Origin: an uncultured Eubacteriales bacterium
GTDB taxonomy: Bacteria > Bacillota > Clostridia > Oscillospirales > Oscillospiraceae
Assembly: GCA_900319695.1 (NCBI GenBank)
Contig: ONPN01000001.1
Location: 99,713-163,712, forward strand
Reading direction: 5' to 3'
DNA: 64,000 nt
Part shown: in pieces, positions 1 to 64,000 of the stretch
Layout: each line of letters starts with the position of its first letter
Position numbering within the stretch: the stretch's first letter is position 1
Made by a program: the position numbers and the translations under genes
The notes under the pieces: generated by a model
Database searches by the model: none
What the model saw: only the letters and a program-made list of their open reading frames with translations
What the model was told of the DNA's origin: nothing

Positions 1-868
1 CGAAGAGCTCCGCGTCGGTCCAGCCGATCACGTCCTCGGGGCTCTGTCTGTTCGTGACGGCCGCGAAGGCCTTGTTGCAGGCGAGATACACGCCGGTCTC
101 GGCGTCCTTGGAGAAGGTCATGCCGGGCAGGTGGTCCAGCAGCGCCGTGATGGTCTCCTTGAGGGCGGCGTCCTTCTCGGCGGCCTCCAGCCCGTGCCTG
201 AAAGCCTCCTTCTCCTCGTTCAAAACAAAGGTATGCAGCAGGCAGGTGCCGAGCATGTAGGCGATGGAGTACAGGGGCAGCAGCGGATACCGGAGCTGGG
301 CGATCAGCAGCACGGCCATCAGCAGGCCGAAAATCGTCAGCGTGCGGTATTTGCCGCGTCTGGCCGCGTGACGCCGGAGCATCAGCGTGAAGGAGTAGAC
401 GGAGATCAGCAGGAGCAGGGCGATCTGGCAGGCCAGCATGATGTGGCGCAGCGGCAGGGCGCTGTAGACGCAGGCGCTGTCCACGGTGAACAGGACGGGC
501 GTAAAGAGGTTTACCAGGGCGAGGACCGTGATGATCCCCGCGACGGCGCGCCCGGCCCAGACCAGAAGGGAGCCGAAGCCGCTCTGCTCCTCAAGGTAGA
601 CCACCGTGTACTCCACCCAGTACAGCACGCCGACGGCCATGGCGATGTAATAGACCGTCGTGTCGGCAAAGAGCAGGGCCGCCAGCTTCGCGCTCTCGAT
701 CACGCCCCAGAGTATGTCCGTGACGTAATAGGCCAGGACGGCGAACAGGAAACGCCTGTACACCTTCCAGGCGGGCTTTTCAAACGCGCCCTCCAGATTG
801 CGTATCACATCCTGGTTTTCGATCAGCAGGATCAGCACCGCCAGCAGGCCGATCGCGGAGTAGTACAT
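1..868 (-). CDS. Membrane sensor protein with PAS domain, C-terminus cut by window edge
   Basis: The reading frame starts at ATG 868 behind AGAGAGG and runs off the window start, so only about 289 residues are visible. The first ~215 residues form six or seven hydrophobic segments (first one YYSAIGLLAVLILLI), like the 7TM-type input modules of Firmicute signalling proteins. A charged helical linker rich in Glu, Lys and Ala follows. From about residue 240 comes the start of a PAS domain (LLDHLPGMTFSKD, later YLACNKAF and DVIGWTDAELF). The output domain lies outside the window. The neighbouring EAL genes make a GGDEF, EAL or kinase output plausible, but this is inference. The N-terminal part resembles that of the EAL protein at 8980-10881 in layout. 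Confidence 0.8.
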   Translation of the reverse strand, partial: MYYSAIGLLAVLILLIENQDVIRNLEGAFEKPAWKVYRRFLFAVLAYYVTDILWGVIESAKLAALLFADTTVYYIAMAVGVLYWVEYTVVYLEEQSGFGSLLVWAGRAVAGIITVLALVNLFTPVLFTVDSACVYSALPLRHIMLACQIALLLLISVYSFTLMLRRHAARRGKYRTLTIFGLLMAVLLIAQLRYPLLPLYSIAYMLGTCLLHTFVLNEEKEAFRHGLEAAEKDAALKETITALLDHLPGMTFSKDAETGVYLACNKAFAAVTNRQSPEDVIGWTDAELF

Positions 869-946
869 AGGCCGTTATCCTCTCTGTAGACAGCATGGGG
901 CTTTCGCCGGTCTATCGCAAAAGCGTATGATTTCCCTATTTTGTTA

Positions 947-972
947 ATTATACCATATTGCTCCGAATATGG
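947..972 (-). promoter_or_regulatory. Extended -10 promoter with inverted repeat
   Basis: Read on the minus strand, TGGTATAAT (947-955) is an extended -10 motif about 80 bp upstream of the sensor start at 868. No good -35 is seen. A 6-bp inverted repeat, CCATAT at 953-958 and ATATGG at 967-972, overlaps it and could be an operator. Confidence 0.5.
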
Positions 973-1101
973 CTACCCCTGAGCCGAAAAAATCTGGAAC
1001 TTTTTGCCTTGGCTTCCGGTTCCCCGACAGGCGTCCGAAGCGGCCGGGCGGGCGCGGATAACCATGCAGGGAGTCGTATAAAAAAAAGACTGAGTCCACA
1101 C

Positions 1102-1151
1102 TTGATCTTTTGTAAGTGAGATGCTATAATAGGGCTATCTTAAATTTAAGA
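1102..1151 (+). promoter_or_regulatory. Sigma-A promoter with palindromic operator
   Basis: TTGATC (1102-1107), a 17-bp spacer and TATAAT (1125-1130) form a strong promoter for the gene at 1170. A perfect 14-bp palindrome, TCTTAAATTTAAGA, sits at 1138-1151, where transcription would begin. This is a natural position for a repressor site. The rest of the 869-1169 gap shows nothing else recognisable. Confidence 0.75.
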
Positions 1152-1169
1152 GATTCCGGAGGGCTGTAA

Positions 1170-1844
1170 ATGGCAAAGCAAAAAGAGAGGCCGGGCGTAA
1201 TGCTGTACTTTGACGCGCTCAGGCCCGCGATCTCACGTCTTGATGAGGCCCAGTGCGGTGCGCTTCTGCGCTCAGTGCTGGACTACGCGCAGTACGGCGT
1301 GGTGCCGGAGCTCGACCCCATGACGGGTCTGGCCTTCGACATGCTGGTGCCGAAGATCGACCGCGACGCCGAACGCTATGAGGAGAGCCGGGAGCAGCGC
1401 CTGTATGCAACCTATTCGCGCGAGAAAAAGAAAAAAGGCGAACCGCCCCTGAGCTATGAAGAATGGCGCCTCATGCAGAACGCCGTCGAACAGGAGGGCA
1501 ACGACCCGTCAAGGCCCGTTCACGAAAACAACGGGCCGTTGCATCCCGTTAACGAGATTGCAGTGTCGTATCCATCTACATCTACATCTACATCCCCATC
1601 TGCAACCGCAACCGCATCCGCAGCCCCATCCGCAGCCCCATCCGCAAATACATCCGCAGCGGGAGAGAGAGGGGGTTGCAAGGGGGAGGCGCGCACGCTC
1701 TACGAGGCATGGCTCAAGGCGATGGAGGCGAAGGACAACAAGAGCGCGCTGAATCTCAGCGACAGGCTCTTCGCCCTCGGCTACCACGCGGATATAGCGA
1801 CAAGAGAGCTGAGGAAAAGGCCGACAAGAGTGGGCTATGCGTAG
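1170..1844 (+). CDS. DUF6291-like protein with low-complexity linker
   Basis: 224 residues, ATG start behind GGAGGG. The N-terminal ~100 residues (PGVMLYFDALRPAISRL, LDYAQYGVVPELDP, DRDAERYEE) resemble the DUF6291-type proteins seen in Firmicute mobile or phage-derived regions; I assign this from memory. A basic stretch (REKKKKGE) follows. Residues ~130-165 are a Ser/Thr/Ala/Pro linker encoded by hexamer repeats of the type CATCTA and CATCCGCAGC at 1568-1660, probably slippage-prone. The C-terminal ~55 residues look like a helical domain. No catalytic residues are recognisable and the function is unknown. It is a single-gene unit with its own promoter and palindrome. Confidence 0.75.
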   Translation: MAKQKERPGVMLYFDALRPAISRLDEAQCGALLRSVLDYAQYGVVPELDPMTGLAFDMLVPKIDRDAERYEESREQRLYATYSREKKKKGEPPLSYEEWRLMQNAVEQEGNDPSRPVHENNGPLHPVNEIAVSYPSTSTSTSPSATATASAAPSAAPSANTSAAGERGGCKGEARTLYEAWLKAMEAKDNKSALNLSDRLFALGYHADIATRELRKRPTRVGYA

Positions 1845-1869
1845 GGCTTTGCCCTCATCGGCCCGCGCC

Positions 1870-2016
1870 CTTGGCTCGCCCCCGCCGAAAGGCGAGGGGA
1901 GAGCTGTCAGCGCAGCTGACTGAGAGGGGCAAAGCGCAGTCGGTCAACGGCCCCCTCTCAGTCACGGCGCTTGCGTGAGACGCGCCGCGACAGCTCCCCC
2001 CAATGGGGGAGCCAAG
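1870..2016. repeat. Palindrome-ended interspersed repeat (MITE-like), copy 1
   Basis: A ~147-bp element bounded by CTTGGCTC and GAGCCAAG. Both ends read inward as a GC-rich hairpin followed by AGCTGTC. The interior holds CTGAGAGGGG / CCCCTCTCAG pairs. Related elements occur at 6556-6686 and 58370-58533, with a fragment at 55726-55796. It has no coding capacity. The wider gap 1845-2294 holds only this element and the tandem array after it. Confidence 0.75.
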
Positions 2017-2042
2017 AGGACGCGCGCCTGATGTGCCGATTA

Positions 2043-2237
2043 TGTCTGCCGCGTGACATACCAGATGTCAACCGAATGACATACCAGTTGACATACCGGA
2101 TGTCTACCACATGACATACCAGATGACATACCGGATGACATACCAGATGTCTACCGGATGACATACCAGATGTCTACCACATGACATACCAAATGTCTAC
2201 CGCGTGACATACCAAACGCCCGGCAAATGACACACCG
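2043..2237. repeat. Degenerate 11-12 bp tandem array
   Basis: About 16 head-to-tail copies of ATGACATACCAG or ATGTCTACCRCG alternate through the stretch. The unit length wobbles between 11 and 12 bp, so no frame stays open. It lies between the DUF6291-like gene and the convergent EAL gene. Confidence 0.85.
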
Positions 2238-2294
2238 CCGGGCGGGCACAGAGGCCACCCGGCGGCGGAAATAACGGTCTATTGGAGAAGCGTA

Positions 2295-5200
2295 TCAGGT
2301 ACACAGGCGCTCGGCCCGAGCGAAGACGGAGGCGACGCTCTCGCTGCCGTCGTAGAACGCCATGCCGCAGGACATGGCCGGGGCGCGTCTGTCGCGGTGC
2401 TCGGCCATCTCTTTGACCAGGCTGTGGATGTCCTCCAGATCGCGGCCCTGCACGATAACGGCGAACTGGTCGCCCGCCACGCGGAACACGGGGCTGTGCT
2501 TGAAGACGTCGCAGATCATGGCGCAGGCGTCGCGGATGAGCTGATCGCCCGCCTCGCGGCCCTGGGTCTCGTTGACCCGGGCCAGGGCCCGCACACGGCA
2601 GAGGACGATGGCGTAGCGGATGTTCTGCCCCTCCTCGATCTGCCGGGAGAGTTGCTCGGACATGTTGTTGTAGGCGCTCTTCGTCTTGACGCCGGTGAGG
2701 GCGTCGAGATTTGCCCGGCTGCGGGCGTTGGACAGCTTGCGCTCAAACTCCTGCTCGTGCCGGACCTGGGCGTCGATGTCGTTGACGCCGACGATGAGGA
2801 GCTTTCTCCCCTGCTCCTCCACCATGGCCGCCTTAAGGTTGACGTAGTGCGGCGTCCCGTCCAGAAGCAGGCGGTAGCGCAGGGCGAAAAAGCCGTGTCT
2901 TTCGATCTCGCCCATGAGGCGCTCCCGTGTCATCATCGTCCGCAGCTTCGGCAGATCCTCGGGATAGATGACGCGGGCGATCTCCTTCTGGGTCTCGGTG
3001 AAGAAATCGTCCCCCTCCGTCGGCACGCCGAGATTTGCGTAGCCGCTGCTGGCGCGGTATTCAATGTAGTGCCCGGTCTCGATATCGACGGTGTACAGGG
3101 CGATAAAGTCCTGGGTCAGGGCGCTGACACGGGCGTAGACGGCCCTCTCCGCCTGGACGCGGGACGCCTCCTCCTTCCGGCGCATCTGCGCGTCCACATC
3201 CGTGACGCCGATGAGGATGTGGGAGACGGTGCCCGACACGCGCGCTGCCTTCATGCCGACGTAGACGGGCTTTCCGTCCATCAGCTGGCGGTAGGTCAGC
3301 TTGAACTGCCCCTCGCTGTCCAGGGCGCTGAGCACGTTCTCCTTGGTGAAGGCGGCGACGAAATCCTCCCGGTCGTCCGGATACAGCACATGCATGGCGT
3401 CCTTGCGGGCGGCGGCGAAGAAGTCCTCCCCGTGCCGCTCCATCGTGAGGTTTTCCTGCGCGGCGTCTGGCCTGTACTCGATGAACTTCTCCGTCTCCAG
3501 ATCCACATAGAAGAGATCCACATAGTCCGACGCCATGGCCCTGGCCATCTGGCTGTAGCTGGTACCGGCGTTCTCGTCCTCGCGGATGAGGGCGAGCACC
3601 GCCACCGCCACCGCCGCCGTGCCCGTGACGGGGTTGACGGCCACGCGCCGCACGAGGGAGTGGGCCACGCTGTCCCCGCCCACCTTCTCATCTATCACGC
3701 TGCGCACGCCGTCCCGGCCGCACTGTACCACCGCCTTGAGGAAGGCCGCGCCGGGTCTGCCCGTGAGATCGGTGCAGTCGATCTCCTCCGTGTCGTAGGT
3801 CACGCCCACGTTGCGCTCCAGAAAGTCGCGGTAGGAGCGGTTGCAGCGGCTGAAGCGCAGCCTCTCGCCGTTGACCTCCATGAGGCACATGGGCAGGGTG
3901 TTGAAGTACTGGGAGAGGGATTCGTCGTTTTCGTTGGCGAGGGCGGTGACGTCGTAGAGGTTGATGCGGCCGATGGCGGCGTAGTACTCCGCCTCCGCGG
4001 GGTTTTCGTACTCGAGGCCGGAGCCGCTTTCCATCTGGGACAGGATCCCCTCGAAGGGGATGGGCTTGCCGTAGTAGTAGCCCTGTATCCTGGTGCAGCC
4101 GATCTCGCGCAGAAATTCGACCTGCGCCTCGGTCTCCACGCCCTCGCAGACGGTCTCCATGCCGAGGCCGATCGCCATGTTCATCAGCTCCGTCAGGATG
4201 ATCTTGCTCTCGTCCCCCTCGTCGAAGCGCTGCATGAAGCCCATGTCGAACTTGATGAGGTCGAAGCGGATCTGCTGCAGGACGTTCATGGAGGAATAGC
4301 CGCTGCCGAAGTCGTCCATCCACACGGGGAAGCCCAGCTCCCGGAAGCGGACGACCTGCTGCTTCATAAACTCGAAGTCGCCGCCTATGACGCTCTCGGT
4401 GATCTCAACGGTGATCAGGCTGCGCGCGACGCCCGCGTCGTCCACGCGGCGGCGTATCTCCTCCACCACGTCGCAGCTCTCGAAGTCCATGCGGGAGAGG
4501 TTGACCGACTGGGGCACCACATACTGCCCCGCCGCCTTCTGCCGCTTCATCTTCTCGAGCACCTGATCGAGCACGTAGAGGTCGAGCCTGTAAATGAGCT
4601 TGTTCTGCTCCAGGGCGGGGATGAAGTCCCCCGGGGAGAGGAAGCCCAGCTCGGGGTCGATCCAGCGGGCCAGGGCCTCCTCGTCGCAGACCTTGCCGTC
4701 GGCGGCGCGGATGATGGGCTGATAGTAGACCTTGACCCAGCCCTCCGCCAGGGCGCGGTCCAGGTTCTGGGTGATGTAGCGGTACAGCTCGCCCTGCTTG
4801 AGCATGGTGTCGTTATACCAGGTGACGCTGGAGCCGAGCTCGCCCTTTTTGAGCTCCGCGGCGAAGCGGGCGCGGTCGAGGGCGACGTTCACGTCCACCT
4901 CCTCCAGGGCGTTCGGGTAAGCGCCCACCCGGATGGGCAGGGGCTTGCCGTCCATGGCGGTCTCGCACTCGCGCAGGACGGCCTGGATCTCCCCCACCGC
5001 GCGCTCCTCGTCCGTCACGGCCGCGAAGTGGTCGCCGCTGACGCGGCAGACGCGGTGGTCGCCGAACTGGCGCAGGAGGATACCGGCGAAGCCCGCGATC
5101 AGGCTGTCGCCCCGGTCGAAGCCGTACTGGCGGTTATAGCCGCTTAAGCCCACGACGTTGAAGTACAGCAGGACGGGCCTGCGCCCCTCGGCGAGCATGT

Positions 5201-6494
5201 CGTCCCGCTGCTTTCTGACCAGGTCGAAGAAGTGGCGCATGTTGGGCAGATCGGTCAGCCTGTCGTGGTAGAGCTGGTGGTTGAGGTCGTGGATGTATTT
5301 TCTGATCTGGTCGCGCATCCGCTTGAACGCGCCGGTCAGGGCGCCGATCTCGTTTTTGCCCTGATAGCTCAGCTCCACCTCGTAGTCGCCGTCGGCCAGA
5401 CGGCGGGAGGCGTCAGTGAGATCACTGAGCGGAGAGGTGATGGCCCCGACGAGGAAGGAGACCACGGCGACAAACAGCAGCATGACCGCGGCCATGATCA
5501 CCAGGATGGCGCGCACGAGTCTGATCCAGGGGGCGTTGATCTCTTTGGCGGGGGCGATGCACACGAGCTTGAGGCCGTTTGAGAGCGTGGAGAAGGACAT
5601 CTGGCGTCTGTCGCCCCCGGCCGTGTACTGGATCAGCTCGTCCCCGCTGTCCTTTTCTTTGAACATGTCCGCGTGGACGCTCAGGCCCAGCTCGTCCAGC
5701 TCGCTGCCGATGGGGAGATCAGGGTGGTAGATGACCTGTCTGTCCTCGTCAAGCAGGCACACATAGCCCGTGTCGTACACGCGGATATCCTCGACCTGGG
5801 CGATCAGCGTGTCGCAGGGGATGTCCATGCCCATCAGGCCGATGAGCATGCCGGACTTGTAGATCGGCACGAAATAGGAGCAGATCCAGGTATTGCGATC
5901 CTCCTCCCAGGTATAGGGCCCGATCCAGCACGGGCGGCCCCGGCCGACGGCCTTGTCGTACCAGGTGGCGCCCAGGGTCTCCGAGGGCTCCAGGTTTTCG
6001 ACGTCCAGGGGCTTTTGCGCGATGAAGCCGGTCTTGCCGAGTTTCCGGTAGTAAAAGCCGCGCTCTGTCCCGCTGAGCTCGGGGCTGAGGCAGTAGAAAT
6101 AAGCCGTCACGCCCTGGGTATAGTCCGCCACGCCCGAGAAATACTCCTGGATTTTGGCGCAGTAATCCCGCAGGTAGGCGTCCAGGGCCGCTTCCTGCGC
6201 CGGGGTCAGGGCGCTCTGCTCCCCCTCGGGGCGGATCGCGCCGCACTCCACGAGGAAAACGCTGTCCAGGTTCTCCACGGCGATGTTCGCGGCGATCTCG
6301 ACGGACTGCTCGATGCTCTCAAAGTATTTTTCGAGAGACTTCTGCGTGTCGTCGTCGATCAGGTTCATCATGCCGACGGAGTTCCGGTCGGTCTCGCCCT
6401 GGATGATGGTGAAGCTGACCGCGAAGACCAGCAGGATGCTCGTCAGGATCGCGGCGACGGTGATGGCCGTGATCTGTGTGCGGATCGAATGCAT
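2295..6494 (-). CDS. Membrane-bound EAL cyclic-di-GMP phosphodiesterase with two degenerate GGDEF domains
   Basis: 1399 residues, ATG behind GAGAGGGGG. Order: TM1 (~8-30), extracytoplasmic dCache-like sensor (~40-315), TM2 (~328-352), HAMP (~350-400), GGDEF-like domain with SGDHF in place of GGDEF (~485), complete EAL domain (~575-820), two PAS-like repeats (~990-1230, each with DLETEKFIEYR or DIETGHYIEYR type strands) and a second GGDEF-like domain ending in AGDQF (~1340). The EAL domain has E606 of EALARW, VNLS, EITES, MDDFGSGYSS, IKFD, CEGVET and IQGYYYGKP, so hydrolysis of c-di-GMP to pGpG is expected. Both GGDEF sites have lost the signature and probably act as regulatory folds. Single-gene unit on the membrane. 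Confidence 0.93.
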   Translation of the reverse strand: MHSIRTQITAITVAAILTSILLVFAVSFTIIQGETDRNSVGMMNLIDDDTQKSLEKYFESIEQSVEIAANIAVENLDSVFLVECGAIRPEGEQSALTPAQEAALDAYLRDYCAKIQEYFSGVADYTQGVTAYFYCLSPELSGTERGFYYRKLGKTGFIAQKPLDVENLEPSETLGATWYDKAVGRGRPCWIGPYTWEEDRNTWICSYFVPIYKSGMLIGLMGMDIPCDTLIAQVEDIRVYDTGYVCLLDEDRQVIYHPDLPIGSELDELGLSVHADMFKEKDSGDELIQYTAGGDRRQMSFSTLSNGLKLVCIAPAKEINAPWIRLVRAILVIMAAVMLLFVAVVSFLVGAITSPLSDLTDASRRLADGDYEVELSYQGKNEIGALTGAFKRMRDQIRKYIHDLNHQLYHDRLTDLPNMRHFFDLVRKQRDDMLAEGRRPVLLYFNVVGLSGYNRQYGFDRGDSLIAGFAGILLRQFGDHRVCRVSGDHFAAVTDEERAVGEIQAVLRECETAMDGKPLPIRVGAYPNALEEVDVNVALDRARFAAELKKGELGSSVTWYNDTMLKQGELYRYITQNLDRALAEGWVKVYYQPIIRAADGKVCDEEALARWIDPELGFLSPGDFIPALEQNKLIYRLDLYVLDQVLEKMKRQKAAGQYVVPQSVNLSRMDFESCDVVEEIRRRVDDAGVARSLITVEITESVIGGDFEFMKQQVVRFRELGFPVWMDDFGSGYSSMNVLQQIRFDLIKFDMGFMQRFDEGDESKIILTELMNMAIGLGMETVCEGVETEAQVEFLREIGCTRIQGYYYGKPIPFEGILSQMESGSGLEYENPAEAEYYAAIGRINLYDVTALANENDESLSQYFNTLPMCLMEVNGERLRFSRCNRSYRDFLERNVGVTYDTEEIDCTDLTGRPGAAFLKAVVQCGRDGVRSVIDEKVGGDSVAHSLVRRVAVNPVTGTAAVAVAVLALIREDENAGTSYSQMARAMASDYVDLFYVDLETEKFIEYRPDAAQENLTMERHGEDFFAAARKDAMHVLYPDDREDFVAAFTKENVLSALDSEGQFKLTYRQLMDGKPVYVGMKAARVSGTVSHILIGVTDVDAQMRRKEEASRVQAERAVYARVSALTQDFIALYTVDIETGHYIEYRASSGYANLGVPTEGDDFFTETQKEIARVIYPEDLPKLRTMMTRERLMGEIERHGFFALRYRLLLDGTPHYVNLKAAMVEEQGRKLLIVGVNDIDAQVRHEQEFERKLSNARSRANLDALTGVKTKSAYNNMSEQLSRQIEEGQNIRYAIVLCRVRALARVNETQGREAGDQLIRDACAMICDVFKHSPVFRVAGDQFAVIVQGRDLEDIHSLVKEMAEHRDRRAPAMSCGMAFYDGSESVASVFARAERLCT

Positions 6495-6555
6495 GTCTTT
6501 CCCCCTCTCGCCGGATAATCAGAAAAGCTCTTAACAGCGTATACATAGGACGGCC

Positions 6556-6686
6556 CCGCCTCCCCTGCAAGGGGAGGTGGTTTTGGGCCGCTTGCGGTTC
6601 AAAACCGGAGGGGTCAGTCCCGCCCGCAGGCTAACCCCTCAGTCACCGGTGTGACCACCGGTGACAGCTCCCCTTTCAGGGGAGCC
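6556..6686. repeat. Palindrome-ended interspersed repeat, copy 2
   Basis: The ends carry hairpins CTCCCCTGCAAGGGGAG and CTCCCCTTTCAGGGGAG. The interior has CCCCTCAGTCACCGGTGTGACCACCGGTGACAGCT in two overlapping pieces. It matches the layout of the elements at 1870 and 58370 and fills most of the gap 6495-6715. Confidence 0.65.
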
Positions 6687-6715
6687 ATGTATCTTTTTCC
6701 CGGAAAGTCGTACGT

Positions 6716-8368
6716 TCAGCCGGCGATGCTCATCTCGCGGTACATGTTCTTGACCGAGCCGTTCCAGGAGGCGCAGATGCCCTCCAGCCGCTCGGAGGTG
6801 ACGTAGAAGCGCAGTCTCGAATACAGGGGGATCCAGGCGGCGTCCTCCTGGACGATGATGCGCTCCAGCTCCTGATATTCCGCGACGCGCGCCGCGGGGT
6901 CCGCGATGGTACGCGCCAGGCGCACCCGCTCCATCACGTCCTCCCTTGGGTAGCAGAGGCTGCGAAAGCGCGTGTTCTCTTCGTCGCCGAAAAAGGTATA
7001 GACAAAGTTGTCCGGGTCGTTGAAGTCCGCCGTCCACAGCGCCGTGTAGCAGGCGAGCTGCCCGCTCTTTCTCAGGCGCATGAACTCGCCCTCTTCCAGC
7101 ACCTTGATCGTCGTGCGGATGCCGATCTTCGCCCACATGGAGGCGGCCAGGCGCAGGACCGACAGCTCCCAGCGGGTGGAGGAGGAGTTGACGCTCACCG
7201 TCAGGTCAAAGCCCGCGGGGTATCCCGCTTCGCGCAGAAGGCTGCGGGCCCGGTCCGGCTGACAGGGGATCTCCGGCAGATCGGGGTTGAAGCCGTAGAG
7301 CCCGTGGGGGTAGATGCCATTTTCGACGCTGCCGCGCCCGCCGTAGACCGCCGTCAGCAGCATGGCGCGGTCCAGCGAGAGCTGCATGGCCTTTCTCACG
7401 CGCACGTCGTCCAGGGGCCTGATGCTCTCATTGAGGGCGATATAGGTGATGCCGATGCGCGGCACGGAGAAGAGCCTGTCCCGATAGATGTCCCCGTGGA
7501 GGAAAAACTCCGCGGCGTTGCCCGCCTCGTCCAGATCCAGCACGTCGATCTCGCCGCGCTCAAACATGCGGCGTATCTCCTTGGAATCGGTGATGAAGCG
7601 CAGGTCAAGCCCCTCGCAGCGGGGCGCGCCCTGCCAGCAGCCGGGGTTGGCGGTCAGGATCAGGCCCTCCCCCGGCGTCCACTTTTTGAGGATGAAGGAG
7701 CCCGTCCCCACCGTCCAGGCGGGGTCTTTGCCGAAGCGCGCCCCCGCCGCCTCCGTCGTCTCCCGGTCGAGGATGGACGCGCCGGGCATGGACAGGCACG
7801 CGAGGAAGGCCGCGAAGGGCTGCTCGAGCGTGATGGAAAAATCCAGCTCGTTCAGAATGTGAAAGCCCTCCAGCACGTCGGTCTCGCCGCGCTCCAGCGC
7901 TTTCGCGCCGAGGATCTCGTCGGCGATGTCGCGGTTGCAGGAGTCGGGATGGGTCAGCAGGCGGTGGAAGGTATAGGCCACGTCCTCCGCCGTCAGGTGG
8001 GAGCCGTTGCTGAACTGTACGCCCTCGCGCAGGCGGAAGGTGTAGGTCCGCCCGTCGTCGGAGACGAGCCAGGATTCCGCCAGGGACGGCAGGATCATCA
8101 TGTCGCCGTGCTCGTCGCTCTCCATCTCCACCAGGCGGTTGAAGACGTTCTGCGCCACCGTGTAGTGGATGGAGGTACACTGAAAGTCCACGGTGTCCGG
8201 CTCGTCCTCCACCGCGACGAGAAAGCGCGAGGTATCAAGCTGGGCTTCGCTGTCCTTTGCGTTTGCCTCCTTCCCGCCCGCCGGGGCCGCGCAGGCGGCG
8301 GCGGACAGAACAAACGCGAGCACAAGCAGCAGGCACGCGAGGGGCTTGCGTCTGGAGATGCGCTTCAT
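6716..8368 (-). CDS. Oligopeptide/dipeptide ABC transporter substrate-binding lipoprotein (SBP_bac_5 family)
   Basis: 550 residues from ATG 8368 behind AAAGGAGGA. The open frame extends further upstream to 8641, but that part has no ribosome site. A lipoprotein signal peptide (LVLAFVLSAAAC) is followed by a family-5 extracellular binding protein: DTVDFQCTSIHYTVAQNVFNRLVE, then LAESWLVSDDGRTYTFRLREGV in adjacent pieces, HLTAEDVAYTFHRLL and VRKAMQLSLDRAML. These are the usual OppA/DppA landmarks and the length is typical. No permease or ATPase genes are adjacent, so it either serves a distant Opp/Dpp system or acts as an orphan sensor for peptides. An extended -10 (TGGTATAAT, 8432-8440) lies 65 bp upstream. 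Confidence 0.92.
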   Translation of the reverse strand: MKRISRRKPLACLLLVLAFVLSAAACAAPAGGKEANAKDSEAQLDTSRFLVAVEDEPDTVDFQCTSIHYTVAQNVFNRLVEMESDEHGDMMILPSLAESWLVSDDGRTYTFRLREGVQFSNGSHLTAEDVAYTFHRLLTHPDSCNRDIADEILGAKALERGETDVLEGFHILNELDFSITLEQPFAAFLACLSMPGASILDRETTEAAGARFGKDPAWTVGTGSFILKKWTPGEGLILTANPGCWQGAPRCEGLDLRFITDSKEIRRMFERGEIDVLDLDEAGNAAEFFLHGDIYRDRLFSVPRIGITYIALNESIRPLDDVRVRKAMQLSLDRAMLLTAVYGGRGSVENGIYPHGLYGFNPDLPEIPCQPDRARSLLREAGYPAGFDLTVSVNSSSTRWELSVLRLAASMWAKIGIRTTIKVLEEGEFMRLRKSGQLACYTALWTADFNDPDNFVYTFFGDEENTRFRSLCYPREDVMERVRLARTIADPAARVAEYQELERIIVQEDAAWIPLYSRLRFYVTSERLEGICASWNGSVKNMYREMSIAG

Positions 8369-8485
8369 GGTGTCCTCCTTTATGGCCGGTGCCGTGAAAA
8401 CGAATGCGTTATTATGAAAGCTGACCCTTTTATTATACCAAATCAGTATACCATGTTCTCCCGCGCTTGAACAGTCCCCAAACGT

Positions 8486-8513
8486 GAAAAAAATCACGCC
8501 CCGAAAGGGGCGT
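8486..8513 (-). terminator. Intrinsic terminator on the minus strand
   Basis: A perfect ACGCCCC-GAAA-GGGGCGT hairpin, followed on the minus strand by TGATTTTTTT. It would stop minus-strand transcripts arriving from the small-RNA locus at 8770-8908. Confidence 0.65.
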
Positions 8514-8573
8514 TTCTGCGCATTCGCCGGGGCGAACACAGGTGACGCGCGTCGTGCCGCCGGGCGAAATCCG

Positions 8574-8602
8574 TTGACAAACGGCGTCATATTATGTAAA
8601 AT
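8574..8602 (+). promoter_or_regulatory. Promoter of the small basic peptide gene
   Basis: TTGACA (8574-8579), a 17-bp spacer and TAAAAT (8597-8602). The transcript would have a leader of about 75 nt. This leader contains GTGAAGAGTAAAC and GGTTGGTTCC, a diverged copy of the 5' hairpin found in the two antisense-type RNAs nearby. Confidence 0.75.
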
Positions 8603-8684
8603 AAATCCACCCATTAGGGACGGTGAAGAGTAAACATACACACGCAGGCGGTTGGTTCCATCCCTCCAGAAGGAGGTGATGCGT

Positions 8685-8798
8685 ATGCGTCTGACCTTTC
8701 ACATAGGAAAGTATACCGTGACGATTATCGTCCGGAAGACTTCCGCGAAGGCAAGGACACAGCACGATAAAAAATCTGCCGCCACTCCGCTAAAGTGA
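8685..8798 (+). CDS. 37-residue basic peptide, candidate type I toxin
   Basis: ATG 8685 lies 8 nt after AGGAGG; an in-frame ATG at 8679 touches the ribosome site and is less likely. The product starts MRLTFHIGKYTVTIIVRK, a short beta-prone amphipathic segment, and continues as a Lys/Arg/Ala tail. The stop codon sits inside the terminator hairpin. The gene has its own strong promoter and ribosome site. An opposed promoter downstream (8880-8908) drives a short RNA towards the same terminator. This layout matches type I toxin-antitoxin loci, but I do not recognise the peptide family. A start-less copy of the same sequence lies inverted at 13369-13479. Toxicity is inferred from layout only. Confidence 0.55.
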   Translation: MRLTFHIGKYTVTIIVRKTSAKARTQHDKKSAATPLK

Positions 8799-8809
8799 CG
8801 GCAGTTTTT
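8769..8809. terminator. Bidirectional intrinsic terminator
   Basis: An 11-bp stem (CTGCCGCCACT / AGTGACGGCAG, one mismatch) is flanked by TTTTT on the plus side and ATTTTTT on the minus side. It serves both the peptide mRNA and the opposing small RNA. Confidence 0.8.
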
Positions 8810-8874
8810 GTGGCTTAGCCACAAAATGAAAACCACTCTTTGAGGAGCCAACCGTGTGCGTGGTTTGCTCTTCA
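8770..8874 (-). ncRNA. Candidate antitoxin-type small RNA, copy B
   Basis: The promoter on the minus strand is TTGACA (8903-8908), 17 bp, TATAAT (8880-8885). The predicted RNA is ~105 nt. It has a 5' hairpin GAGCAAACC...GGTTGGCTC (8845-8870), a variable single-stranded stretch, a TTTTGTGGCTTAGCCACAAAA palindrome (8806-8826, 21 nt) and the shared terminator. The first ~47 nt from the -10 onward are identical to copy C at 13284. The variable stretch is the complement of CACAAAATGAAAACCAC, which includes an ATG. It does not match the start of the adjacent peptide. Confidence 0.55.
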
Positions 8875-8879
8875 CTGTT

Positions 8880-8908
8880 ATTATAGACGGACACATCCGT
8901 TTTGTCAA
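8880..8908 (-). promoter_or_regulatory. Promoter of small RNA copy B
   Basis: TTGACA with a 17-bp spacer and TATAAT, consensus at nearly every position, facing the peptide gene. Confidence 0.8.
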
Positions 8909-8979
8909 GCCGCGGGCTTGGATTACGGGCAAAGTCCGTTTCTTATCACCGGTGCGCAATGACAGGCCGGGGCGGCGTC

Positions 8980-10881
8980 TCAGCCGACGTCCCTGCTCAG
9001 ATAGTCCTTGAGCTTGGTGATCGGCGCGGGTCTGGAATACTTGAAGCCCTGGAGATAGGCCGCGGACATGTCGCGGCACATCGCCTCGTCCGCGTCCTTC
9101 TCGACGCCCTCATACAGCACGAAGTAATCCATGACGGCGAACATGTTGGCGAGATTGGCCACCATCTTCCGCGAGCGCTTCTCCGCGCCGGAGGCGACGA
9201 CCAGGGAGCGGTCGAACTTGATGATGTCGAAGGGCAGCTCCATAATGCGCTCCATATTGGAGTAGCCAGTGCCGAAATCGTCCAGATAGAACTTGATGCC
9301 ATACTTTTTCAGCTCGTCGATCTTCTGCTTCATCAGCATGAAGTCGCCCTCGTTCTGCGACTCGGTCAGCTCGATGGCGATCTTGTCGCCGGAGATGCCG
9401 TTTTTGCGGATGATGTCGATGATGTCGCCGCAGAAGCCCTCGTCCTTCAGCTCCGGCACGGAGACGTTGACCGAGATGCGCCGGATGACGTAGCCCGCGT
9501 CGGTAAACTCCCGGATGGCGCGGCAGGTCTTGTGGAGGATGATCTCCGTCAGCGTGTGGATGTAGCCCTGCTCCTCCGCCAGACGGATGAACTGGTCGGG
9601 ATAGACGACGCCCAGGTCCTTGAGACTCAGCCGCATGAGGGCCTCCGCCGTGTCGTACTCGCCGGTTCTGACGTTCAGCACCGGCTGGCAGTACACCAGC
9701 ACGCGCGGATCGTCCAGGTCGGCCCGGCGGTAGATGTCCGCCAGCTCCCGGAGGATGTACTCATTGCGCCTGAACGCGGCGACGTCCTCGTCATTGACCC
9801 GGTGGACGCCGCACTCCGCCATCGTCCGGTGGATGTTGCGGATAAAGCTGACATACTCGTTCTTCCGGCTGATCTCGTCCACGGAGCTGCCGATCACGAT
9901 CTTGTAGTCAAAGCCGTACTGATCGTAGAGCGGGTAAAACGCCTCCTGGATCTCCCGGATCTTCTTTTCGCAGTCCGGGTAGTGTTTCTTCAGAAAGATC
10001 AGGATCATGTGTCCCCGGCTGACCTTGAACAGTCTCGCGTTTTTGATCAAGCGGTAGGTAAACTGCCGGACGCTGGCCTGCATCTGCGGGGGGAACTTCT
10101 TCCCCTCCTCGTCGATCTCCCGCATGTACAGGCTCATAAACACGAACTCGCGCTTTTTCTCGCCGCAGTAGCGGACAAAGTCCTGCATGGCCGCGGCGTC
10201 GTTCGAGCCGAGCTGCGCGTCATAGGGGTTGGAGTGGAGCACATACATCACGGCCACCACGGGCAGCATGAGCGAGGCGACCGTGAAGGAGGCCTGGTCG
10301 CTCAGTCCCTGAACGACAAGCAGGCAGAACGAGACCGCGATCGTCCCGTAAAAGCCGAGCATGATGCGCCGGTACAGCAGCCGCCGCACACGGGTCATAA
10401 GATAGAAGCTCATGGCCGCGTAGCCCACATAGGCGTAGATAAAGATGCCGCGCCTGACAAAGTGTACGCCCTCCCTGTCCACGGAAAAGCCCGCCCCCCG
10501 GGCCGTCGTGACAATATCCGCCGCCATCGCGGCGACGAGCAGGAGGTTCGCGGCCACGCGGAAGAACCTCTGCTTTTCGTAGCAGGTGACCTCGCAGATA
10601 TAGGCGATATAGTACACGAAGATCAGCAGCAGCAGGGCGTGGTACACGCAGCGCGTCCAGGTGGCGGCGCGCACAAGCGACGGCGCCATGGCGAAGGTGT
10701 AAAACGTGATGTCCGACCAGGCGGCCGAGAGCACCAGCACGACCATGACCACGAAGAGCTTGAAGCTGCGCGTGCGGCTGATGTTGGAGAAAAAGACGAG
10801 AATGAGCATCACAAAGCAGACGGCTGTCACCACGATGTCAGCCGCCGGCGAGTAATTGGAGAATTGAATGTACCGACTCAC
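8980..10881 (-). CDS. Seven-helix membrane EAL phosphodiesterase
   Basis: 633 residues with GTG start at 10881. About seven hydrophobic helices span residues ~14-225. A degenerate GGDEF-like domain (~240-385) follows, with SRGHM at the signature position. A full EAL domain (~395-630) has E413 in AEALMRL, VNVSV, ELTES, YLDDFGTGYSN, IKFDRS, YEGVE and LQGFKYSRP. All metal and substrate residues look present, so c-di-GMP hydrolysis at the membrane is expected. The 7-helix input domain suggests sensing of a small ligand. Single-gene unit with its own promoter. It and hppA lie between two inverted copies of the small-RNA locus. Confidence 0.92.
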   Translation of the reverse strand: MSRYIQFSNYSPAADIVVTAVCFVMLILVFFSNISRTRSFKLFVVMVVLVLSAAWSDITFYTFAMAPSLVRAATWTRCVYHALLLLIFVYYIAYICEVTCYEKQRFFRVAANLLLVAAMAADIVTTARGAGFSVDREGVHFVRRGIFIYAYVGYAAMSFYLMTRVRRLLYRRIMLGFYGTIAVSFCLLVVQGLSDQASFTVASLMLPVVAVMYVLHSNPYDAQLGSNDAAAMQDFVRYCGEKKREFVFMSLYMREIDEEGKKFPPQMQASVRQFTYRLIKNARLFKVSRGHMILIFLKKHYPDCEKKIREIQEAFYPLYDQYGFDYKIVIGSSVDEISRKNEYVSFIRNIHRTMAECGVHRVNDEDVAAFRRNEYILRELADIYRRADLDDPRVLVYCQPVLNVRTGEYDTAEALMRLSLKDLGVVYPDQFIRLAEEQGYIHTLTEIILHKTCRAIREFTDAGYVIRRISVNVSVPELKDEGFCGDIIDIIRKNGISGDKIAIELTESQNEGDFMLMKQKIDELKKYGIKFYLDDFGTGYSNMERIMELPFDIIKFDRSLVVASGAEKRSRKMVANLANMFAVMDYFVLYEGVEKDADEAMCRDMSAAYLQGFKYSRPAPITKLKDYLSRDVG

Positions 10882-10981
10882 CCTATCACCCGGATCAAAT
10901 CAGATTCTCTTTCATGCGGCATACGGCGCGCGCGGGCCTTTCTCACGGCTTTGGGGCGGCGCTGTATGCTCTCATTAAAAT

Positions 10982-11010
10982 ATTATACCGTGCGTTTTTT
11001 CAAAATGCAA
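10982..11010 (-). promoter_or_regulatory. Promoter of the 7-helix EAL gene
   Basis: On the minus strand TTGCAT (11005-11010), 17 bp, TATAAT (10982-10987), leaving a ~95-nt leader to the GTG at 10881. Confidence 0.7.
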
Positions 11011-11165
11011 GAGTGCGCGTTGGTTTTTTGTCATAATAAGGCAAGCCCGAAAGACGCCGGGCGGCTCGCCGCGGACGGAGGCGCGAGGGCCGCGCCGCCC
11101 TCCCCTGCCGCCCCTGCGGGCTCCATATTTTTGTGCAATTTGCACCATGATTCTGTAAACCGGTC

Positions 11166-11226
11166 TTGATTTCTCCGGCCTCTTGCGTTAAACTGTACAA
11201 AAAGGGGCGTCACCCTTCCGTGACGC
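11166..11226 (+). promoter_or_regulatory. hppA promoter and leader hairpin
   Basis: TTGATT (11166-11171), 17 bp, TAAACT (11189-11194). A perfect GCGTCAC-N6-GTGACGC inverted repeat (11207-11226) then lies between the transcription start and the ribosome site. It could stabilise the 5' end or be a protein site. Confidence 0.65.
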
Positions 11227-11244
11227 GCAGGGAGGAGAATGAAC

Positions 11245-13245
11245 ATGAGCGTCTATCTGTACATCACACCCGTGCTCGCGGTCTGCGCGCTGCTGTTCGC
11301 GGCGTACAAGGCGGCCTTTGTTTCAAGGGCTGAGGCCGGGAACGAGCGCATGCGGGAGATCGCAGCCGCCATCGCCGAGGGGGCCGACGCCTTTTTGAAG
11401 GCGGAGTACCGCATCCTCGTCGTGTTCATCGCGGCGCTGTTTCTGCTGATCGGCCTGTTCATCGGGGAGAACGCCTGGCTCACGGCCGTGTGCTTTCTGC
11501 TCGGCGCGGGCTTTTCCATCTTAGCCGGCTTCTTCGGCATGAAGGTCGCCACGCGCGCCAACGTCCGCACCGCCCAGGCGGCCTCCGAGGGCGGCATGAA
11601 CCGGGCCCTCGCGGTGGCGTTCTCCGGCGGCTCGGTCATGGGCATGTGCGTGGTGGGCCTCGGGCTTCTGGGGTGCAGCCTCATCTATCTCGTCACCGGC
11701 AGCTACAGCATCCTCTTCGGCTTCTCGCTGGGCGCGTCGTCCATCGCGCTGTTCGCCCGCGTGGGCGGCGGCATCTACACCAAGGCGGCGGACGTGGGCG
11801 CGGACCTCGTCGGCAAGGTGGAGGTCGGCATCCCCGAGGACGACCCCCGCAACCCCGCCGTCATCGCGGACAACGTGGGCGACAACGTGGGCGACGTGGC
11901 CGGCATGGGCGCGGACCTCTTCGAGAGCTATGTCGGCGCGCTGATCTCCGCCCTGACCCTGGGCGTGGCCGTCGCGGGGCGCTTTGAGGGCGCGGGCGCG
12001 GTCTATCCCCTCTTTATCGCCGCCGTCGGGGTCGCGGCCTCCATCCTCGCCACCTTCTTTGTGCGGGGTAAGGACGACGCAAACCCCCACGCCGCGCTCA
12101 AAACCGGCTCCTACGTCTCGGCGGTCCTCGTCGCGGCGCTGTCCGTGCCATTGAGTCTCGTCTTCTTCGGCAAGGTCTATTTCTCCCTGCCCATCATCGC
12201 GGGTATCCTCGTGGGCCTCGTGATCGGCTATATGACCGAGGTCTACACCTCCGGCGACTACAGCTCCGTCAAGCGCATCGCCGACCAGTCCGAGACCGGC
12301 TCCGCCACCACGGTCATCAGCGGCATCGCCGTCGGCATGATGAGCACCTGGGTCCCCATCCTGCTCATCTGCGTCGGCATCTATGTCTCCTACCGGGTCA
12401 CAGGCAATCTCTACGGCATTGCGCTGGCGGCCGTCGGCATGCTCTCCACCACGGGCATCACCGTCGCGGTGGACGCCTACGGGCCCATCGCGGACAACTC
12501 CGGCGGCATCGCGGAGATGAGCGGCCTCGCCCCCCATGTGCGCGAGATCACCGACAAGCTCGACGCGGTGGGCAACACCACCGCCGCCATGGGCAAGGGC
12601 TTCGCCATCGGCTCGGCGGCGCTCACGGCCCTGGCCCTGTTTGTCTCCTACGCGCAGGAGGTGGGGCTCTCGTCCATCGACATCCTGACGCCGAACGTCG
12701 TGATCGGCCTGCTCGTCGGCGGGATGCTGCCCTTCGCCTTCTCGGCCATGACCATGGACTCGGTGTCCAAGGCGGCGTACAAGATGATCGAGGAGGTGCG
12801 GCGGCAGTTTCGCGAGATCCCCGGCATCCTCGAGGGCGAGAGCAAGCCGCAGTACGGCGCCTGCGTGGAGATCTCCACGAGAGCGGCCCTGCATGAGATG
12901 ATCGTCCCCGGCGCGATGGCGGTCGCGGCGCCGCTGCTGGTGGGCATCCTGCTGGGCCCGGAGGCGCTGGGCGGTCTGCTCGCGGGCTCGCTCGTCACGG
13001 GCGTGCTGCTCGCGATCTTCATGTCCAACGCCGGCGGCGCGTGGGACAACGCCAAGAAGTATATCGAGGAGGGCCACCACGGCGGCAAGGGCTCCTCGGC
13101 CCACAAGGCGGCCGTCGTGGGCGACACCGTGGGCGATCCCTTCAAGGACACCTCCGGCCCGTCGCTCAACATCCTCATCAAGCTGATGACCGTCGTGGCC
13201 CTGGTCTTCGCCCCCCTCTTCGTCCGCATCGGCGGCCTGCTGTGA
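11245..13245 (+). CDS. hppA: K+-dependent membrane-bound proton/sodium-translocating pyrophosphatase
   Basis: 666 residues. ATG 11245 has GGAGG at the right distance; the ATG at 11239 is too close. About 16 membrane helices. The family substrate loops are present: [37 protein letters not shown] and, near the C-terminus, [15 protein letters not shown] and [15 protein letters not shown]. The [10 protein letters not shown] motif at ~442 carries Ala at the position that is Lys in K+-independent enzymes, so this is the K+-dependent class. Members of that class pump Na+, H+ or both; the sequence alone does not settle which. It recovers PPi energy as an ion gradient. Monocistronic, with a promoter and leader hairpin upstream. 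Confidence 0.97.
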
Positions 13246-13260
13246 TTGGCAGAGCACGTC

Positions 13261-13289
13261 TTGACAGATGCGGTGTAAGCGGCTATAAT
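13261..13289 (+). promoter_or_regulatory. Promoter of small RNA copy C
   Basis: TTGACA (13261-13266), 17 bp, TATAAT (13284-13289), just downstream of the hppA stop codon. Confidence 0.8.
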
Positions 13290-13295
13290 AACAGT

Positions 13296-13400
13296 GAAGA
13301 GCAAACCACGCACACGGTTGGCTCCTCAAAAGGTCAGACGTATATGTGGCAAAGCCACAAAACTGCCGTCACTTTCGCGGAGTGGCGGCAGATTTTTTAT
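13296..13400 (+). ncRNA. Candidate antitoxin small RNA, copy C
   Basis: Predicted ~105-nt RNA with the same 5' hairpin as copy B (13299-13324), a variable stretch, a short GTGGC/GCCAC hairpin and a terminator (13362-13397). Its variable stretch 13329-13348 (AAAGGTCAGACGTATATGTG) can pair with positions 8680-8699 of the peptide mRNA: 12 Watson-Crick pairs at one end, then 8 more positions with four G-U wobbles. The duplex would cover the peptide's start codon, as an antitoxin RNA would. This is the cognate match that copy B lacks. Confidence 0.55.
13362..13397 (+). terminator. Terminator of small RNA copy C
   Basis: CTGCCGTCACT / AGTGGCGGCAG stem followed by ATTTTTTAT, the counterpart of the hairpin at 8769-8809. 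Confidence 0.75.
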
Positions 13401-13479
13401 CGTGCTGTGTCCTTGCCTTCGCGGCAGTTTTCCGGACGATAATCGTCACGGTATACTTACCTATGTGAAAGGTCAGACA
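13369..13479 (-). pseudogene. Start-less remnant of the small basic peptide gene
   Basis: On the minus strand this is nearly identical to 8689-8798 (CTGACCTTTCACATAGG onward). Homology stops exactly where the start codon, ribosome site and promoter would be, and the ATG-CGT is replaced by ACA-TGT. The frame to the stop is intact but there is no initiation signal, so it is a 5'-truncated copy. Confidence 0.7.
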
Positions 13480-13508
13480 TGTCACAATCTGTCAATCACA
13501 TTTGCGCC

Positions 13509-14279
13509 TTAAAAGGGCGCGGCGTCGCCGCAGACGCGCTCGTAGCTTCTCTCGTCCACGTCGAAGAGGCGGCGGATATAGTCCCCGGTGAAAATTTCAT
13601 CCGGTCTCCCCTCCCGGTCGACCTGTCCGTTTTTGAGGCACAGGATGCGGTCGGGGATTTTTTTTGCCAGCTCCAGCTCGTGCAGGCTCAGCACGACGGC
13701 GAGCTTCTGCCGGTCGGCAAGCTCCCGCAGCAGCAGCAGGAAGTCCAGCTTGTGGCGTATGTCCAGAAAGCTGATGGGCTCGTCAAGCAGCAGCAGCTTC
13801 GGCTGCTGGCAGAGTGCCCGCGCGAGCAGGACGCGCTGGCGCTGCCCATCGCTGAGTCGGGTGAAGTCCTCGTCCCGCAGCGCGCCTGTGCCGGTCATGT
13901 CCATGCAGCTCTCCGCCACGGCGCGGTCCTCCGCCGTCAGCAGGCCGAGCCGCCCCGTGTAGGGGTAGCGCCCCAGCGCGACGATCTCCCCGCAGCGCAT
14001 GAGCTCCGGCGCGGGTCTGCCGGTCAGCACCGCAGCGCAGGTCCGGGCAAGCTCCCGCTCCGGGATCGCGCCGAGCTCCCGCCCGTTCAGGCGTATGCTG
14101 CCCTCGACGGCGGGGAGGCGGCGCATCAGGGTCTTGAGCAGCGTGGACTTGCCCGCGCCGTTCGGGCCGATCAGGCAGAGGATCTGCCCGGCCTCCAGGC
14201 GCAGATCGATCCCCTTCACAACCGCCCTGCCGCCGTAGCCGACCGCGAGCGCCCGCGTCTCCAGGATGGTTCCGCTCAT
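13509..14279 (-). CDS. btuD: Corrinoid/siderophore ABC importer ATP-binding protein (BtuD-like)
   Basis: 256 residues. Walker A GPNGAGKST (39-47), signature LSDGQRQR, Walker B LLLLDEPISFLD and an H-loop (SLHELE): a complete FecE/BtuD-type ATPase. It overlaps the permease stop by 4 bp (ATGA) and is the last gene of the riboswitch-controlled operon, so corrinoid uptake is the likely task. The family also includes heme and ferri-siderophore importers, so substrate is assigned by context only. Confidence 0.92.
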   Translation of the reverse strand: MSGTILETRALAVGYGGRAVVKGIDLRLEAGQILCLIGPNGAGKSTLLKTLMRRLPAVEGSIRLNGRELGAIPERELARTCAAVLTGRPAPELMRCGEIVALGRYPYTGRLGLLTAEDRAVAESCMDMTGTGALRDEDFTRLSDGQRQRVLLARALCQQPKLLLLDEPISFLDIRHKLDFLLLLRELADRQKLAVVLSLHELELAKKIPDRILCLKNGQVDREGRPDEIFTGDYIRRLFDVDERSYERVCGDAAPF

Positions 14280-15298
14280 TCCTCCGCCCCCCTTCTCCGG
14301 CTCAGCAGCACCCGGATCACGACCGGCGCGCCGAACACCGCGGTCACCGAGCTGATGGACAGCTCCGTCGGCGCGAAGAGGATGCGCGCCAGCAGGTCGC
14401 AGAACAGGCAGAACACGCCGCCGCCGAGAAAGCAGGCCGGGATCATCAGCAGGGGCTTTGCGCTCTTAAACAGCCGCTTCATAAGCTGCGGCACCGCGAT
14501 CCCGACAAAGGAGACGGGCCCCGCGAAGGCCGTCACACAGGCGGACAGGACGCTGGACGTGAGGATCAGCGCCGTGCGGTAGCGCCGGAGATTGACGCCC
14601 ATGCTGCGGGCGTAGCCCTCCCCGAGTCGGCAGGCGTCCATGGGCTTGGCGAGCAGCAGCGAGCAGGCCAGCGCGGCGGCCACGGTCAGCGCGGCGGCGG
14701 CGAGATCGTCCCACCCGATGCCGGAGAAGCTGCCCTGCGACCAGTGGTGGAGATTGACGATGTTGGCGTCGTCGGCAAAGGCGACGGCGATCTCCGTCAC
14801 GGCCGAGCAGATATACCCGACCATGACCCCGCAGACGATGAGCATGCCCATGCCCCGCAGGCGCGCGGAGGCGAGCAGCACAAAGCCCATCGCAAGCAGC
14901 GCCCCGCAGAAGGCGGCGGCGATCATCCCGGCGGAGCTGATCGCAAGGCCCCGGCTGAGGCAGAAGATCATGCACAGGGCGACCATGAGCTTTGCCCCCG
15001 AGGAGACGCCCAGCACGAAGGGCCCCGCGATGGGATTGGCGAAAAAGCTCTGCAGCAGAAAGCCCGACACGCTCAGCGCCCCGCCGAGCAGGGCCGCCGC
15101 CGCAAGGCGCGGCAGGCGGATCTGGCGCACGACGCCCGCCGCCGCGCTCCCGCTCTGCCCCGGCCCCAGCGCCGCCAGCACCTCCGACACGCTCAGGCGG
15201 CTGCTGCCGGTCGTCAGGTTCAGCGCCGCGAGCAGCAGCAGCCCCGCCGTCAGCAGCGCAAAGCATAGCGCGTATCTTCTGTTTTGCCCGTTTGTCAT
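14276..15298 (-). CDS. btuC: Corrinoid ABC importer permease, FecCD/BtuC family
   Basis: 340 residues with about ten membrane helices. Landmarks are RLPRLAAAALLGGALSVSG, the FANPIAGPFVLGVSSGA loop, RSMGVNLRRYR (the coupling region) and GPVSFVGIAVPQLMK. It forms a dimeric channel with the ATPase, coded 4 bp downstream in overlap, and takes substrate from the binding protein coded 10 bp upstream. Confidence 0.93.
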   Translation of the reverse strand: MTNGQNRRYALCFALLTAGLLLLAALNLTTGSSRLSVSEVLAALGPGQSGSAAAGVVRQIRLPRLAAAALLGGALSVSGFLLQSFFANPIAGPFVLGVSSGAKLMVALCMIFCLSRGLAISSAGMIAAAFCGALLAMGFVLLASARLRGMGMLIVCGVMVGYICSAVTEIAVAFADDANIVNLHHWSQGSFSGIGWDDLAAAALTVAAALACSLLLAKPMDACRLGEGYARSMGVNLRRYRTALILTSSVLSACVTAFAGPVSFVGIAVPQLMKRLFKSAKPLLMIPACFLGGGVFCLFCDLLARILFAPTELSISSVTAVFGAPVVIRVLLSRRRGAEE

Positions 15299-15308
15299 GT
15301 TCTTCGCC

Positions 15309-16424
15309 TCATTTAAGTCTGTGAAAATAGCGCAGCGCGCTCTCGTCCGGCTCGTCGCGCAGAAGCTCGCGTAAGTCCGCGATGATGTCCGCCGCGGCGG
15401 ACGAGCGCTGGAACATGCTCTGCTCCGTACACCAGACCCGGCCCTCTCTCACCGCGCGAAACTCCCCGAGCAGGGGGCTGAGCTTCAAAAAGTCCTCGAG
15501 CGTTGCGATCTCCCCCGCCACGGTGCTGTTGTAGATCAGCACGTCGGCGTTTCGCGCCTGGGTGTAGAAGGATTCGGTCTGGATGGTCACGGTGGACAGG
15601 GCGTTTTCCTCGCCCGGAAGCGCGGTGAACACGCTCTCGCCGCCCGCAAGCTCGATCATGCGCGTGACGTAGTCGGCCTTTTTCCGCACGACCGCGCCGC
15701 CGTTTGCGCTCAGGTGGAAGAAGGCCACGGTCCTGCCGCCGCTCTCCTCCGCCGTCGCCGCCGCGAGCGTCTGCTCCTGGCGCTTAAAGAAGTCCTCCGC
15801 CTCCCGGAGCCGCCCAGTCAAAAGCCCGTAGAGCTTGATCCACTCGACCCGCCCGAGGGGGTGGGGCTCGTAGCTGGAATACTCCACCAGCACGGGAAAG
15901 CCCAGGGCCTCCAGCTTCTCCCGCGTCTCCGGGGCGTGGAGGATCATGGTGTTCTCGAGGGCCAGATCGCAGCCCTCCTCGAGCAGCAGCTCATAGTCCG
16001 GCGCGCTGTACTTGCCCGCGTAGAGCACGCGCTCCTCCTCTTCGGCCCGCCGCAGCTCCGGGATGCGCCAGCTCTCCGGCGCGGTGGCCGTGCAGCGCAC
16101 GTTCTCCAGCGCGCCGAGGCGCAGAAACAGATCCCCCGCCGAGGAGCTCGCGAGGTACGCGCGCTCCACCGGGACGGGGATCACCGGCAGCGCCTCCAGC
16201 CCCGGGGGGACGGGCGCGCCGTCCGGCAGGAGCAGATATTGCTCCCGCCCCGCGACCGTGAGCAGGGCCGCCCCGCCCTCGTAGTAGTCGACGCGGTACT
16301 GCTCGGCATAGGCAAGGGCCAGCTCCCCGACGGGTTCGGCCCCCGTCCGGGCTTTATCCTCCGCCGCGCAGGCGCCGAGCATGAGGCACAGCAGGGCAAG
16401 CAGAAGCGACAGGCCCCGCCTCAT
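15309..16424 (-). CDS. btuF: Corrinoid ABC importer substrate-binding lipoprotein (BtuF-like)
   Basis: 371 residues. The lipoprotein signal (LLALLCLMLGAC, lipobox LGAC) is followed by a two-lobe helical-backbone binding protein: LLPDGAPVPPGLEALPVIPV, YSAPDYELLLEEGCDLALEN in parts, a long linking helix (LTGRLREAEDFFKRQEQTL) and a C-terminal lobe with GGESVF and VLIYNSTVAGEIA. This is the class III periplasmic-binding fold used for cobalamin and siderophores. Its ATG overlaps the stop of the secreted two-repeat protein (ATGA). Confidence 0.85.
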   Translation of the reverse strand: MRRGLSLLLALLCLMLGACAAEDKARTGAEPVGELALAYAEQYRVDYYEGGAALLTVAGREQYLLLPDGAPVPPGLEALPVIPVPVERAYLASSSAGDLFLRLGALENVRCTATAPESWRIPELRRAEEEERVLYAGKYSAPDYELLLEEGCDLALENTMILHAPETREKLEALGFPVLVEYSSYEPHPLGRVEWIKLYGLLTGRLREAEDFFKRQEQTLAAATAEESGGRTVAFFHLSANGGAVVRKKADYVTRMIELAGGESVFTALPGEENALSTVTIQTESFYTQARNADVLIYNSTVAGEIATLEDFLKLSPLLGEFRAVREGRVWCTEQSMFQRSSAAADIIADLRELLRDEPDESALRYFHRLK

Positions 16425-17281
16425 GCGCCGCGCTCCAGACTGTCGGACGCAAAGCGCAGCGTGTAGTCGATCAGGTGCGGCTCGCTCATGGCGACGGTCC
16501 TGGCCTTGACCGCCATGGGCCGGTCAAAGCGCGTCACGGGGATTTCAAACACAGCGTTTCCCTCCGCATTCACCGGTGTAAACTCTTCGTCCCCGACGCA
16601 CATGAGATCATAGTTTTTGCTGCCCCAGACGATACGCGCGAAGGCCTGTCCCCCCTCGACCCAGAGGGCGCAGGGGGACTCAACGCTCGCCCGGCCCGAG
16701 CCGCCGCCGAGACTGACGGACACGGTATAGTCTCCGTCCTCCAGTCCCAGGCTCTCCGCCGTCACGAAAAAGCCCTCCCGGAAGGCGTCCTCCGGCAGGG
16801 AGTCCGCCCGGAACAGCAGGGTCCTGTCGTACCAGAGCTCCTTGCTGCGGCTGTAGGCCGCGCAGGGCACGCCCGCGTCCAGCGCCGCGACGGGGATGGT
16901 GAAGCTGCCCTCCCCCTCGCCGCTCTCTTCAAAGGGGATGCGCTCGGCCTCGGGGGCCGCGTCGGCCTCCGGCGCCGTGCCGGGGTAGACGAAGAGGTAG
17001 CTTTTGCTGTGCATGTAGAGCGTCGCGCTCATCTCCCCGCCGCGCACATGCAGCACCGCCTTTGTCACGCGGAACATCGAGGAGCTGCACTTGAGCTCCA
17101 CCGGGTAGTCCCCGTCCCGCAGGCTCTCGGGATAGACCGGGACCATGCCAGGCTCGACCACCTCTTCCACCGTCGTCATCTGGGAGGCGTCCGCCACGGC
17201 CGGGCCGTCCGCCGAAGCGGGCGCGCCGAGCAGCAGCGCCGCCAGGCACAGGATGAAAACGCCCGTATAAAACCTTCTCAT
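16421..17281 (-). CDS. Secreted protein with two copies of a beta-rich domain, in the B12 operon
   Basis: 286 residues. Signal peptide (FILCLAALLLGAPASA) and then two homologous ~105-residue repeats. Each opens with DGDY followed by a beta hairpin, then an aromatic-rich strand (MHSKSYLFVYPG in repeat 1, IVWGSKNYDLMCVG in repeat 2), then F.IPV..LD/FD..... and ends with DY or YD, TL.F..DSL. Repeat 2 is the better preserved in its W/S/NYD motif. The layout recalls NEAT-like or other surface ligand-binding Ig folds. Its place between cbiJ and btuF under the cobalamin riboswitch suggests a corrinoid- or metal-capture subunit feeding the importer. That role is inference; I cannot name the family. 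Confidence 0.75.
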   Translation of the reverse strand: MRRFYTGVFILCLAALLLGAPASADGPAVADASQMTTVEEVVEPGMVPVYPESLRDGDYPVELKCSSSMFRVTKAVLHVRGGEMSATLYMHSKSYLFVYPGTAPEADAAPEAERIPFEESGEGEGSFTIPVAALDAGVPCAAYSRSKELWYDRTLLFRADSLPEDAFREGFFVTAESLGLEDGDYTVSVSLGGGSGRASVESPCALWVEGGQAFARIVWGSKNYDLMCVGDEEFTPVNAEGNAVFEIPVTRFDRPMAVKARTVAMSEPHLIDYTLRFASDSLERGA

Positions 17282-18045
17282 GTTCTCTCTCCCCCTCTTT
17301 CTTCGCTGTGAGCGCCCAGCGCCTCCGCGCAGCGCTTTAAGACCTCTTCATAGCTCAGCCCGTCCTCGCGCGGGCGGCTGAGCACCAGCAGCTCCGCCCC
17401 GGTCTCCCGCGCGGCGGCCGCCTTCTCCCGAAAGCCCCCCGCGCCGCCCCCGTCCTTGCTGACAAGGTAGCGTATCGCGTACTGCCGGATCGTCGCCGCG
17501 TTCATCTCCCGGGAAAAGGGCCCCTGCATGGCGATGATGTTCCGGTGCGGGATGCCCAGCGCCTCGCAGGCGGCGAGACTCTCCCGGCAGGGCAGCACGC
17601 GCGGGAAGAGCCGCTCCGGGCCGAGGCTTGCGTAGGCCCCGAGCTCTTTCGCCCCGGTGGTGAGCAGGACGTTTCCCTCCCGTGGGGTAAGCCATTGGGC
17701 TGCCCCGGCGGCGTCGGCAAAGACCCGCGCGCCCGCCGTCTCGCTCTCGTCCCGCTTGAGCCGCAGCAACGGCACGCCCGCCGCCTCGCAGGCGGCCCTG
17801 ACCGTCTCGCTGATGTGTTTGGCATAGGGGTGGGTCGCGTCCACGCAGAGGGCGGCGTCTTTTAACAGCGCCCGCTTTTCCTCCGCGTCCAGGGGGCCGA
17901 CCCGGACGCTCACGCCGGGGATTACCCCCTGTTCCTCCCGCCCGTAGTCGCTGGCCACGCAGACGGTGAGCGCCGCGCCCAGCTCCGCGAGCCGTTCGGA
18001 CAATCGCCGCCCCTCGCTGGTGCCGCCGAAGATCACGATCCTCAT
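17278..18045 (-). CDS. cbiJ: Precorrin-6A/cobalt-precorrin-6A reductase
   Basis: 255 residues of the CobK/CbiJ family. The N-terminal nucleotide site is IFGGTSEGRRLSERLAELG. VDATHPYAKHISE is the family hallmark, followed by LLRLKRDE and RNIIAMQGPFSREMNAA. It reduces the macrocycle with NAD(P)H before C-5/C-15 methylation. ATGA overlaps join it to the genes on both sides. Confidence 0.95.
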   Translation of the reverse strand: MRIVIFGGTSEGRRLSERLAELGAALTVCVASDYGREEQGVIPGVSVRVGPLDAEEKRALLKDAALCVDATHPYAKHISETVRAACEAAGVPLLRLKRDESETAGARVFADAAGAAQWLTPREGNVLLTTGAKELGAYASLGPERLFPRVLPCRESLAACEALGIPHRNIIAMQGPFSREMNAATIRQYAIRYLVSKDGGGAGGFREKAAAARETGAELLVLSRPREDGLSYEEVLKRCAEALGAHSEERGGERT

Positions 18046-18770
18046 GTCCGGTACCCCCGGGGCGTCACCATGCGCTCCCCGATTTTCTTTGTGGAGGACG
18101 CGCCGACAAAGACGGTCGTGAACATGTCCGCCTGCGCGTCTCTGAGCTCTTTGAGACTCAGGATGCGGACGCTCTCCCCCTCGCGGGCGATGTTCCGCGC
18201 AAGTCCGCAGACCGTCTCCGCCGCCTTGTGCTCCAGCAGCACGTCGCAGGCGCGGCGCAGAAAGTCCGGCCGGTGCCGGGACGCGGGGTTATACAGGCAC
18301 AGCGCGAAGTCCCCCTCGGCTGCCAGACGCAGGCGCTTTTCGATCACGGCCCAGTCGGTCAGGCGGTCGGACAGGGAGATCACGCAGAAATCGTGGCCCA
18401 GCGGCGCGCCCAGCAGGGCCGCGCCCGAGACCGCCGCCGTGACGCCGGGGATCACAATGATCTCCGCCCCCGGGTAATCAGCGCCCAGCTCCAGCGCCGG
18501 GCCCGCCATGCCGTAGACGCCCGCGTCCCCGCTGCACACGAGGGCGCAGCAAAGGCCCTCGGACGCGCGCTCGAGACAGAAGCGGCAGCGCTCCAGCTCG
18601 CCGGTCATACCGGTCGTATAGAAGCGCTTTTCCGGAAAAAGGGGCCTGAGCAAGTCCACATAGCGCGTGTAGCCGCAGATGAGCTCCGCCTCCTCCAGAG
18701 CCGCGCGGGCGGCCCCGGTCATGTTCGCCGCGTCCCCCGGCCCGATGCCGACAAGATAACATTTTCCCAT
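18042..18770 (-). CDS. cbiH: Cobalt-precorrin-3B C17-methyltransferase
   Basis: 242 residues, tetrapyrrole methylase fold: YLVGIGPGDAANMT at the start (SAM loop), VCSGDAGVYGMAG, VIPGVTAAVSGAALLGAPLGHDF split by the family's active-site loop, and LCLYNPASRHRPDFL, which is specific to CobJ/CbiH. It methylates C-17 with ring contraction. One nucleotide separates it from cbiG. Confidence 0.95.
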   Translation of the reverse strand: MGKCYLVGIGPGDAANMTGAARAALEEAELICGYTRYVDLLRPLFPEKRFYTTGMTGELERCRFCLERASEGLCCALVCSGDAGVYGMAGPALELGADYPGAEIIVIPGVTAAVSGAALLGAPLGHDFCVISLSDRLTDWAVIEKRLRLAAEGDFALCLYNPASRHRPDFLRRACDVLLEHKAAETVCGLARNIAREGESVRILSLKELRDAQADMFTTVFVGASSTKKIGERMVTPRGYRT

Positions 18771-18771
18771 T

Positions 18772-19758
18772 TCACCAGCTCCAATCCAGCGCGGGCTCCG
18801 CCTCCGCCAGCGCGAAGGTCACCCCGTTTGCGGCGTATTTTTTCTCGACCAGCGTCCCGCCGCACAGGACTGCCGCCCGCTCGCAGACATTGTCCACGCC
18901 GGTCTGCGCCTCCACAAAGCGCGAGGGCGTAAACTCGCCGGGGATGTCCCGCAGCGCCGAAGCGCTGTAGAACGTGAGCGGCCATCCGTGCTTTTCGCAG
19001 AAGCGCGAAAGCCCCGCCTCGTCCCGCTTGAGCTCGATCGTCGCCGCGCGGACGATCGCCCCGGGCAGCACGCCGCGCCCGGCGCAGAAGCGTGCAAGCT
19101 CCCGCTCCAGCGTCTCCGCCTCCATCCCGCGCCTGCACCCGATCCCGACCGTCAGCACGCGGGGGATAAGCTGCAAGACATTCCTCCCCGTCTCCCGGTA
19201 AGAGACCAGCGCCGCCGCGTCCGTGGGGCTCTCGGTCAGATGCACATGGGCGGGCCTCTCCCCGGCGACGGGCCAGGGACAGTACAGGCTCACGTCCTCC
19301 CCCCGCAGCACGGCGGCGGATACCGCCCGGATGCCCTCCGGCCGAAGAACGCTCATCCCCTGTTTTTTGGCCCAGAGGTCCACCGCAAACGCGCCGTTTA
19401 AGTCCGTCGCGGTGGTGACGATCGCCGTCCCGCCCGTGAGGGCCGCGATCCGGCGGGCAAGCGCATTGGCCCCGCCCAGATGCCCGGACAGCAGCGGGAT
19501 CACAAAGCGGCCCGTCTCGTCCAGGCACAAGACGGCGGGGTCCGCCGCCTTGCTTTGGATGTGCGCCGCGACGGCGCGGACCGCGATGCCCGCGGCGCCG
19601 ATAAAGATCAGCGCCTCCCGCCTCGGAAACTCCGCCGCCGTCCACGCGGCGAGGGGCAGGTCGGCTTCGCGCAGCGTCCCGCCGAGCTCTCCGCGCAGCG
19701 TCTCCGCCAGAGTCTGACCCCGCGCGGTAAACGCCGTAAAGGCAAAGCCCTCTCTCAT
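18772..19758 (-). CDS. cbiG: Cobalt-precorrin-5A hydrolase
   Basis: 328 residues from ATG 19758, which overlaps the cbiD stop (ATGA) and has GGAGGGAG upstream; the in-frame TTG at 19776 is less likely. Domains: an N-terminal part with FIGAAGIAVRAVAAHIQSKA, a central PLLSGHLGGANALARRIA (the CbiG active region) and a C-terminal CbiG domain beginning VLTVGIGCRRGMEAE. It opens the delta-lactone and releases acetaldehyde in the anaerobic route, so the pathway here is cobalt-early. Confidence 0.95.
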   Translation of the reverse strand: MREGFAFTAFTARGQTLAETLRGELGGTLREADLPLAAWTAAEFPRREALIFIGAAGIAVRAVAAHIQSKAADPAVLCLDETGRFVIPLLSGHLGGANALARRIAALTGGTAIVTTATDLNGAFAVDLWAKKQGMSVLRPEGIRAVSAAVLRGEDVSLYCPWPVAGERPAHVHLTESPTDAAALVSYRETGRNVLQLIPRVLTVGIGCRRGMEAETLERELARFCAGRGVLPGAIVRAATIELKRDEAGLSRFCEKHGWPLTFYSASALRDIPGEFTPSRFVEAQTGVDNVCERAAVLCGGTLVEKKYAANGVTFALAEAEPALDWSW

Positions 19759-20894
19759 GTCTTCTCCCTCCGCCAAAAGCCCAGCTCCTTCACGCCCGCC
19801 GTCTCGCCCAGCAGGCCGTAGACATTGGAAAACAGGATCGCCCCGATCCGCAGCGCGCCGCCGGCGCGCCTGTCAAGATGGGCCTGGATCTCCGACAGCA
19901 GGCTCTCCATGACGGCTTCCCGCAGGCAAGCCTTCTCCAAAACGGCGAGGCAGCCGTCCGCGCTGACCTGCTCCATGAGCTCCCGGCAGGTCTCTCTCCC
20001 CGCGCCGCAGAGGGCCGCGTGGGCGCAGAACAGCTCCCGCCGGCAGTCGGCGGTGCGGGAATGGGTGTTCATGATCCCGCCCGCGAGCTTGACGAGCTTG
20101 CCGACATGCCCGACGAGCAGGACGTCCCGCAGCCCCTCCGTCACGGCGATATCCACCGCGTCCCCGATGAAGTTGGAGCACTTCGCGGCGGGGATGCCCT
20201 TCAGGGCCGGGAGCTTTTCGCGCAGGTAATCCATGCCGTAGTTTCCGGGCGTCAGGACGAGCGCGTCGGAGCCGGAGGCCGCCGCCTGCCTTATCTCCAG
20301 GGCGATGGTATCCACCAGGGCCCGCTCGCTCATCGGCTCGACGATCCCGGAGGTGCCGAGGATGGAGATGCCGCCCTCGATCCCGAGCTGCGGGTTGAAG
20401 GTCTTTTTCGCAAGCTCCGCCCCGCCGGGCACGGAGAGCGTCACGCTCAGCCCCCCGCCGTAGCCCGCCTCATCGCACACGGTCTCGAGCGCCGCCAGGA
20501 TCATTTTGCGCGGCACGCTGTTGATCGCGGCCTCGCCGACCTTCTGATCGAGCCCCGGCTTCGTCACGCGCCCGATCCCCTCCCCGGCCTCGAGTTTGAT
20601 CCCCCGCTCCCGGCGGGAGACGCGGGCGGCGATCAGGATGCCGTCGGTGACGTCGGGGTCGTCCCCCGCGTCCTTTCGCACCGCGCAGACGGCGCTCCCG
20701 CCGTCCATGGTCAAAAGCTCCGGCCTCAGCTCCACGCGCAGGCCGCCCGGCGTCAGCAGGGAGAGCGTTTCCGGCGCTCTGCCCGTCAGCAGCAGCTCCG
20801 CCGCCCCCGCCGCCGCCAGGGCCGCGCAGGTGCCGGTGGTATAGCCCCGGCGCAGGCGCTTTGCCCCGCAGCGGACATAGCGTTCATCGTCCAT
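19755..20894 (-). CDS. cbiD: Cobalt-precorrin-5B C1-methyltransferase
   Basis: 379 residues. ATG 20894 is preferred over the TTG at 20927, which would overlap the upstream gene more deeply; MDDERYVRCGAKRLRRGYTTGTCAA is the usual CbiD start. YTTGTCAAAA, TNPGLDQ-like ITKPGLDQKVGE, ILGTSGIVEPMSERAL and LVGHVGKLVKLAGGIMNTHSR in parts are diagnostic. This is the anaerobic-pathway enzyme. It overlaps the small Cys-rich gene by 11 bp. Confidence 0.95.
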   Translation of the reverse strand: MDDERYVRCGAKRLRRGYTTGTCAALAAAGAAELLLTGRAPETLSLLTPGGLRVELRPELLTMDGGSAVCAVRKDAGDDPDVTDGILIAARVSRRERGIKLEAGEGIGRVTKPGLDQKVGEAAINSVPRKMILAALETVCDEAGYGGGLSVTLSVPGGAELAKKTFNPQLGIEGGISILGTSGIVEPMSERALVDTIALEIRQAAASGSDALVLTPGNYGMDYLREKLPALKGIPAAKCSNFIGDAVDIAVTEGLRDVLLVGHVGKLVKLAGGIMNTHSRTADCRRELFCAHAALCGAGRETCRELMEQVSADGCLAVLEKACLREAVMESLLSEIQAHLDRRAGGALRIGAILFSNVYGLLGETAGVKELGFWRREKT

Positions 20895-21171
20895 CGCTGT
20901 TCTCTTTTCTCGCCGCGAGACGCGCAAGCTCGGGAAAGCGCGCCGTCACCTTCTGATAGTTCTCTCTGATATGCGGAAACGCGCACCCGTCGCAGCTCTT
21001 GATCCCCGCCCCGGTATAGCGGAAGCGGCCGCCGCAGCCCTCGCCGAGGGCGTAGAGCGGGCAGTAGCAGAACAGGCAGTTGAAGACCTCCTCCGCGATC
21101 CCCTCATGGCAGGGAAAATACTCGCAGGCGCGGTTTTGTACAAACTGATAATGCTTTTCCATCACGTCCAT
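20884..21171 (-). CDS. Small cysteine-rich protein of cobalamin operons
   Basis: 95 residues with seven cysteines arranged C-x3-C, then C-x2-C-x-C, then C-x10-C-x2-C: ACEYFPCHEG, NCLFCYCPLYALG, CGGRF and SCDGCAFPH. This matches the short cysteine-rich family often coded among B12 genes (Pfam 'Cysteine-rich small domain', as I recall). The cysteines probably bind Zn or an Fe-S cluster; a role in cobalt handling has not been shown to my knowledge. It overlaps cbiC and cbiD at both ends. Confidence 0.85.
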   Translation of the reverse strand: MDVMEKHYQFVQNRACEYFPCHEGIAEEVFNCLFCYCPLYALGEGCGGRFRYTGAGIKSCDGCAFPHIRENYQKVTARFPELARLAARKENSDGR

Positions 21172-21830
21172 CCTCTCTCCCCGGGGTCCAGCATGTCCGC
21201 CGCCGTGTAGATCAGCGCGTTGCAGACCGCGGCGGCGATGCTGCTGCCGCCCTTGCGGCCCATGGCGGCGATGGCCGGGACGCCGCAGGCCCGGCAGGTC
21301 TCAAAGATTTTTTCCTTGCTCTCCACGACGTTTACAAAGCCCACCGGCACGGCGATGACCAGTGCGGGCCGCAGGCCGTCCCGTATGAGCTCTGCGAGCG
21401 TGAGCAGGGCGGTCGGGGCGTTTCCGACGGCATAGACCGCCGAAGGGCAGCGCTGCGCCGCATGGCGCATGGCCGCCGCGGCGCGGGTAGTGCCCCCGGC
21501 CTTCGCAAGCGCCGCGATCTCGGGCTCCGCCATGAAGCAGAAAAGCTCCCCGCCGAGCCTTGAAAGGCCACGCCTGCTGACGCCCGCCTTCGCCATATTG
21601 GTGTCGGTCACAACGCCCGCGCCGTTTCTGAGCGCTTCGACGCCCAGGCGTACGGCGTCGGGCGTAAAGCGCAGAGTCTCCGCGTAGTCAAAATCCGCGC
21701 TCGCGTGGATGCAGCGCAGGATCACGGCCTCGTTTTCGGGCTCGGTCGGGACGCCTTTCGCCCGCAGCTCCGAGCGGATGATGGCGAAGCTCTCCCGTTC
21801 GATCTCATCGGGTCTTGTCGTCATGGGCAT
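21162..21830 (-). CDS. cbiC: Cobalt-precorrin-8X methylmutase
   Basis: 222 residues. H42 in CIHASADFDY is the catalytic His. TDTNMAKAGVSRRGL, AVGNAPTALLTLAELI and VPVGFVNVVESKE are CobH/CbiC hallmarks. It moves the C-11 methyl to C-12, giving cobyrinate. The start overlaps the end of cbiP by 26 bp; the second ATG at 21824 is an alternative with better spacing to GGAGGC. Confidence 0.95.
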   Translation of the reverse strand: MPMTTRPDEIERESFAIIRSELRAKGVPTEPENEAVILRCIHASADFDYAETLRFTPDAVRLGVEALRNGAGVVTDTNMAKAGVSRRGLSRLGGELFCFMAEPEIAALAKAGGTTRAAAAMRHAAQRCPSAVYAVGNAPTALLTLAELIRDGLRPALVIAVPVGFVNVVESKEKIFETCRACGVPAIAAMGRKGGSSIAAAVCNALIYTAADMLDPGERGWT

Positions 21831-23295
21831 ACGCCTCCATTGCTCTCCGTATGGCCTTCATATCAAGGCTCTCTTCCACCGCGTCGGCCAAAAGCTCATA
21901 CTGCCGCTGCCGGTACGCGGCGCGGTTTTCGGGGACCACGCGGGGAACTTCGATCCCCTTTCGTTCGGCGAGGAAGGACGCGAGCCGCGCGGTCAGCTCC
22001 CCGCTGTCGAAAAGCCCGTGCAGGTAGGTACCGTACACGTTGTCCCCGGCCGCGCCGTCCGCCGTCCCGTCCTCCAGGCGGCAGAAGGGCGGGGCTTCTC
22101 CGCGGGTGACGCCCATGTGGATCTCATAGCCCTCGAGCGCCGCGCCCGCAAACGGGCCCGCCGCGCAGACCGCCGTCCGCCGCGTCCGGGTCTTGGCCCG
22201 GGTGAAGACGGTCTCGCAGGGCAGAAGGCCGAGGCCCTCATACTCTCCCCGGCGCTCCACGCCCTCGGGGTCGGAGAGGCGTCTGCCCAGCATCTGATAG
22301 CCCCCGCACACGCCGAGCACCGGCGTCCCCGCCCGGTGCAGACGGCAGAGCGCGTCGGCAAGGCCGCTCTCACGCAGCCAGATGAGATCGTCGATCGTGT
22401 TCTTGGTCCCCGGCAGCAGGAGCATGTCCGGCTCGCCGAGCTCTTCCCTCCGCCACACATAGCGCAGGGAGAGGGCCGGGTGCTGCTCCAGGGGCGAAAA
22501 GTCCGTAAAGTTTGCGATGTGCGGCAGTCTGATTGCCGCGAGATCCAGCGCCCGTCTCTCTCCCCGGCGCGAGAGTCTGGGAGAGAGGCTGTCCTCATCG
22601 TCGATCTCCGCCTTTATCCACGGCACGACGCCGAGCACCGGCAGCTTTGTCAGCTCCTCGAGCTGCGTAAGTCCCGGCCGCAGCAGCGCGATGTCCCCGC
22701 GAAACTTGTTGATCACCGTCCCGCACACGCGCCGCCGCTCGTCCTCCCGCAGCAGGGCCAGCGTCCCGTAGAGCTGCGCGAACACGCCGCCCCGGTCGAT
22801 GTCCCCGGCCAGCAGCACGGGCGCGTCGATCAGCTCCGCAAGGCCCATGTTCACGATGTCGTCCTCGCGCAGGTTGATCTCCGCCGGGGAGCCCGCGCCC
22901 TCGACGACGATGACGTCGTTTTCCCGCGCGAGACTGCGATAGGCGTCCAGGATCACCGGGATCAGGCCGCGCTTCATTTGAAAATACGCGGCGGCGTCAT
23001 AGTGGCCGCGCACCTCGCCCATGACGATGAGCTGGCTGCCGGTGTCCGAGGCGGGCTTGAGCAGGATGGGGTTCATCCTCACGTCGCAGGCGAGGCCCGC
23101 CGCCTCCGCCTGCACCGCCTGGGCCCGGCCGATCTCCAGCCCGTCCGGGGTGACGAAGCTGTTGAGGGCCATGTTCTGGCTCTTGAAGGGCGCCACGCGC
23201 AGGCCCTGCCGCGCGAAGATGCGGCAGAGCGCCGTGACCAGCAGGCTCTTCCCCGCGCCGGACATGGTGCCCTGTACCATGATGCGCTCAGCCAC
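21805..23295 (-). CDS. cbiP: Cobyric acid synthase (glutamine-hydrolysing)
   Basis: 496 residues from GTG 23295, which overlaps the cobD stop as GTGGCTGA; ATG 23280 is an alternative. An N-terminal P-loop (GTMSGAGKSLL) and FKSQNMALNS substrate loop precede a class I glutaminase domain with LGVCGGYQMLG (nucleophile Cys) and the terminal HGLFD His. It amidates side chains b, d, e and g of adenosylcobyrinate a,c-diamide. An upstream in-frame extension exists but lies inside cobD and has no initiation signal. Confidence 0.95.
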   Translation of the reverse strand: MAERIMVQGTMSGAGKSLLVTALCRIFARQGLRVAPFKSQNMALNSFVTPDGLEIGRAQAVQAEAAGLACDVRMNPILLKPASDTGSQLIVMGEVRGHYDAAAYFQMKRGLIPVILDAYRSLARENDVIVVEGAGSPAEINLREDDIVNMGLAELIDAPVLLAGDIDRGGVFAQLYGTLALLREDERRRVCGTVINKFRGDIALLRPGLTQLEELTKLPVLGVVPWIKAEIDDEDSLSPRLSRRGERRALDLAAIRLPHIANFTDFSPLEQHPALSLRYVWRREELGEPDMLLLPGTKNTIDDLIWLRESGLADALCRLHRAGTPVLGVCGGYQMLGRRLSDPEGVERRGEYEGLGLLPCETVFTRAKTRTRRTAVCAAGPFAGAALEGYEIHMGVTRGEAPPFCRLEDGTADGAAGDNVYGTYLHGLFDSGELTARLASFLAERKGIEVPRVVPENRAAYRQRQYELLADAVEESLDMKAIRRAMEAYAHDDKTR

Positions 23296-24355
23296 GTTCC
23301 AGCACCTCCCCGATCGCTTTGAGCAGGGCCGCGTTTTCCTCCGGCGCGCGCACCGCCGTCCGCAGCCAGCCCGCCCGCAGCCCCGGCATCTGCCCGCAGT
23401 CGCGCAGCAAAATCCCGCGGGCGCGCAGCTTTTCGCACAGGGCCGCATCCTCCGTATAAAAGAGCAGGAAGTTTGCCTCGCCGGGGATAACGCGCAGGCC
23501 GAGACCTTCAAGCCCCCGGCGCAGCCTTTCCCTCTCCCGCCCGATGAGTGAGCGCAGCGTGTCCGCATATTCCGTCTCCCGCAGGGCGGCGATCCCGGCC
23601 TCCTGCGCGATCAGGGAGACGGGCCAGGGCTGGTCCCCCTGCCGCAGCCTTTCGGCGAGGTCCCCGTCCCCGCAGAGGGCGCAGCCGAGGCGCAGCCCCG
23701 CCATGCCGTAGGTCTTGGTGAAGGCTTTCAAAATGATGAGCTCCGGCCGGGAAGCGAGCGCGCCGACCATGCTGTACTTCTCGGGCTCCGGGACAAAGTC
23801 CATAAAGCACTCGTCCAGCACCGGCACGGCCCCCGCCGCCCGGCAGGCGTCCAGAATGAGCGTGACCTCCGCCTTTGACAGGAGCAGGCCCGTGGGGTTA
23901 TGGGGATTGCACAGGAAGACAAGCTCCGTCCCCTCCGTGACCGCGCGGGCATAGTCCCCGGCGGGAAGGCGAAAGCCCTCGGACTCCGAGAGCGCAAAGC
24001 GCTTTACGGAGCAGTCGACGCTCTCCAGCGCCCGCTCGTACTCCGTAAAGCCCGGGGCCGTGACCAGCGCGCGGCGGGGCCTGAGCAGACGGCAGAGCCT
24101 GTAGATCAGGTCCGCCGCCCCGTTGCCGCAGACGATGTTTTCGGCCGGAACTTTGTGAAAGGCGGCGAGGCTCCGGCGCAGGGCGCGGCACCGGGGATCC
24201 GGGTACAGAGCCGCCCTGTCCAGCGCCCGGACAGCCGCCGCGCGCACGCCCTCCGGCAGGCCGAGGGGGCTCACATTCGCCGAAAAATCCAGCGGCTGCG
24301 CCCCGTATTGTTCCATAAAACCGGCCCAGTCGCCGCCATGCGTCTGTTTCATCAT
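23288..24355 (-). CDS. cobD: L-threonine-O-3-phosphate decarboxylase-like aminotransferase
   Basis: 355 residues. The start ATG 24355 overlaps the cbiB stop (ATGA) and gives MMKQTHGGDWAGF, typical of the family. Fold-type I PLP enzyme: FSANVSPLGLPEGV, CGNGAADLIYRL, FLCNPHNPTG, VLDECFMDF and the PLP lysine in ILKAFTKTYGMAGLRLG. It makes (R)-1-amino-2-propanol phosphate for the nucleotide-loop linker. HisC is a close relative, but the context settles the call. Confidence 0.93.
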   Translation of the reverse strand: MMKQTHGGDWAGFMEQYGAQPLDFSANVSPLGLPEGVRAAAVRALDRAALYPDPRCRALRRSLAAFHKVPAENIVCGNGAADLIYRLCRLLRPRRALVTAPGFTEYERALESVDCSVKRFALSESEGFRLPAGDYARAVTEGTELVFLCNPHNPTGLLLSKAEVTLILDACRAAGAVPVLDECFMDFVPEPEKYSMVGALASRPELIILKAFTKTYGMAGLRLGCALCGDGDLAERLRQGDQPWPVSLIAQEAGIAALRETEYADTLRSLIGRERERLRRGLEGLGLRVIPGEANFLLFYTEDAALCEKLRARGILLRDCGQMPGLRAGWLRTAVRAPEENAALLKAIGEVLERG

Positions 24356-25320
24356 ATCATCACCCACCATAGTCTGATCAGGCACAGAAGGCCCAGGCAG
24401 AGCAGACTGCCCGCGGCCTCCATACGGCAGGCCCTCGGGATGTCCTCCGCCCCGACCGGCCGCGTGTCGTCCCCGATATACGGCTTTTCATGCCGTTCGC
24501 CGAAGTAGGACGCCGGGCCGCACAGCCGCACGCCCAGCGCCCCGGCCATGGCCGCCTCGCACTGTCCGGCGTTGGGGCTGTCGTGTCTGCGCCTGTCCCT
24601 GCGCCAGATACGCGCGGCCTGCCGGGCGTCCTCCCCGCAGAGGGCCGCCGCCGCGATCAGCAGCAGGGCCGAGAGCCGCGCGGGGAGGAAATTGACCGCG
24701 TCGTCGATACGCGCCGGGGCTTTCCCGAAATCCCGATAGCGCTCGTTCCGGTAGCCCACCATGCTGTCCATGGTGTTGACCGCCTTGTAGCCCAGGGCCA
24801 GCGGCGCGCCGCCGAGCGCCATGTACAGCATGGGTGCCGCCGCCCCGTCGGAGAAATTCTCGGCCACGGTCTCCACCGCGGCCCGGATGACGCCCGGGGC
24901 GTCCAGACTTCCGGTGTCGCGCCCGACGATGCGCGAGAGCATCCCGCGCGCCTCCTCGAGCGTGCCGGCCCGCAGCCTGTCATAGACCCGCATGGTCTCG
25001 ACGCGAAGATCCTTCGCAGCGATCGCCTGCCAGCACCAGAGCGTCTCCACCGCGAGGGAGAGCGGCGGCCAGAGTGTATTCAGCAGGTATAAAACCGCAG
25101 CGCTGAGCGCCGCGGTCCCCGCGATCATCAGCACGGCCATGCACAGTCCCGCATGATACGCGCCCCGCCGCGTCTTGGGAAAGCGGGCGCGCAGCGTCCT
25201 CTCAAGGCCCCGGATCGCGCGCCCCATCCAGACCACCGGATGGAGCGGGGCGAGCTTTTCCGGATCGCCGAGCAGCAGGTCCAGCAGAAAGCCCCCGAGC
25301 ATCACAAAAACGATCCTCAT
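24352..25320 (-). CDS. cbiB: Adenosylcobinamide-phosphate synthase
   Basis: 322 residues, membrane protein. The start ATG 25320 overlaps the stop of the phosphatase gene. LLDLLLGDPEKLAPLHPVVWMGR is the CbiB opening. VAENFSDGAAAPMLYMALGGAPLALGYKAVNTMDSMVGY in parts and SPNAGQCEAAMAGALGVRL are family blocks. It joins aminopropanol phosphate to cobyric acid at the membrane. A longer frame upstream lies inside the phosphatase gene and is not real. Confidence 0.95.
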   Translation of the reverse strand: MRIVFVMLGGFLLDLLLGDPEKLAPLHPVVWMGRAIRGLERTLRARFPKTRRGAYHAGLCMAVLMIAGTAALSAAVLYLLNTLWPPLSLAVETLWCWQAIAAKDLRVETMRVYDRLRAGTLEEARGMLSRIVGRDTGSLDAPGVIRAAVETVAENFSDGAAAPMLYMALGGAPLALGYKAVNTMDSMVGYRNERYRDFGKAPARIDDAVNFLPARLSALLLIAAAALCGEDARQAARIWRRDRRRHDSPNAGQCEAAMAGALGVRLCGPASYFGERHEKPYIGDDTRPVGAEDIPRACRMEAAGSLLCLGLLCLIRLWWVMI

Positions 25321-25889
25321 AACGTAAAAGCGATCTCCTCCACGACGCGCAGGGTATCGCCGCAGCGCTCGAGCAGCCAGCCCCGGCCGCAGGCGGTCTG
25401 CCAGCGCCAGTAGTCGCGCTCCGGCTCGCCCCGGCGCTCCAGCGCCGCCATCTGCGTCCCGCCGTGGGCCACGATCACGGCGTCCTCCCCGGCCTTCTCC
25501 GCGGCGTCCAGTATCTCCCGCAGCGCCAGGTTTACGCGCGCGGTGAAGGACGCGCGGTCCTCGCCGCCGGGACAGCGCCCCGCGCAGCCGCCGTCCACCC
25601 ACGCGCGGTAGGCGGCGTCGTTCTCCATCTCCCGCCAGCTTCTCCCCTCGAAAGCGCCGAAGTCCATCTCCCGGAGATTTGGGACTATGATCTGCTCCGC
25701 CGCCGGGAAGAGGATGGCCGCCGTCTCCCTCGCCCTCCGGGCGGGAGAGACCCAGACGCGCGTCGGCGTCCACGCGGCGCTCTTTAGCTGCGCCCGGCCC
25801 CTTTCGCTGAGGCCGTCGTCCAGTCTTCCCTGATATTTTCCGGCCTCCCCCAGCGCTGTCAGGCCGTGCCGGATCAGCCACACTCTCAC
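25317..25889 (-). CDS. cobC: Alpha-ribazole-5'-phosphate phosphatase
   Basis: 190 residues. GTG 25889 overlaps the preceding stop as GTGA and has GGGGGAG 5 nt upstream. Histidine-phosphatase fold: IRHGLT with H8 as nucleophile, SPARRARETA, LREMDFGAFEGRSW and IVAHGGTQMAAL. It removes the 5'-phosphate in nucleotide-loop assembly. A general phosphoglycerate-mutase-like function cannot be excluded from sequence, but the operon makes CobC likely. Confidence 0.88.
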   Translation of the reverse strand: MRVWLIRHGLTALGEAGKYQGRLDDGLSERGRAQLKSAAWTPTRVWVSPARRARETAAILFPAAEQIIVPNLREMDFGAFEGRSWREMENDAAYRAWVDGGCAGRCPGGEDRASFTARVNLALREILDAAEKAGEDAVIVAHGGTQMAALERRGEPERDYWRWQTACGRGWLLERCGDTLRVVEEIAFTL

Positions 25890-26218
25890 GGCCACTCCCC
25901 CTTCAATAGCTGCGGCAGGCCGCAGCAGACCCGGATCACCGTGTCCGCGCGCGCGGCCAGCAGACAGGCAAGGCGTCCGGCCTGCTCCCGCTTCCGCCGC
26001 ATCCCGGCATCGACGGGGACGACGCCGCCGCCGAGCTCCGTCGCGATCACGAGCTCCCGGGCGGCGAGTCTGTCCGCCAGCGCCGCGAGGTCATCACAGG
26101 GCACAAGCTCCTGCACGTCGCGCACGGCGCGCGCCCGGAAGTCCGCCTCATCCCAGCCCAGCGCCCGCCGGATATAGCTCTCTTTTCCCGCGTACAGCGG
26201 TCCCGTCACAAAAATCAT
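25886..26218 (-). CDS. Short second CobU-like protein
   Basis: 110 residues. It begins with a Walker-A-like GPLYAGKES and ends VIRVCCGLPQLLKGEWP, nearly the same ending as the full CobU in this operon (VTEIVCGLPNVLKGELP). The central ~60 residues, including the guanylation histidine region of CobU, are missing or replaced. TELGGGVVPVD matches the family's conserved E.G.G.VP segment. It may be a cobinamide-kinase-only enzyme or a regulatory paralog. GTGA-type overlaps on both sides show it is translated with the operon. Confidence 0.75.
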   Translation of the reverse strand: MIFVTGPLYAGKESYIRRALGWDEADFRARAVRDVQELVPCDDLAALADRLAARELVIATELGGGVVPVDAGMRRKREQAGRLACLLAARADTVIRVCCGLPQLLKGEWP

Positions 26219-26970
26219 CGTTTCAACACCTGTCCCGTCACCAGCGCCAGCAGCATCCAGAGCTCCGCGGTCTGCAAAAACCAGCCCGCGAGATCCCCGG
26301 ACAGGCCGCCGAACGCCTTTTCACACAGTCTCCGATAGTACCAGAAGACCCCGCCCGCAGCGAGCACGCAGAGCCAGGCCCCCGACGCGCACAGCAGCGC
26401 CGCAAAGCCGAGACTCATCCCGAGCAGGACCCGGCCCGCCCGCGTCCGGTCCGCCGCCTCGGCAAAGCTCCTGGCAAGGCCGCTGCCCTCCCGCAGACGA
26501 AAGCGCGTGAGCGAGAGGCCCGAGAGGCTTCTCGACAGGCCGAAGAGCCCGAGCGCCGCGGGGGCGTTCAGCTCCGGCAGGGCGGTCCAGAGGGCGAAAT
26601 CCGCGGCGAACCAGGCGCAGAGCCTGATCGCCGCGAAGGCCCCGAGATGGGGGTCTTTTAAGATCCGCTGCCGGTCCTCGACGCTGCCGCGGCACGCCAG
26701 GGCGTCGCAGGTGTCGGCGTAGCCGTCCAGGTGGATGCCGCCCGTGATCCACACCGGGAGCAGGCAGAGCCCAGCCCCGCGCAGCACGGCGGGCAGGGCA
26801 AGGCGCGCGCAGAACAGGGCCCAGCCGAGGCAGGCGAGGCCGACGACCGCGCCCACCAGCGGGAAGGCACAGAGGCTCCAGCGCCTGTTTTTTTCGTTCC
26901 ATTCCACTTGCGGCACCGGCAGGGCCGAGAACATGGAAAAGGCCACGATCACCGTCTCCCACACGATCAC
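26215..26970 (-). CDS. cobS: Adenosylcobinamide-GDP ribazoletransferase (cobalamin synthase)
   Basis: 251 residues, polytopic membrane protein. GTG 26970 overlaps the cobU stop as GTGA; the longer open frame upstream lies inside cobU. VAFSMFSALPVPQVEWNEKN, the metal-binding ITGGIHLDGYADTCDAL and LKDPHLGAFAAI are diagnostic. It joins alpha-ribazole to the GDP-activated corrinoid, the final assembly step. Confidence 0.95.
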   Translation of the reverse strand: MIVWETVIVAFSMFSALPVPQVEWNEKNRRWSLCAFPLVGAVVGLACLGWALFCARLALPAVLRGAGLCLLPVWITGGIHLDGYADTCDALACRGSVEDRQRILKDPHLGAFAAIRLCAWFAADFALWTALPELNAPAALGLFGLSRSLSGLSLTRFRLREGSGLARSFAEAADRTRAGRVLLGMSLGFAALLCASGAWLCVLAAGGVFWYYRRLCEKAFGGLSGDLAGWFLQTAELWMLLALVTGQVLKR

Positions 26971-27479
26971 GGCAGTTCCCCCTTCAGCACATTCGGCAGC
27001 CCGCAGACGATTTCCGTGACCAGATCGGCCCGCGCGGCGAGCTCCCGGTTGAGCGCGGCGAGCTCCCTCAGAAAAGCCAGCGTCCCCGCGCCGTAGTCCT
27101 CGCCCCCGGAGAAGACCTCGTTTGTCACGACGGTGAGGTTTCCACAGCGCGAGAGGGCCCGGGAAAGCCCGCGGCGCACCGCCTCCGCCCCGCCCCCGCC
27201 GGGGGAAAACATCTCGTTTGCCAGGAGATTGGACAAATCCTCCAGCAGGGCGTTTGCCCCCGCCGGGATCGCCGCTTTGTCGAGGGAGAGGGGGCATTCC
27301 AGCGTTTCAAAGCCGAGACCCGCGCGCTGCCTGCGGTGCCTTTCGATGCGCGCCAGACTCTCCGCGCCCTCCGTGTGCATGGTCGCGATATACAGGCGCT
27401 CCCCGTCCAGTTTTTCGCACAGGGCCTCGGCGAAGGCGCTCTTCCCGCTGCCCGCGCCGCCGATGATGAGACTCAGCAT
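26967..27479 (-). CDS. cobU: Adenosylcobinamide kinase / guanylyltransferase
   Basis: 170 residues. P-loop GGAGSGKSAFAE at the N-terminus, YIATMHTEGAE, then RIERHRRQRAGLGFETLE with the guanylation His (HR.R), LLEDLSNLLANEMF and VTNEVFSGGEDYG. Normal length for the family. It phosphorylates and then guanylates adenosylcobinamide. Confidence 0.95.
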   Translation of the reverse strand: MLSLIIGGAGSGKSAFAEALCEKLDGERLYIATMHTEGAESLARIERHRRQRAGLGFETLECPLSLDKAAIPAGANALLEDLSNLLANEMFSPGGGGAEAVRRGLSRALSRCGNLTVVTNEVFSGGEDYGAGTLAFLRELAALNRELAARADLVTEIVCGLPNVLKGELP

Positions 27480-27494
27480 GTTTTCCTCATTTCC

Positions 27495-28553
27495 TCACTG
27501 CGGCCTGTACGCCTCGATGCCGAGGCGCTCAAAGCTCTGGCCGCTGTCGTACAGACGCAGCGCCATGTCCAGCAGGGGCATGAGTAGCACCGCGCCCGTC
27601 CCCTCGCCGAGGTACATCCCGGCGTCCAGCGGCGCGCGCAGGCCGATCGCCCCGAGCAGCGCCTTTCCCACCGGCTCCTTCGACACATGGCTTGCGAGCA
27701 TCGCATCCCCCGCCGCCGGGCAGAGACGAAGCGCGCACAGGGCCGCCGCGGCGCTGATCACGCCGTCGACGATCACCGGCGTCCGGCAGGCGGCCGCGCC
27801 GAGAAAGGCCCCGCACATGGCGGCGATCTCCAGCCCGCCGAGCGCCGAGAGGACCCCGACGGTATCGCGCGGGTCCGTCCGGTTGACCTCCAGCGCCCTC
27901 TGCACGGCCCGGCGCTTGCGCTCAAGGCCCGCTGAACTCAGTCCCGCGCCGCGCCCCACGGCCTGCTCCGGACTCAGGCCCAGCAGGGCGCAGGCCAGCG
28001 CCGCAGCGGCGGTGGTGTTGCCGATGCCCATTTCTCCAACGGCCAGCAGCTCCGTCCCCTCTCCCGCCAGCTTCTCGGCCAGGGCCGCCCCGCGCTCAAT
28101 GGCGAGCAGGCAGTCGGCCCTGCTCATGGCGGGGCCGAGGCTCAGATCGTCCGTCCCGTTTTTCACGCGCAGGTTCAAAACGCCCGGATGTCCCGGGAAA
28201 TCCCTCATGCCCATATCGACCGGCACGACCCGGCAGCGGGCGTATGCCGCGAGAGGGCTGACCGAGCTGCGCCCCTCCGCCAGGGCCTCGGCGACGCGGG
28301 CGGTCACCTCGCTGCCGCACTGGGTCACGCCCCGGGCCGCCACGCCGTGGTCGGCGCAGAAGACCAGAAGGGCGCGCCTGTCAAGCCGGATCTCCGCGCG
28401 GCCGCTTATGGCCGCGGCGCGCACAAGCGCCTCCTCCAGCAGGCCGAGGCTTCCGAGGGGCTTTGCGACGCTGTCCCAGCGCGCCCTCGCCGCCTCTGCG
28501 GCCGCGGCGTCCCCGGGGCTTATGCGCTTTAAATACTCATGTAACTGTCCCAT
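27495..28553 (-). CDS. cobT: Nicotinate-nucleotide:dimethylbenzimidazole phosphoribosyltransferase
   Basis: 352 residues. LDRRALLVFCADHGVAARGVTQ in parts, PVDMGM, GEMGIGNTTAAAAL and the C-terminal GEGTGAVLLMPLLD with the catalytic Glu are family blocks. It activates the lower ligand base as alpha-ribazole phosphate. Its start overlaps the end of cbiA by 17 bp. Confidence 0.95.
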   Translation of the reverse strand: MGQLHEYLKRISPGDAAAAEAARARWDSVAKPLGSLGLLEEALVRAAAISGRAEIRLDRRALLVFCADHGVAARGVTQCGSEVTARVAEALAEGRSSVSPLAAYARCRVVPVDMGMRDFPGHPGVLNLRVKNGTDDLSLGPAMSRADCLLAIERGAALAEKLAGEGTELLAVGEMGIGNTTAAAALACALLGLSPEQAVGRGAGLSSAGLERKRRAVQRALEVNRTDPRDTVGVLSALGGLEIAAMCGAFLGAAACRTPVIVDGVISAAAALCALRLCPAAGDAMLASHVSKEPVGKALLGAIGLRAPLDAGMYLGEGTGAVLLMPLLDMALRLYDSGQSFERLGIEAYRPQ

Positions 28554-29874
28554 AGTCCAGACACGCTTTCACAAATCGCTCCGCCAGCGGCAGCTCCCCG
28601 CCGAAATGCAGGTGGGGAAAGGCCGCGTAGAGCCTGTTGTTCACGACGCCGCAGCGCCAGCTTTTTCCGTTTGCCTTTCTCGCCTCGAGCTCTTCCCCGC
28701 AGCGGGTGCTGTCCCAGTAGTGAAACTCATGGGCCGGGATCTCCTCCCCTCTGCGAAAGAGCAGCGAATCCGTCTGCGCACGCAGGCGCAGATAGCCGAA
28801 GCGGACAAGCCGCTCCGTCCGGACTCCCCGCCCGGGGAGAGCGCCGCACATGGGATAGAACTCCCCGTCGGCCCCCTCCAGCTCCTCCTGTAAATAGAGA
28901 AAGCCCCCGCACTCGGCCACCGTCGGCAGCCCCGCCTCGAGCGCCCTGCGGACCGCGCCGCGCATGGCCGCGTTTTCCGCCAAAGCCCGGGTGTGAAGCT
29001 CGGGATAGCCGCCGCAGAGCCAGAGTCCCCGGCAGCCCTCCGGCAGCGCCCCGTCCCGGAGGGGGCTGAAAAAGACGATCTCCGCCCCCGCCCGCCGCAG
29101 GGCGTCCAGACTGTCCTCATAGAGAAAGCAGAAGGCCTCGTCCTTCGACACCGCGATCCGGCACAGGCTCCCGCCCGGCGCGCCTCGCGGCGGCGCCGTC
29201 TCCTTCTCGGAGGCAAGGTGCAGCAGCAGCGGAAGGTCGATATGCGCAAGCGCCGCCTCCGCAAGTCTCTCGAGGCGTGCGCCCAGATCCCGGATCTCCC
29301 CTGCCGTCATCAGGCCGAGGTGGCGGCTTTCGATCCGGGCCTCCGCCATCGTCGGCAGATAACCCAGCACCGGCACGCCGCACTCCCGCTCGAGCAGGGG
29401 CGTGAGCATACGCGCACAGCCCTCCGTGCAGTCGTTCAGGATCAGCGCGGCGATGCGGCTGTTTTCCCGAAACTCCATCAGCCCCCGCACCTGGGCCGCG
29501 AGCGTCAGCCCCGCCCCCTTCGGGCGCAGGACCAGCACGGCCGGGAGCGCGAGCCGGTTCGCCACATCCCAGGCCCCGGCCTCCGCCGTGCCGCCGAGAC
29601 CGTCGTAGTAGCCCATCGCGCCCTCCACGACGGCGACGTCCGCCGAAGCTGCCGCGAAGCTCGCCCGGACGCCCCTCTCCCCCTGCAGAAAGAGGTCGAG
29701 GTTTCGGCTCGGGATGCCGAGCGCCCCGCTGTGGAACATGGGGTCGATGTAGTCCGGCCCGCACTTGAAGGCCTGCACGCGCAGGCCCTTTTGTTTTAGC
29801 GCCGCCATCAGCGCGCAGCTCACCGCGGTCTTGCCCGCGCCGCTGTGCATGGCGGCGATCAGAAAGGCCCTCAT
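28537..29874 (-). CDS. cbiA: Cobyrinate a,c-diamide synthase
   Basis: 445 residues from ATG 29874, overlapping the upstream stop (ATGA). P-loop IAAMHSGAGKTAVS, FKCGPDYIDPMFHS, then a glutaminase domain with VAECGGFLYLQEEL (nucleophile Cys) and AHEFHYWDS. It amidates the a and c acetates using glutamine and ATP, which distinguishes it from CbiP by length and motifs. Confidence 0.95.
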   Translation of the reverse strand: MRAFLIAAMHSGAGKTAVSCALMAALKQKGLRVQAFKCGPDYIDPMFHSGALGIPSRNLDLFLQGERGVRASFAAASADVAVVEGAMGYYDGLGGTAEAGAWDVANRLALPAVLVLRPKGAGLTLAAQVRGLMEFRENSRIAALILNDCTEGCARMLTPLLERECGVPVLGYLPTMAEARIESRHLGLMTAGEIRDLGARLERLAEAALAHIDLPLLLHLASEKETAPPRGAPGGSLCRIAVSKDEAFCFLYEDSLDALRRAGAEIVFFSPLRDGALPEGCRGLWLCGGYPELHTRALAENAAMRGAVRRALEAGLPTVAECGGFLYLQEELEGADGEFYPMCGALPGRGVRTERLVRFGYLRLRAQTDSLLFRRGEEIPAHEFHYWDSTRCGEELEARKANGKSWRCGVVNNRLYAAFPHLHFGGELPLAERFVKACLDYGTVT

Positions 29875-31052
29875 GCCTTTGCCCCCGTGATGAGCCAGAC
29901 CGGGTTCTGCGCCGTCATCAGGGTATGCGCCCCCGCCTTTCGGCTCCGGCTCACGGAGAGCTGGCACAGCTCGGGCGCGCGGCCCAGGGCCTTCATGGTT
30001 TCCACCGCCTCATGCAGGGTCTCGAGCGTGACGGCGGCCGCGCACAGCCGCGCCGCGGGGTTGGCCCCGGCGATCTCACGCAGAATATCGGGCAGGCTGC
30101 CGCCGCTGCCGCCGATGAAAACCGCGTCGGGCTTCGGCAGCACCCGCAGGGCCTCCGGGGCCTCGCCGCGCACAAGGCGCAGATTCCACGCCCCGAAGCG
30201 CCGTCGGTTTTTCTCCGCGAGGCAGAGCGCCTTTTCGTCCCGCTCCACGGAGAAGACGCGCCGCGTCCGCAGAGCGAGCTCCACCGCCACGCTGCCCGTC
30301 CCCGTGCCGACGTCCCAGCAGGTATCCTCCGGCCCGACGCCGAGCTTGGCGAGGATCACGGCGCGCACTTCCTGCTTGGTCATGGGCACGCCCTCCTCCC
30401 TGAGAAAGCTGTCGTCCGGAAAGCCGGGGCAGCGCTCCGCCGGGCGCGGCGCGGGGCGCGCCAGCAGGACGCTCAGGGGCGCGAAGTCCCGCCGCGCGAA
30501 GTCCTCCGCGCGGCCCAGCGTGATCCGCTCCTCCGCCGTGCCGAGCTTTTCCCCGACGGCGGTCTCGAGAAAGCCGAGCCCCGCCTCCGTAAGCTCCCGG
30601 CAGAGCGCCGCCGGGCCGCGCGCGCCGCCCGTGAGGAAGAAGACCGTCCTCCCGCCGCAGACCGCTTCGACCGCGTCGCAGTCGCGCCCGTGGGCCGAGC
30701 ACAGCCGCCAGTCCTGCCACGGCTCCTTCAGCCGCGCGGCGAGGACCTGCACGCTCGAAAGGCCGGGCAGCACCTTTATTTCCGCCCCCTCCGCTCTCTC
30801 CAAAACGCCCGCGGTCCCGGAGTAAAAGCCGCTGTCGCCGCTGAAAAGCAGCGCGGCGCTCTGTGCGTCCGACCGCCGCAGCGCGTCCTCGATCTCCCCG
30901 CCGCTGCGGGCCGCGATGCGCTGAGATGCGCCGGGAAACTGCTCCAAAAGCCGGGGCGAGCCGACCAGCAGCTCCGCCCCCTCTATGGCCTTTCGGGCCT
31001 CCGCGCTCAGGCTGTCAGGCCCGCAGCCGCAGCCGATCAGCGTCAGCTTCAT
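29871..31052 (-). CDS. cobL: Fused cobalt-precorrin-7 C5- and -6B C15-methyltransferase (CbiE-CbiT)
   Basis: 393 residues. The N-terminal ~200 are a tetrapyrrole methylase (LTLIGCGCGPDSLSAEA, LFSGDSGFYSG, LPGLSSVQVLAARL), the CbiE part. The C-terminal ~190 are a class I methyltransferase with decarboxylase activity (PMTKQEVRAVILAKLG, CWDVGTGTGSVAVELA, AVFIGGSGGSLPDIL), the CbiT part. The fusion order matches CobL of the aerobic route, although CbiD and CbiG mark this pathway as anaerobic. Confidence 0.94.
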   Translation of the reverse strand: MKLTLIGCGCGPDSLSAEARKAIEGAELLVGSPRLLEQFPGASQRIAARSGGEIEDALRRSDAQSAALLFSGDSGFYSGTAGVLERAEGAEIKVLPGLSSVQVLAARLKEPWQDWRLCSAHGRDCDAVEAVCGGRTVFFLTGGARGPAALCRELTEAGLGFLETAVGEKLGTAEERITLGRAEDFARRDFAPLSVLLARPAPRPAERCPGFPDDSFLREEGVPMTKQEVRAVILAKLGVGPEDTCWDVGTGTGSVAVELALRTRRVFSVERDEKALCLAEKNRRRFGAWNLRLVRGEAPEALRVLPKPDAVFIGGSGGSLPDILREIAGANPAARLCAAAVTLETLHEAVETMKALGRAPELCQLSVSRSRKAGAHTLMTAQNPVWLITGAKA

Positions 31053-31810
31053 CCCTGATCCTTCCTCTCCCGATATTCCGTGCCGAAGGCCGGATCATAG
31101 AGGCGGCTCCGCTCGGGGCCGCCCTCCAGAAAATCGCCGACCAGCACCAGCGCCGTCTTCTGTATCCCGTTCTCCTCCGCGCGCTGCGCCAAGGTCCCGA
31201 CCGTGCAGCGTATGCACTTCTCCTCCGGCCAGCTCGCCTTATACACCAGGGCGGCCGGGGTCTCGTCGCTGTACGCGCCCCGTATAAGCTCCGCGCGCAG
31301 CTTCTCCAGCATGCCCGCCGAGAGGAAGACCGCCATGGAGCTGCCGTGGGCCGCGAGGGCCGCGACGCTCTCCCGCTCCGGCACCGGCGTCCTGCCCGCC
31401 ATGCGCGTCAGGATCACGGTCTGACTTGCCCCCGGCACGGTGTATTCCGCGCGCAGGGCCGCCGCCGCGCCGCAGAAGCTCGACACGCCGGGCGTCACGT
31501 CGTAGGAGATGCCCAGGGCGTCCAGGCGCTCCGTCTGCTCGCGTATCGCCCCGTAGACGCTGGGGTCGCCGGTGTGTAGACGCACTGTCGTCTCTCCCCT
31601 CTCCTCCGCCTTCTGCATCGCCTCGACGATCTCCTCGAGGGTCATTTCGGCGCTGTTGAGGATGCGGCAGCTTTCCCGGCAGTAAGACAGCAGCGCGGGG
31701 CTTACAAGGCTGCCCGCGTAGATGACCAGATCGGCGTTTTCCAGCAGCCGCGCGCCCCGCAGCGTGATCAGATCCGGCGCGCCGGGCCCCGCCCCGACAA
31801 AATGAACCAT
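31049..31810 (-). CDS. cbiF: Cobalt-precorrin-4 C11-methyltransferase
   Basis: 253 residues, first gene of the operon. VHFVGAGPGAPDLITLRG, DLVIYAGSLVSPALL, RLHTGDPSVYGAIREQ, DVTPGVSSFCGAAAAL and LILTRMAGRTPVPE-like motifs are CobM/CbiF blocks. The ribosome site GGGAGGA lies just past the riboswitch terminator, so its translation and transcription are both exposed to the leader. Confidence 0.95.
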   Translation of the reverse strand: MVHFVGAGPGAPDLITLRGARLLENADLVIYAGSLVSPALLSYCRESCRILNSAEMTLEEIVEAMQKAEERGETTVRLHTGDPSVYGAIREQTERLDALGISYDVTPGVSSFCGAAAALRAEYTVPGASQTVILTRMAGRTPVPERESVAALAAHGSSMAVFLSAGMLEKLRAELIRGAYSDETPAALVYKASWPEEKCIRCTVGTLAQRAEENGIQKTALVLVGDFLEGGPERSRLYDPAFGTEYRERKDQG

Positions 31811-31821
31811 GTCTTCCTCCC

Positions 31822-31855
31822 AAACAAAAATGACGTACCCCGGAGCCGGGGTACG
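31822..31855 (-). terminator. Riboswitch expression-platform terminator
   Basis: A perfect 9-10 bp stem (CGTACCCCGG / CCGGGGTACG) followed on the minus strand by TCATTTTTGTTT, just before the cbiF ribosome site. Expected to form when corrinoid is bound. Confidence 0.8.
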
Positions 31856-32020
31856 CCAAGGGCAGACGCAGCCGCGCGTCTGTCAGCGCATGCCCCCGGT
31901 ACCGGCAGAAGCATCGCCTCTCTCCCGTGTATCTGACTTATCCTCATCAACGAGGCTTCACAGTGACCGACTCGCCGGGACTCTCACCCGATTCCACGTT
32001 CCGCCTGCGCGGAAGGAGAA
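31856..32020 (-). promoter_or_regulatory. Cobalamin riboswitch
   Basis: On the minus strand the leader contains GGGTGAGAGTCCCGG, then GTCACTGTGAAGCC and, about 30 nt later, AAGTCAGATACACGG (31925-31939), the B12-box landmarks in the right order. It precedes the 18.3-kb cob/cbi/btu run and its terminator, and should switch the whole operon off when cobalamin is plentiful. Confidence 0.93.
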
Positions 32021-32040
32021 GGCGTTATGTATTTTCATAT

Positions 32041-32069
32041 ACTATATCATACTGCCTCTTCTTTGTCAT
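32041..32069 (-). promoter_or_regulatory. Promoter of the cobalamin operon
   Basis: ATGACA (32064-32069), 17 bp, TATAGT (32041-32046) on the minus strand, about 20 bp before the riboswitch begins. It is divergent from the exporter promoter at 32118. Confidence 0.7.
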
Positions 32070-32117
32070 CCGTTTTTTCGCGCGCCCGCGCTGCCGCCGC
32101 ATCTTCGCGCGGTTTTG

Positions 32118-32146
32118 TTGACAAGAGTCCGCGCGCATGATACCTT
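32118..32146 (+). promoter_or_regulatory. Promoter of the ABC exporter operon
   Basis: TTGACA (32118-32123), 17 bp, TACCTT (32141-32146). The in-frame ATG at 32137 falls inside this promoter, so translation should start at 32188 instead. Confidence 0.6.
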
Positions 32147-32187
32147 ATAAAGAAGAATACTTTGCGGAGCGCGGAGCGGAATATCCT

Positions 32188-32889
32188 ATGAGCTATATTG
32201 AATTTCATGAGGTCTGCCGGGACTATGTCACCGGGGGCAGCGTGGTCCACGCGGCGGACCACGTCTCCTTCGGCATCGAAAAGGGCGAGCTGTGCGTCAT
32301 CCTCGGCCACAGCGGCGCGGGCAAGACCACGGTGCTGAACCTTCTGGGCGGCATGGACCGGGCAAGCGCCGGGCGCATCACGGTCGGGGACAAGGTCGTC
32401 ACCGATATGAGCGACCATGAGCTCACGGAGTACCGCCGCCTGGACGTGGGCTTCGTGTTCCAGTTTTACAATCTCATGCACAACCTGACGGCGCTCGAGA
32501 ACGTGGAGCTTGCCGAGCAGGTATGTCCCAACGCCCTCGACCCCCGGGCGGTCATGGAGCAGGTCGGCCTTGCCGACCGCATGGGCAACTTCCCCGCCCA
32601 GCTCTCGGGGGGCGAACAGCAGCGCGTCTCCATCGCCCGCGCCCTGTGCAAGAACCCGGCCCTCCTGCTCTGCGACGAGCCGACCGGCGCCCTCGACAGC
32701 AAAACCGGCGAGCAGGTGCTGGAGCTTCTGACCCGCCTGTGCCGGGACTACAAAACCACGGTGGTCATCATCACCCACAACGCCGCCATCGCCCCCCTCG
32801 GCAACCGCATCATCCGCCTCAAAAACGGCATGGTGCAGGAGGTCGTCATCAACGAGCGCCCCATGCGGGTCGAGGACATCCAATGGTAG
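32188..32889 (+). CDS. MacB/LolD-type ABC transporter ATP-binding protein
   Basis: 233 residues from ATG 32188 (GGAG 12 nt upstream). Walker [10 protein letters not shown] (40-48), Q-loop [19 protein letters not shown], signature [16 protein letters not shown], Walker [14 protein letters not shown] and H-loop VIITHN are complete. [14 protein letters not shown] and DEPTGALD are typical of the lipoprotein/macrolide exporter class that pairs with FtsX-type permeases, which is what follows with a 7-bp overlap. Confidence 0.95.
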
Positions 32890-35213
32890 GGCGCGCGAAA
32901 AAGCGCCGGGGGACGCTCACAAGGAAGCTCCTGCGGGACATACGGGAAAACGCCATGCAGTTTCTCGCCATGACCCTGCTGTGCTTTCTGGGGGTCTGGG
33001 TCTTCTCCGGTCTGGACGGGACCTGGCGGCTGATGGATCTGACCGTGGAGACCTACTTCAAGGACTGCGTGCTCGCGGATTTCTGGGTCAGCGCCCCCTC
33101 CCTCTCCCGCCTCGATCTGGAGCGCATCGGGCACACGGAGGGCGTGGCCCTCGTCCAGCCCCGCACGTCCCTGCGGGTGGACATGGAGGAGCTGGGGGAC
33201 GACGTGGAAGCCGCGCTCGAAATCTACGAGGGCGACTTTCAGATCAACAGGCCGTGGCTGCGCGAAGGGGACATGCTCCTGCCGGGCGACACCAAGGGCT
33301 GCCTGATGGAGGAGCAGTTTGCCGCCGCCCACGGGCTCAAACCCGGCGACACGGTGATCCTCCGTCTTCTCGGCCAGCGCCTGCGCTTTGTCATCCGGGG
33401 GACCGTGCTCTCGGCGGAGTACACCATCACGAGCAAGGAGGCCACCCCCGACCCCGAGCACTACGGCTTTCTCATTCTCTCCCACGCCGCCGTCCCGACG
33501 CTGCCGTACACGAACGCGCTGGTCAAGCTCGCCCCCGGGGCGAACGCGGACGCCGCGGAGGAAGCGTTGAAGGACGCCGTCCCCGGCGCGCTGGTCATGC
33601 CCGCCGACTCCCAGCAGAACGTGTCCACCGCGCGCAGCTACGCCCGGATGTTCCGGGCCCTGACCTATTCCTTCCCGCTCATCACCTTCTCGGTGGCGGC
33701 GCTCATCGTCGTGTCCACCCTCAAGCGCATGATCGACAAGGAGCGGCTCGAGATCGGCACGCTCAAGGCCCTGGGCTATAACGAGCGGCAGATCCGGCGG
33801 CACTATCTCTGGTACGCCCTGCTGCCCTCGGCCGTCGGGTCGGCCGCCGGGATCTACCTCGGCTGGTACACCCTGCCGGACGTGGTGTGGACCATGATGG
33901 TCCACAACGCCCGTTATCCCTACACGCTCCGCCCGCGGGTCAGTCTCGCGGCCTACGGCATCGCCGCCCTGTCGGTGGCGCTGTCGGTCCTCATCTGCGT
34001 CGTCACGCTGCGCCGCTCCCTTGAGGAGCAGACGGCGGAGCTGCTGCGGCCCAAGCCCCCCAAGAGCGGGGCCCGCATCCTGCTCGAGCGCTTCCCCGCC
34101 CTGTGGGGCCGCTTTTCCTTCAACGGCAAGATGATCGTGCGCAACCTCCTGCGCAACAAGAGCCGCACCGCCATCATGCTGGTGGGCATCATCTGCTGCA
34201 ACATGCTCATCATCACCACCTTCGGCATACAGGAATCCGTCGGCTTCTTCGTGCGGCAGTATTTCGGCGGGACGCTCAGCTATGAGCTGCGCCTGAATCT
34301 CAAGGAAGGCGAGGCCGGAACGCTCGAGAGCTATCAGAAGCGCCTCGGCGCCGATACCGTCGAAGGCGTGATGGAGAAGAGCATCTCCTTAAGCGGCAGC
34401 CGCGCAAGCCGCGCCTGCCTGCTCACGGTCTTGAAGGACGACCAGACCATCTACCGCCTCAGCGCAAAGCAGACCGTCCTGCCCCTGCCCGCGGAGGGCG
34501 CGCTCATCAGCCGGAAGCTCGCCAAAGTCACGGGCGTCATGCCGGGCGACACGGCGGAGGTCCGCCTTGTGGGCGAGACCGATCCGCTCAAAATCCAAAT
34601 CCGGGGCTATGCCGAAACAAACTCCGGCCAGGGCCTCTTCATGGGCGAGGGCGCCTGGGACAGACTGCGCAAGGGCGGCTTTGAGATCAACGCCCTGCTG
34701 CTGCGGGGCGCGGACGAAGCCTGCCTGCACCGCATAGCCGAGATGGACGAGGTCAAGGAGATCAAGGACATCGAGGATCAGTTCCTCGACGGCATGACCC
34801 TGCTGGACGCGACCTCCGCCGCCTTCTCCATCCTCTCCGGCGTGGCCCTGGGCCTCGCGTTCGTCATCTGCTACAATATGGGCCTGATGAACTTTACCGA
34901 GCGCGTGCGCGACTACGCTACCTTAAAAGTTCTCGGCTACCACCAGAAGGAGATCCGCTCCCTCATGCTCAGGGAGAGCGATCTCACCGCGCTGCTCGGG
35001 GTGCTGCTGGGCATCGCGCCGGGCGTCGCGCTGGTGGACGTGCTGCTGCGGATCTGCGAATTTGAATCCATGGTGTTCGTCAGCCATGTGAGCGTCAAAT
35101 CCGTCCTGCTGGCCAGCGTCATCACCTTCGTCTTCACGGTCTTCACCGAATGGCTGCTGACCCGCAAGGTCAGAGGCATCGACATGGTGGAGGCGCTCAA
35201 GAGCGTGGAGTAG
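32883..35213 (+). CDS. FtsX-like ABC exporter permease
   Basis: 776 residues from ATG 32883, inside the end of the ATPase gene. TM1 at ~25-45, a large MacB-type extracytoplasmic domain (~50-250), three helices with the FtsX block (~260-390), a second extracytoplasmic domain (~440-610) and a second FtsX block to the C-terminus. It has 8 helices in two modules, as in the BceB/YtrF-like group. ALKSVE closes the protein, as in many family members. Probable substrates are lipoproteins, peptides or drugs. Confidence 0.93.
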   Translation: MVGRAKKRRGTLTRKLLRDIRENAMQFLAMTLLCFLGVWVFSGLDGTWRLMDLTVETYFKDCVLADFWVSAPSLSRLDLERIGHTEGVALVQPRTSLRVDMEELGDDVEAALEIYEGDFQINRPWLREGDMLLPGDTKGCLMEEQFAAAHGLKPGDTVILRLLGQRLRFVIRGTVLSAEYTITSKEATPDPEHYGFLILSHAAVPTLPYTNALVKLAPGANADAAEEALKDAVPGALVMPADSQQNVSTARSYARMFRALTYSFPLITFSVAALIVVSTLKRMIDKERLEIGTLKALGYNERQIRRHYLWYALLPSAVGSAAGIYLGWYTLPDVVWTMMVHNARYPYTLRPRVSLAAYGIAALSVALSVLICVVTLRRSLEEQTAELLRPKPPKSGARILLERFPALWGRFSFNGKMIVRNLLRNKSRTAIMLVGIICCNMLIITTFGIQESVGFFVRQYFGGTLSYELRLNLKEGEAGTLESYQKRLGADTVEGVMEKSISLSGSRASRACLLTVLKDDQTIYRLSAKQTVLPLPAEGALISRKLAKVTGVMPGDTAEVRLVGETDPLKIQIRGYAETNSGQGLFMGEGAWDRLRKGGFEINALLLRGADEACLHRIAEMDEVKEIKDIEDQFLDGMTLLDATSAAFSILSGVALGLAFVICYNMGLMNFTERVRDYATLKVLGYHQKEIRSLMLRESDLTALLGVLLGIAPGVALVDVLLRICEFESMVFVSHVSVKSVLLASVITFVFTVFTEWLLTRKVRGIDMVEALKSVE

Positions 35214-35346
35214 TGTGGAGTGTGGAGTTTGGAGTGTGGAGTTTGGAGAGTGGAGAGTGGAGTGTGGAGTGTGGAGAGTGAAGAGTGGAGAGTGGAGAGT
35301 GAAGAGTGAAGAGTGAAGAGTGAAGAGTGGAGAGTGGAGAGTGGAG
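35214..35346. repeat. Perfect-phase heptamer array, 19 copies
   Basis: Nineteen uninterrupted 7-bp units with consensus AGTGGAG (variants TGTGGAG, TTTGGAG, AGTGAAG), starting directly after the TAG of the permease and ending 60 bp before the next start codon. It is purine-only over long stretches and lies within the predicted operon mRNA. Confidence 0.95.
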
Positions 35347-35406
35347 TTGTGGTGTCGCCTTCGGCGACGATTGAAATATTTCTCCTGTTTTGAAAGGAGC
35401 CTGAAT

Positions 35407-36471
35407 ATGAAAAAAGCTGTTTTTGTTTTGCTTTGTGCTGTTTTATTGACGTCGCTTATATCCGTCCCCGCCTGTGCGGAGACCGACCTGTCCGCGTACT
35501 CCATCTCCAACGGCACGGTGCAGGCGTCCCGCTTTGAGGACGTGACGGCCCCCTGCTCCGGCGTGCTGCTGCCCTTCGATCTCAGCACCGGGGACGCGGC
35601 GGAGGCCGGGACGGTCCTCTTTGAGATGATGACCACGCGCGTCACGGCCCCGGAGGACGGCGTCGTGCGCCAGGTCTTTGTCGAACCCGGCGACAGCGCC
35701 GACGCCGCCATGGCGACCTACGGCGCGCTGATGGCCATTGAGCCCGCACGGCTCGAGCGCATGCACGCCACCTACCGCACCGCCCCGACCGACGACGAGG
35801 ACTGCCTGCACGTCCATGTGGGCCAGCCCCTGTGGTTTCGCTACGACGGGGTCTACGGCACCGGCGCCGTGATCGCGACGAACGGCAGGAGCTACGAGGT
35901 GGAGATCATCACCGGCGAGTATGACATCGACGAGGCCCTCAGCCTCTACAAGGACGAGAGCTACGACTACCACAACCGCGTCGGCGAGGGCATCGTCTAC
36001 AAGCGCGACGATCTGAGCGTCACCGGCTCCGGCGTCGCGGCCGCGGTTTCGGTCAGGCCCGGCGACTTTGTATCGAAGGGCGAGACCCTGCTCACCCTCC
36101 TGCCCGCCGACGCGGACGTCGGGGCCTCGCCCGCCGTGAAAGCCGAGGCCTCCGGCGTTCTCTCCGCCGTGCCGGTCGTGTCCGGTCAGCAGGTGTGGAA
36201 GGGCCAGCTGCTCGCCCGCATCAGCCGCACCGACTCCCTCGAGATCGTGGCGGACGTGGACGAGATGGACTTAAACGGCCTCAGAGTCGGCGATCAGGTG
36301 CCCGTGACATTGGACACGAATGAGGCGGAGATTCTGACCGCCACGGTCACGGAGATCTCCGGTCTCGGCGTCACGAGGCAGAACGCCGCCTATTATAGCG
36401 TCCATCTCACGGTGGACAGGGACGGACTCATGCTCGGGCAGAGCGCTTCGGTGTATCTGCCCAGGGGCTGA
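35407..36471 (+). CDS. HlyD/MacA-like exported adaptor of the ABC exporter
   Basis: 354 residues from ATG 35407 behind GAAAGGAG. Signal peptide (VFVLLCAVLLTSLISVPACA). Two biotinyl-lipoyl-like half-domains: APCSGVLLPFDLSTGDAAEAGTVLFEM in parts near the N-terminus, and AEASGVLSAVPVVSGQQVWKGQLLARI near residue 260. A beta-barrel follows (LEIVADVDEMDLNGLRVGDQVPVTL) and a membrane-proximal end (LGQSASVYLPRG). It would link the permease to the envelope. The usual long coiled-coil hairpin is not evident. Same operon as the two genes before it, despite the heptamer array between. Confidence 0.88.
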   Translation: MKKAVFVLLCAVLLTSLISVPACAETDLSAYSISNGTVQASRFEDVTAPCSGVLLPFDLSTGDAAEAGTVLFEMMTTRVTAPEDGVVRQVFVEPGDSADAAMATYGALMAIEPARLERMHATYRTAPTDDEDCLHVHVGQPLWFRYDGVYGTGAVIATNGRSYEVEIITGEYDIDEALSLYKDESYDYHNRVGEGIVYKRDDLSVTGSGVAAAVSVRPGDFVSKGETLLTLLPADADVGASPAVKAEASGVLSAVPVVSGQQVWKGQLLARISRTDSLEIVADVDEMDLNGLRVGDQVPVTLDTNEAEILTATVTEISGLGVTRQNAAYYSVHLTVDRDGLMLGQSASVYLPRG

Positions 36472-36508
36472 CAAAAGTGCTTTCGGTCTATGAAGGAGAC
36501 AAATCAGG

Positions 36509-38197
36509 ATGAAAAAGCGCAGACTCTCTCTGGCTGAGAATGTAAACCTTCTCATCATCGCCATCACCCTCGGCGTGTCGCTGGTGATGATGGCGGTCAA
36601 CGCCTTCACCTATCGCCGGGCCATTCTGGACCCCTATACCTGGAAGCTCAGGACGCTTGAGGTGCAGACCGGCGAGTTTGTCCCCTGCATGGACTGTTTC
36701 ATGCAGTACATGGGGACGGAGGATCTGCGGCAGGCCGTCGCCTCCATTGATCCCGAGAGCTCGAACGGCAACACCGCCTTTATCGAATGGATGGAGGCGC
36801 AGCCCTCCTATACCGCCGACGATCCGGAGTACGGGCGCAGCAACCTGTTTCTGGACTGGATCTCCCTCGAACTTTCGCTGGAAGAGCTGATGGAGAAGAT
36901 CGACCTGGACGAGTCCTGCATTGAGCTTGCCAAGGACGGGAGCGTGTACAGGCTCGCCCATGAGCAGAAGCCGGAGCGCTTTACCCCGGACGTGGAATTT
37001 GGGCTCGAGGAGACCTATCTCCCCCTGCCGCCGTCGGAGCTTGCGTCCCCGACCCTGGTCAATCTGGAGGACGAATACCTGCTGACACGCTGTGTCAGCT
37101 TCCCGCTTGAGGGCGGCGAGGGGCGTATCTGGCTGACTTACAACATGACCGAGGCCATCACGGATCACCGCGGCTTTTTGCTCCGGAGCATCCTGTACGT
37201 CGTCGTTCTGACGCTCGCCGCCTCGCTGGTCAGCATCCATCTCCTGCGCCGCTACGTGACGAATCCGATCCGCAGTCTCGCCCAGGCCGCGACGGAGTTT
37301 GAGCCCGGAGAGGACGGGAGCTATTCCGCCGACAAAATCAGCCGGGTTGAGCTCCGCTCCGACAACGAGCTCGGCGATCTCAGCCGGGAGATACGCTCCA
37401 TGCAGACCCGCATTGTGGAGAACACGGACAAGCTCACCCGCATGGCGGCGGAGAAGGAGCGCATCCACACCGAGCTCACCATGGCGACCCGCATCCAGGA
37501 GGGCATGCTGCCGAACAGCTTTCCCCCCTATCCGAACCGGATGGAGTTTGATCTCTTCGCGTCCATGACCCCGGCCAAGGAGGTCGGCGGCGACTTCTAC
37601 GACTTCTTCCTCATCGACGACGACCACCTCGCCCTCGTGATCGCGGACGTGAGCGGCAAGGGCGTGCCGGGCGCGCTGTTTATGATGGTATCCAAGACGA
37701 TCCTGAAAAACAGCGCCATGGCGGGCAAGTCCGCCGCGGAGATCCTGTCCATGACCAACGAGCTCATTTGCTCCAACAACAAGATGGAGATGTTTGTGAC
37801 CGTGTGGCTTGGGATCCTGGAGATCTCCACCGGCGTCATCACCGCCGCCAACGCCGGGCACGAGTACCCCGCCCTTATGAAAAACGGCCGCTTTGAGCTC
37901 TACAAGGACAAGCACGGCTTTGTCATCGGCGGCCTGGAGGGCATGCGCTACCGGGAATACACGATGCAGCTTGAAAAGGGCGACAAGCTCTTCCTCTATA
38001 CCGACGGCGTGCCCGAGGCCACCGACGCAAACGGAGAGCTCTTCGGCACCGATCGCATGATTGAGGCGCTCAACGCCTGCGCCGCCAAAAGCCCCAAGGG
38101 CATCCTCATCGACGTCAAGCGCGCCGTCGACGCCTTTATCGGCAGCGCCGAGCAGTTTGACGACCTGACCATGCTGTGCATCGAATACAGGGGCTGA
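36509..38197 (+). CDS. Membrane sensor PP2C-type phosphatase (SpoIIE/RsbU domain)
   Basis: 562 residues. TM1 (~12-35), extracytoplasmic sensor (~36-225), TM2 (~228-248), HAMP (~250-310), short coiled coil (MAAEKERIHTELTMATRIQEGMLPN) and SpoIIE phosphatase domain (~335-562) with AKEVGGDFYDFF, ADVSGKGVPGALFM, ANAGHEYP and YTDGVPEAT, FDDLTMLCI. The metal-binding Asp residues are present. It probably dephosphorylates an anti-sigma-factor antagonist (STAS) protein, none of which lies in the window. It starts 37 bp after the adaptor and may be co-transcribed. Confidence 0.93.
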   Translation: MKKRRLSLAENVNLLIIAITLGVSLVMMAVNAFTYRRAILDPYTWKLRTLEVQTGEFVPCMDCFMQYMGTEDLRQAVASIDPESSNGNTAFIEWMEAQPSYTADDPEYGRSNLFLDWISLELSLEELMEKIDLDESCIELAKDGSVYRLAHEQKPERFTPDVEFGLEETYLPLPPSELASPTLVNLEDEYLLTRCVSFPLEGGEGRIWLTYNMTEAITDHRGFLLRSILYVVVLTLAASLVSIHLLRRYVTNPIRSLAQAATEFEPGEDGSYSADKISRVELRSDNELGDLSREIRSMQTRIVENTDKLTRMAAEKERIHTELTMATRIQEGMLPNSFPPYPNRMEFDLFASMTPAKEVGGDFYDFFLIDDDHLALVIADVSGKGVPGALFMMVSKTILKNSAMAGKSAAEILSMTNELICSNNKMEMFVTVWLGILEISTGVITAANAGHEYPALMKNGRFELYKDKHGFVIGGLEGMRYREYTMQLEKGDKLFLYTDGVPEATDANGELFGTDRMIEALNACAAKSPKGILIDVKRAVDAFIGSAEQFDDLTMLCIEYRG

Positions 38198-38251
38198 CAG
38201 CGCCGGGAAGACAAGGGCAACACCGCACATTCCGCCATCGGCGGCGGGTCT

Positions 38252-38475
38252 GTAGGGGCGACCCTTGCGGTCGCCCGCGCGGTATGGCCTCCCCTACACC
38301 CAGTAACAAATGATATTCACCGTAGGGGCGACCCTCGCGGTCGCCCGCGCGGTATATCCTTCAAAACTCAAAAATGTATGGCGAACTCGCACATTGTACG
38401 GATTCGCCATACGTTTTAAAGAAAATTGTTTTGTTTCTCTGCCGGGCGACCGCGAGGGTCGCCCCTACGGAGTAT
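38252..38475. repeat. Three copies of a GTAGGGGCGACC hairpin repeat
   Basis: Copies at 38252-38285 and 38322-38355 are in direct orientation and share GTAGGGGCGACCC, TGCGGTCGCCCGCGCGGTAT. An inverted copy lies at 38443-38475. A decayed copy is at 57559-57586. Each folds on GGGCGACC/GGTCGCCC. With the two hairpins listed next, they fill the gap 38198-38683. Confidence 0.8.
38376..38412. repeat. 10-bp inverted repeat
   Basis: GTATGGCGAA at 38376-38385 and its complement at 38403-38412 enclose a 17-nt loop, nested between the GTAGGGGCGACC copies. Confidence 0.7.
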
Positions 38476-38585
38476 ACCGCCGTCAGCCCACCGGTGCAAA
38501 CGTCACATGCACCACCGCGTCCATGGCGGGCATGACGAAGTTCTGGGACCGGGTGAGCACAAAGCGAAGCTCGCCGTAATACGTC

Positions 38586-38620
38586 AATTCCCGCCATTCC
38601 GAACAGGAATGGCGGGAATT
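38586..38620. terminator. 15-bp perfect hairpin at the convergent boundary
   Basis: AATTCCCGCCATTCC and its exact complement around GAACA. No T-run on either strand, so it is a possible stall or processing site between the convergent SpoIIE and FtsX genes rather than a clear intrinsic terminator. Confidence 0.5.
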
Positions 38621-38683
38621 TCGATTAAGCCGCGGCTGTATCAACGCGCAAAACGCCGTTTCGCTGCGCGCTTTTGCCGTCTG

Positions 38684-41600
38684 TCAGATGATGTCCGACA
38701 GCTTGAGCTTTTTGATCTTTTGCAGGGCGAAGCTGTTGGTCAGCAGCGAGAAGCCGCCGGTGATCAGCGCCGAGAACAGGAAGGGCTGCACGGCGTCCTC
38801 GCGTATCATCTGGATATAGGGCGTCTCGGTGGTCATCAGGATCGCGTGGCCCAGATATTTGCCGAGCACGAGACCCAGCGCGATGCCGAGCACCGTCGTA
38901 ACCACGAGATCGACCGCGACGTAGCGCGTGCACTCCCGCACGCTGAAGCCGTTGATGCGCATGATGGTGAGCTCCCGTGTCTTGCGCTGGATGTAGGTCA
39001 TGGTGAAGTTGGCCACGATGAAGCAGGCCATCATGCCCGCGATAAAGAGCATGAGCCACACGACATAGTTCAGCGCGGCGGTGAACTGCTCGATCATGTG
39101 CCGCTCCGCCCAGGCGTCGTTGACCTTCTGAACGCCCTCGACCCCCGCGAGCTTCTCGCGCAGCGTGTCGATCGTCATGCCGCCGGTCTTGACAAAGTAG
39201 CAGTTTGTCTGGGGCGCAGTCCCGAAAATCTCCTCATAGCCCTGCGGCGAGAGGAAGAAGAGCTGGCCGTAGTAGTTTTCAAAGACGCCTGCGATCGCAA
39301 GATCGCTCCGGTTCATGCCGGAATCATAGGCCGGTACGCTGTCCCCGACGTCGAAGGCGTAGTGCTCCCAGAAGCGCCTGGGCACCAGCACGCCGCTGTC
39401 CGGCACGTCGATCCTGTCCCCGTCCAGGCTCCTGAGCGCGAAGTAGCCCTCCAGCGTGTCCTTTTCCGTCGTGATCAGCGTCAGGGCGTTGAGGGTGTTG
39501 TCCGCCTCGAAGACGCCGTCGGCCTTGCGCAGCCCGATATAAGGCAGGCTGTTTTCCTCCAGCACCGCCTCGATCTCCGCCGGGGCGTTTTCGTTCATGC
39601 CGCTGTCAAAGAAGACCTCCGCCTCATAGGTCAGTATCCCGCCGAACTGTTTGTCCGGCACCCCGCTGATGCCGTAGCGCAGCGTAAAGCCGATCACCAT
39701 CAGCACGCAGCCGCCGGCCACGCTGATGACGGTGGCCAGCACGCGGCCCCAGTCCGTGCGCATATTGCGGAAGATCAGCCGATAATAGAGATTTTTCTGC
39801 GCCGATCTGCCGCTCTTTTTGCGCGTGCCTGTGGGAACGGTCCCCTGCATGAGCTGGATGGCGGGCAGGCGCAGCAGCTGCGCGCAGCCGAGATACACGG
39901 CCAGGACGGAGATCGCAAACGCGCCCGCGACGACAAAGCCGGTCTCCAGCGGCAGGAAGCTGCGCGTCCCCTCGCCGTAGCGCAGCAGCTCTTCATAGAA
40001 GCTCAGCACCGTCCGCTGCAGCGGGCCCCAGGCGATCAGGGTACCGGCGCCCACGCCGAGCATCACGGCCGTGCAGGCAAAGAAGAGATACTTTTCAAAA
40101 ACCTCGCGGTTATAAAAGCCCATGGCCTTGGTCGCGCCGATGAGCGTGCGGTGCTGTTCGACCATGCGGCCGATGGTGGCATAGATCACCATTGCCCCGA
40201 CGATCAGGAAAATGGAGGAGAAGGACATGCTCAGGGATAAGAGCTTCCAGGAATTTTCACGCGCTGTGATGTAGCCGGGATTGCCCTTGTTGTTGAGCAC
40301 CACCCATTGGCCCTGTACGGTTCCGTCGCGCAGCGCCTCCGCGTCCCGGAGCTCCTTCTCGCCGTCGCGGATCTGTCTCTCGCCATCGGCGATCTGCGCC
40401 TCGGCGTCCCGAAGCTGACTCTCGCCGTCAAGAAGCGCCTGCTCCGCCTCCCGAAGCTGCGCCTCGCCGTCAAGAAGCTCGGCCTCCGCGTCCCGAAGCT
40501 GGCTCTCGCCGTCAAGAAGCGCCTGCTCCGCCTCCCGAAGCTGCGCCTCGCCGTCAAGTAGCTCGGCCTCCGCGTCCCGAAGCTGACTCTCGCCGTCTTT
40601 GAGCGCCTGCTCCGCCTCCCGAAGCTGCGCCTCGCCGTCAAGGAGCTCGGCCTCCGCGTCCCGAAGCTGACTCTCGCCGTCTTTGAGCGCCTGTTCCGCG
40701 TCCTTAAGCTGCGCCTCGCCGTCAAGGAGCTTCTGCTCGTTTTCCTCCAGCGCGGCCTTGCCCTTTTCGTATTCCTCCTCGCCCTGCTCGAGCTGTTTGA
40801 CAGTCTTCTCGTACAGCGCGAGGGCGTCAAGGTACTCCTCGCCCTTGTAGTACCAGAGCATACGGCCCTGGCTGTAGGCGTTCATCCCGTCCTCATAGGC
40901 CTGGGCGGCGCCGCGGACCGCGTCCGGCAGGAAGGGGCCGGTAGTCCTTTCGACCTTGATGAGCGCGGACAGCGCTGAGGCGTAGAGCGCCGGCACGGCG
41001 CTGAGCTGATACTCGGCGTCGGCTAGGACCGTGCCGCCCCTGTCGAGCTGCTCCTTCGCGTCCCGAAGCTGCGGCTCCGCCTCACGGACGGCTTTCCAGC
41101 CCTCGTCGAGCTTGGCCCTCGCCTCCGCAAGCTGCGCGCGCCCGTCCTCGAGCTGACGCCGCCCGTCCTCCAGCTGCGCGCGCCCGTCCTCAAATTCGGC
41201 GCGCTTGCTCTCAAACTCCGCAAGGCCCTCTTCATACTGCCGTCGGCCGTCGGCCAGCTTTTCCCGGCCCTCCTCAAATTCGGCGCGCTTGCTCTCAAAT
41301 TCGGCGCGGCCCTCTTCATACTGCCGTCTGCCGTCGGCCAGCTTTTCCCGGCCCTCTTCAAGCTCCGCGCATTTGCTCTCAAACTCGGCGCGGCCCTCCT
41401 CGAGCTGCCGTCTGCCGTCGGCCAGCTTTTCCCGGCCCTCCTCAAATTCGGCGCGCTTGCTCTCAAACTCCGCGCGGCCCTCCTCGAGCTGGCGGCGGCC
41501 GTCTTCCAGCTGCTGCCGGGCCTCGTCCAGCTTTGCCCGGCCCTCGCTGATCCGCTCGTCCACGCCCTCGCGCATTTTGTCGGCGCGCAGCGCCGCCCGC

Positions 41601-42319
41601 TCGTCGGCGATGGCCTGGACCGCCTCCTCCACCGGCGTGATTGCCGCCCAGTAGTCGTCGCCGTAGCGGTCCTCCGGCGTCCCCTCGACGCGCACGCGCG
41701 CCTTCATGAACGCGCCCTCAAGCCCGTCCTTGTTGAAGCTGTCCTCCGTCACAATGATATACGGCGTGCTCGGGACAACATAGGTGATGTGATCCGGGGT
41801 CTGGAAAACGCCCGTGATGACAAAGCTCTTTTCCAAAAGCGGCTCGACGCCGGAGATCGCTTTGGTCGCGGGACTCACGCTCTGCCCGATCGAGAGGTCG
41901 CAGAGATCCAGAAGCTCCTGCTCCACGGCGCACTCCCCCGCCTTTTCCGGCAGTCTCCCCTCGGTCAGCTTCGGCCTTGAGATATGGCCCGGCAGGCTGA
42001 TGAGCGTCACGGTCGTCTCGCCGTTCTCGCCGCGCAGCTTGCCGTCGATCTGCCAGACGGGCTCCGCCTCACGGACGCCGGGCAGGGCGCGGATCGCCTC
42101 CAGGTCCCCCTCGTCCATCAGCATGGTGGAGGCGACCTCGAGATCCCACAGCCCTAAGCCGTTGAAAAAGTTCAGCGAATCCTTTTTCAGCGTCTCAGCC
42201 GAGTAGGTAATGACGAGATAAGAGAGCGAGGCCAGCATGCCGATAATCACGATCGACACATAGGCGACAATCTCTTTGCGGATATTGCGCCGCGCGTCCA
42301 GTATCTGTGTTCTCTTCAC
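38684..42319 (-). CDS. Large FtsX-like ABC permease with repetitive coiled-coil inserts
   Basis: 1211 residues from GTG 42319; the open frame continues upstream but runs through a promoter at 42429-42457. TM1 (~14-36), an extracytoplasmic domain, then a coiled coil (~250-430) built of repeats such as RAEFESKRAEFEEGREKL. A second coiled coil (~510-676) follows, of GESQLRDAEAELLDGEAQL repeats. FtsX block 1 (~720-860), a second extracytoplasmic domain and FtsX block 2 at the C-terminus complete it. This layout fits the large coiled-coil FtsX permeases of Firmicutes. No ATPase gene is adjacent; the one at 32188 is the nearest. DNA repeats at 40380-40735 and 41180-41500 allow expansion or contraction in frame. 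Confidence 0.9.
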   Translation of the reverse strand: MKRTQILDARRNIRKEIVAYVSIVIIGMLASLSYLVITYSAETLKKDSLNFFNGLGLWDLEVASTMLMDEGDLEAIRALPGVREAEPVWQIDGKLRGENGETTVTLISLPGHISRPKLTEGRLPEKAGECAVEQELLDLCDLSIGQSVSPATKAISGVEPLLEKSFVITGVFQTPDHITYVVPSTPYIIVTEDSFNKDGLEGAFMKARVRVEGTPEDRYGDDYWAAITPVEEAVQAIADERAALRADKMREGVDERISEGRAKLDEARQQLEDGRRQLEEGRAEFESKRAEFEEGREKLADGRRQLEEGRAEFESKCAELEEGREKLADGRRQYEEGRAEFESKRAEFEEGREKLADGRRQYEEGLAEFESKRAEFEDGRAQLEDGRRQLEDGRAQLAEARAKLDEGWKAVREAEPQLRDAKEQLDRGGTVLADAEYQLSAVPALYASALSALIKVERTTGPFLPDAVRGAAQAYEDGMNAYSQGRMLWYYKGEEYLDALALYEKTVKQLEQGEEEYEKGKAALEENEQKLLDGEAQLKDAEQALKDGESQLRDAEAELLDGEAQLREAEQALKDGESQLRDAEAELLDGEAQLREAEQALLDGESQLRDAEAELLDGEAQLREAEQALLDGESQLRDAEAQIADGERQIRDGEKELRDAEALRDGTVQGQWVVLNNKGNPGYITARENSWKLLSLSMSFSSIFLIVGAMVIYATIGRMVEQHRTLIGATKAMGFYNREVFEKYLFFACTAVMLGVGAGTLIAWGPLQRTVLSFYEELLRYGEGTRSFLPLETGFVVAGAFAISVLAVYLGCAQLLRLPAIQLMQGTVPTGTRKKSGRSAQKNLYYRLIFRNMRTDWGRVLATVISVAGGCVLMVIGFTLRYGISGVPDKQFGGILTYEAEVFFDSGMNENAPAEIEAVLEENSLPYIGLRKADGVFEADNTLNALTLITTEKDTLEGYFALRSLDGDRIDVPDSGVLVPRRFWEHYAFDVGDSVPAYDSGMNRSDLAIAGVFENYYGQLFFLSPQGYEEIFGTAPQTNCYFVKTGGMTIDTLREKLAGVEGVQKVNDAWAERHMIEQFTAALNYVVWLMLFIAGMMACFIVANFTMTYIQRKTRELTIMRINGFSVRECTRYVAVDLVVTTVLGIALGLVLGKYLGHAILMTTETPYIQMIREDAVQPFLFSALITGGFSLLTNSFALQKIKKLKLSDII
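40380..40735. repeat. In-frame tandem repeats coding for the second coiled coil
   Basis: Repeats with a 42-bp sub-period and ~84-bp super-period carry GCCTCCGCGTCCCGAAGCTG and CGCCTCGCCGTCAAG. Neighbouring copies are almost identical at the DNA level, implying recent duplication. Confidence 0.85.
41180..41500. repeat. In-frame tandem repeats coding for the first coiled coil
   Basis: Copies of about 72 bp contain CGGCCAGCTTTTCCCGGCCC and TCAAATTCGGCGCGCTTGCT, repeated four times with small changes. Confidence 0.85.
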
Positions 42320-42428
42320 GGGCGCTCGCCCCCCCTTCTCCGCATAAGGCTGATCTTCGGCATCCCCGGCATCGGTATCCCCGCTTTCAGCCGCCGCGCG
42401 GGGCGCGGCAGCCTTAATATATTGATTT

Positions 42429-42457
42429 AGTATATCATTAAAATCGGCGCATGTAAA
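42429..42457 (-). promoter_or_regulatory. Promoter of the coiled-coil FtsX gene
   Basis: TTTACA (42452-42457), 17 bp, TATACT (42429-42434) on the minus strand, 110 bp upstream of GTG 42319. This rules out the far-upstream translation start. Confidence 0.7.
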
Positions 42458-42488
42458 ACAAAAATTGCAGCCCTTTCCCAAAGACAGC

Positions 42489-42518
42489 TTGCTCCGGCAC
42501 CGGGGGCTGTGGTATCAT
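42489..42518 (+). promoter_or_regulatory. Probable promoter of the GNAT gene
   Basis: TTGCTC, 18 bp, TATCAT, ending about 20 bp before the start codon, divergent from the FtsX promoter. Confidence 0.45.
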
Positions 42519-42538
42519 GCCTGCCGGGAGGGATTATC

Positions 42539-43078
42539 ATGCTTTTGATTCGTGATGCAAGGACAGAGGATGCGGCGCGCCTGCTGGAGAGTTACGGCCC
42601 CTATGTGGAAAACACGGCCATCTCCTTTGAGTATGTGACGCCCGGGCTCGAGGAATTTCAAGACCGCATACGCAGCATTTCGGCAAAGTATCCGTATCTT
42701 GTTGCGGAGGAAGACGGGCAGATCGTGGGCTACACCTACGCCGGGGTATTCAAGGGCCGCGCGGCCTATGACCGGTCCTGCGAGGTGACGATCTATCTCG
42801 ACCCCGCCGCCCGCGGGCGCGGCCTGGGCCGCAGGCTGTACGCGGCGCTGGAGGATCGGTTGAAGGCGCAGGGCATCCTGAACCTCTACGCCTGCATCGC
42901 CTGGCCTCCTGCCGACGATCCCCGGCTCACAACGAACAGCGCGGACTTTCACGCGCACATGGGCTACGTCAGGGTCGGAGAGTTTCACAACTGCGCGTAC
43001 AAGTTCGGCCGCTGGTATCACATGATCTGGATGGAGAAGATGATCGGCGGACACCCCGGCGCGGCGGCGCGGGAATGA
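42539..43078 (+). CDS. GNAT acetyltransferase, phosphinothricin-acetyltransferase-like
   Basis: 179 residues from ATG 42539 behind GGGAGGG. IRDARTEDAARLLE, ENTAISFEYVTP, YAGVFKGRAAYDRSCEVTIYLDP in parts, the acetyl-CoA loop RGRGLGRRL and the terminal GRWYHMIWMEK match the PAT/Bar-like GNAT group, which acetylates amino groups of small amino-acid analogues such as methionine sulfoximine. The exact substrate is unknown. It precedes the cysK unit, which has its own promoter. Confidence 0.9.
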   Translation: MLLIRDARTEDAARLLESYGPYVENTAISFEYVTPGLEEFQDRIRSISAKYPYLVAEEDGQIVGYTYAGVFKGRAAYDRSCEVTIYLDPAARGRGLGRRLYAALEDRLKAQGILNLYACIAWPPADDPRLTTNSADFHAHMGYVRVGEFHNCAYKFGRWYHMIWMEKMIGGHPGAAARE

Positions 43079-43091
43079 AATAAAAAAACTG

Positions 43092-43120
43092 TTGACAAAC
43101 GGGATGGTCTGTGCTATAAA
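43092..43120 (+). promoter_or_regulatory. Promoter of the cysK leader
   Basis: TTGACA (43092-43097), 17 bp, TATAAA (43115-43120). Immediately downstream, AACATATTA and TGATATGTTTG form a short dyad that may be an operator. Confidence 0.75.
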
Positions 43121-43155
43121 CATATTAACCTGATATGTTTGTTACGGAGGTTCCC

Positions 43156-43233
43156 ATGAACAGGCTGAACGTCAAGTGCATGATGGGCTGTGCGCGCTGC
43201 CAGATGCGCGCCTGCCTCCGTCTGCCCGTCTGA
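43156..43233 (+). CDS. Cysteine-rich leader peptide of cysK (attenuator)
   Basis: 25 codons, ATG behind ACGGAGG. Cys at positions 8, 12, 15 and 20, in KCMMGCARCQMRAC. The stop (43231-43233) lies 2 nt before CCCTGC (43236-43241), which can pair with GCAGGG in the loop of the terminator at 43254-43291. A ribosome finishing the peptide would cover CCCTGC and let the terminator form. A ribosome stalled at Cys codons would leave it free to disrupt the terminator. This is classic translation-coupled attenuation for cysteine. It is inferred from sequence alone. Confidence 0.75.
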   Translation: MNRLNVKCMMGCARCQMRACLRLPV

Positions 43234-43253
43234 GTCCCTGCCGCGTATCCGTG

Positions 43254-43291
43254 CGCCGGGGACCGCAGGGCTCCCCGGTATTTTTGTTTTT
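43254..43291 (+). terminator. Attenuator terminator before cysK
   Basis: CCGGGGA (43256-43262) pairs with TCCCCGG (43272-43278), followed by TATTTTTGTTTTT. It lies between the leader peptide and cysK in the direction of transcription. Confidence 0.8.
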
Positions 43292-43304
43292 GAGGGTGAT
43301 ATTC

Positions 43305-43358
43305 ATGCCGCGCTTCTCCTCCTTTGGCGGGCGATGTCGACGCCGCGCCGCAGCCTAA
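43305..43358 (+). CDS. Possible second short ORF in the cysK leader
   Basis: 17 codons (MPRFSSFGGRCRRRAAA) with GAGGGTGAT at a fair distance upstream and a stop 39 nt before cysK. It lies past the terminator and has one Cys and five Arg. It may simply be chance, or may couple translation into cysK. Confidence 0.3.
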   Translation: MPRFSSFGGRCRRRAAA

Positions 43359-43397
43359 GCCATCTTAAAAACATGATTAAAACGGGAGGTACATACC

Positions 43398-44330
43398 ATG
43401 TCCAATATCTATACATCCGCCGATCAGCTCATCGGGAAGACGCCCCTGCTGGAGCTTTCGCATATTGAAAAGGAAGAGGGCCTGGAGGCCACGCTGCTCG
43501 CCAAGCTCGAATACTTCAACCCCGCCGGTTCCGTCAAGGACCGCATCGCCAAGGCCATGATCGACGACGCCGAGGCAAAGGGCCTGCTGAAGGCGGGCTC
43601 GGTCATCATTGAGCCGACCTCCGGCAACACCGGCATCGGCCTTGCCTCCGTGGCGGCGGCCAGGGGCTACCGCATCATCATCGTCATGCCCGAGACCATG
43701 AGCGTGGAGCGCCGCCAGCTCATGAAGGCCTACGGCGCGGAGCTGGTGCTCACCGAGGGCGCGAAGGGCATGAAGGGCGCGATCGCCAAAGCGGCGGAGC
43801 TCGCGCAGGAGATTCCGAACGCCTTTATCCCCGGTCAGTTTGTCAACCCCGCAAACCCCGCCGTCCACAGGGCGACCACCGGCCCGGAGATCTGGGCGGA
43901 CACCGACGGGAAGGTGGACATCTTCGTCGCGGGCGTCGGCACCGGCGGCACCGTCACCGGCGTGGGCGAGTATCTCAAGGGGCAGAATCCCGCCGTGCAG
44001 GTCGTGGCTGTGGAGCCCGCGGGCTCGCCGGTGCTGTCGAAGGGCACGCCCGGCGCGCACAAGATCCAGGGCATCGGCGCGGGCTTCGTCCCGGAGGTGC
44101 TGAACACCGGGGTCTATGACGAGGTCATCACCGTCGAAAACGAGGACGCCTTCGCCACCGGCAAAAGGATCGGACACGCCGAGGGCGTGCTGGTCGGCAT
44201 CTCCTCGGGCGCGGCGGTCTGGGCGGCTATCCAGCTCGCCAAACGCCCGGAGAACCGGGGCAAGACCATCGTCGCCCTCCTGCCGGACACCGGCGACCGC
44301 TATCTCTCCACGCCGCTGTTTGCGGACTGA
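43398..44330 (+). CDS. cysK: Cysteine synthase (O-acetylserine sulfhydrylase)
   Basis: 310 residues, ATG behind GGGAGGT. Fold-type II PLP enzyme: the PLP lysine is K47 in [11 protein letters not shown], the phosphate-binding loop is [10 protein letters not shown], the C-terminal loop is [13 protein letters not shown], and [11 protein letters not shown] and [14 protein letters not shown] are CysK blocks. It makes cysteine from O-acetylserine and sulfide. The leader peptide/terminator upstream suggests cysteine-sensitive read-through. An Rrf2 regulator faces it from downstream. Confidence 0.96.
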
Positions 44331-44350
44331 TGATATGACTCCATATAAAA

Positions 44351-44380
44351 ACATCCGGGATCGGTTTCGATCCCGGATGT
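44351..44380. terminator. Convergent terminator between cysK and the Rrf2 gene
   Basis: A perfect 13-bp stem, ACATCCGGGATCG and complement around GTTT. On the minus strand it is followed by TTTTTA, so it best serves the Rrf2 transcript; on the plus strand it follows cysK but lacks a full T-run. Confidence 0.65.
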
Positions 44381-44477
44381 TGCCGTTTAGGCAATACCTC
44401 ATAATTCGGCAAGAGCAGATCCTGAGAAAATTTGGGTTCTGATAAAGGCACTTTTTCGCAGATGTACTTTGTGTACC

Positions 44478-44894
44478 TCAAGAAAAAGTGACGAAATCGA
44501 GGAGGTCCTGTACTGTGAAGCCGCCCAGATATTCGCACACGACTCTGTTCAGCCCCTCCCAGAGCGGAAGCGTCCGACAGGAGTCCGCGCGGGCGCAGGG
44601 CTTGCTGTCCGCCTCCAGACAGGCGACGGGCACCAGAGAGCCCTCGGTAAAGCGCAGGATCTCCAGCACGCTGATCTCGTCCGCCGGGCGGGCGAGGCGG
44701 TAGCCGCCGCCCTTCCCGCGCAGGCCCTCGATCACCTTGCCCTTGACCAGATCCTTGACGATGCTCTCCAGATACTTCTCGGAAATCTCCTGCCGCTCGG
44801 CCGTCTCCCTGAGCGTGATATAGCCGTCCCCCTGATGCTCGGCCAGATCCACCAGGACGCGCAGCGCGTAGCGGCCGCGTGTGGAAATCATCAT
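44478..44894 (-). CDS. Rrf2-family transcriptional regulator with three cysteines
   Basis: 138 residues, ATG-ATG start behind GGAGG. Winged helix at the N-terminus (MISTRGRYALRVLVDLAEH, EISEKYLESIVKDL, GLRGKGGGYRLARP). C92, C100 and C106 in ACLEADSKPCARADSC occupy the cluster-binding region of IscR/NsrR-type members, so Fe-S sensing is possible. The position next to cysK also recalls CymR, the cysteine regulator of Bacillus, which lacks a cluster. Target genes are not evident from the window. Confidence 0.9.
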   Translation of the reverse strand: MMISTRGRYALRVLVDLAEHQGDGYITLRETAERQEISEKYLESIVKDLVKGKVIEGLRGKGGGYRLARPADEISVLEILRFTEGSLVPVACLEADSKPCARADSCRTLPLWEGLNRVVCEYLGGFTVQDLLDFVTFS

Positions 44895-44920
44895 ACGGCG
44901 TTCCTCCTCTCTGTCGGCTG

Positions 44921-46831
44921 TCAGGCCGCGGTGTACAGGATGTTTTCCCCGTCCACGCTGAACTCGACGGTGTCGGTCATATAATTGCCGCCATAGATGT
45001 CGTTGATGCTGAAGGCATACAGGTAGTCGCCGTCGGGAAGCAGATCAAAGCACAGCTTGTCGTTGTTTTTCCAGACATAGGCGTCCCCGTAGTAATAGTA
45101 CTCGTCGTCCGAGCTCAGGGAGAAGGCGTCATAGAGCGGGACGATGCGGTCGCCCTGCTTCAGGGAATCGCCGGGACGGGAGGCGATGCCGTTTGAGCTG
45201 ATGCCGTCCCAGAGGTCCAGCACCCTGACCTCGCCTGTGTAGTCCCAGGCAAAGCGCAGATATTTCTCCTCACCGTTGACCTCGACGGGACTCGTTAAGA
45301 TGTCGTAGTCGTCGCGCTGGTCAACCAGATAGACGCAGAGCGCCTGCCCGTCCGGCAGGGCGAACCAGTAGCCGTCAAAGTTATCCTCGACGGTGCCGGT
45401 CTCCCAGTCCGCCACGACGTCGCTGGTATAGCCGTAGCAGACGACGTCGTCCTCCTCGGGCACGAGGAGATAGACCGCCGCCTCCACCGACTCCGTGTTG
45501 TTGAGGGCGTCCTCCGTCAGCGTAAAGACATAGATGCCGTCTTCATTCAGATGCGGCTTCTCCTGGAAGCTGATCGCCGTGCTCTGGCCGTCGTCCTCGT
45601 CCCAGTCCCAGTCCTCGGCCCAGTCCATGCTGCCGTCGTAGTCCTCCCAGCTGCCGCCGTTTGCAAAGCCGTAGGCGACCTTATTCACCAGCTCCAGATA
45701 ATAGGGGCTGATGCACACGTCCTTGAAGATGCCCAGCTCCATCGAGCCCTGCACCTCCAGCGGATAGTATACGGACAGGCCGCTTGCCCGGCTGTGGTTT
45801 GCCCCGCGCACCTGATAGACGGTGAGCGCGTCCAGCGCGGCGCGGACCTCCCTTGCCTGGAAGGACCAGTTTCCGCCCGCTTCGATCAGGCCGCCGAGGT
45901 CGACCATGTTCGTATAGCCCTCGCTGCGGTTGTTGCCGCCGAAGTTATCCGCCGACGCGATCCCGCGCGCGATCGGCGCGTAATCCGCGTTGTCCTCCGT
46001 CGCGGCGAGCAGATCCCGGGCGAAGGTGTCGAACGCCGTCCGAAACGCGCCGATCTTGCTCAGGTCCGTGAGCGCGAGCGTGGCGCCATCTTCCGCGTCG
46101 TTGTCGATGCAGTTTTGATAATAGCCGTCGCAGATCGCTCTGCCGAGCTGCGCGCCGTCGGCATAGGGATAGCTGTTCATAAACCAGCCTATCGCCTCAT
46201 AGTCCCAGCCGCTGCCGGGCTCGATCTCCTGCGAGGCGATCATATACTGCGCGTAGGGGGCGAGCATGGCGGCGGTCTCCACCGTGCCCATCAGGCAGGC
46301 GTCAAAGCCGATAAAATCAAAGCCCTTCGGCAGGATGCTCTGCACGCTCTGCAGGGAGCTCTCGATGTCCTTGAGGCTGAGGCTCTCGTCGTCGGCCAGC
46401 TCGTCAAAGCACACGCCGTTGATGCTGCCGCTGCCGTGGTCCCACAGCACAAGGCCGGTATGCGCGGCCGGATAGGCGCTGAGGCCCCAGCGCAGGAAGG
46501 CGCTCAGGGTGTTAGCCTCGCCCATGCTGGCCTGGGGCTGCCTGTCGACCAGCTCCCGCCGTCCGCCCGTGATGAGAAAGCGGTCGAGCGCGTCGGAGGA
46601 AGCGCCGTTTTCCCACTCGGACGCGCCGCCGGTCTGCACGACGAAGCGTACGTTGGCGTTTGTGTTCGCGTCGATCATCTCCTGCATGTTGTCGCTGGCG
46701 AGGGCATACTCACTCTCCAGATCGGCCCCGCAGATGTACACCAGGATGGTCCAGTCCCCTTCCGCCGAAGCGGACGCGCAGAGACTCACGCACAGGATCA
46801 GTGCCATCAGCATGGCAAGGATTTTTTTCAA
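44921..46831 (-). CDS. Secreted clostripain-family (C11) cysteine protease
   Basis: 636 residues with a Sec signal peptide (AMLMALILCVSLCASASA). The catalytic core has WTILVYICGADLES, H132 in LWDHGSGS and C179 in FIGFDACLMGT, the C11 dyad. ASQEIEPGSGWDY is also conserved. The C-terminal ~250 residues are beta-rich (VYLLVPEEDDVVCYGY onward) and probably a substrate- or surface-binding domain. The family cleaves after Arg or Lys. There is no LPXTG motif or C-terminal anchor, so it is likely released. Confidence 0.92.
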   Translation of the reverse strand: MKKILAMLMALILCVSLCASASAEGDWTILVYICGADLESEYALASDNMQEMIDANTNANVRFVVQTGGASEWENGASSDALDRFLITGGRRELVDRQPQASMGEANTLSAFLRWGLSAYPAAHTGLVLWDHGSGSINGVCFDELADDESLSLKDIESSLQSVQSILPKGFDFIGFDACLMGTVETAAMLAPYAQYMIASQEIEPGSGWDYEAIGWFMNSYPYADGAQLGRAICDGYYQNCIDNDAEDGATLALTDLSKIGAFRTAFDTFARDLLAATEDNADYAPIARGIASADNFGGNNRSEGYTNMVDLGGLIEAGGNWSFQAREVRAALDALTVYQVRGANHSRASGLSVYYPLEVQGSMELGIFKDVCISPYYLELVNKVAYGFANGGSWEDYDGSMDWAEDWDWDEDDGQSTAISFQEKPHLNEDGIYVFTLTEDALNNTESVEAAVYLLVPEEDDVVCYGYTSDVVADWETGTVEDNFDGYWFALPDGQALCVYLVDQRDDYDILTSPVEVNGEEKYLRFAWDYTGEVRVLDLWDGISSNGIASRPGDSLKQGDRIVPLYDAFSLSSDDEYYYYGDAYVWKNNDKLCFDLLPDGDYLYAFSINDIYGGNYMTDTVEFSVDGENILYTAA

Positions 46832-46942
46832 AACGACTCCCCCTCTTTCCGCGCGGGCCCGGACAGGCGCTTAACCGAATCCGACGCGGCGGATATAATG
46901 GAAATATTATAACATTATGATACAGAAAAATCCAGCCCGGTT

Positions 46943-48199
46943 TTACCGGATTTGTCCGTTGCCGCGGATGATATACTTATAGCTGTTGAGCTCCTCCAGT
47001 CCCATGGGGCCGCGGGCGTGGAGCTTCTGGGTGGAGATGCCCATCTCGCAGCCCAGGCCGAACTCGCCCCCGTCGGTAAAGCGGGTGGAGACATTGACAT
47101 AGACGGAGGAGGCGTCCACCAGGGCGGTAAACTTCGCCGCGTTCTCGTCGCTGCGCGTCAGGATGGCCTCGCTGTGGCCCGTGGAGTGGCGGGCGATGTG
47201 GGCGATGGCCGCGTCGACGTCGTCCACCACGGCGACGGCGAGGATATAGTCCAGATACTCCGTATCAAAGTCCTTCTCCCCGGCGGCAGTGCCCGGGATG
47301 ATCGCCGCCGCGGCCGGGTCAAGGCGCAGCTCCACCGGCACGAGACCGCGCGCCTCGCGCTCGCTCGTCAGGCGCTTTTGCAGGCGGGGCAGAAAGTCGG
47401 CGGCGATGTTCTTGTGGACCAGCAGCACCTCCTCCGCGTTGCAGACGGAGGGTCGGCTGGCCTTGGCGTTTTCGATGATGTTCAGCGCCATATCCTGATC
47501 CGCCGTCTCATCGACGAAGATGTGGCAGATGCCGGTGCCGGTCTGGATGCAGGGGACCTTCGCGTTCTCGGTGCAGCGCCGGATGAGCCCCGCGCCGCCG
47601 CGGGGGATCAGCAGGTCGATATAGCCCACGGCCCGCATCAGCTCGTCCGCGCTCTCGTGGGAGGTATCCTCCACAAAGCCGACGAGGGCGGCCGGGAGGC
47701 CCGCGTCCTCAAGCCCCTTGCGGATGGCCTGTACGATCGCGTAATTGGAGCGGAAGGCTTCGCGCCCGCCGCGCAGGACGACCGCGTTGCCCGATTTGAG
47801 GGCCAGGACCGCGGCGTCCGAGGTGACGTTGGGGCGGCTTTCATAGATAATGGCGATCACGCCGAGGGGGACGGAGGTCTTCTCGATCACCATGCCGTTC
47901 GGCCTTGTCACGCGGCGCAGCACGCGCCCCTCGGGGTCGGGCAGGGCCGCGACCTCGCGCACGCCCTGGGCCATGCCGGCGATGCGCTCGGGCGTGAGCT
48001 TGAGCCGGTCGAGCATCACCTCGCCGTAGCGGCTGCGGGCGGCGTCCAGATCGGCGCGGTTGGCCTCCAGGATCGCCTCCTGCTCGGAGATGAGCCTGTC
48101 CGCGATGGCGAGCAGGGCCTGGTTTTTCCTCTCTCTGGAGGCGGTCAGCGCCGGAAGGGCGCTCCTGGTCTCGATTAAAATTTCATGCGTTGTTCTCAT
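46943..48199 (-). CDS. proA: Gamma-glutamyl phosphate reductase
   Basis: 418 residues, aldehyde-dehydrogenase superfamily. VPLGVIAIIYESRPNVTSDAAVL in parts, GNAVVLRGGREAF, LIPRGGAGLIRR and the catalytic Cys region ASRPSVCNAEEVLLVHK are ProA blocks. It reduces gamma-glutamyl phosphate to the semialdehyde. Its ATG overlaps the proB stop, and it ends the proC-proB-proA operon. Confidence 0.97.
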   Translation of the reverse strand: MRTTHEILIETRSALPALTASRERKNQALLAIADRLISEQEAILEANRADLDAARSRYGEVMLDRLKLTPERIAGMAQGVREVAALPDPEGRVLRRVTRPNGMVIEKTSVPLGVIAIIYESRPNVTSDAAVLALKSGNAVVLRGGREAFRSNYAIVQAIRKGLEDAGLPAALVGFVEDTSHESADELMRAVGYIDLLIPRGGAGLIRRCTENAKVPCIQTGTGICHIFVDETADQDMALNIIENAKASRPSVCNAEEVLLVHKNIAADFLPRLQKRLTSEREARGLVPVELRLDPAAAAIIPGTAAGEKDFDTEYLDYILAVAVVDDVDAAIAHIARHSTGHSEAILTRSDENAAKFTALVDASSVYVNVSTRFTDGGEFGLGCEMGISTQKLHARGPMGLEELNSYKYIIRGNGQIR

Positions 48200-48972
48200 G
48201 TTGTTTTCTCCTTCCCCACAAATCTTGTCCCGACGCTCTTGCCGTCCAGTATATCATAGATCAGCCGCGGCTTTGCGCCGTTGAGAATATACATGTCCGT
48301 CCCGGCCTTCATGCAGATGTCCGCCGCCGTCAGCTTGGTGGCCATGCCGCCGGTGGAGAGGGCCGTGCCGCCCCCGCCGGCGCTCTCGCGCATCTGCGGC
48401 GTGATCTCCCGCACCTCGGGGATGAGGCGGGCCGTCTGCTCCCTGCGCGGGTCGGCGGTGTACAGCCCCTCGATATCCGACAGGATGATCAGCATGTCGG
48501 CCCCCACGCTCACGGCGACCAGCGCGCCGAGGGTGTCGTTGTCCCCGACGCCGATCTCCACCGTGGAGACGGTGTCGTTTTCATTGATGACCGGCAGGGT
48601 GCGCAGCTCGAGCAGCCGACCCACGGTGTTTGAAAAGTTCCGGTGCCGCACCGGGTCGCGCAGATCCTCACCGGTCAGCAGGATCTGGGCGATGGTGTGG
48701 TTATAGGTGCCGAAGAGCTGATCGTAGATATACATCAGCTCGCACTGGCCGACCGCGGCGGCGGCCTGCTTGGTCGCCATGTCGCTGGGGCGCTCGCGCA
48801 GATTGAGCTTGCCCACGCCCATGCCGATGGCCCCGGAGGACACCAGCACCAGCTCATGCCCGGCGTTTTTCACGTCGCTGAGCACCTTGCAGAGCGTTTC
48901 GACGTGCCGGATGTCCAGATGTCCCGTCGGATGCGTCAGCGTCGAGGTGCCGACCTTGACAACGATTCTCAC
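48196..48972 (-). CDS. proB: Glutamate 5-kinase without PUA domain
   Basis: 258 residues, GTG start behind GGAGG. RIVVKVGTSTLTHPTG, LVSSGAIGMGVGKL, LPVINENDTVSTVE, FGDNDTLGALVAV-like GVGDNDTLGALVAVSV and GGMATKLTAADIC are amino-acid-kinase blocks. It ends where the family's C-terminal PUA domain would begin in the ~367-residue enterobacterial form, so it is the short form. It catalyses the first step of proline synthesis. Confidence 0.96.
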   Translation of the reverse strand: MRIVVKVGTSTLTHPTGHLDIRHVETLCKVLSDVKNAGHELVLVSSGAIGMGVGKLNLRERPSDMATKQAAAAVGQCELMYIYDQLFGTYNHTIAQILLTGEDLRDPVRHRNFSNTVGRLLELRTLPVINENDTVSTVEIGVGDNDTLGALVAVSVGADMLIILSDIEGLYTADPRREQTARLIPEVREITPQMRESAGGGGTALSTGGMATKLTAADICMKAGTDMYILNGAKPRLIYDILDGKSVGTRFVGKEKTT

Positions 48973-48991
48973 AAAATTGACCTCCCTCTTC

Positions 48992-49759
48992 TTATGCGTC
49001 CCTGGCCGCGAGAACGGCCTCGATCACGGCGGAGCGGAAGCCCTTTTCCTCCAGCTTGCGCACACCCTGGATCGTGGTGCCGCCGGGCGAACAGACGGCG
49101 TCCTTGAGCTCGCCCGGGTGTCTGCCGCTGTCCAGGATGAGCTTTGCCGAGCCCAGCACCATCTGCGCGGCCAGCACCAGCGCGTCCCTGCGGTACAGGC
49201 CGCCCGCGACCCCGGCGTCCGCCAGCGCCTCCACAAACAGATCGACGAAGGCGGGCCCGCAGCCGGAGACGGCCATGCCCGTCTCCATCAGCCCCTCCTC
49301 GATCGGCAGGAAGCGGCCCGCAAAGCGCATGGCGCGCAGGAAGCCGTCGACGTCCGCGCCGGGCTGCGCCGTATAGAGGATCATCCCCTCGCCCACGGAC
49401 ACCGGCGTGTTGGGCATGATGCGGATGATCGGGCAGTCGCCCAGCATGTCCCGCAGTCTCTCGATGCCGACGCCCGCCGCCATGGACACGACGGTGAAAT
49501 CCCCGCTCTTCTCCTTCAGCAGGGGCCGCAGGCCCTCGCACAGGGCCGGGAGCATTTTGGGCTTTACCCCGAGGAAGATCATCTCCGCCGCCCGCACGGC
49601 CTCCGCGCAGTCCGAGACGGTGCCGCCGATCTCCTTTTGCAGCGCCTCCGCCTTCTCCGGGTGGCGGTTGACGAGCCAGAGCCGGTTCTCCCCTTCTCTG
49701 GCCGCGGCCCGCGCCAGCGCCCCGCCCATATTGCCTGTTCCTATGAACGCGATTTTCAT
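48992..49759 (-). CDS. proC: Pyrroline-5-carboxylate reductase
   Basis: 255 residues. NAD(P)-binding FIGTGNMGGALARA at the N-terminus, FLGVKPKMLPALCEGL, IRIMPNTPVSVGEGM, VSGCGPAFVDLFVEALADAGV and the C-terminal VCSPGGTTIQGVRKLEEKGFR signature. First gene of the proC-proB-proA operon; 19 bp separate it from proB. A possible -10 (TATAAT, 49813-49818) lies ~55 bp upstream without a good -35. Confidence 0.97.
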   Translation of the reverse strand: MKIAFIGTGNMGGALARAAAREGENRLWLVNRHPEKAEALQKEIGGTVSDCAEAVRAAEMIFLGVKPKMLPALCEGLRPLLKEKSGDFTVVSMAAGVGIERLRDMLGDCPIIRIMPNTPVSVGEGMILYTAQPGADVDGFLRAMRFAGRFLPIEEGLMETGMAVSGCGPAFVDLFVEALADAGVAGGLYRRDALVLAAQMVLGSAKLILDSGRHPGELKDAVCSPGGTTIQGVRKLEEKGFRSAVIEAVLAARDA

Positions 49760-49933
49760 ATGATTCCGCCCGCTTTCCTTGCTCTGATTTCGCTTCCGGT
49801 TTAAGCCCCTGCATTATACACCATCGCCGCGGATTTTTCCACAGGCAATGCGCCGCATTTGCCAGTTTTGCGAAAAAACCGGGGCGCGCGCCCAAAAATT
49901 ACGGTAAAGTCATCGGCTTTTACAGAAAATGTC

Positions 49934-49962
49934 TTGAAAATACGCGCCGTTGGCCATATAAT
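49934..49962 (+). promoter_or_regulatory. Promoter of the HD-GYP gene
   Basis: TTGAAA (49934-49939), 17 bp, TATAAT (49957-49962), with an ~80-nt leader to ATG 50048. Confidence 0.75.
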
Positions 49963-50047
49963 AGATGATAATTCTCAACCGCCGCGGCGTGTTTTCTTTG
50001 CGATTGCGAGCGCCCGGCAGGCGGATAACGAAACGGAGTTTATTCGG

Positions 50048-51412
50048 ATGAATCGAAACAGAAAAAAAGCACAGCTGATTTTTGTCGCCGTGCTTGTCGT
50101 GGCGATTCTGTTGTTTGCGGCAAGCATTATCAAGACAAATATATTTAACCAAAAGACGCACACGGTGTCCATCCCGGGCGCGGCTCTGTTTTCCGGGCAG
50201 CCCGCTCCGGATCAGGCGGTCTCCGTCCGGGCCGTCCCCAGGAGCAGCACCTGGACCAAGGTCTTCGACCCCGGAAACGAGGGCCTTACCGAGCCGAACA
50301 TTCAGGCGTACACCTATGACTTTACCGTCTCCAACAACACGGATGATGAGGTCGCGTCGTTTACCTTCAAACTGAACTTCGGTCAGGATACCTTCCTCGC
50401 CTCGGCCTGGAACGGCGCGCTGGAGCTCCATCAGTTCCGCGGCGGCGCGGAGCATACCGACACGATACCCGATCTGCGCGACTATAACCCCGACGATTAC
50501 GGCCTTGAGACCGTGGCGGTCGACGGCGAGCCGCTTGTGTCCATGCGCGCCGGGGATTATCTGCGCTACCTTCCCAGCGCCAGCATGAACGCCATGGAGA
50601 TACCGATCGAGCCCCGCGAGGGCACCACCCCTGGCTTCATCCTGTACGCGGCGATAGACGAGGGCATCGACAAGTCCAGCCTGGAGCTTGAGTACGTCTT
50701 TCACCGCCTGCTGACGAGCGAGCCGCTGTTCTGGCTCTCGCTGGCGGCCATGGCGATCTGGCTCATCGTGCTGGTCATCTTCGTCCTCACCTCCTTCCAG
50801 ATCCGCCGGTACAACGAGAGGCACAAGCGCGACAATGAGATCATCACGGAGTCGATCGAGACCTTTACCGGCTTCATCGACGCGAAGGACCCCTACACGA
50901 ACGGCCACTCCAAGCGCGTGGCCCGCTACACGCGGCAGCTTGCCGAGCAGATGGGATATGAGGGCGAGGAGCTCGACCGCATCTTCTACATCGCGCTGCT
51001 GCATGACTGCGGAAAGATCGGCGTACCGGACAGCATACTCGGCAAGCCGGGCAAGCTGACGCAGGAAGAGTTTGAGATCATCAAATCCCACACGCAGCGC
51101 GGCGCCGAGATTTTGAGCAGCTTTAAGAGTCTCGAGGACGCGGACGAGGGCGCGCACTACCACCATGAGCGCTACGACGGCAAGGGCTATCCGGAGGGAA
51201 AGGCGGGCGAGGATATCCCGCTGGTGGCCCGGATCATCTGCGTCGCGGATTCCTTTGACGCCATGAACTCGGACCGCGTGTACCGCAAGCGGCTCAAGAG
51301 GGATCGCATCATCAGCGAAATCGAAAAGAACAAGGGTCTCCAGTTCGACCCGCGCATTGCGGACATCATGCTCGATCTGATACGCAGCGGCCGCATCCCC
51401 ACGGAGGAGTAA
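50048..51412 (+). CDS. Membrane HD-GYP domain protein
   Basis: 454 residues from ATG 50048 (GGAG 10 nt upstream). TM1 (~8-28), an extracytoplasmic beta-rich domain (~35-220) containing FTVSNNTDDEVASFTFKLNF and SAWNGALEL, which resembles a CBM2-like fold, TM2 (~232-255), then HD-GYP (~270-450). H287 in NGHSKRV, H319-D320 in LHDCGKIGVPDSIL, HHERYDGKGYPEG with GYP at 380-382, and DSFDAMNSDR are all present. It is expected to hydrolyse c-di-GMP or a related dinucleotide, adding a third cyclic-di-GMP phosphodiesterase to the window. Confidence 0.92.
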   Translation: MNRNRKKAQLIFVAVLVVAILLFAASIIKTNIFNQKTHTVSIPGAALFSGQPAPDQAVSVRAVPRSSTWTKVFDPGNEGLTEPNIQAYTYDFTVSNNTDDEVASFTFKLNFGQDTFLASAWNGALELHQFRGGAEHTDTIPDLRDYNPDDYGLETVAVDGEPLVSMRAGDYLRYLPSASMNAMEIPIEPREGTTPGFILYAAIDEGIDKSSLELEYVFHRLLTSEPLFWLSLAAMAIWLIVLVIFVLTSFQIRRYNERHKRDNEIITESIETFTGFIDAKDPYTNGHSKRVARYTRQLAEQMGYEGEELDRIFYIALLHDCGKIGVPDSILGKPGKLTQEEFEIIKSHTQRGAEILSSFKSLEDADEGAHYHHERYDGKGYPEGKAGEDIPLVARIICVADSFDAMNSDRVYRKRLKRDRIISEIEKNKGLQFDPRIADIMLDLIRSGRIPTEE

Positions 51413-51418
51413 TACTGT

Positions 51419-51529
51419 TTTTCGTTAAAACAGCTCGTTTTAACGAAAAGGCATCGCGCAAAGCGCGCTGCCAGTTTTGTGCCCTTGGGCACAAAACACG
51501 TCTCATAGGTCTCCGACGCGCCTTTGGCG
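51419..51529. repeat. Interspersed hairpin repeat, copy 1
   Basis: It opens with a TTTTCGTTAAAAC / GTTTTAACGAAAA hairpin (51419-51449). A module GCAAAGCGCGCTGCCAGTTTTG...CACAAAAC.CGTCTCAT...CCGACGCGC follows. The same module recurs at 57353-57462 inside the leader of an array gene. Here it separates the HD-GYP gene from the first array gene and may terminate both. Confidence 0.7.
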
Positions 51530-51988
51530 CTATTCGCTGAGAGCTTTGATCGCGTCCGCCGTCCCGAGGACGGCGAGGTTCCGGCCGACGGTGGCGTACC
51601 ACTCATAGACGACCGTGCCGAAATACACAAACAGCTCCTCATGGCTGACGCGGTGGGGAAAGTCCTCGCGGTAGCGCTGCATCACATAGTCCGCGAGATT
51701 GTCTCTCTGCTCCTGTGTGAGCCCCGCGAAAAGCTCTCTCAGCGCGAGGGCGTCGGCCTCCCTGCCGTCCATGCTCTGCAGCGTGTTGGCGAGATAGCTG
51801 ACCACCGCCGGGAGAAACAGCTCCATCAGTTCCCTGCCCTTCTCCTCACAGTTCAGCCTATCGACGACGGCGGCACAGGGCGCGCAGGCGGCGGCGACGG
51901 CGTCCGGATCGATCTGCGCGGACGCGGAGACCGGGACGAGGCCCGCGAGCAGGAGCGCGCACAGCGACAGCGCAAGCAGTCTTTTCAT
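51530..51988 (-). CDS. Secreted protein 1 of the array (most divergent)
   Basis: 152 residues from ATG 51988 behind GGAGGAATG. Signal peptide (LLALSLCALLLAGLVPVSASA) then a helical acidic protein. CAPCAAVVDRLNC contributes three cysteines, which no other array member has. The LYP.V.QANH.YG core of the other members is absent; size, signal sequence start (MKRLLALSLC), orientation and solo promoter (TTGACA, 18 bp, TATAAT at 52025-52054) link it to them. Function unknown. Confidence 0.75.
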   Translation of the reverse strand: MKRLLALSLCALLLAGLVPVSASAQIDPDAVAAACAPCAAVVDRLNCEEKGRELMELFLPAVVSYLANTLQSMDGREADALALRELFAGLTQEQRDNLADYVMQRYREDFPHRVSHEELFVYFGTVVYEWYATVGRNLAVLGTADAIKALSE

Positions 51989-52024
51989 CCGCTCATTCCT
52001 CCTCTGTTGACTTATGATGGTTCT

Positions 52025-52054
52025 ATTATAGTCCCATGAGCCCTTATCTGTCAA
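52025..52054 (-). promoter_or_regulatory. Promoter of array gene 1
   Basis: TTGACA (52049-52054), 18 bp, TATAAT (52025-52030). Confidence 0.7.
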
Positions 52055-52068
52055 ATAAGCGCAGATAC

Positions 52069-52108
52069 GCAAAATCGCGCGCCGATCACGGCGCGCGGTT
52101 TTGTCGTT
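52069..52108 (-). terminator. Terminator of array gene 2
   Basis: CGCGCGCC-GTGATC-GGCGCGCG followed by ATTTTGCG on the minus strand. Confidence 0.7.
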
Positions 52109-52110
52109 TT

Positions 52111-52539
52111 TCAGGGGAACACCGGCAGACTTGCCATCATGCCCGCGACCATGTTGTTGGCCGCTGTGACCATGTTGTTTGCAATCTCCGTGCAGACACG
52201 GTTATACTCCGCGGTGGCGTTGTTGATCACGTTCTGGGCCGCCACGTTGTAGCACTCGGCCATCTGATAGCCGACCCTCTCATACAATCCCTCATAGCTG
52301 AAGGGCGCGTCGCTGACGAAGCTGTCGTAGTGAAGATACTGGCCCGGGTTCTGCACGCCGAGATCCTGGAAGCCCGTATAGCTGTTCACGAACATGGTCG
52401 CACCGGCAAACCTGCCGTAAGCGGCGTAAAGGCTGTTCATCTGCTGTACGACAGGATACAGGTCGACGTCCGCGTGCGCGGAGGGCATCATGGCGGCCAG
52501 CAGCATGACGCACAGCATCAGCGCAAGCATTCTTTTCAT
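52111..52539 (-). CDS. Secreted protein 2 of the array
   Basis: 142 residues, ATG behind GGAGAAGG. Signal peptide (MLALMLCVMLLAAMMPSAHA), then VDLYPVVQQMNSLYAAYGRF, the family's N-terminal core. A variable middle and a helical C-terminus (IANNMVTAANNMVAGMMASL) follow. No cysteine except one near the end. Solo transcription unit: promoter TTGACA, 17 bp, TATACT at 52589-52617 and terminator directly after the stop. Function unknown. Confidence 0.8.
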   Translation of the reverse strand: MKRMLALMLCVMLLAAMMPSAHADVDLYPVVQQMNSLYAAYGRFAGATMFVNSYTGFQDLGVQNPGQYLHYDSFVSDAPFSYEGLYERVGYQMAECYNVAAQNVINNATAEYNRVCTEIANNMVTAANNMVAGMMASLPVFP

Positions 52540-52588
52540 TTACCTTCTCCTTCCCAAAAAATCAAGCCGTTGCCGTACTTGTGCTTTT

Positions 52589-52617
52589 AGTATAGCTTTT
52601 TTGAAATCTCTTGTCAA
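52589..52617 (-). promoter_or_regulatory. Promoter of array gene 2
   Basis: TTGACA (52612-52617), 17 bp, TATACT (52589-52594). Confidence 0.75.
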
Positions 52618-52670
52618 TATATTGTTTTTATTTTGTAATCTTTTAACAACTTTCGCCTCACTCTCGCGCA

Positions 52671-52703
52671 GCAAAAAACCACACGCCGAAAGCGTGTGGC
52701 TTT
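52671..52703. terminator. Terminator of array gene 3
   Basis: CCACACGCCGAAAGCGTGTGG with TTTTTT on both sides; works for either strand. Confidence 0.8.
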
Positions 52704-52723
52704 TTTGTTTATTATGAAAGCGA

Positions 52724-53182
52724 TCAGGCGAAGGGATTGCCGAGGTTTTCAATCGCGGTTTCGACGCCGGCCTCCATGGTCTCGATCACGGCGACCAGAT
52801 CTTCACCCACGTCTTCGGTAGCCTCGGAAAGGTGGTACATCAGCTGCGGGAACAGCAGCATGTACAGTCCCTCATAGCTCATGCCGGTTTTCAGGCTTTT
52901 TACATGATCGAGAATGAGCTGGTAGTCATTGCCCATCTTCTCCGCCTCTTCTACGGCTTCCGCGCTGGCGTTCGGCCCGAGGATCTTGCTCATCTCCATG
53001 AACCCGTTATAGGCGTTGACCAAAATATTCGCCGTGGCAAAGCGGGCGTAGGCGTTATCCAGGCTCTGCATCTGCTGAACGGCGGGGTAAAGGTCGATGG
53101 TTTCATTCGCGGCGAAGGCGGATGCGGGGACGACGCTGACGAACAGCATCACGCAGAGAACCAGTGCAAGCAGTTTTTTCAT
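52724..53182 (-). CDS. Secreted protein 3 of the array
   Basis: 152 residues, ATG behind GGGAGGAT. Signal peptide (LLALVLCVMLFVSVVPASAFA), nearly identical to those of proteins 4 and 5. IDLYPAVQQMQSLDNAYARF is the core motif, then a variable acidic helical region and YEGLYMLLFPQL, which matches YEGLYERVGYQM in protein 2. The mature protein has no cysteine. Solo promoter at 53238-53266. Confidence 0.8.
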   Translation of the reverse strand: MKKLLALVLCVMLFVSVVPASAFAANETIDLYPAVQQMQSLDNAYARFATANILVNAYNGFMEMSKILGPNASAEAVEEAEKMGNDYQLILDHVKSLKTGMSYEGLYMLLFPQLMYHLSEATEDVGEDLVAVIETMEAGVETAIENLGNPFA

Positions 53183-53237
53183 TTTGTATATCCTCCCTGT
53201 AATTTGATTGTATATGCGGTGTCCTTTTACATAATTT

Positions 53238-53266
53238 ATTATACATAATTCTGTTCTTTATGTCAA
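53238..53266 (-). promoter_or_regulatory. Promoter of array gene 3
   Basis: TTGACA (53261-53266), 17 bp, TATAAT (53238-53243). Confidence 0.75.
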
Positions 53267-53473
53267 CAGAAATTTTTGTTTTTTTCAAGTTTTTCTTCAC
53301 TTTAAGCGAAGCTGAAATTTTTTATTTTTGTTTATCCGACTTTTCAACAACTTTTTGTGCTTTTCTCATTGTTGAAAACCGGCCGTCATTTGTCCATTTT
53401 TATTTACATAATGTTGTTTACATATTACTTTTCAACAATCCATTTCTATTCATTTTTTCTCCCCTTTCAAGCG

Positions 53474-53531
53474 CAAAAAAAATCACGCCCCTTTCGGGAC
53501 GTGATCTCTATATCGATTGTCAGGATCGATA
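53474..53531 (-). terminator. Conserved two-hairpin 3' UTR of array gene 4
   Basis: Going downstream from the gene: ATATCGAT-CCTGACA-ATCGATAT (first hairpin), then ATCACGTCCCGAAAGGGGCGTGAT with TTTTTTTT. The pair of hairpins recurs after array genes 5 to 10. Confidence 0.85.
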
Positions 53532-53566
53532 TGTTTGTTGGTTCTTTGCGCCTCAGCCAATACCGC

Positions 53567-54082
53567 CTACGGCACGGCAGGCATCTGCGCAAGGGTGCTG
53601 GCCACTACGGCGGCGACGCTCGCATCGAGCTTCGCGATTTCGGCGTCGATGTTCTCATCGATCTTGTCGCACTGCTCAATGTACTTGTTGATGGTGTCCG
53701 TTCTGGCGGCGGAGACTACATTATTGTACATTTTGGTAATATTTTTCCCCCACGCATTGAACAGGCCCTCGGCGCTGAAACGATAGTCATAGCTGTGCAT
53801 CTTTTTCCATGCAGTTTTAAATAATTTGTTGCTAGATGCTTCCAATGCTGCTGTACGGGCATTGGAGTCTTTGGCAAACTGATCGCCCATACTCTTGAAC
53901 ATGTCAGAGATGGTGACGAGAGCAGTCTTGCCGAAGTAATCGCCGTACGCGGCGTACAGGTGATTCATCTGATCAACAGCGGGCTTGAGGTCAATTTTCT
54001 CGGGTAAGTCTGCGAATGCGAAAGTAGGTATGACGCTGACGAACAGCATCACGCAAAGAACCAGTGCAAGCAGTTTCTTCAT
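53567..54082 (-). CDS. Secreted protein 4 of the array
   Basis: 171 residues, ATG behind AAGGAGGA. Signal peptide (LVLCVMLFVSVIPTFAFA), then LPEKIDLKPAVDQMNHLYAAYG, shared almost exactly with protein 5. The middle is basic and variable (NKLFKTAWKKMHSYD). FSAEGLFNAWGKNIT matches the YEGLY block of proteins 2 and 3. The C-terminus is a helix ending STLAQMPAVP. Promoter TTGACT, 17 bp, TATATT at 54135-54163, with a TGAAATAAACTC box just upstream of -35. Confidence 0.82.
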   Translation of the reverse strand: MKKLLALVLCVMLFVSVIPTFAFADLPEKIDLKPAVDQMNHLYAAYGDYFGKTALVTISDMFKSMGDQFAKDSNARTAALEASSNKLFKTAWKKMHSYDYRFSAEGLFNAWGKNITKMYNNVVSAARTDTINKYIEQCDKIDENIDAEIAKLDASVAAVVASTLAQMPAVP

Positions 54083-54134
54083 AGGCTATTTCCTCCTTGA
54101 AAGTTTTAGGCAGAATACCTGCCTACACAGTGCT

Positions 54135-54163
54135 AATATACCCTAATATATACTGAAAGTCAA
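54135..54163 (-). promoter_or_regulatory. Promoter of array gene 4
   Basis: TTGACT (54158-54163), 17 bp, TATATT (54135-54140). Upstream of -35 lies AACAATTATGAAATAAACTC, the shared AT-rich box. Confidence 0.75.
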
Positions 54164-54181
54164 GAGTTTATTTCATAATTG

Positions 54182-54829
54182 TTAAGTAACCGCCGTAAAA
54201 AAATCACGCCCCTTTCGGGACGTGATCTCTATATCGATTGTCAGGATCGATATGTTTGTTGGTTCTTTGCGCCTCAGCCAATACCGCCTACGGCACACTA
54301 CGGCGGCCATGCTCGCCTCGAGCTTCGCGCTCTCGGCGGCGATGTTCTCATTGATCTTGGCTTCAGTCTCTACGTACTTGGCAATCGTGTCTTCTTTAAC
54401 ACCGGCGCGAACATGGTCGTACCAAACAGTAATGGGAATACCAATCAGCTTGAAGATGCCTTCGGGGCTGTATCCAACGCCGTTGGCAACAGTGACCAAA
54501 CCGTTGTCAAATAAAACATTGGGAACCCTGTTCCAGATGCCTTTAAAAGTGTCGTCCACGCCTGTGGCTCCCTCCGCTTTGGGCGCCTTCATGGCATTCG
54601 CGCGGGCCTTGGAGTCCTTGGGGAACAGCTCAGCCAGACTTTGGAAGCCTTTATAGGTGTTGGCGATGTCGGATTTGACAGCGAACGCACCATAGGCGTG
54701 GTACAGGTGATTCATCTGATCAACAGCGTTCTTGAGGTCAATTTTCTCGGGTAAGTCTGCGAATGCGGAAGTAGGTATGACGCTGACGAACAGCATCACG
54801 CAAAGAACCAGTGCAAGCAGTTTCTTCAT
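54182..54829 (-). CDS. Secreted protein 5 of the array, C-terminus frameshifted by a 28-nt deletion
   Basis: 215 residues. Signal peptide and LPEKIDLKNAVDQMNHLYHAYG as in protein 4, then its own middle and YSPEGIFKLIGIPIT. The DNA near the 3' end (54290-54310) matches gene 4 except that 28 nt are missing after GTAGTG on the minus strand. The normal end (ASTLAQMPAVP in gene 4) is lost. The frame instead reads through the 3' UTR hairpins, adding about 37 unrelated basic residues (CRRRYWLRRKEPTNIS...) until a stop past the terminator. The protein may be degraded or non-functional. Confidence 0.8.
   Translation of the reverse strand: MKKLLALVLCVMLFVSVIPTSAFADLPEKIDLKNAVDQMNHLYHAYGAFAVKSDIANTYKGFQSLAELFPKDSKARANAMKAPKAEGATGVDDTFKGIWNRVPNVLFDNGLVTVANGVGYSPEGIFKLIGIPITVWYDHVRAGVKEDTIAKYVETEAKINENIAAESAKLEASMAAVVCRRRYWLRRKEPTNISILTIDIEITSRKGRDFFTAVT
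54197..54252 (-). terminator. Two-hairpin 3' UTR of array gene 5
   Basis: Same as that of gene 4 (nearly identical sequence), but here lying inside the extended reading frame because of the frameshift. Confidence 0.8.
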
Positions 54830-54880
54830 AGGCTATATCCTCCTTGTAATTTTAGACGGAATAACCGTCTATACAATGGT

Positions 54881-54909
54881 AATATACCCCTATTTACGTT
54901 GAATGTCAA
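54881..54909 (-). promoter_or_regulatory. Promoter of array gene 5
   Basis: TTGACA (54904-54909), 17 bp, TATATT (54881-54886), with AACAATTATGAAACAAAGCC upstream. Confidence 0.75.
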
Positions 54910-54977
54910 GGCTTTGTTTCATAATTGTTAAGTAACTTGTTGCCCTATATGCCTTCCCCTCGAGGGGAAGGCAGGGC

Positions 54978-55036
54978 AAAAAAACAACACACTCCCCCTT
55001 CGGGGAGTGTGCGGCTTTATCGATTGTCAGGATCGA
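54978..55036 (-). terminator. Two-hairpin 3' UTR of array gene 6
   Basis: TCGATCCTGACAATCGA hairpin, then CACACTCCCCGAAGGGGGAGTG-type terminator stem with TTGTTTTTTTG. Confidence 0.8.
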
Positions 55037-55058
55037 CAGGGTTTAAGTTCTTTGCAGA

Positions 55059-55604
55059 TCAGTTCCAGCCAGCGGGAGCGGTGACGGTGGGGATGTTGTT
55101 CTCCGCATTCGCGATCGCGCCGGTGATGGTGCCGTTGTTCACGTTGCCGAGATTGCCCTTATACTGGCCGACGTAGGCTTTGCCGAAATAATTCCAAAAT
55201 TCGGTAGCCAGCGCAACGAGAGTACTGTCATTGAGCACCATCTTTTGTTTTCCATTTATTGTCATAATACTCTTTTTGGCCGGAATGAGCTTGCCTGTCT
55301 CATCAAACTTGGCTTTTTGGTACCCCTCATAAAGCTGCTTGAACGCCAACGGCAGCGCAACATAAAGGACCATATTATTCTCAATCAGTTCGGGGAATGC
55401 TTCGGTGAAGCCGTTGTAGAGGCCGACAACCTTTCTCATCCCATCATACTTCTGGATGGCGCCGTAGTAGTGGTTAGCCTGCTTAACAATGGGGTACAGG
55501 TCGATCCTGGCGGCGGTTTCAGCTTCGGGAAGCTGAGCAAACGCGGTGACGGAAATGCCGCAAATCATCACAAGGCAAAGAACCAGTGCAAGCAGTTTCT
55601 TCAT
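55059..55604 (-). CDS. Secreted protein 6 of the array
   Basis: 181 residues, ATG behind AGGAGGAT. Signal peptide (LVLCLVMICGISVTAFA), then RIDLYPIVKQANHYYGAI, a variable centre with VVGLYNGFTEAFPELIE, LATEFWNYFGKAYVGQY and the C-terminal block TITGAIANAENNIPTVTAPAGWN. Blocks are shared with protein 7 (ends) but the centre differs widely. Promoter at 55663-55691. Function unknown; cell-exterior location expected. Confidence 0.82.
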   Translation of the reverse strand: MKKLLALVLCLVMICGISVTAFAQLPEAETAARIDLYPIVKQANHYYGAIQKYDGMRKVVGLYNGFTEAFPELIENNMVLYVALPLAFKQLYEGYQKAKFDETGKLIPAKKSIMTINGKQKMVLNDSTLVALATEFWNYFGKAYVGQYKGNLGNVNNGTITGAIANAENNIPTVTAPAGWN

Positions 55605-55662
55605 TTTATATATCCTCCTAAAAATTCATGTGAGGAGTTTCAGCTTCTCTTCATGTAAGTTT

Positions 55663-55691
55663 AATATACTTTATTTTTTCGGCTTTGTCAA
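55663..55691 (-). promoter_or_regulatory. Promoter of array gene 6
   Basis: TTGACA (55686-55691), 17 bp, TATATT (55663-55668). The box upstream contains the perfect palindrome AGAAATAATTTCT in the form GAAATAATTTC. Confidence 0.75.
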
Positions 55692-55725
55692 GAAATTATT
55701 TCAAAATGATTAAATCGCGGCGACG

Positions 55726-55796
55726 GCGACACCTCATCCGTCACGGCGCTCGCGGGGGATCGCGCCGCGACACCTTCCCCTCCAGGGGAAGGCAGA
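55726..55796. repeat. Fragment of the palindrome-ended interspersed repeat
   Basis: Contains GTCACGGCGCTCGCG...CGCGCCGCGACA and CTTCCCCTCCAGGGGAAG, matching one end of the element at 1870-2016. Confidence 0.55.
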
Positions 55797-55797
55797 G

Positions 55798-55855
55798 AAA
55801 AAGAACACACTCCCCTTTCGGGGAGTGTGCGGATTGATCGATTGTCAGGATCGAG
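55798..55855 (-). terminator. Two-hairpin 3' UTR of array gene 7
   Basis: CTCGATCCTGACAATCGAT hairpin, then CACACTCCCCGAAAGGGGAGTGTG with TTCTTTTTC. Confidence 0.8.
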
Positions 55856-55876
55856 CGTATTCAGCTTCTCTGCAAA

Positions 55877-56491
55877 TCAGCCCGGCACAGGTCCCCAGCC
55901 CGCGGGAGCGGTGACGGTGGGCATGTTGTTCTCCGCATTCGCGATCGCGCCGGTGATGGTGCCGCTGTTCGCGTTGCCGAGATTGCCGTCAAACTCGCCG
56001 GCGTAAGCGTTGGCGAATCTGTCCCAAATCACGGAAACGAGCATGTTGATCGTGTTGCTGTCGCTCACGATTTTCTCGTGGGTTTCCTCATTTTCTACGG
56101 TAGGCAGAATCAGCTCGCCTGTATTCGGATCGAACCCAGCTTCCTTGAACACTAAAAACATTCCTTCAAGCGCATACATGGCGCCGTGAAGCGACTTGTT
56201 ATTTTGAAGCAGCTCGTGGAAAGCCTCGGCAAAGCCGTTGTAGAGGTTGACAGTCTTCCTCATGACGTCGTTCACGCGGAGAGCGCCGTAGTAGTGGTTG
56301 GCCTGCTTAACAATGGGGTACAGGTCGATCCTGGCGGCGGTGTTGGAGCCGCCGGGGCTGCCGAGGCTGCCGGGGTCCCTGACAGTGTTGTTGTTGATGA
56401 AGCTGGGGTCGTTGGTGCTTTTAGCGAAAGCGGCGACGGAGATGCTGCCGATCATGGCGAGGCAGAGAAGCAGCGCAAGCAGTTTCTTCAT
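55877..56491 (-). CDS. Secreted protein 7 of the array
   Basis: 204 residues, longest intact member. Signal peptide (LLLCLAMIGSISVAAFA), then an extra Gly/Asn/Pro-rich linker (residues ~24-52, with DPGSLGSPGGSN) before RIDLYPIVKQANHYYGAL. NLYNGFAEAFHELLQ, IWDRFANAYAGEF and TITGAIANAENNMPTVTAPAGW follow the family pattern. It is closest to protein 6. Promoter at 56539-56567. Confidence 0.82.
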   Translation of the reverse strand: MKKLLALLLCLAMIGSISVAAFAKSTNDPSFINNNTVRDPGSLGSPGGSNTAARIDLYPIVKQANHYYGALRVNDVMRKTVNLYNGFAEAFHELLQNNKSLHGAMYALEGMFLVFKEAGFDPNTGELILPTVENEETHEKIVSDSNTINMLVSVIWDRFANAYAGEFDGNLGNANSGTITGAIANAENNMPTVTAPAGWGPVPG

Positions 56492-56538
56492 TTACCTATC
56501 CTCCTTCAAAGCTATGAGCTTGCATACCCTATATGGAT

Positions 56539-56567
56539 AATATATCCTTTTCATCCCGCTTTGTCAA
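56539..56567 (-). promoter_or_regulatory. Promoter of array gene 7
   Basis: TTGACA (56562-56567), 17 bp, TATATT (56539-56544). The shared upstream box is weak here. Confidence 0.7.
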
Positions 56568-56679
56568 GAATGAGTTACGAATTTATTACATATACGTTAC
56601 AGCAAAGCCTTCCCCTCAAGGGGAAGGCTTTTGCGCCGGTCTATATGGCTTTCTCTAAAAAAAGGGGGGAAGGCATGGC

Positions 56680-56742
56680 AAAAAAGAACACACTCCCCTT
56701 TCGGGGAGTGTGCGGCTTTATCGATTGTCAGGATCGATATTA
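56680..56742 (-). terminator. Two-hairpin 3' UTR of array gene 8
   Basis: TATCGATCCTGACAATCGATA hairpin followed by CACACTCCCCGAAAGGGGAGTGTG and TTCTTTTTTG. Confidence 0.8.
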
Positions 56743-56759
56743 CTCAGGTTCTTTGCTGA

Positions 56760-57263
56760 TCACTCACGCTGATTGTCGAACGCAGCGGGAGCGGTGACAG
56801 TGGGGATAGACAGCTCAGCACCTGCGATCGCAGCGGTGACCGAGCCGTCATAATAAGAGACTTGGAACGGAGCCGGATACATGTACACGCCGACGAATTC
56901 GTTGCCGAGAGTCCACCAGATCCGGGCGAGGGCGTAGTCGAGATCCATATTTTCCGGGATAAGGAGGCCGCCGGTCTCTACGTCAACAGGAACCTGTTTG
57001 TACATATAGTAGAACGACATAAGCCGATTAGTAGCGCCGGTTCTCTCAATCAGCTTGGGAAAAGCCGCTCCAAAGCCGTTGCAGAGATCAACCGTCAGCT
57101 TGGTGAATCCATACGACTGGAGCTTGCCGTATAAGTGATTGGCCTGCTGAACGATGGGATGCAGATCGATGCCGGAATCGGAACCGCCACCCCTGGCAAA
57201 CGCGGTGACGGACATGCTGCAGAGCATGGCGACGCAGAGAAGCAGCGCAAGCAGTTTTTTCAT
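56760..57263 (-). CDS. Secreted protein 8 of the array
   Basis: 167 residues from ATG 57263 behind AAGGAGGAT; the open frame starts upstream but the MKKLLALLLC start is family-typical. Signal peptide, then SGIDLHPIVQQANHLYGKL, LCNGFGAAFPKLIE, LARIWWTLGNEFVGVY and ELSIPTVTAPAAF. The centre (NRLMSFYYMYKQVPVD) is unlike its neighbours. One cysteine in the mature part. Its promoter is far upstream (57482-57510), leaving a ~210-nt leader that contains the interspersed repeat at 57353-57462. Confidence 0.82.
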   Translation of the reverse strand: MKKLLALLLCVAMLCSMSVTAFARGGGSDSGIDLHPIVQQANHLYGKLQSYGFTKLTVDLCNGFGAAFPKLIERTGATNRLMSFYYMYKQVPVDVETGGLLIPENMDLDYALARIWWTLGNEFVGVYMYPAPFQVSYYDGSVTAAIAGAELSIPTVTAPAAFDNQRE

Positions 57264-57352
57264 TTGAAGTATCCTCCTTAAATCTTCACGCAAATGTCGC
57301 ATCTGTTTTGTGTGTAATACTGTTCACTGATTAAATGCTTCATTTTATCGGT

Positions 57353-57462
57353 GAGGCACCGCGCAAATGCGCGTTGCCAGTTTTGCGCCATGTTGCGCAA
57401 AACTCGTCTCATGCAAGACACCGACGCGCTGCGCGCTATAAAACGCTTTTCAAGCGTTTTAA
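57353..57462. repeat. Interspersed hairpin repeat, copy 2, within a 5' UTR
   Basis: Homologous to 51419-51529: CGCGCAAATGCGCG hairpin, TTGCCAGTTTTGCGCCATGTTGCGCAAAAC in two halves, CGTCTCAT, CCGACGCGC, and an AAAACGCTTTTCAAGCGTTTT hairpin at the outer end. It lies between promoter and start codon of array gene 8. Confidence 0.75.
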
Positions 57463-57481
57463 CGGTGTCTGGTATAAGATT

Positions 57482-57510
57482 ACTATATTGCATCTTTTCC
57501 GCTATGTCAA
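57482..57510 (-). promoter_or_regulatory. Promoter of array gene 8
   Basis: TTGACA (57505-57510), 17 bp, TATAGT (57482-57487), with AATAATTTTGAAACAAATTC upstream. Confidence 0.75.
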
Positions 57511-57602
57511 GAATTTGTTTCAAAATTATTAAATTGCAAAAGATCCGCGTCCTGCCGCCGCGCGGCCGCGAGGGTCGCCCCTGCGGTGATGACGAGCGCG
57601 CG

Positions 57603-57662
57603 CAAAAAAACACACTCCCCTTTCGGGGAGTGTGCAGCTTTATCGATTGTCAGGATCGATAT
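57603..57662 (-). terminator. Two-hairpin 3' UTR of array gene 9
   Basis: TATCGATCCTGACAATCGATA hairpin, then CACACTCCCCGAAAGGGGAGTGTG and TTTTTTTG. Confidence 0.85.
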
Positions 57663-57681
57663 TACTCAGGTTCTTTGCAGA

Positions 57682-58221
57682 TCAGTTGTCAACCGGGAAC
57701 GCAGTGGGAGCGGTGACCGTGGGGATCTTCTGCTCCTGAGCGGCGATCGCGCCGGTGATGGTGCCGGCAGCGGCAGCGACAGCGTCCTTGTCGCTAACAT
57801 CGGAAATGTAGCTGCCAACGAAAGCGTTACCGAGACCCCACCAAACCTGGGCGAGAGCGTAGCCGAGGGAAGCGCCATCGGGATACTTGATCTCCTTGAG
57901 CTTGCCGGTATCTTCGTCGTCAAACCCAGTCGCCTTAACAGTGTTGAAGATGGTGACGAGCTTATTCAGAGCAGTCTGAGCATCCGTGCTGTTCTTGACC
58001 AGGGTGGGGTAAGCAGTGCTGAAGCCTTTGAACAGGCCGGCGACCGTGTTCATGATGTCATACTTCATGAGAGAGCCGTAGAAGTGGTTGGCCTGCTTCA
58101 CGGCGGGATACAGGCTGACGCCGGAAGCGGTGGAAGCGGTGCCGGCATCACCGGCGAACGCGGTGGCGGACAGGCTGAGAACCATGACGATGCAAAGAAC
58201 CAGTGCAAGCAGTTTCTTCAT
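57682..58221 (-). CDS. Secreted protein 9 of the array
   Basis: 179 residues from ATG 58221 behind AAGGAGGAT. Signal peptide (LVLCIVMVLSLSATAFA), then VSLYPAVKQANHFYGSLMKY, LFKGFSTAYPTLVKNS, VWWGLGNAFVGSYISDVSDK and TITGAIAAQEQKIPTVTAP. Very close to protein 10 over its whole length, so the two come from a recent duplication. The transcript leader has a CACGAAGGG / CCCTTACGTG hairpin shared with gene 10. Confidence 0.83.
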   Translation of the reverse strand: MKKLLALVLCIVMVLSLSATAFAGDAGTASTASGVSLYPAVKQANHFYGSLMKYDIMNTVAGLFKGFSTAYPTLVKNSTDAQTALNKLVTIFNTVKATGFDDEDTGKLKEIKYPDGASLGYALAQVWWGLGNAFVGSYISDVSDKDAVAAAAGTITGAIAAQEQKIPTVTAPTAFPVDN

Positions 58222-58279
58222 TGGATATATCCTCCTTAAAAATCTCACGTAAGGGGTTCAGGTCCCTTCGTGTGGGTTT

Positions 58280-58308
58280 ACTATACAATATCTTATATTC
58301 TTTGTCAA
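58280..58308 (-). promoter_or_regulatory. Promoter of array gene 9
   Basis: TTGACA (58303-58308), 17 bp, TATAGT (58280-58285). GAAATAATTTC palindrome directly upstream of -35. Confidence 0.78.
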
Positions 58309-58369
58309 GAAATTATTTCTAAATAATTAAATATGTGTATCGGGTTTAATCAGCTAACCCGACGTAAGC

Positions 58370-58533
58370 ACTTGCCTCCCCCAGCCGCGAAGCGGCGTCT
58401 CGGGGGGGGGGAGGTGCCCCGAAGGGGCGGAGAGGGGGACGTCTTGCAACCAGCTTGGGTGCAATCGTCGCCCCTCTCAGTCACCAGTGTGCGCACTGGT
58501 GACAGCTCCCCCCGGCGGGGGGAGCCAAGGCCC
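58370..58533. repeat. Palindrome-ended interspersed repeat, copy 3
   Basis: GCCTCCCCC...GGGGGGGAGGTGC at one end and CAGCTCCCCCCGGCGGGGGGAGCC in two parts at the other; interior CCCCTCTCAGTCACCAGTG as in copies 1 and 2. A run of ten G at ~58401-58410 may be slippage-prone. Confidence 0.75.
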
Positions 58534-58804
58534 CTTGTTTGCACATTTGCCGAGCTAAGCCGATACGCATATAATTATTTATTCGGCAATTAAATAACCG
58601 CAAATCCCTTGCAGAAACGTAAGAAATTGCCGAATTAATAATTGCCATATTTTTCGGTTGCCCCGCCAGGGGCGAGAAAAATGGCATTTAAAATCTTATT
58701 ACTCCGGCTGTACAACCCTATAGCATGGGGATATTTCATTGCCGGAGTAATAAATCGAAACGGAGCCGCGCCCTATATGCCCTCCCCTCGAGGGAAAGGC
58801 ATGG
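58534..58804. other. Hairpin-rich non-coding segment
   Basis: No credible gene. It holds a TTATTACTCCGGC inverted repeat (58696-58708 and 58741-58753, 32-nt loop), a hairpin around GTTGCCCCGCCAGGGGCGA (58657-58676) flanked by complementary TTTTTC/GAAAAA, and TTCGGCAATT / AATTGCCGAA pairs. It looks like decayed small palindromic elements. Confidence 0.6.
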
Positions 58805-58867
58805 CAAAAAAAGAACACACTCCCCTTTCGGGGAGTGTGCAGCTTTATCGATTGTCAGGATCGATAT
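58805..58867 (-). terminator. Two-hairpin 3' UTR of array gene 10
   Basis: TATCGATCCTGACAATCGATA hairpin, then CACACTCCCCGAAAGGGGAGTGTG and TTCTTTTTTTG. Confidence 0.85.
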
Positions 58868-58886
58868 TACTCAGGTTCTTTGCTGA

Positions 58887-59417
58887 TCAGCTGAGTTCGA
58901 ACGCAGTGGGAGCGGTGACCGCGGGGATCTTCTGCTCCTGAGCGGCGATCGCGCCGGTCACAGTGCCAGCAGCGGCAGCGACAGCGTCCTTGTCGCTAAC
59001 ATCGGAAATGTAGCTGCCAACGAAAGCGTTGCCGAGACCCCACCAAACCTGGGCGAGAGCGTAGCCGAGGGAACCGCCTTCCGAATACACGATCTCCTTG
59101 AGCTTGCCGGTTTCGTCGTCAAACTGAGTGCCTTTAACATCGTTGAAGATGGTGACGAGCTTATTCAGAGCAGCCTGAGCATCCTTGCTGTTCTTGACCA
59201 GGGTGGAGTAAGAAGTGCTGAAGCCTTTGAACAGGCCGGCGACCGTGTTCATGATGTCATACTTCATGAGAGAGCCGTAGAAGTGGTTGGCCTGCTTCAC
59301 GACGGGATACAGGCTGACGCCGGAAGCGGTGGAAGCGGCGGTGTTATCGGCGAACGCGGTGACGGAGAGGCTGGCGATCATGGCGATGCAAAGAACGATT
59401 GCAAGCAGTTTCTTCAT
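58887..59417 (-). CDS. Secreted protein 10 of the array
   Basis: 176 residues, ATG behind AAGGAGGAT. Signal peptide (IVLCIAMIASLSVTAFA), then VSLYPVVKQANHFYGSLMKY and the same blocks as protein 9; differences cluster at SKDAQAALN, VKGTQFDDETG and the last residues. No cysteine in the mature part. First of the array in transcription order, but every member has its own promoter and terminator, so there is no operon. Confidence 0.83.
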   Translation of the reverse strand: MKKLLAIVLCIAMIASLSVTAFADNTAASTASGVSLYPVVKQANHFYGSLMKYDIMNTVAGLFKGFSTSYSTLVKNSKDAQAALNKLVTIFNDVKGTQFDDETGKLKEIVYSEGGSLGYALAQVWWGLGNAFVGSYISDVSDKDAVAAAAGTVTGAIAAQEQKIPAVTAPTAFELS

Positions 59418-59476
59418 TTGGAATATCCTCCTTAAAAATTCTCACGTAAGGGTTTCAGGTCCCTTCGTGTGGCCAC

Positions 59477-59505
59477 AGTATACAGCGTCTTTTCCCCTTT
59501 GTCAA
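59477..59505 (-). promoter_or_regulatory. Promoter of array gene 10
   Basis: TTGACA (59500-59505), 17 bp, TATACT (59477-59482), with AATAATTTTGAAATAAACTC upstream. Confidence 0.78.
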
Positions 59506-59541
59506 GAGTTTATTTCAAAATTATTAAATCGAATTTTAAAG

Positions 59542-59574
59542 ATTTTACAAACACGGCGGGCCGGGGACGGCCCG
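59542..59574 (+). repeat. 33-bp direct repeat, left copy, flanking the RelBE module
   Basis: ATTTTACAAACACGGC then GGGCCGGGGACGGCCCG. The second half is a hairpin. A perfect copy in the same orientation is at 60131-60163. Confidence 0.9.
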
Positions 59575-59591
59575 GTTTACGGATTCCGCCA

Positions 59592-59620
59592 TTGACAGCG
59601 CCGCTTTCTTGTAGTACAAT
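59592..59620 (+). promoter_or_regulatory. Promoter of the RelBE module
   Basis: TTGACA (59592-59597), 17 bp, TACAAT (59615-59620). TGTAGT occurs twice around the -10 and may be the autorepressor site. Confidence 0.7.
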
Positions 59621-59642
59621 GTAGTCCAAGGAGGCGATTACG

Positions 59643-59870
59643 ATGTCATTTTCTATCAGATTGACGGAGGATGAACGCATGCTCGCTGAGAGCTACGCTA
59701 AAATTCACTCTTATTCCGTGTCGGAAGCCTTTAAGAGAGCCTTGTTTGAGAAGATTGAGGACGAGTACGATCTCGCGGTCGCGGAATCCGCTCACAGAGA
59801 GTATGTGGACAGCGGACGCAAGTCCACGCCTGTGCGGGATTTCTGGAGAGAGTTGGATGAAGAGGGATAA
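59643..59870 (+). CDS. RelB-type antitoxin
   Basis: 75 residues, ATG behind AAGGAGG. The N-terminus (FSIRLTEDERMLAESYAKIHSYSVSEAFKRAL in parts) is a ribbon-helix-helix DNA-binding domain. The acidic C-terminal tail (VRDFWRELDEEG) would wrap the toxin. It precedes and overlaps the toxin gene by 14 bp, the standard order for autoregulated type II modules. Confidence 0.88.
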   Translation: MSFSIRLTEDERMLAESYAKIHSYSVSEAFKRALFEKIEDEYDLAVAESAHREYVDSGRKSTPVRDFWRELDEEG

Positions 59871-60129
59871 AGTTGAAGTCTCTGAGCGCTTTAAGAGAGA
59901 GTTTCGCAAGTTGGACAGGTACACGCAGAAAATTCTCCGGGCCTGGATCGATAAAAACCTTGTTGACTGTGAAAATCCCGGAGCTTTTGGAAAAGGACTG
60001 ACCGCCAATCGCAGCGGCCAATGGCGATACCGTATAGGGGATTACCGCCTGATCTGTTCACTGGAGGACGACAAACTGGTCATTCTCGCTCTGTCTGTCG
60101 GGCACAGAAGCGAAATCTACAGGCAGTAG
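59857..60129 (+). CDS. RelE/ParE-family toxin
   Basis: 90 residues from ATG 59857. KVEVSERFKREFRKLDRYTQKIL, WIDKNLVD, GKGLTANRSGQWRYRIGDYRLIC in parts, and LVILALSVGHRSEIYR follow the RelE fold: R in WRYRIGDYR and the terminal GHR.EIY are the usual mRNA-cleavage positions. It likely cleaves ribosome-bound mRNA when free of the antitoxin. Confidence 0.9.
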   Translation: MKRDKVEVSERFKREFRKLDRYTQKILRAWIDKNLVDCENPGAFGKGLTANRSGQWRYRIGDYRLICSLEDDKLVILALSVGHRSEIYRQ

Positions 60130-60130
60130 C

Positions 60131-60163
60131 ATTTTACAAACACGGCGGGCCGGGGACGGCCCG
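60131..60163 (+). repeat. 33-bp direct repeat, right copy / terminator of the RelBE module
   Basis: Perfect copy of 59542-59574, beginning 1 nt after the toxin stop. The CGGGCCGGGGACGGCCCG hairpin is followed here by CTTCTTTGCTTTTTC, so this copy can also act as terminator. Confidence 0.9.
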
Positions 60164-60194
60164 CTTCTTTGCTTTTTCTTATGCGGCGTCGCCC

Positions 60195-60223
60195 TTGACG
60201 CGGGGCGCGGCTTGTGGTACATT
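60195..60223 (+). promoter_or_regulatory. Promoter of the lipoprotein gene
   Basis: TTGACG (60195-60200), 17 bp, TACATT (60218-60223), ~50 bp upstream of ATG 60275. Confidence 0.65.
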
Positions 60224-60274
60224 GGTATAAGATAAGCGCATTCCATTCTATAAAAAAACAGGAGACAAATCGCT

Positions 60275-60871
60275 ATGAAAAAAATCACTTGCATTCTGCT
60301 GCTCGTATGCCTCTGCCTGACGCTCCCCGCCTGCGCCGATTCCGGCGCCGCCCAGGCCGCCTCCGTTCCCGCCGCGGAGCAGTCCGCCCCCGCTGCCGAC
60401 GCCACGCCCGAACCCACGCCCGAACCCAAGAAGGAGCCCGTCAATCTCCAGCCCCTGGTGGACGAGCTGAACGCGGTCGAGATGGAACAGCGCCAGAAGG
60501 GAATCCCTTTCATGGGCGTCTATGAGCTCACCGAGGACAACGCCGTCATCTACAAGATGGCCATCGAGCACTTTGAGGTTGTCGTGCTCGGCGCCACGCT
60601 CGGCGGTGAGGAGTACATCGAAGGCTACAACGAGACCATCAATGAGCTGCCCGCCATGTGCGCGGCTATCGAGGAGGTCGTTCATATCGACGGGCCCGAC
60701 ATCCCGGTCTACATCTATCTGATGCTCACCACTGATATGAATCAGGCCGTCGCCGTTGCCAACAGCGACCAGATCCTCTTTGACGCGCTCAACGGCATCG
60801 GCAAAGCCCCCGAGGGCCTCACCCCGATCCTTGAGCCCGAGACCACGCCCGAAGCCACTCCCGCGGCCTGA
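60275..60871 (+). CDS. Lipoprotein of unknown function
   Basis: 198 residues, ATG behind AGGAGAC. Lipobox LTLPAC after a short hydrophobic stretch. Residues ~25-60 are Ala/Pro/Glu-rich (PEPTPEPKKEP), then a compact mixed domain (~60-180) with VNLQPLVDELNAVEMEQR, HFEVVVLGATLGGEEY and YIYLMLTTDMNQAVAVANSD. The tail is again Pro/Thr/Glu-rich (EPETTPEATPAA). I do not recognise the domain. It is 23 bp upstream of the oxidoreductase gene and probably co-transcribed with it. Confidence 0.8.
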   Translation: MKKITCILLLVCLCLTLPACADSGAAQAASVPAAEQSAPAADATPEPTPEPKKEPVNLQPLVDELNAVEMEQRQKGIPFMGVYELTEDNAVIYKMAIEHFEVVVLGATLGGEEYIEGYNETINELPAMCAAIEEVVHIDGPDIPVYIYLMLTTDMNQAVAVANSDQILFDALNGIGKAPEGLTPILEPETTPEATPAA

Positions 60872-60894
60872 TCGGCCGTATAAGGAGTCGAAGC

Positions 60895-63507
60895 ATGGCA
60901 GTCAGAGAAAACCTGATCCGCCTGTGTGAGAAGATCAACGGCGGACACTACAAAATCACCCCCGACTGCGCGGAGTACCGCGTGTTTGAAAAATGGATCA
61001 CGGACGAGCAGATCAGCGTCATGCTCGCCCTGACCGACATGAAGCCCGCCTTCGTGCCCATCATCGCCCGCAAGGCCGGACTGAGCGTCAAGCGCACCCG
61101 CGAGGTCCTGCATGAGATTTTCGACATCGGCCTCGTCGTCCAGGTCGTGGTGCCCAAGGTGGGGCTGGAGATCTACCTCCTCCCCCCCTACACCCCCGGC
61201 GTGTTCGAGTTTCTTCTTATTAATGAGAAGTTCTGTCTCAAGCACCCGGAGATCGCCTACGCCTTCCACCAGCACGCCACCGACAGCCAGATCGAGCACG
61301 CGCCCAACACCCCGATGGGCGCCGGCATCATGCGCGTCATCCCCATTGAGAGCGCCATCCCCGCCGGGACCGAGATGATCGACAACGAGCGCGTCAGCAA
61401 GTACCTCGAGGACAACGAGGGCCATCTGAGCATCACGCCCTGCCAGTGCCGCCGCGTGCGCAAGCTGATGAACGAGGGCAGCGGCGATCTGGACGAGGGC
61501 CTGTGCATCTTCATGGGCCACGTGGGCGACATGTTCAACCGCTCCGGCAAGGGCAGGCCCTGCACCGTCGAGGAGGCCAAGGCCCTGGTTCAAAAATGCG
61601 ACGAGCGCGGCTGCGTCCACCAGATCACGACGCTGCACCGGGGCGAGACCTTCGCCATCTGCAACTGCATGCCCGAGAGCTGCCTGGCCCTCGGCGTGAG
61701 CCAGTATTTCAACACCCCCGGCACCTCCCGCAGCAACTATGTGGCCGAGATCGACAAGGAAAAGTGCGTCGCCTGCGGCCAGTGCACCGACCGCTGCGCC
61801 AATAACGCCATCCAGATGGGCCAGAAGCTCTGCGCCAAAACGCCCATCGAGCACAAGCCCATGGAGCTGCCCGACGATCTGGAGTGGGGCCCCGAGCACT
61901 GGAACCCCGAGCACCGCACCAACCGCGAGTACATCGCGCCGGAGGGCACCGCCCCCTGCAAGACCGCATGTCCCGCGCATATCGCGGTGCAGGGCTACTT
62001 GAAGCTCGCCGCCCAGGGCAGATACCTCGAGGCGCTGGAGCTCATCAAGAAGGAAAATCCCCTCCCCGCCGTCTGCGGCCGCGTCTGCAACCGCAAGTGC
62101 GAGGACGCCTGCACCCGCGGCGATCTCGACCGCGCCGTCGCCATCGACGAGGTCAAGAAGTTCATCGCCGACAAGGAGCTCGAGCGCGCGTCCCGCTTCG
62201 TGCCGAAGAAGCTCTACGACTTCTCCGACAAGAAGATCGCCGTCATCGGTGCGGGCCCCGCGGGTCTGAGCTGCGCCTACTTCCTCGCGTGCGATAATTA
62301 TAAGGTAACCGTCTTCGATAAAAACGAGCTGCCCGGCGGTATGCTCCGCTACGGCATCCCCTCCTTCCGGCTGGAAAAGCCCGTGCTCGACAGTGAGATC
62401 GACGTGCTCAAGGAGCTGGGCGTCGTCTTCCGCTGCGGCGTGGAGGTCGGAAAGGACGTCACGATCGAGGAGCTGCGCCGTCAGGGCTTCGACGCCTTCT
62501 ATCTCGCCGTCGGCGCGCAGAAGTCCGCCGCCCTCGGCATCCCCGGCGAAGAGCTCAAGGGCGTCTGGGGCGGGATCGACTTCCTGCGTGAGGTCAACTC
62601 CGGCGCGCGTCCCGCCGTCGGCAGGAAGGTCGTCGTCATCGGCGGCGGCAATGTCGCCATCGACGTGGCCCGCACCGCCGTCCGCCTCGGCGCGCAGGTG
62701 ACGGTCGCCTACCGCCGCAAGGAGAGCGACATGCCCGCCGATCCCCTTGAGGTCGCGGAGGCGAAGGAAGAGGGCGTGAAGTTCCTCTTCGAGCACAAGC
62801 CCACAGAGATCGAGGGCAAGAACGGCAAAGTCACCGCGCTTAAATGCGAGGGCGACAAAGTCGTCAAATGTGACGCGGTGCTCGCCGCCATCGGCCAGCG
62901 CATCGACCTTACCGGCCTCGACCTCGGCACGCTCACCTGCGACGAGAAGGGCCGCGTCATCGCCGACGAGGTCACCTATCAGACCGCCCAGCCCGACATC
63001 TTCGCGGGCGGCGACGTGCACACCGGGCCGAAGTTCGCCATCGACGCCATCGCCCAGGGCAAGCAGGCCGCCATCTCCATCCACCGCTACGTCCAGCCCG
63101 GTCAGAGCCTCACCATCGGCCGCGACCGCCTTACGTACCGCGCTTTCGACAAGGAGAACGTGGACTTCGACACGGTCAGGCGCGGCTATGATCCCGCCGG
63201 GCGCCAGGTCCCCGGCCGGGACGAGAGCAAGGCGAAGAGCTTTAAGGACGACCGCAGGGCCTTCACCGAGGAGCAGGTCAAGGCGGAGACCTCCCGCTGC
63301 CTCGGCTGCGGCGCCTCCTTCGTCGATCCGAACAAGTGCCTCGGCTGCGGCGTCTGCACCACAAGGTGCAAGTTCGACGCGATCCACCTGAGAAAGCGCA
63401 CCTATGTGGAGAGCATCGACTACTTCGACCGCCCGAAGGAGCTGCCCATCTTCATCGAGGGCCGCAGAAAGCGCATCGAGATCCGCAGGATGCAGGAAGC
63501 GAAGTAA
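60895..63507 (+). CDS. Large FAD/NAD(P) and Fe-S oxidoreductase (GltD-like)
   Basis: 870 residues, ATG behind AAGGAG. An N-terminal winged-helix-like part (~1-90), a Cys-rich region (ITPCQCRRVRK, CNCMPESCLALG), a ferredoxin motif CVACGQCTDRC (~297) and the GltD-type Fe-S domain (CKTACPAHIAVQGY, CGRVCNRKCEDAC, ~355-410) come first. FAD binding (VIGAGPAGLSCAYFLA, ~450), NAD(P) binding (VIGGGNVAIDVART, ~583) and FAD closure (DIFAGGDVHTG) follow. A C-terminal ferredoxin motif (CLGCGVCTTRCKFDAI) ends it. An electron-bifurcating or glutamate-synthase-small-subunit-like role is possible; the acceptor is unknown. Confidence 0.9.
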   Translation: MAVRENLIRLCEKINGGHYKITPDCAEYRVFEKWITDEQISVMLALTDMKPAFVPIIARKAGLSVKRTREVLHEIFDIGLVVQVVVPKVGLEIYLLPPYTPGVFEFLLINEKFCLKHPEIAYAFHQHATDSQIEHAPNTPMGAGIMRVIPIESAIPAGTEMIDNERVSKYLEDNEGHLSITPCQCRRVRKLMNEGSGDLDEGLCIFMGHVGDMFNRSGKGRPCTVEEAKALVQKCDERGCVHQITTLHRGETFAICNCMPESCLALGVSQYFNTPGTSRSNYVAEIDKEKCVACGQCTDRCANNAIQMGQKLCAKTPIEHKPMELPDDLEWGPEHWNPEHRTNREYIAPEGTAPCKTACPAHIAVQGYLKLAAQGRYLEALELIKKENPLPAVCGRVCNRKCEDACTRGDLDRAVAIDEVKKFIADKELERASRFVPKKLYDFSDKKIAVIGAGPAGLSCAYFLACDNYKVTVFDKNELPGGMLRYGIPSFRLEKPVLDSEIDVLKELGVVFRCGVEVGKDVTIEELRRQGFDAFYLAVGAQKSAALGIPGEELKGVWGGIDFLREVNSGARPAVGRKVVVIGGGNVAIDVARTAVRLGAQVTVAYRRKESDMPADPLEVAEAKEEGVKFLFEHKPTEIEGKNGKVTALKCEGDKVVKCDAVLAAIGQRIDLTGLDLGTLTCDEKGRVIADEVTYQTAQPDIFAGGDVHTGPKFAIDAIAQGKQAAISIHRYVQPGQSLTIGRDRLTYRAFDKENVDFDTVRRGYDPAGRQVPGRDESKAKSFKDDRRAFTEEQVKAETSRCLGCGASFVDPNKCLGCGVCTTRCKFDAIHLRKRTYVESIDYFDRPKELPIFIEGRRKRIEIRRMQEAK

Positions 63508-63511
63508 TCCA

Positions 63512-63547
63512 AAAAAATTACCCGGACAACAGTCCGGGTATTTTTTT
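63512..63547. terminator. Bidirectional intrinsic terminator
   Basis: TACCCGGAC-AACA-GTCCGGGTA with AAAAAAA on the left and TTTTTTT on the right. It serves both the oxidoreductase and the convergent PotA-type gene. Confidence 0.92.
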
Positions 63548-63562
63548 GGTTTAAAATGTGTT

Positions 63563-64000
63563 TTACAGCACATGCACCGACTTGGGGTCGAAGACCAGGC
63601 GGCAGGTATCGCCTACCTGATAGATGTGCTTGTTCTTGGGGTTGTGCTCCTCGAGCTTGACGAGGGTGTCGCCCACCATGACGTGGTAGTTCTGGTAGGA
63701 GCCCATGAAGCAGCTCAGCACCACCCTGCAGGGCAGGCCGCCCTCGTCGGCCAGGGTCGCGGCCTCGGGGCGGAGGACGACGGTGTACTCCCTCCCCTTC
63801 TCCATGCCGTCGCGGCCCTCCACGGTGAGGGGGTTGCCCTCGATGCTGAGGGTGACGAGCTTGCCGTCGCGGCCGGTCATGGGGCCCTTGAGGAAGTTTG
63901 CCTCGCCGATGAAGTCCGCCACGAACTCGTTGACCGGGTGGTAGTAGATCTCCTGCGGCGTGCCCATCTGGGCCACCACGCCCTTGGACATGATGATGAT
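63563..64000 (-). CDS. potA: PotA-type ABC transporter ATP-binding protein, C-terminal part
   Basis: 146 residues visible; the gene continues past the window end. MSKGVVAQMGTPQEIYYHPVNEFVADFIGEANFL in parts is the junction after the ATPase core. The remainder is a TOBE-type regulatory domain (TVVLRPEAATLADEG, NYHVMVGDTLVKLEE, VGDTCRLVFDPKSVHVL). This matches spermidine/putrescine or related (PotA/FbpC-like) importers. The Walker motifs are outside the window. Confidence 0.85.
   Translation of the reverse strand: MIIMSKGVVAQMGTPQEIYYHPVNEFVADFIGEANFLKGPMTGRDGKLVTLSIEGNPLTVEGRDGMEKGREYTVVLRPEAATLADEGGLPCRVVLSCFMGSYQNYHVMVGDTLVKLEEHNPKNKHIYQVGDTCRLVFDPKSVHVL

Follow-up and report, generated by a model that had tools for sequence, protein, structure and literature searches.

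Most known cases of exported proteins being shuffled between cassettes come from pathogens evading immunity. In the Vpma array of Mycoplasma agalactiae, as in the ten-gene array (m1-m10) described here, the paralogues are exported, and both signal peptides and stretches of non-coding DNA are conserved; the Vpma proteins are lipoproteins, and a dedicated recombinase switches them through sites that lie upstream of the genes. The staphylococcal superantigen-like (ssl) tandem array is alike in consisting of free secreted small paralogues with a variable body, built there from an OB-fold and a beta-grasp, and integron arrays are alike (to m4-m10) in that every unit holds a single gene with a palindromic element behind it, all in the same orientation; integron cassettes are mostly promoterless, and their sites recombine. 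The vls genes of Borrelia and the msp2/p44 genes of Anaplasma share with the array tandem or repeated paralogues, conserved ends, variable centres and segmental exchange, the last being seen here in the synonymous contrast, run tests and trees presented below.

The array departs from each of these systems. While the vls and msp2 systems use one expression site with silent copies and encode surface proteins, we found no single expression site with silent donors: all ten genes have a promoter-like site and a start codon, and the proteins are apparently free secreted. Compared to integrons, each unit has a promoter-like site, no crossover is seen at the hairpin, and the sequences on either side of it are of matching type in 9/9 units. 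Polymorphic toxin loci combine a constant N-terminus with a variable C-terminus, whereas here the centre is variable and the C-termini of m6-m10 are conserved. In place of the OB-fold and beta-grasp of ssl proteins, a helical structure is predicted (m10 model), with no Pfam match. Relative to Vpma (PMC2268961), no lipobox was seen, the invariant element lies downstream, and all genes run in one direction, each with a promoter-like site. Shuffling is seen here in a gut-type lineage, in an apparently free secreted, undescribed family with a promoter-like site on every copy.

Positions 51530-59417 of the window (i.e., the whole 64-kb stretch of DNA analysed) hold ten consecutive minus-strand ORFs, all open, that represent predicted small secreted-protein genes (Table 1); other frames of at least 60 aa are present around the array genes in the ORF list. 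All ten carry MK(K/R)(L/M)LA-type signal peptides and a Shine-Dalgarno sequence; an earlier note on this DNA had claimed a minus-strand array with signal peptides shared by nine of the genes. An eleventh member (x11; G000:C48:80093-80554) lies in the same genome, outside the window. Profile comparison places m2-m10 in one family (probability 74-99% among subfamily A, m4/m5/x11, m2/g4 and m3/g3, the g genes being those of the rumen MAG G266). It does not join m1 to m2-m10, and since the best probability is 9.8%, the relatedness of m1, previously called a diverged relative, is unproven. The core LYP.V.QANH.YG, attributed earlier to nine genes, is exact in m6, m7, m9 and m10, but m8 carries a variant (LHPIVQQANHLYG) and m2-m5 a looser form, while the C-terminal block TGAIA..E..IPTVTAP is present in 5/5 of m6-m10 as claimed, with variants including TAAIAGAE in m8. 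The signal peptides of m2-m10 end in A-F-A (A-H-A in m2), and the signal-peptide stretch also matches the start of many larger ORFs in the same genome and in others of its family; that is, the signal peptide is, judging by these matches, no marker of the m2-m10 family. No lipobox or LPXTG motif was seen by eye in m2-m10 and no anchor family exceeded the Pfam or NCBIfam cut-off; the predicted secreted proteins look free, and the cell-surface location proposed earlier is not supported by any recognizable anchor.

Table 1. Features of the array and of related loci (window positions unless another record is named).
Feature	Position	Strand	Remark
m1	51530..51988	-	predicted secreted protein, 152 aa; family membership unproven; orthologue g5 in G266
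g5 (m1 orthologue)	G266 L073 8089-8607
m2	52111..52539	-	slow member of 142 aa, without 3' hairpin; g4 of G266 is the orthologue
m3	52724..53182	-	152 aa; orthologue g3 in G266; without 3' hairpin
m4	53567..54082	-	171 aa, subfamily B; codons 1-43 almost equal to m5, centre replaced
m5	54182..54829	-	215 aa; frameshifted tail
m6	55059..55604	-	181 aa, subfamily A; C-terminal codons almost equal to m7
m7	55877..56491	-	204 aa, subfamily A
m8	56760..57263	-	167 aa, subfamily A
m9	57682..58221	-	179 aa, subfamily A; mature protein 87% identical to m10
m10	58887..59417	-	176 aa, subfamily A; at locus matching g1 of G266
3'UTR hairpin of m4	53512..53530	-
Hairpin of m5	54233..54251	-	now within the frameshifted m5 ORF
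3'UTR hairpin of m6	55019..55037	-
3'UTR hairpin of m7	55837..55855	-
3'UTR hairpin of m8	56720..56738	-
3'UTR hairpin of m9	57642..57660	-
3'UTR hairpin of m10	58847..58865	-
Terminator-like stem of m10	58815..58840	-	intrinsic type; same stem after m9, m8, m7
Promoter-like sites of m1, m2, m3	52025-52054, 52589-52617, 53238-53266	-
Promoter-like sites of m4, m5, m6	54135-54163, 54881-54909, 55663-55691	-
Promoter-like sites of m7, m8, m9	56539-56567, 57482-57510, 58280-58308	-
Promoter-like site of m10	59477..59505	-	TTGACA-17-TATACT
Dispersed repeat (MITE-like)	57312..57481	.	between promoter-like site and remaining 5'UTR of m8

The view that these proteins belong to no described family was upheld in Pfam, NCBIfam, PHROGs, PADLOC and PDB, none of which gave a convincing match. 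None of the 10 array proteins exceeded the Pfam or NCBIfam cut-off (the best NCBIfam match, E 5e-4 and 20.7 of 50 bits, is confined to the signal-peptide region of m9), and the mature members (set A3; 14 sequences, with m1 and g5 left out) gave best E values of 0.0097 in PHROGs, 0.012 in PADLOC and 0.013 in Pfam, each in one member and unconvincing. The PDB sequence search returned seven sequences at E <= 1 and one below 0.001, Syn-F4-Link (1.1e-5), which we discounted since its relative Syn-F4 is named de novo, i.e., designed. Foldseek against PDB gave no match at E <= 0.001 (best E 2.0), BFVD fold matches were all insignificant, and no description of the m2-m10 family was found in the open-access literature searched.

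Among 102 genomes of the genus, the family was found in two, its own genome and G266, both assemblies being incomplete (79% and 84%). Scans of genome contigs revealed no distant relatives with m10, and one locus with the m2/g4 alignment, the G266 record itself (CADAAM010000081.1); viral contigs searched with alignments A6 and A5 gave none. The family-level search (400 genomes) recovered the own genome and G110 (E 5e-4, inside an 1829-aa frame), and the order-level search (394 genomes) the own genome and two marginal matches (E 0.003 and 0.005); neither G110 nor the marginal matches were counted as members. Full-length proteins matched in at least 73 of 200 genomes and, among the matches listed, most span from residue 1-4 to a point short of residue 60, with a few extending to 92-133, in ORFs that are mostly far larger. 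Because the matches in other genomes are gone when mature proteins are used, we read them as signal-peptide matches and rejected them. Two secreted G174 proteins with a similar signal peptide were also unrelated to the family (profile probability 0.2%).

Each of the ten genes has its own sigma-70-type promoter-like site (TTGAC(A/T)-17/18-TATA(A/C/G/T)T; 10-12 of 12 bases matched), and a scan of 51400-59700 on both strands found 18 sites matching at least 9 of 12 bases vs. a mean of 7.6 in shuffles. Promoter prediction (10/10) supports the earlier claim that each gene is a separate transcription unit, and the terminator-like stem after m6 is a one-base variant of that of m10. We make no claim on the 5'UTR hairpins since their folding exceeds that of shuffled sequences only to a modest degree (z between 0.0 and -3.3 for seven). 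In terms of codon usage, m10, m9, g1, g2 and m8 lie 0.10-0.21 per codon towards GroEL/EF-Tu usage vs. no more than 0.033 in a background of 23 ORFs, chosen with a GC3 rule instead of curated gene calls; the other fast-set genes score 0.042 (m4), 0.010 (m5), 0.005 (m6) and 0.001 (m7). GroEL (541 codons) and an EF-Tu fragment (81 codons) served as the yardstick because ribosomal protein L2 is absent from the own (incomplete) genome. We infer from these values that m8-m10 are highly expressed, although the GCT-rich alanine usage of subfamily A, unlike that of GroEL (GCT Ala codons 43/96 in m6-m10 vs. 6/71), makes the origin of the genes an alternative to expression for the codon bias.

An 18-nt core of the 3'UTR hairpin is invariant in 9/9 units (m4-m10, and g1 and g2 of G266), with flanks that differ between types; at m4, the element reads ATCGAT-CCTGACA-ATCGAT, i.e., palindromic arms around a 7-bp asymmetric centre. 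The 17-nt core, with one mismatch allowed, was found nowhere else in the 102 genomes of the genus, the 18-nt element in none of the viral contigs, and Rfam gave no match at E <= 1 for 51300-59700. The 3' end of m10, terminator included, folds at z -6.4. All nine units with the hairpin are units for which no orthologue was found in the other species, and none of the six units with orthologues (m1-m3, g3-g5) carries it, counts that share ancestry and come from units that are not independent; x11 has neither element nor orthologue. In m5, the last ~40 codons are out of frame owing to a short deletion (compared with m4), and therefore read through the gene's own downstream hairpin and terminator-like stem. 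It is quite unlikely, in our view, that the hairpin is the signature of a dedicated system confined to the fast-changing members, with either an RNA or protein regulator acting in trans or a recombination factor; if true, such a system would couple the expression (or exchange) of the secreted repertoire, with the slow members outside. The family-specific hairpin represents a handle to find its controlling factor.

Within the genome, m4 and m5 differ at synonymous sites by 0-0.11 in codons 1-45 vs. 0.52-0.83 in codons 46-135, with no difference over about 80 aligned bases downstream, and m6 and m7 by 0-0.11 in codons 140-181 vs. 0.51-0.88 in codons 46-139, the estimates for the diverged centres being rough due to poor alignment there. 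Longest-run permutation tests (45 pairs) were significant for m4/m5 (p 0.0004), m6/m7 (p 0.0006) and m5/x11 (p 0.0010), and not significant for the three orthologue control pairs (p 0.13-0.32), m10/g1 (p 0.20) and g1/g2 (p 0.27). The detected breakpoints lie inside genes or near start/stop codons. Based on the synonymous contrast, the run tests and the tree conflict (below), the pattern of conserved ends and variable centres is caused by recombination: the coding centres are replaced, whereas the gene ends and expression flanks stay conserved, and the cassettes are mosaics. The earlier note had recognized this pattern correctly, but its suggestion of selection for partner, ligand or self/non-self choice is not supported, since none of the 14 pairs computed reaches a dN/dS of 1 (range 0.18-0.98; 0.24-0.69 in diverged fast-set pairs and 0.98 in m9/m10). 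Likewise, m9 and m10, described as near-identical, are indeed the closest pair but share only 87% mature identity, and ongoing duplication is weakly supported because even this pair differs at 13% of mature residues.

Between species, m10 and g1, at the matching locus, share 88% identity upstream and 97% in the 3'UTR vs. 30% in the mature protein, whereas the slow pair m2/g4 shows the reversed pattern (77%, 69% and 86%, respectively), and with a dN/dS of 0.18, m2 is under clear purifying selection; m3 and g3 share 62% mature identity (dN/dS 0.25). In trees of eight units, g1 falls with the A type when the flanks are used (100/100), and a (g1,g2) grouping is rejected (p-AU 9e-6). With the proteins, g1 and g2 group together (98/96), and both a placement of g1 inside the A clade (p-AU 0.0105) and the grouping g1+m9+m10 (p-AU 2.5e-6) are rejected, the clades for the AU tests having been named after the regional identities had already shown the pattern. 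The case for between-species exchange rests on this tree conflict and the regional identities, which show that, between two species of the genus, the flanks of one locus have a history distinct from that of its coding sequence. Copy number and centres also vary between relatives as the earlier note would have it, with ten genes plus x11 here vs. three plus two (including the m1 orthologue) in G266.

We favor, as a reading with somewhat better than even chances, a lineage-specific multigene family of small free secreted proteins in individual expression cassettes that are mosaics. Each gene would sit in its own cassette of promoter, 5'UTR, signal peptide, gene, 3'UTR and terminator. The homologous cassette ends naturally lend themselves to unequal crossing-over and gene conversion, processes that can duplicate, delete and reshuffle the protein middles. 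A slow set with orthologues (m1-m3) stands beside a fast set with the 3' hairpin and no orthologue found (m4-m10), and the hairpin may provide shared post-transcriptional control of the fast set, through mRNA stability or a trans-acting partner. The least certain step, which we offer tentatively, is that the variable centres contact a variable extracellular thing (competitor, phage, protist, host or polymer); should the centres turn out to bind partners that vary, the array would act as a natural generator of diversity in a rumen/gut bacterium. The frameshifted tail of m5 and the insertion behind the m8 promoter fit relaxed constraint and count against this explanation. These two features, the presence in only 2/102 genomes of the genus and the fast-set dN/dS values, including that of m9/m10, would fit birth-and-death evolution, in which tandem duplicates drift with little function, conversion and purifying selection keep the ends alike, and recombination, though real, varies nothing adaptive. 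Although a serious contender, this is in our view unlikely, given that all ten frames are open and have promoter-like sites, that m8-m10 show codon adaptation and m2 a low dN/dS, and that the hairpin core is invariant in 9/9 units.

Two other readings are less likely still. It is very unlikely that the 3' hairpin is a recombination site at which a recombinase moves units in an integron or Vpma manner, even though its arms are palindromic and its centre asymmetric, it occurs once per unit in the same orientation, and its core is invariant in two species and restricted to units that lack orthologues. A promoter-like site precedes every gene of the array, the two hairpin sides are of one type in 9/9 units, they match the unit's own upstream type, and not the next unit, in all seven units that can be typed (m4, m5, m6, m9, m10, g1, g2; upstream, m7 has diverged too far, and the repeat splits m8), the detected breakpoints fall within genes or near start/stop codons, and no recombinase is present among 16 window gene products scanned (six flanking the array and ten further). 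Hence, with no crossover seen at the element, we disfavor a recombination site. Highly improbable, too, is that flanks are kept by strong selection on expression signals while coding parts change fast by point mutation, with no exchange at all: the conserved flanks do coincide with transcription signals, beginning upstream of the -35 and reaching to the terminator, and neither m10/g1 nor g1/g2 is significant in the run tests, but synonymous sites of m4/m5 and m6/m7 are near zero at the ends and strongly diverged in the centres, and flank and protein trees conflict.

Finally, the AlphaFold2 model of mature m10 is helical (mean pLDDT 75, pTM 0.64) and a second model, for g4, is poor (pLDDT 59, pTM 0.38); the proteins of the m2-m10 family are probably helical.

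The row of small secreted proteins described in the earlier note (m1-m10, left to right) holds up with corrections, and lies in a window of 64 kb with 63% GC (C48:99713-163712) of an incomplete genome assembly (2.8 Mb in 96 contigs, 79% completeness). All ten genes encode a signal peptide and are preceded by a ribosome-binding site, both judged by eye, and each has a promoter-like site of its own that matches TTGACA/TATAAT at 10-12 of 12 bases in our scan. Terminators were reported by the scan after seven genes (m2, m3 and m6-m10), a terminator-like stem downstream of m4 and m5 is visible in the consensus fold, and the 3' end of m1 continues into a dispersed repeat. By prediction, the array genes are separate expression units. 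The mature proteins (the sequence after removal of the first 24 codons) are 118-191 aa long with 0-3 cysteines, and eight of the ten have a pI below 6, m5 and m6 being basic. The claim that each copy matters is tempered by signs of decay: close to the 3' end, m5 has lost a few bases relative to m4, and its frame enters its own downstream hairpin, and in m8 the dispersed repeat sits between the promoter-like site and the remaining 5'UTR. This MITE-like repeat, about 150 bp long, has TAATACTG...CAGTATAA at its ends and encloses several hairpins; 28 of the 49 matches listed fall on it, and seven copies were aligned. An element that occurs in G266 both in the g1-g2 interval and past g3 (see table) is possibly related to it.

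Coordinates of array genes, relatives and neighbouring features (G000, the window's own genome; G266, the other genome of the genus with the family)
Feature	Location	Strand	Remark
m1-m10	window 51530-59417	minus	ten genes, ORFs
x11	C48:80093-80554		eleventh member, ORF of 314 aa
g1, g2, g3	G266, L072 1356-1778, 2299-2772, 3321-3785		tandem
g4	G266, L073 7226-7669		different contig from g1-g3; orthologue of m2
g5	G266, L073 8089-8607		contig of g4; orthologue of m1
Dispersed repeat	window 57312-57481 and about 51409-51533
Dispersed repeat, elsewhere	G000 contigs C27, C59, C71, C82, C83 and others
DUF6290/ParE-type pair	window 59643-60129		between m10 and lipoprotein-like gene
Near-identical stretch	window 26713-32112; L088 10267-15666		5.4 kb
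17-base core, two mismatches	G266, C4:5036-5052 (L077)		off the array
CCTGA pattern	window 58808-59480		m9, m10
Secreted protein pair	G174:C26, L048 4556-5401, 15298-16443
Second row of secreted proteins	G000:C83, L093 1350-17826

No convincing match for the array proteins was obtained in Pfam, NCBIfam, PHROGs or PADLOC. The profile search of PDB sequences returned a single sequence below 0.001, Syn-F4-Link (E 1.1e-5), whose relative bears a name that points to a designed protein. The AlphaFold2 model of mature m10 (14 sequences) is helical (pLDDT 75, pTM 0.64) and gave no significant Foldseek match (best E 2.0 in PDB and 0.87 in BFVD); the model of g4 was poor. The distribution of the family is narrow: mature-protein profiles (E 0.01) found it in two of 102 genomes of the genus, the own genome and G266 (a RUG, presumably a rumen MAG), and searches of 400 genomes of the taxonomic family and 394 of the order returned the own genome and three marginal matches, which were not accepted as members. 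Two secreted proteins of G174, 52% identical to each other and without a Pfam match, have a signal peptide resembling that of the array, and were ruled out as relatives by profile comparison. A second row in the own genome comprises at least five larger signal-peptide proteins (569-708 aa), three of which have a C-terminal YDRAALTD block in common.

Since the array-type signal peptide also begins many larger ORFs of the own genome, it is no proof of family membership, which was assessed by profile comparison of disjoint groups, with linked stretches spanning 39-107 columns. Two subfamilies are found in the window, A (m6-m10, with the C-terminal TGAIA..E..IPTVTAP) and B (m2-m5). Subfamily A was linked to m4/m5/x11 (95%) and to m2/g4 and g1/g2 (both 96%); links of the B groups among themselves were at 97-99%. 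Links were weaker for A vs. m3/g3 (74%) and m4/m5/x11 vs. g1/g2 (81%), and not significant for g1/g2 vs. m2/g4 (2%) or m3/g3 (18%). The group of m1 and its orthologue g5 was not linked to any other group (best 9.8%).

In G266, g1-g3 adjoin lipoprotein-like and oxidoreductase genes, i.e., those following m10 in the window, and hence copy number and position of the array differ between the two genomes, although the incompleteness of both assemblies calls for caution here. A DUF6290/ParE-type toxin-antitoxin pair next to m10 was not found at the corresponding G266 position. Separately, a 5.4-kb stretch about 2 kb away from the m2/m1 orthologues in G266 is 97.4% identical across the two species; because other shared DNA in the comparison shows ~75-83% identity over long stretches, its sequence suggests recent transfer.

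Several lines of evidence point to a mosaic array. Against flank baselines of 58-59% identity for shuffled sequences, m10 and g1 share 88% over 100 bases upstream, 81% over the signal peptide, 30% where the mature proteins align and 97% over 75 bases after the stop; the same four regions gave 77%, 72%, 86% and 69% for the slow pair m2/g4, and 82%, 94%, 62% and 56% for m3/g3. Synonymous difference between m4 and m5 is 0, 0 and 0.11 in windows of codons 1-45, 0.52-0.83 in 46-135 and 0.22-0.25 in 136-165, and between m6 and m7 it is 0.45-0.53 (codons 1-30), 0.10 (31-45), 0.51-0.88 (46-139) and 0-0.11 (140-181). Point mutation under protein selection would not easily produce such unevenness along one gene. 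The longest run of identical synonymous codons, assessed for 45 pairs (corrected threshold ~0.0011), was within the threshold for m4/m5 (codons 2-43, p 0.0004), m6/m7 (144-177, p 0.0006), m4/m10 (2-16, p 0.0006) and m5/x11 (62-79, p 0.0010), and short of it for m4/m9 (0.0012), m4/g2 (0.0016), m4/m6 (0.022), m5/m6 and m5/m9 (both 0.038) and m5/g1 (0.053). The orthologue controls m1/g5, m2/g4 and m3/g3 (0.13-0.32) were not significant, nor were m10/g1 (0.20), m9/g1 (0.15) and g1/g2 (0.27).

By the trees of eight units, the g1 coding sequence and its flanks have different histories. The flank tree places g1 within the A type (100/100) and rejects g1+g2 (p-AU 9e-6), and the protein tree joins g1 and g2 (98/96) and rejects both an A clade that includes g1 (p-AU 0.0105) and a grouping of g1 with m9 and m10 (p-AU 2.5e-6), these p values not being those of a blind test, as the clades were chosen after the regional identities were known. 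Recombination has taken place between units, and inside the conserved flanks. As the breakpoints fall around codons 45 and 140 and close to start and stop, ordinary homologous recombination between cassette ends would suffice for the reshuffling.

None of 14 pairs had a dN/dS above 1, the values ranging from 0.18 (m2/g4) to 0.98 (m9/m10), with m4/m5 at 0.50, m6/m7 0.53, m6/m10 0.67, m8/m9 0.69, m8/m6 0.48 and m5/x11 0.33, and, for pairs with G266 genes, m10/g1 0.69, g1/g2 0.42, m3/g3 0.25, m1/g5 0.61, m4/g2 0.50 and m5/g2 0.24. The array has been diversified by exchange. The earlier guess, that conserved ends and variable centres reflect diversification for partner choice or self/non-self variation, was right about the pattern, and codon windows, run tests and trees now supply recombination as the mechanism; the purpose is unproven, and the extracellular partners of these proteins may be variable. 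Systems in which recombination reshuffles a set of exported proteins are known; distinct here, as far as the sequence indicates, are the apparently free secretion, the promoter carried by each copy, the undescribed family to which the proteins belong and the 3' hairpin specific to that family.

Codon usage differs among the copies. In a log-likelihood score whose training set was GroEL plus a fragment of EF-Tu, with the array excluded, m10 (0.205 per codon), m9 (0.193), g1 (0.154), g2 (0.122) and m8 (0.102) scored highest, followed by m4 (0.042), m5 (0.010), m6 (0.005) and m7 (0.001); m1 (-0.197), m2 (-0.152), m3 (-0.048) and x11 (-0.074) fell inside the background of 23 window ORFs (-0.40 to 0.03). 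By this score, m8-m10 are probably highly expressed. Part of the signal may come from origin rather than expression, because the high GCT share of alanine codons in m6-m10 (43 of 96 vs. 6 of 71 in GroEL) is not a GroEL trait.

Finally, TCGATCCTGACAATCGAT is identical in all nine units m4-m10, g1 and g2, in surrounding sequence that differs between A and B type. Only units that have no orthologue carry it; it is missing from m1-m3 and from their orthologues. It folds as a hairpin immediately ahead of the terminator (folding z -6.4 for the 81-nt 3' end of m10, terminator counted in). With at most one mismatch, its 17-base core has seven occurrences in the own genome and two in G266, while the remaining 100 genomes of the genus have none; with two mismatches allowed, one further site appears in G266. 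The 19-base form at three mismatches was found seven times in the window vs. 0.01 expected by chance, and Rfam gave no match. No crossover was seen at the hairpin, whose two sides are of the same type in nine of nine units, and this type equals the upstream type in the seven units that can be typed. The hairpin may be a shared 3' control element. In m9 and m10, CCTGA is present in three places: the loop of the 5'UTR hairpin, a site upstream of the 3' hairpin, and that second hairpin's own loop. The pattern is also present in g1, one base off, and is possibly a shared binding motif, possibly chance.
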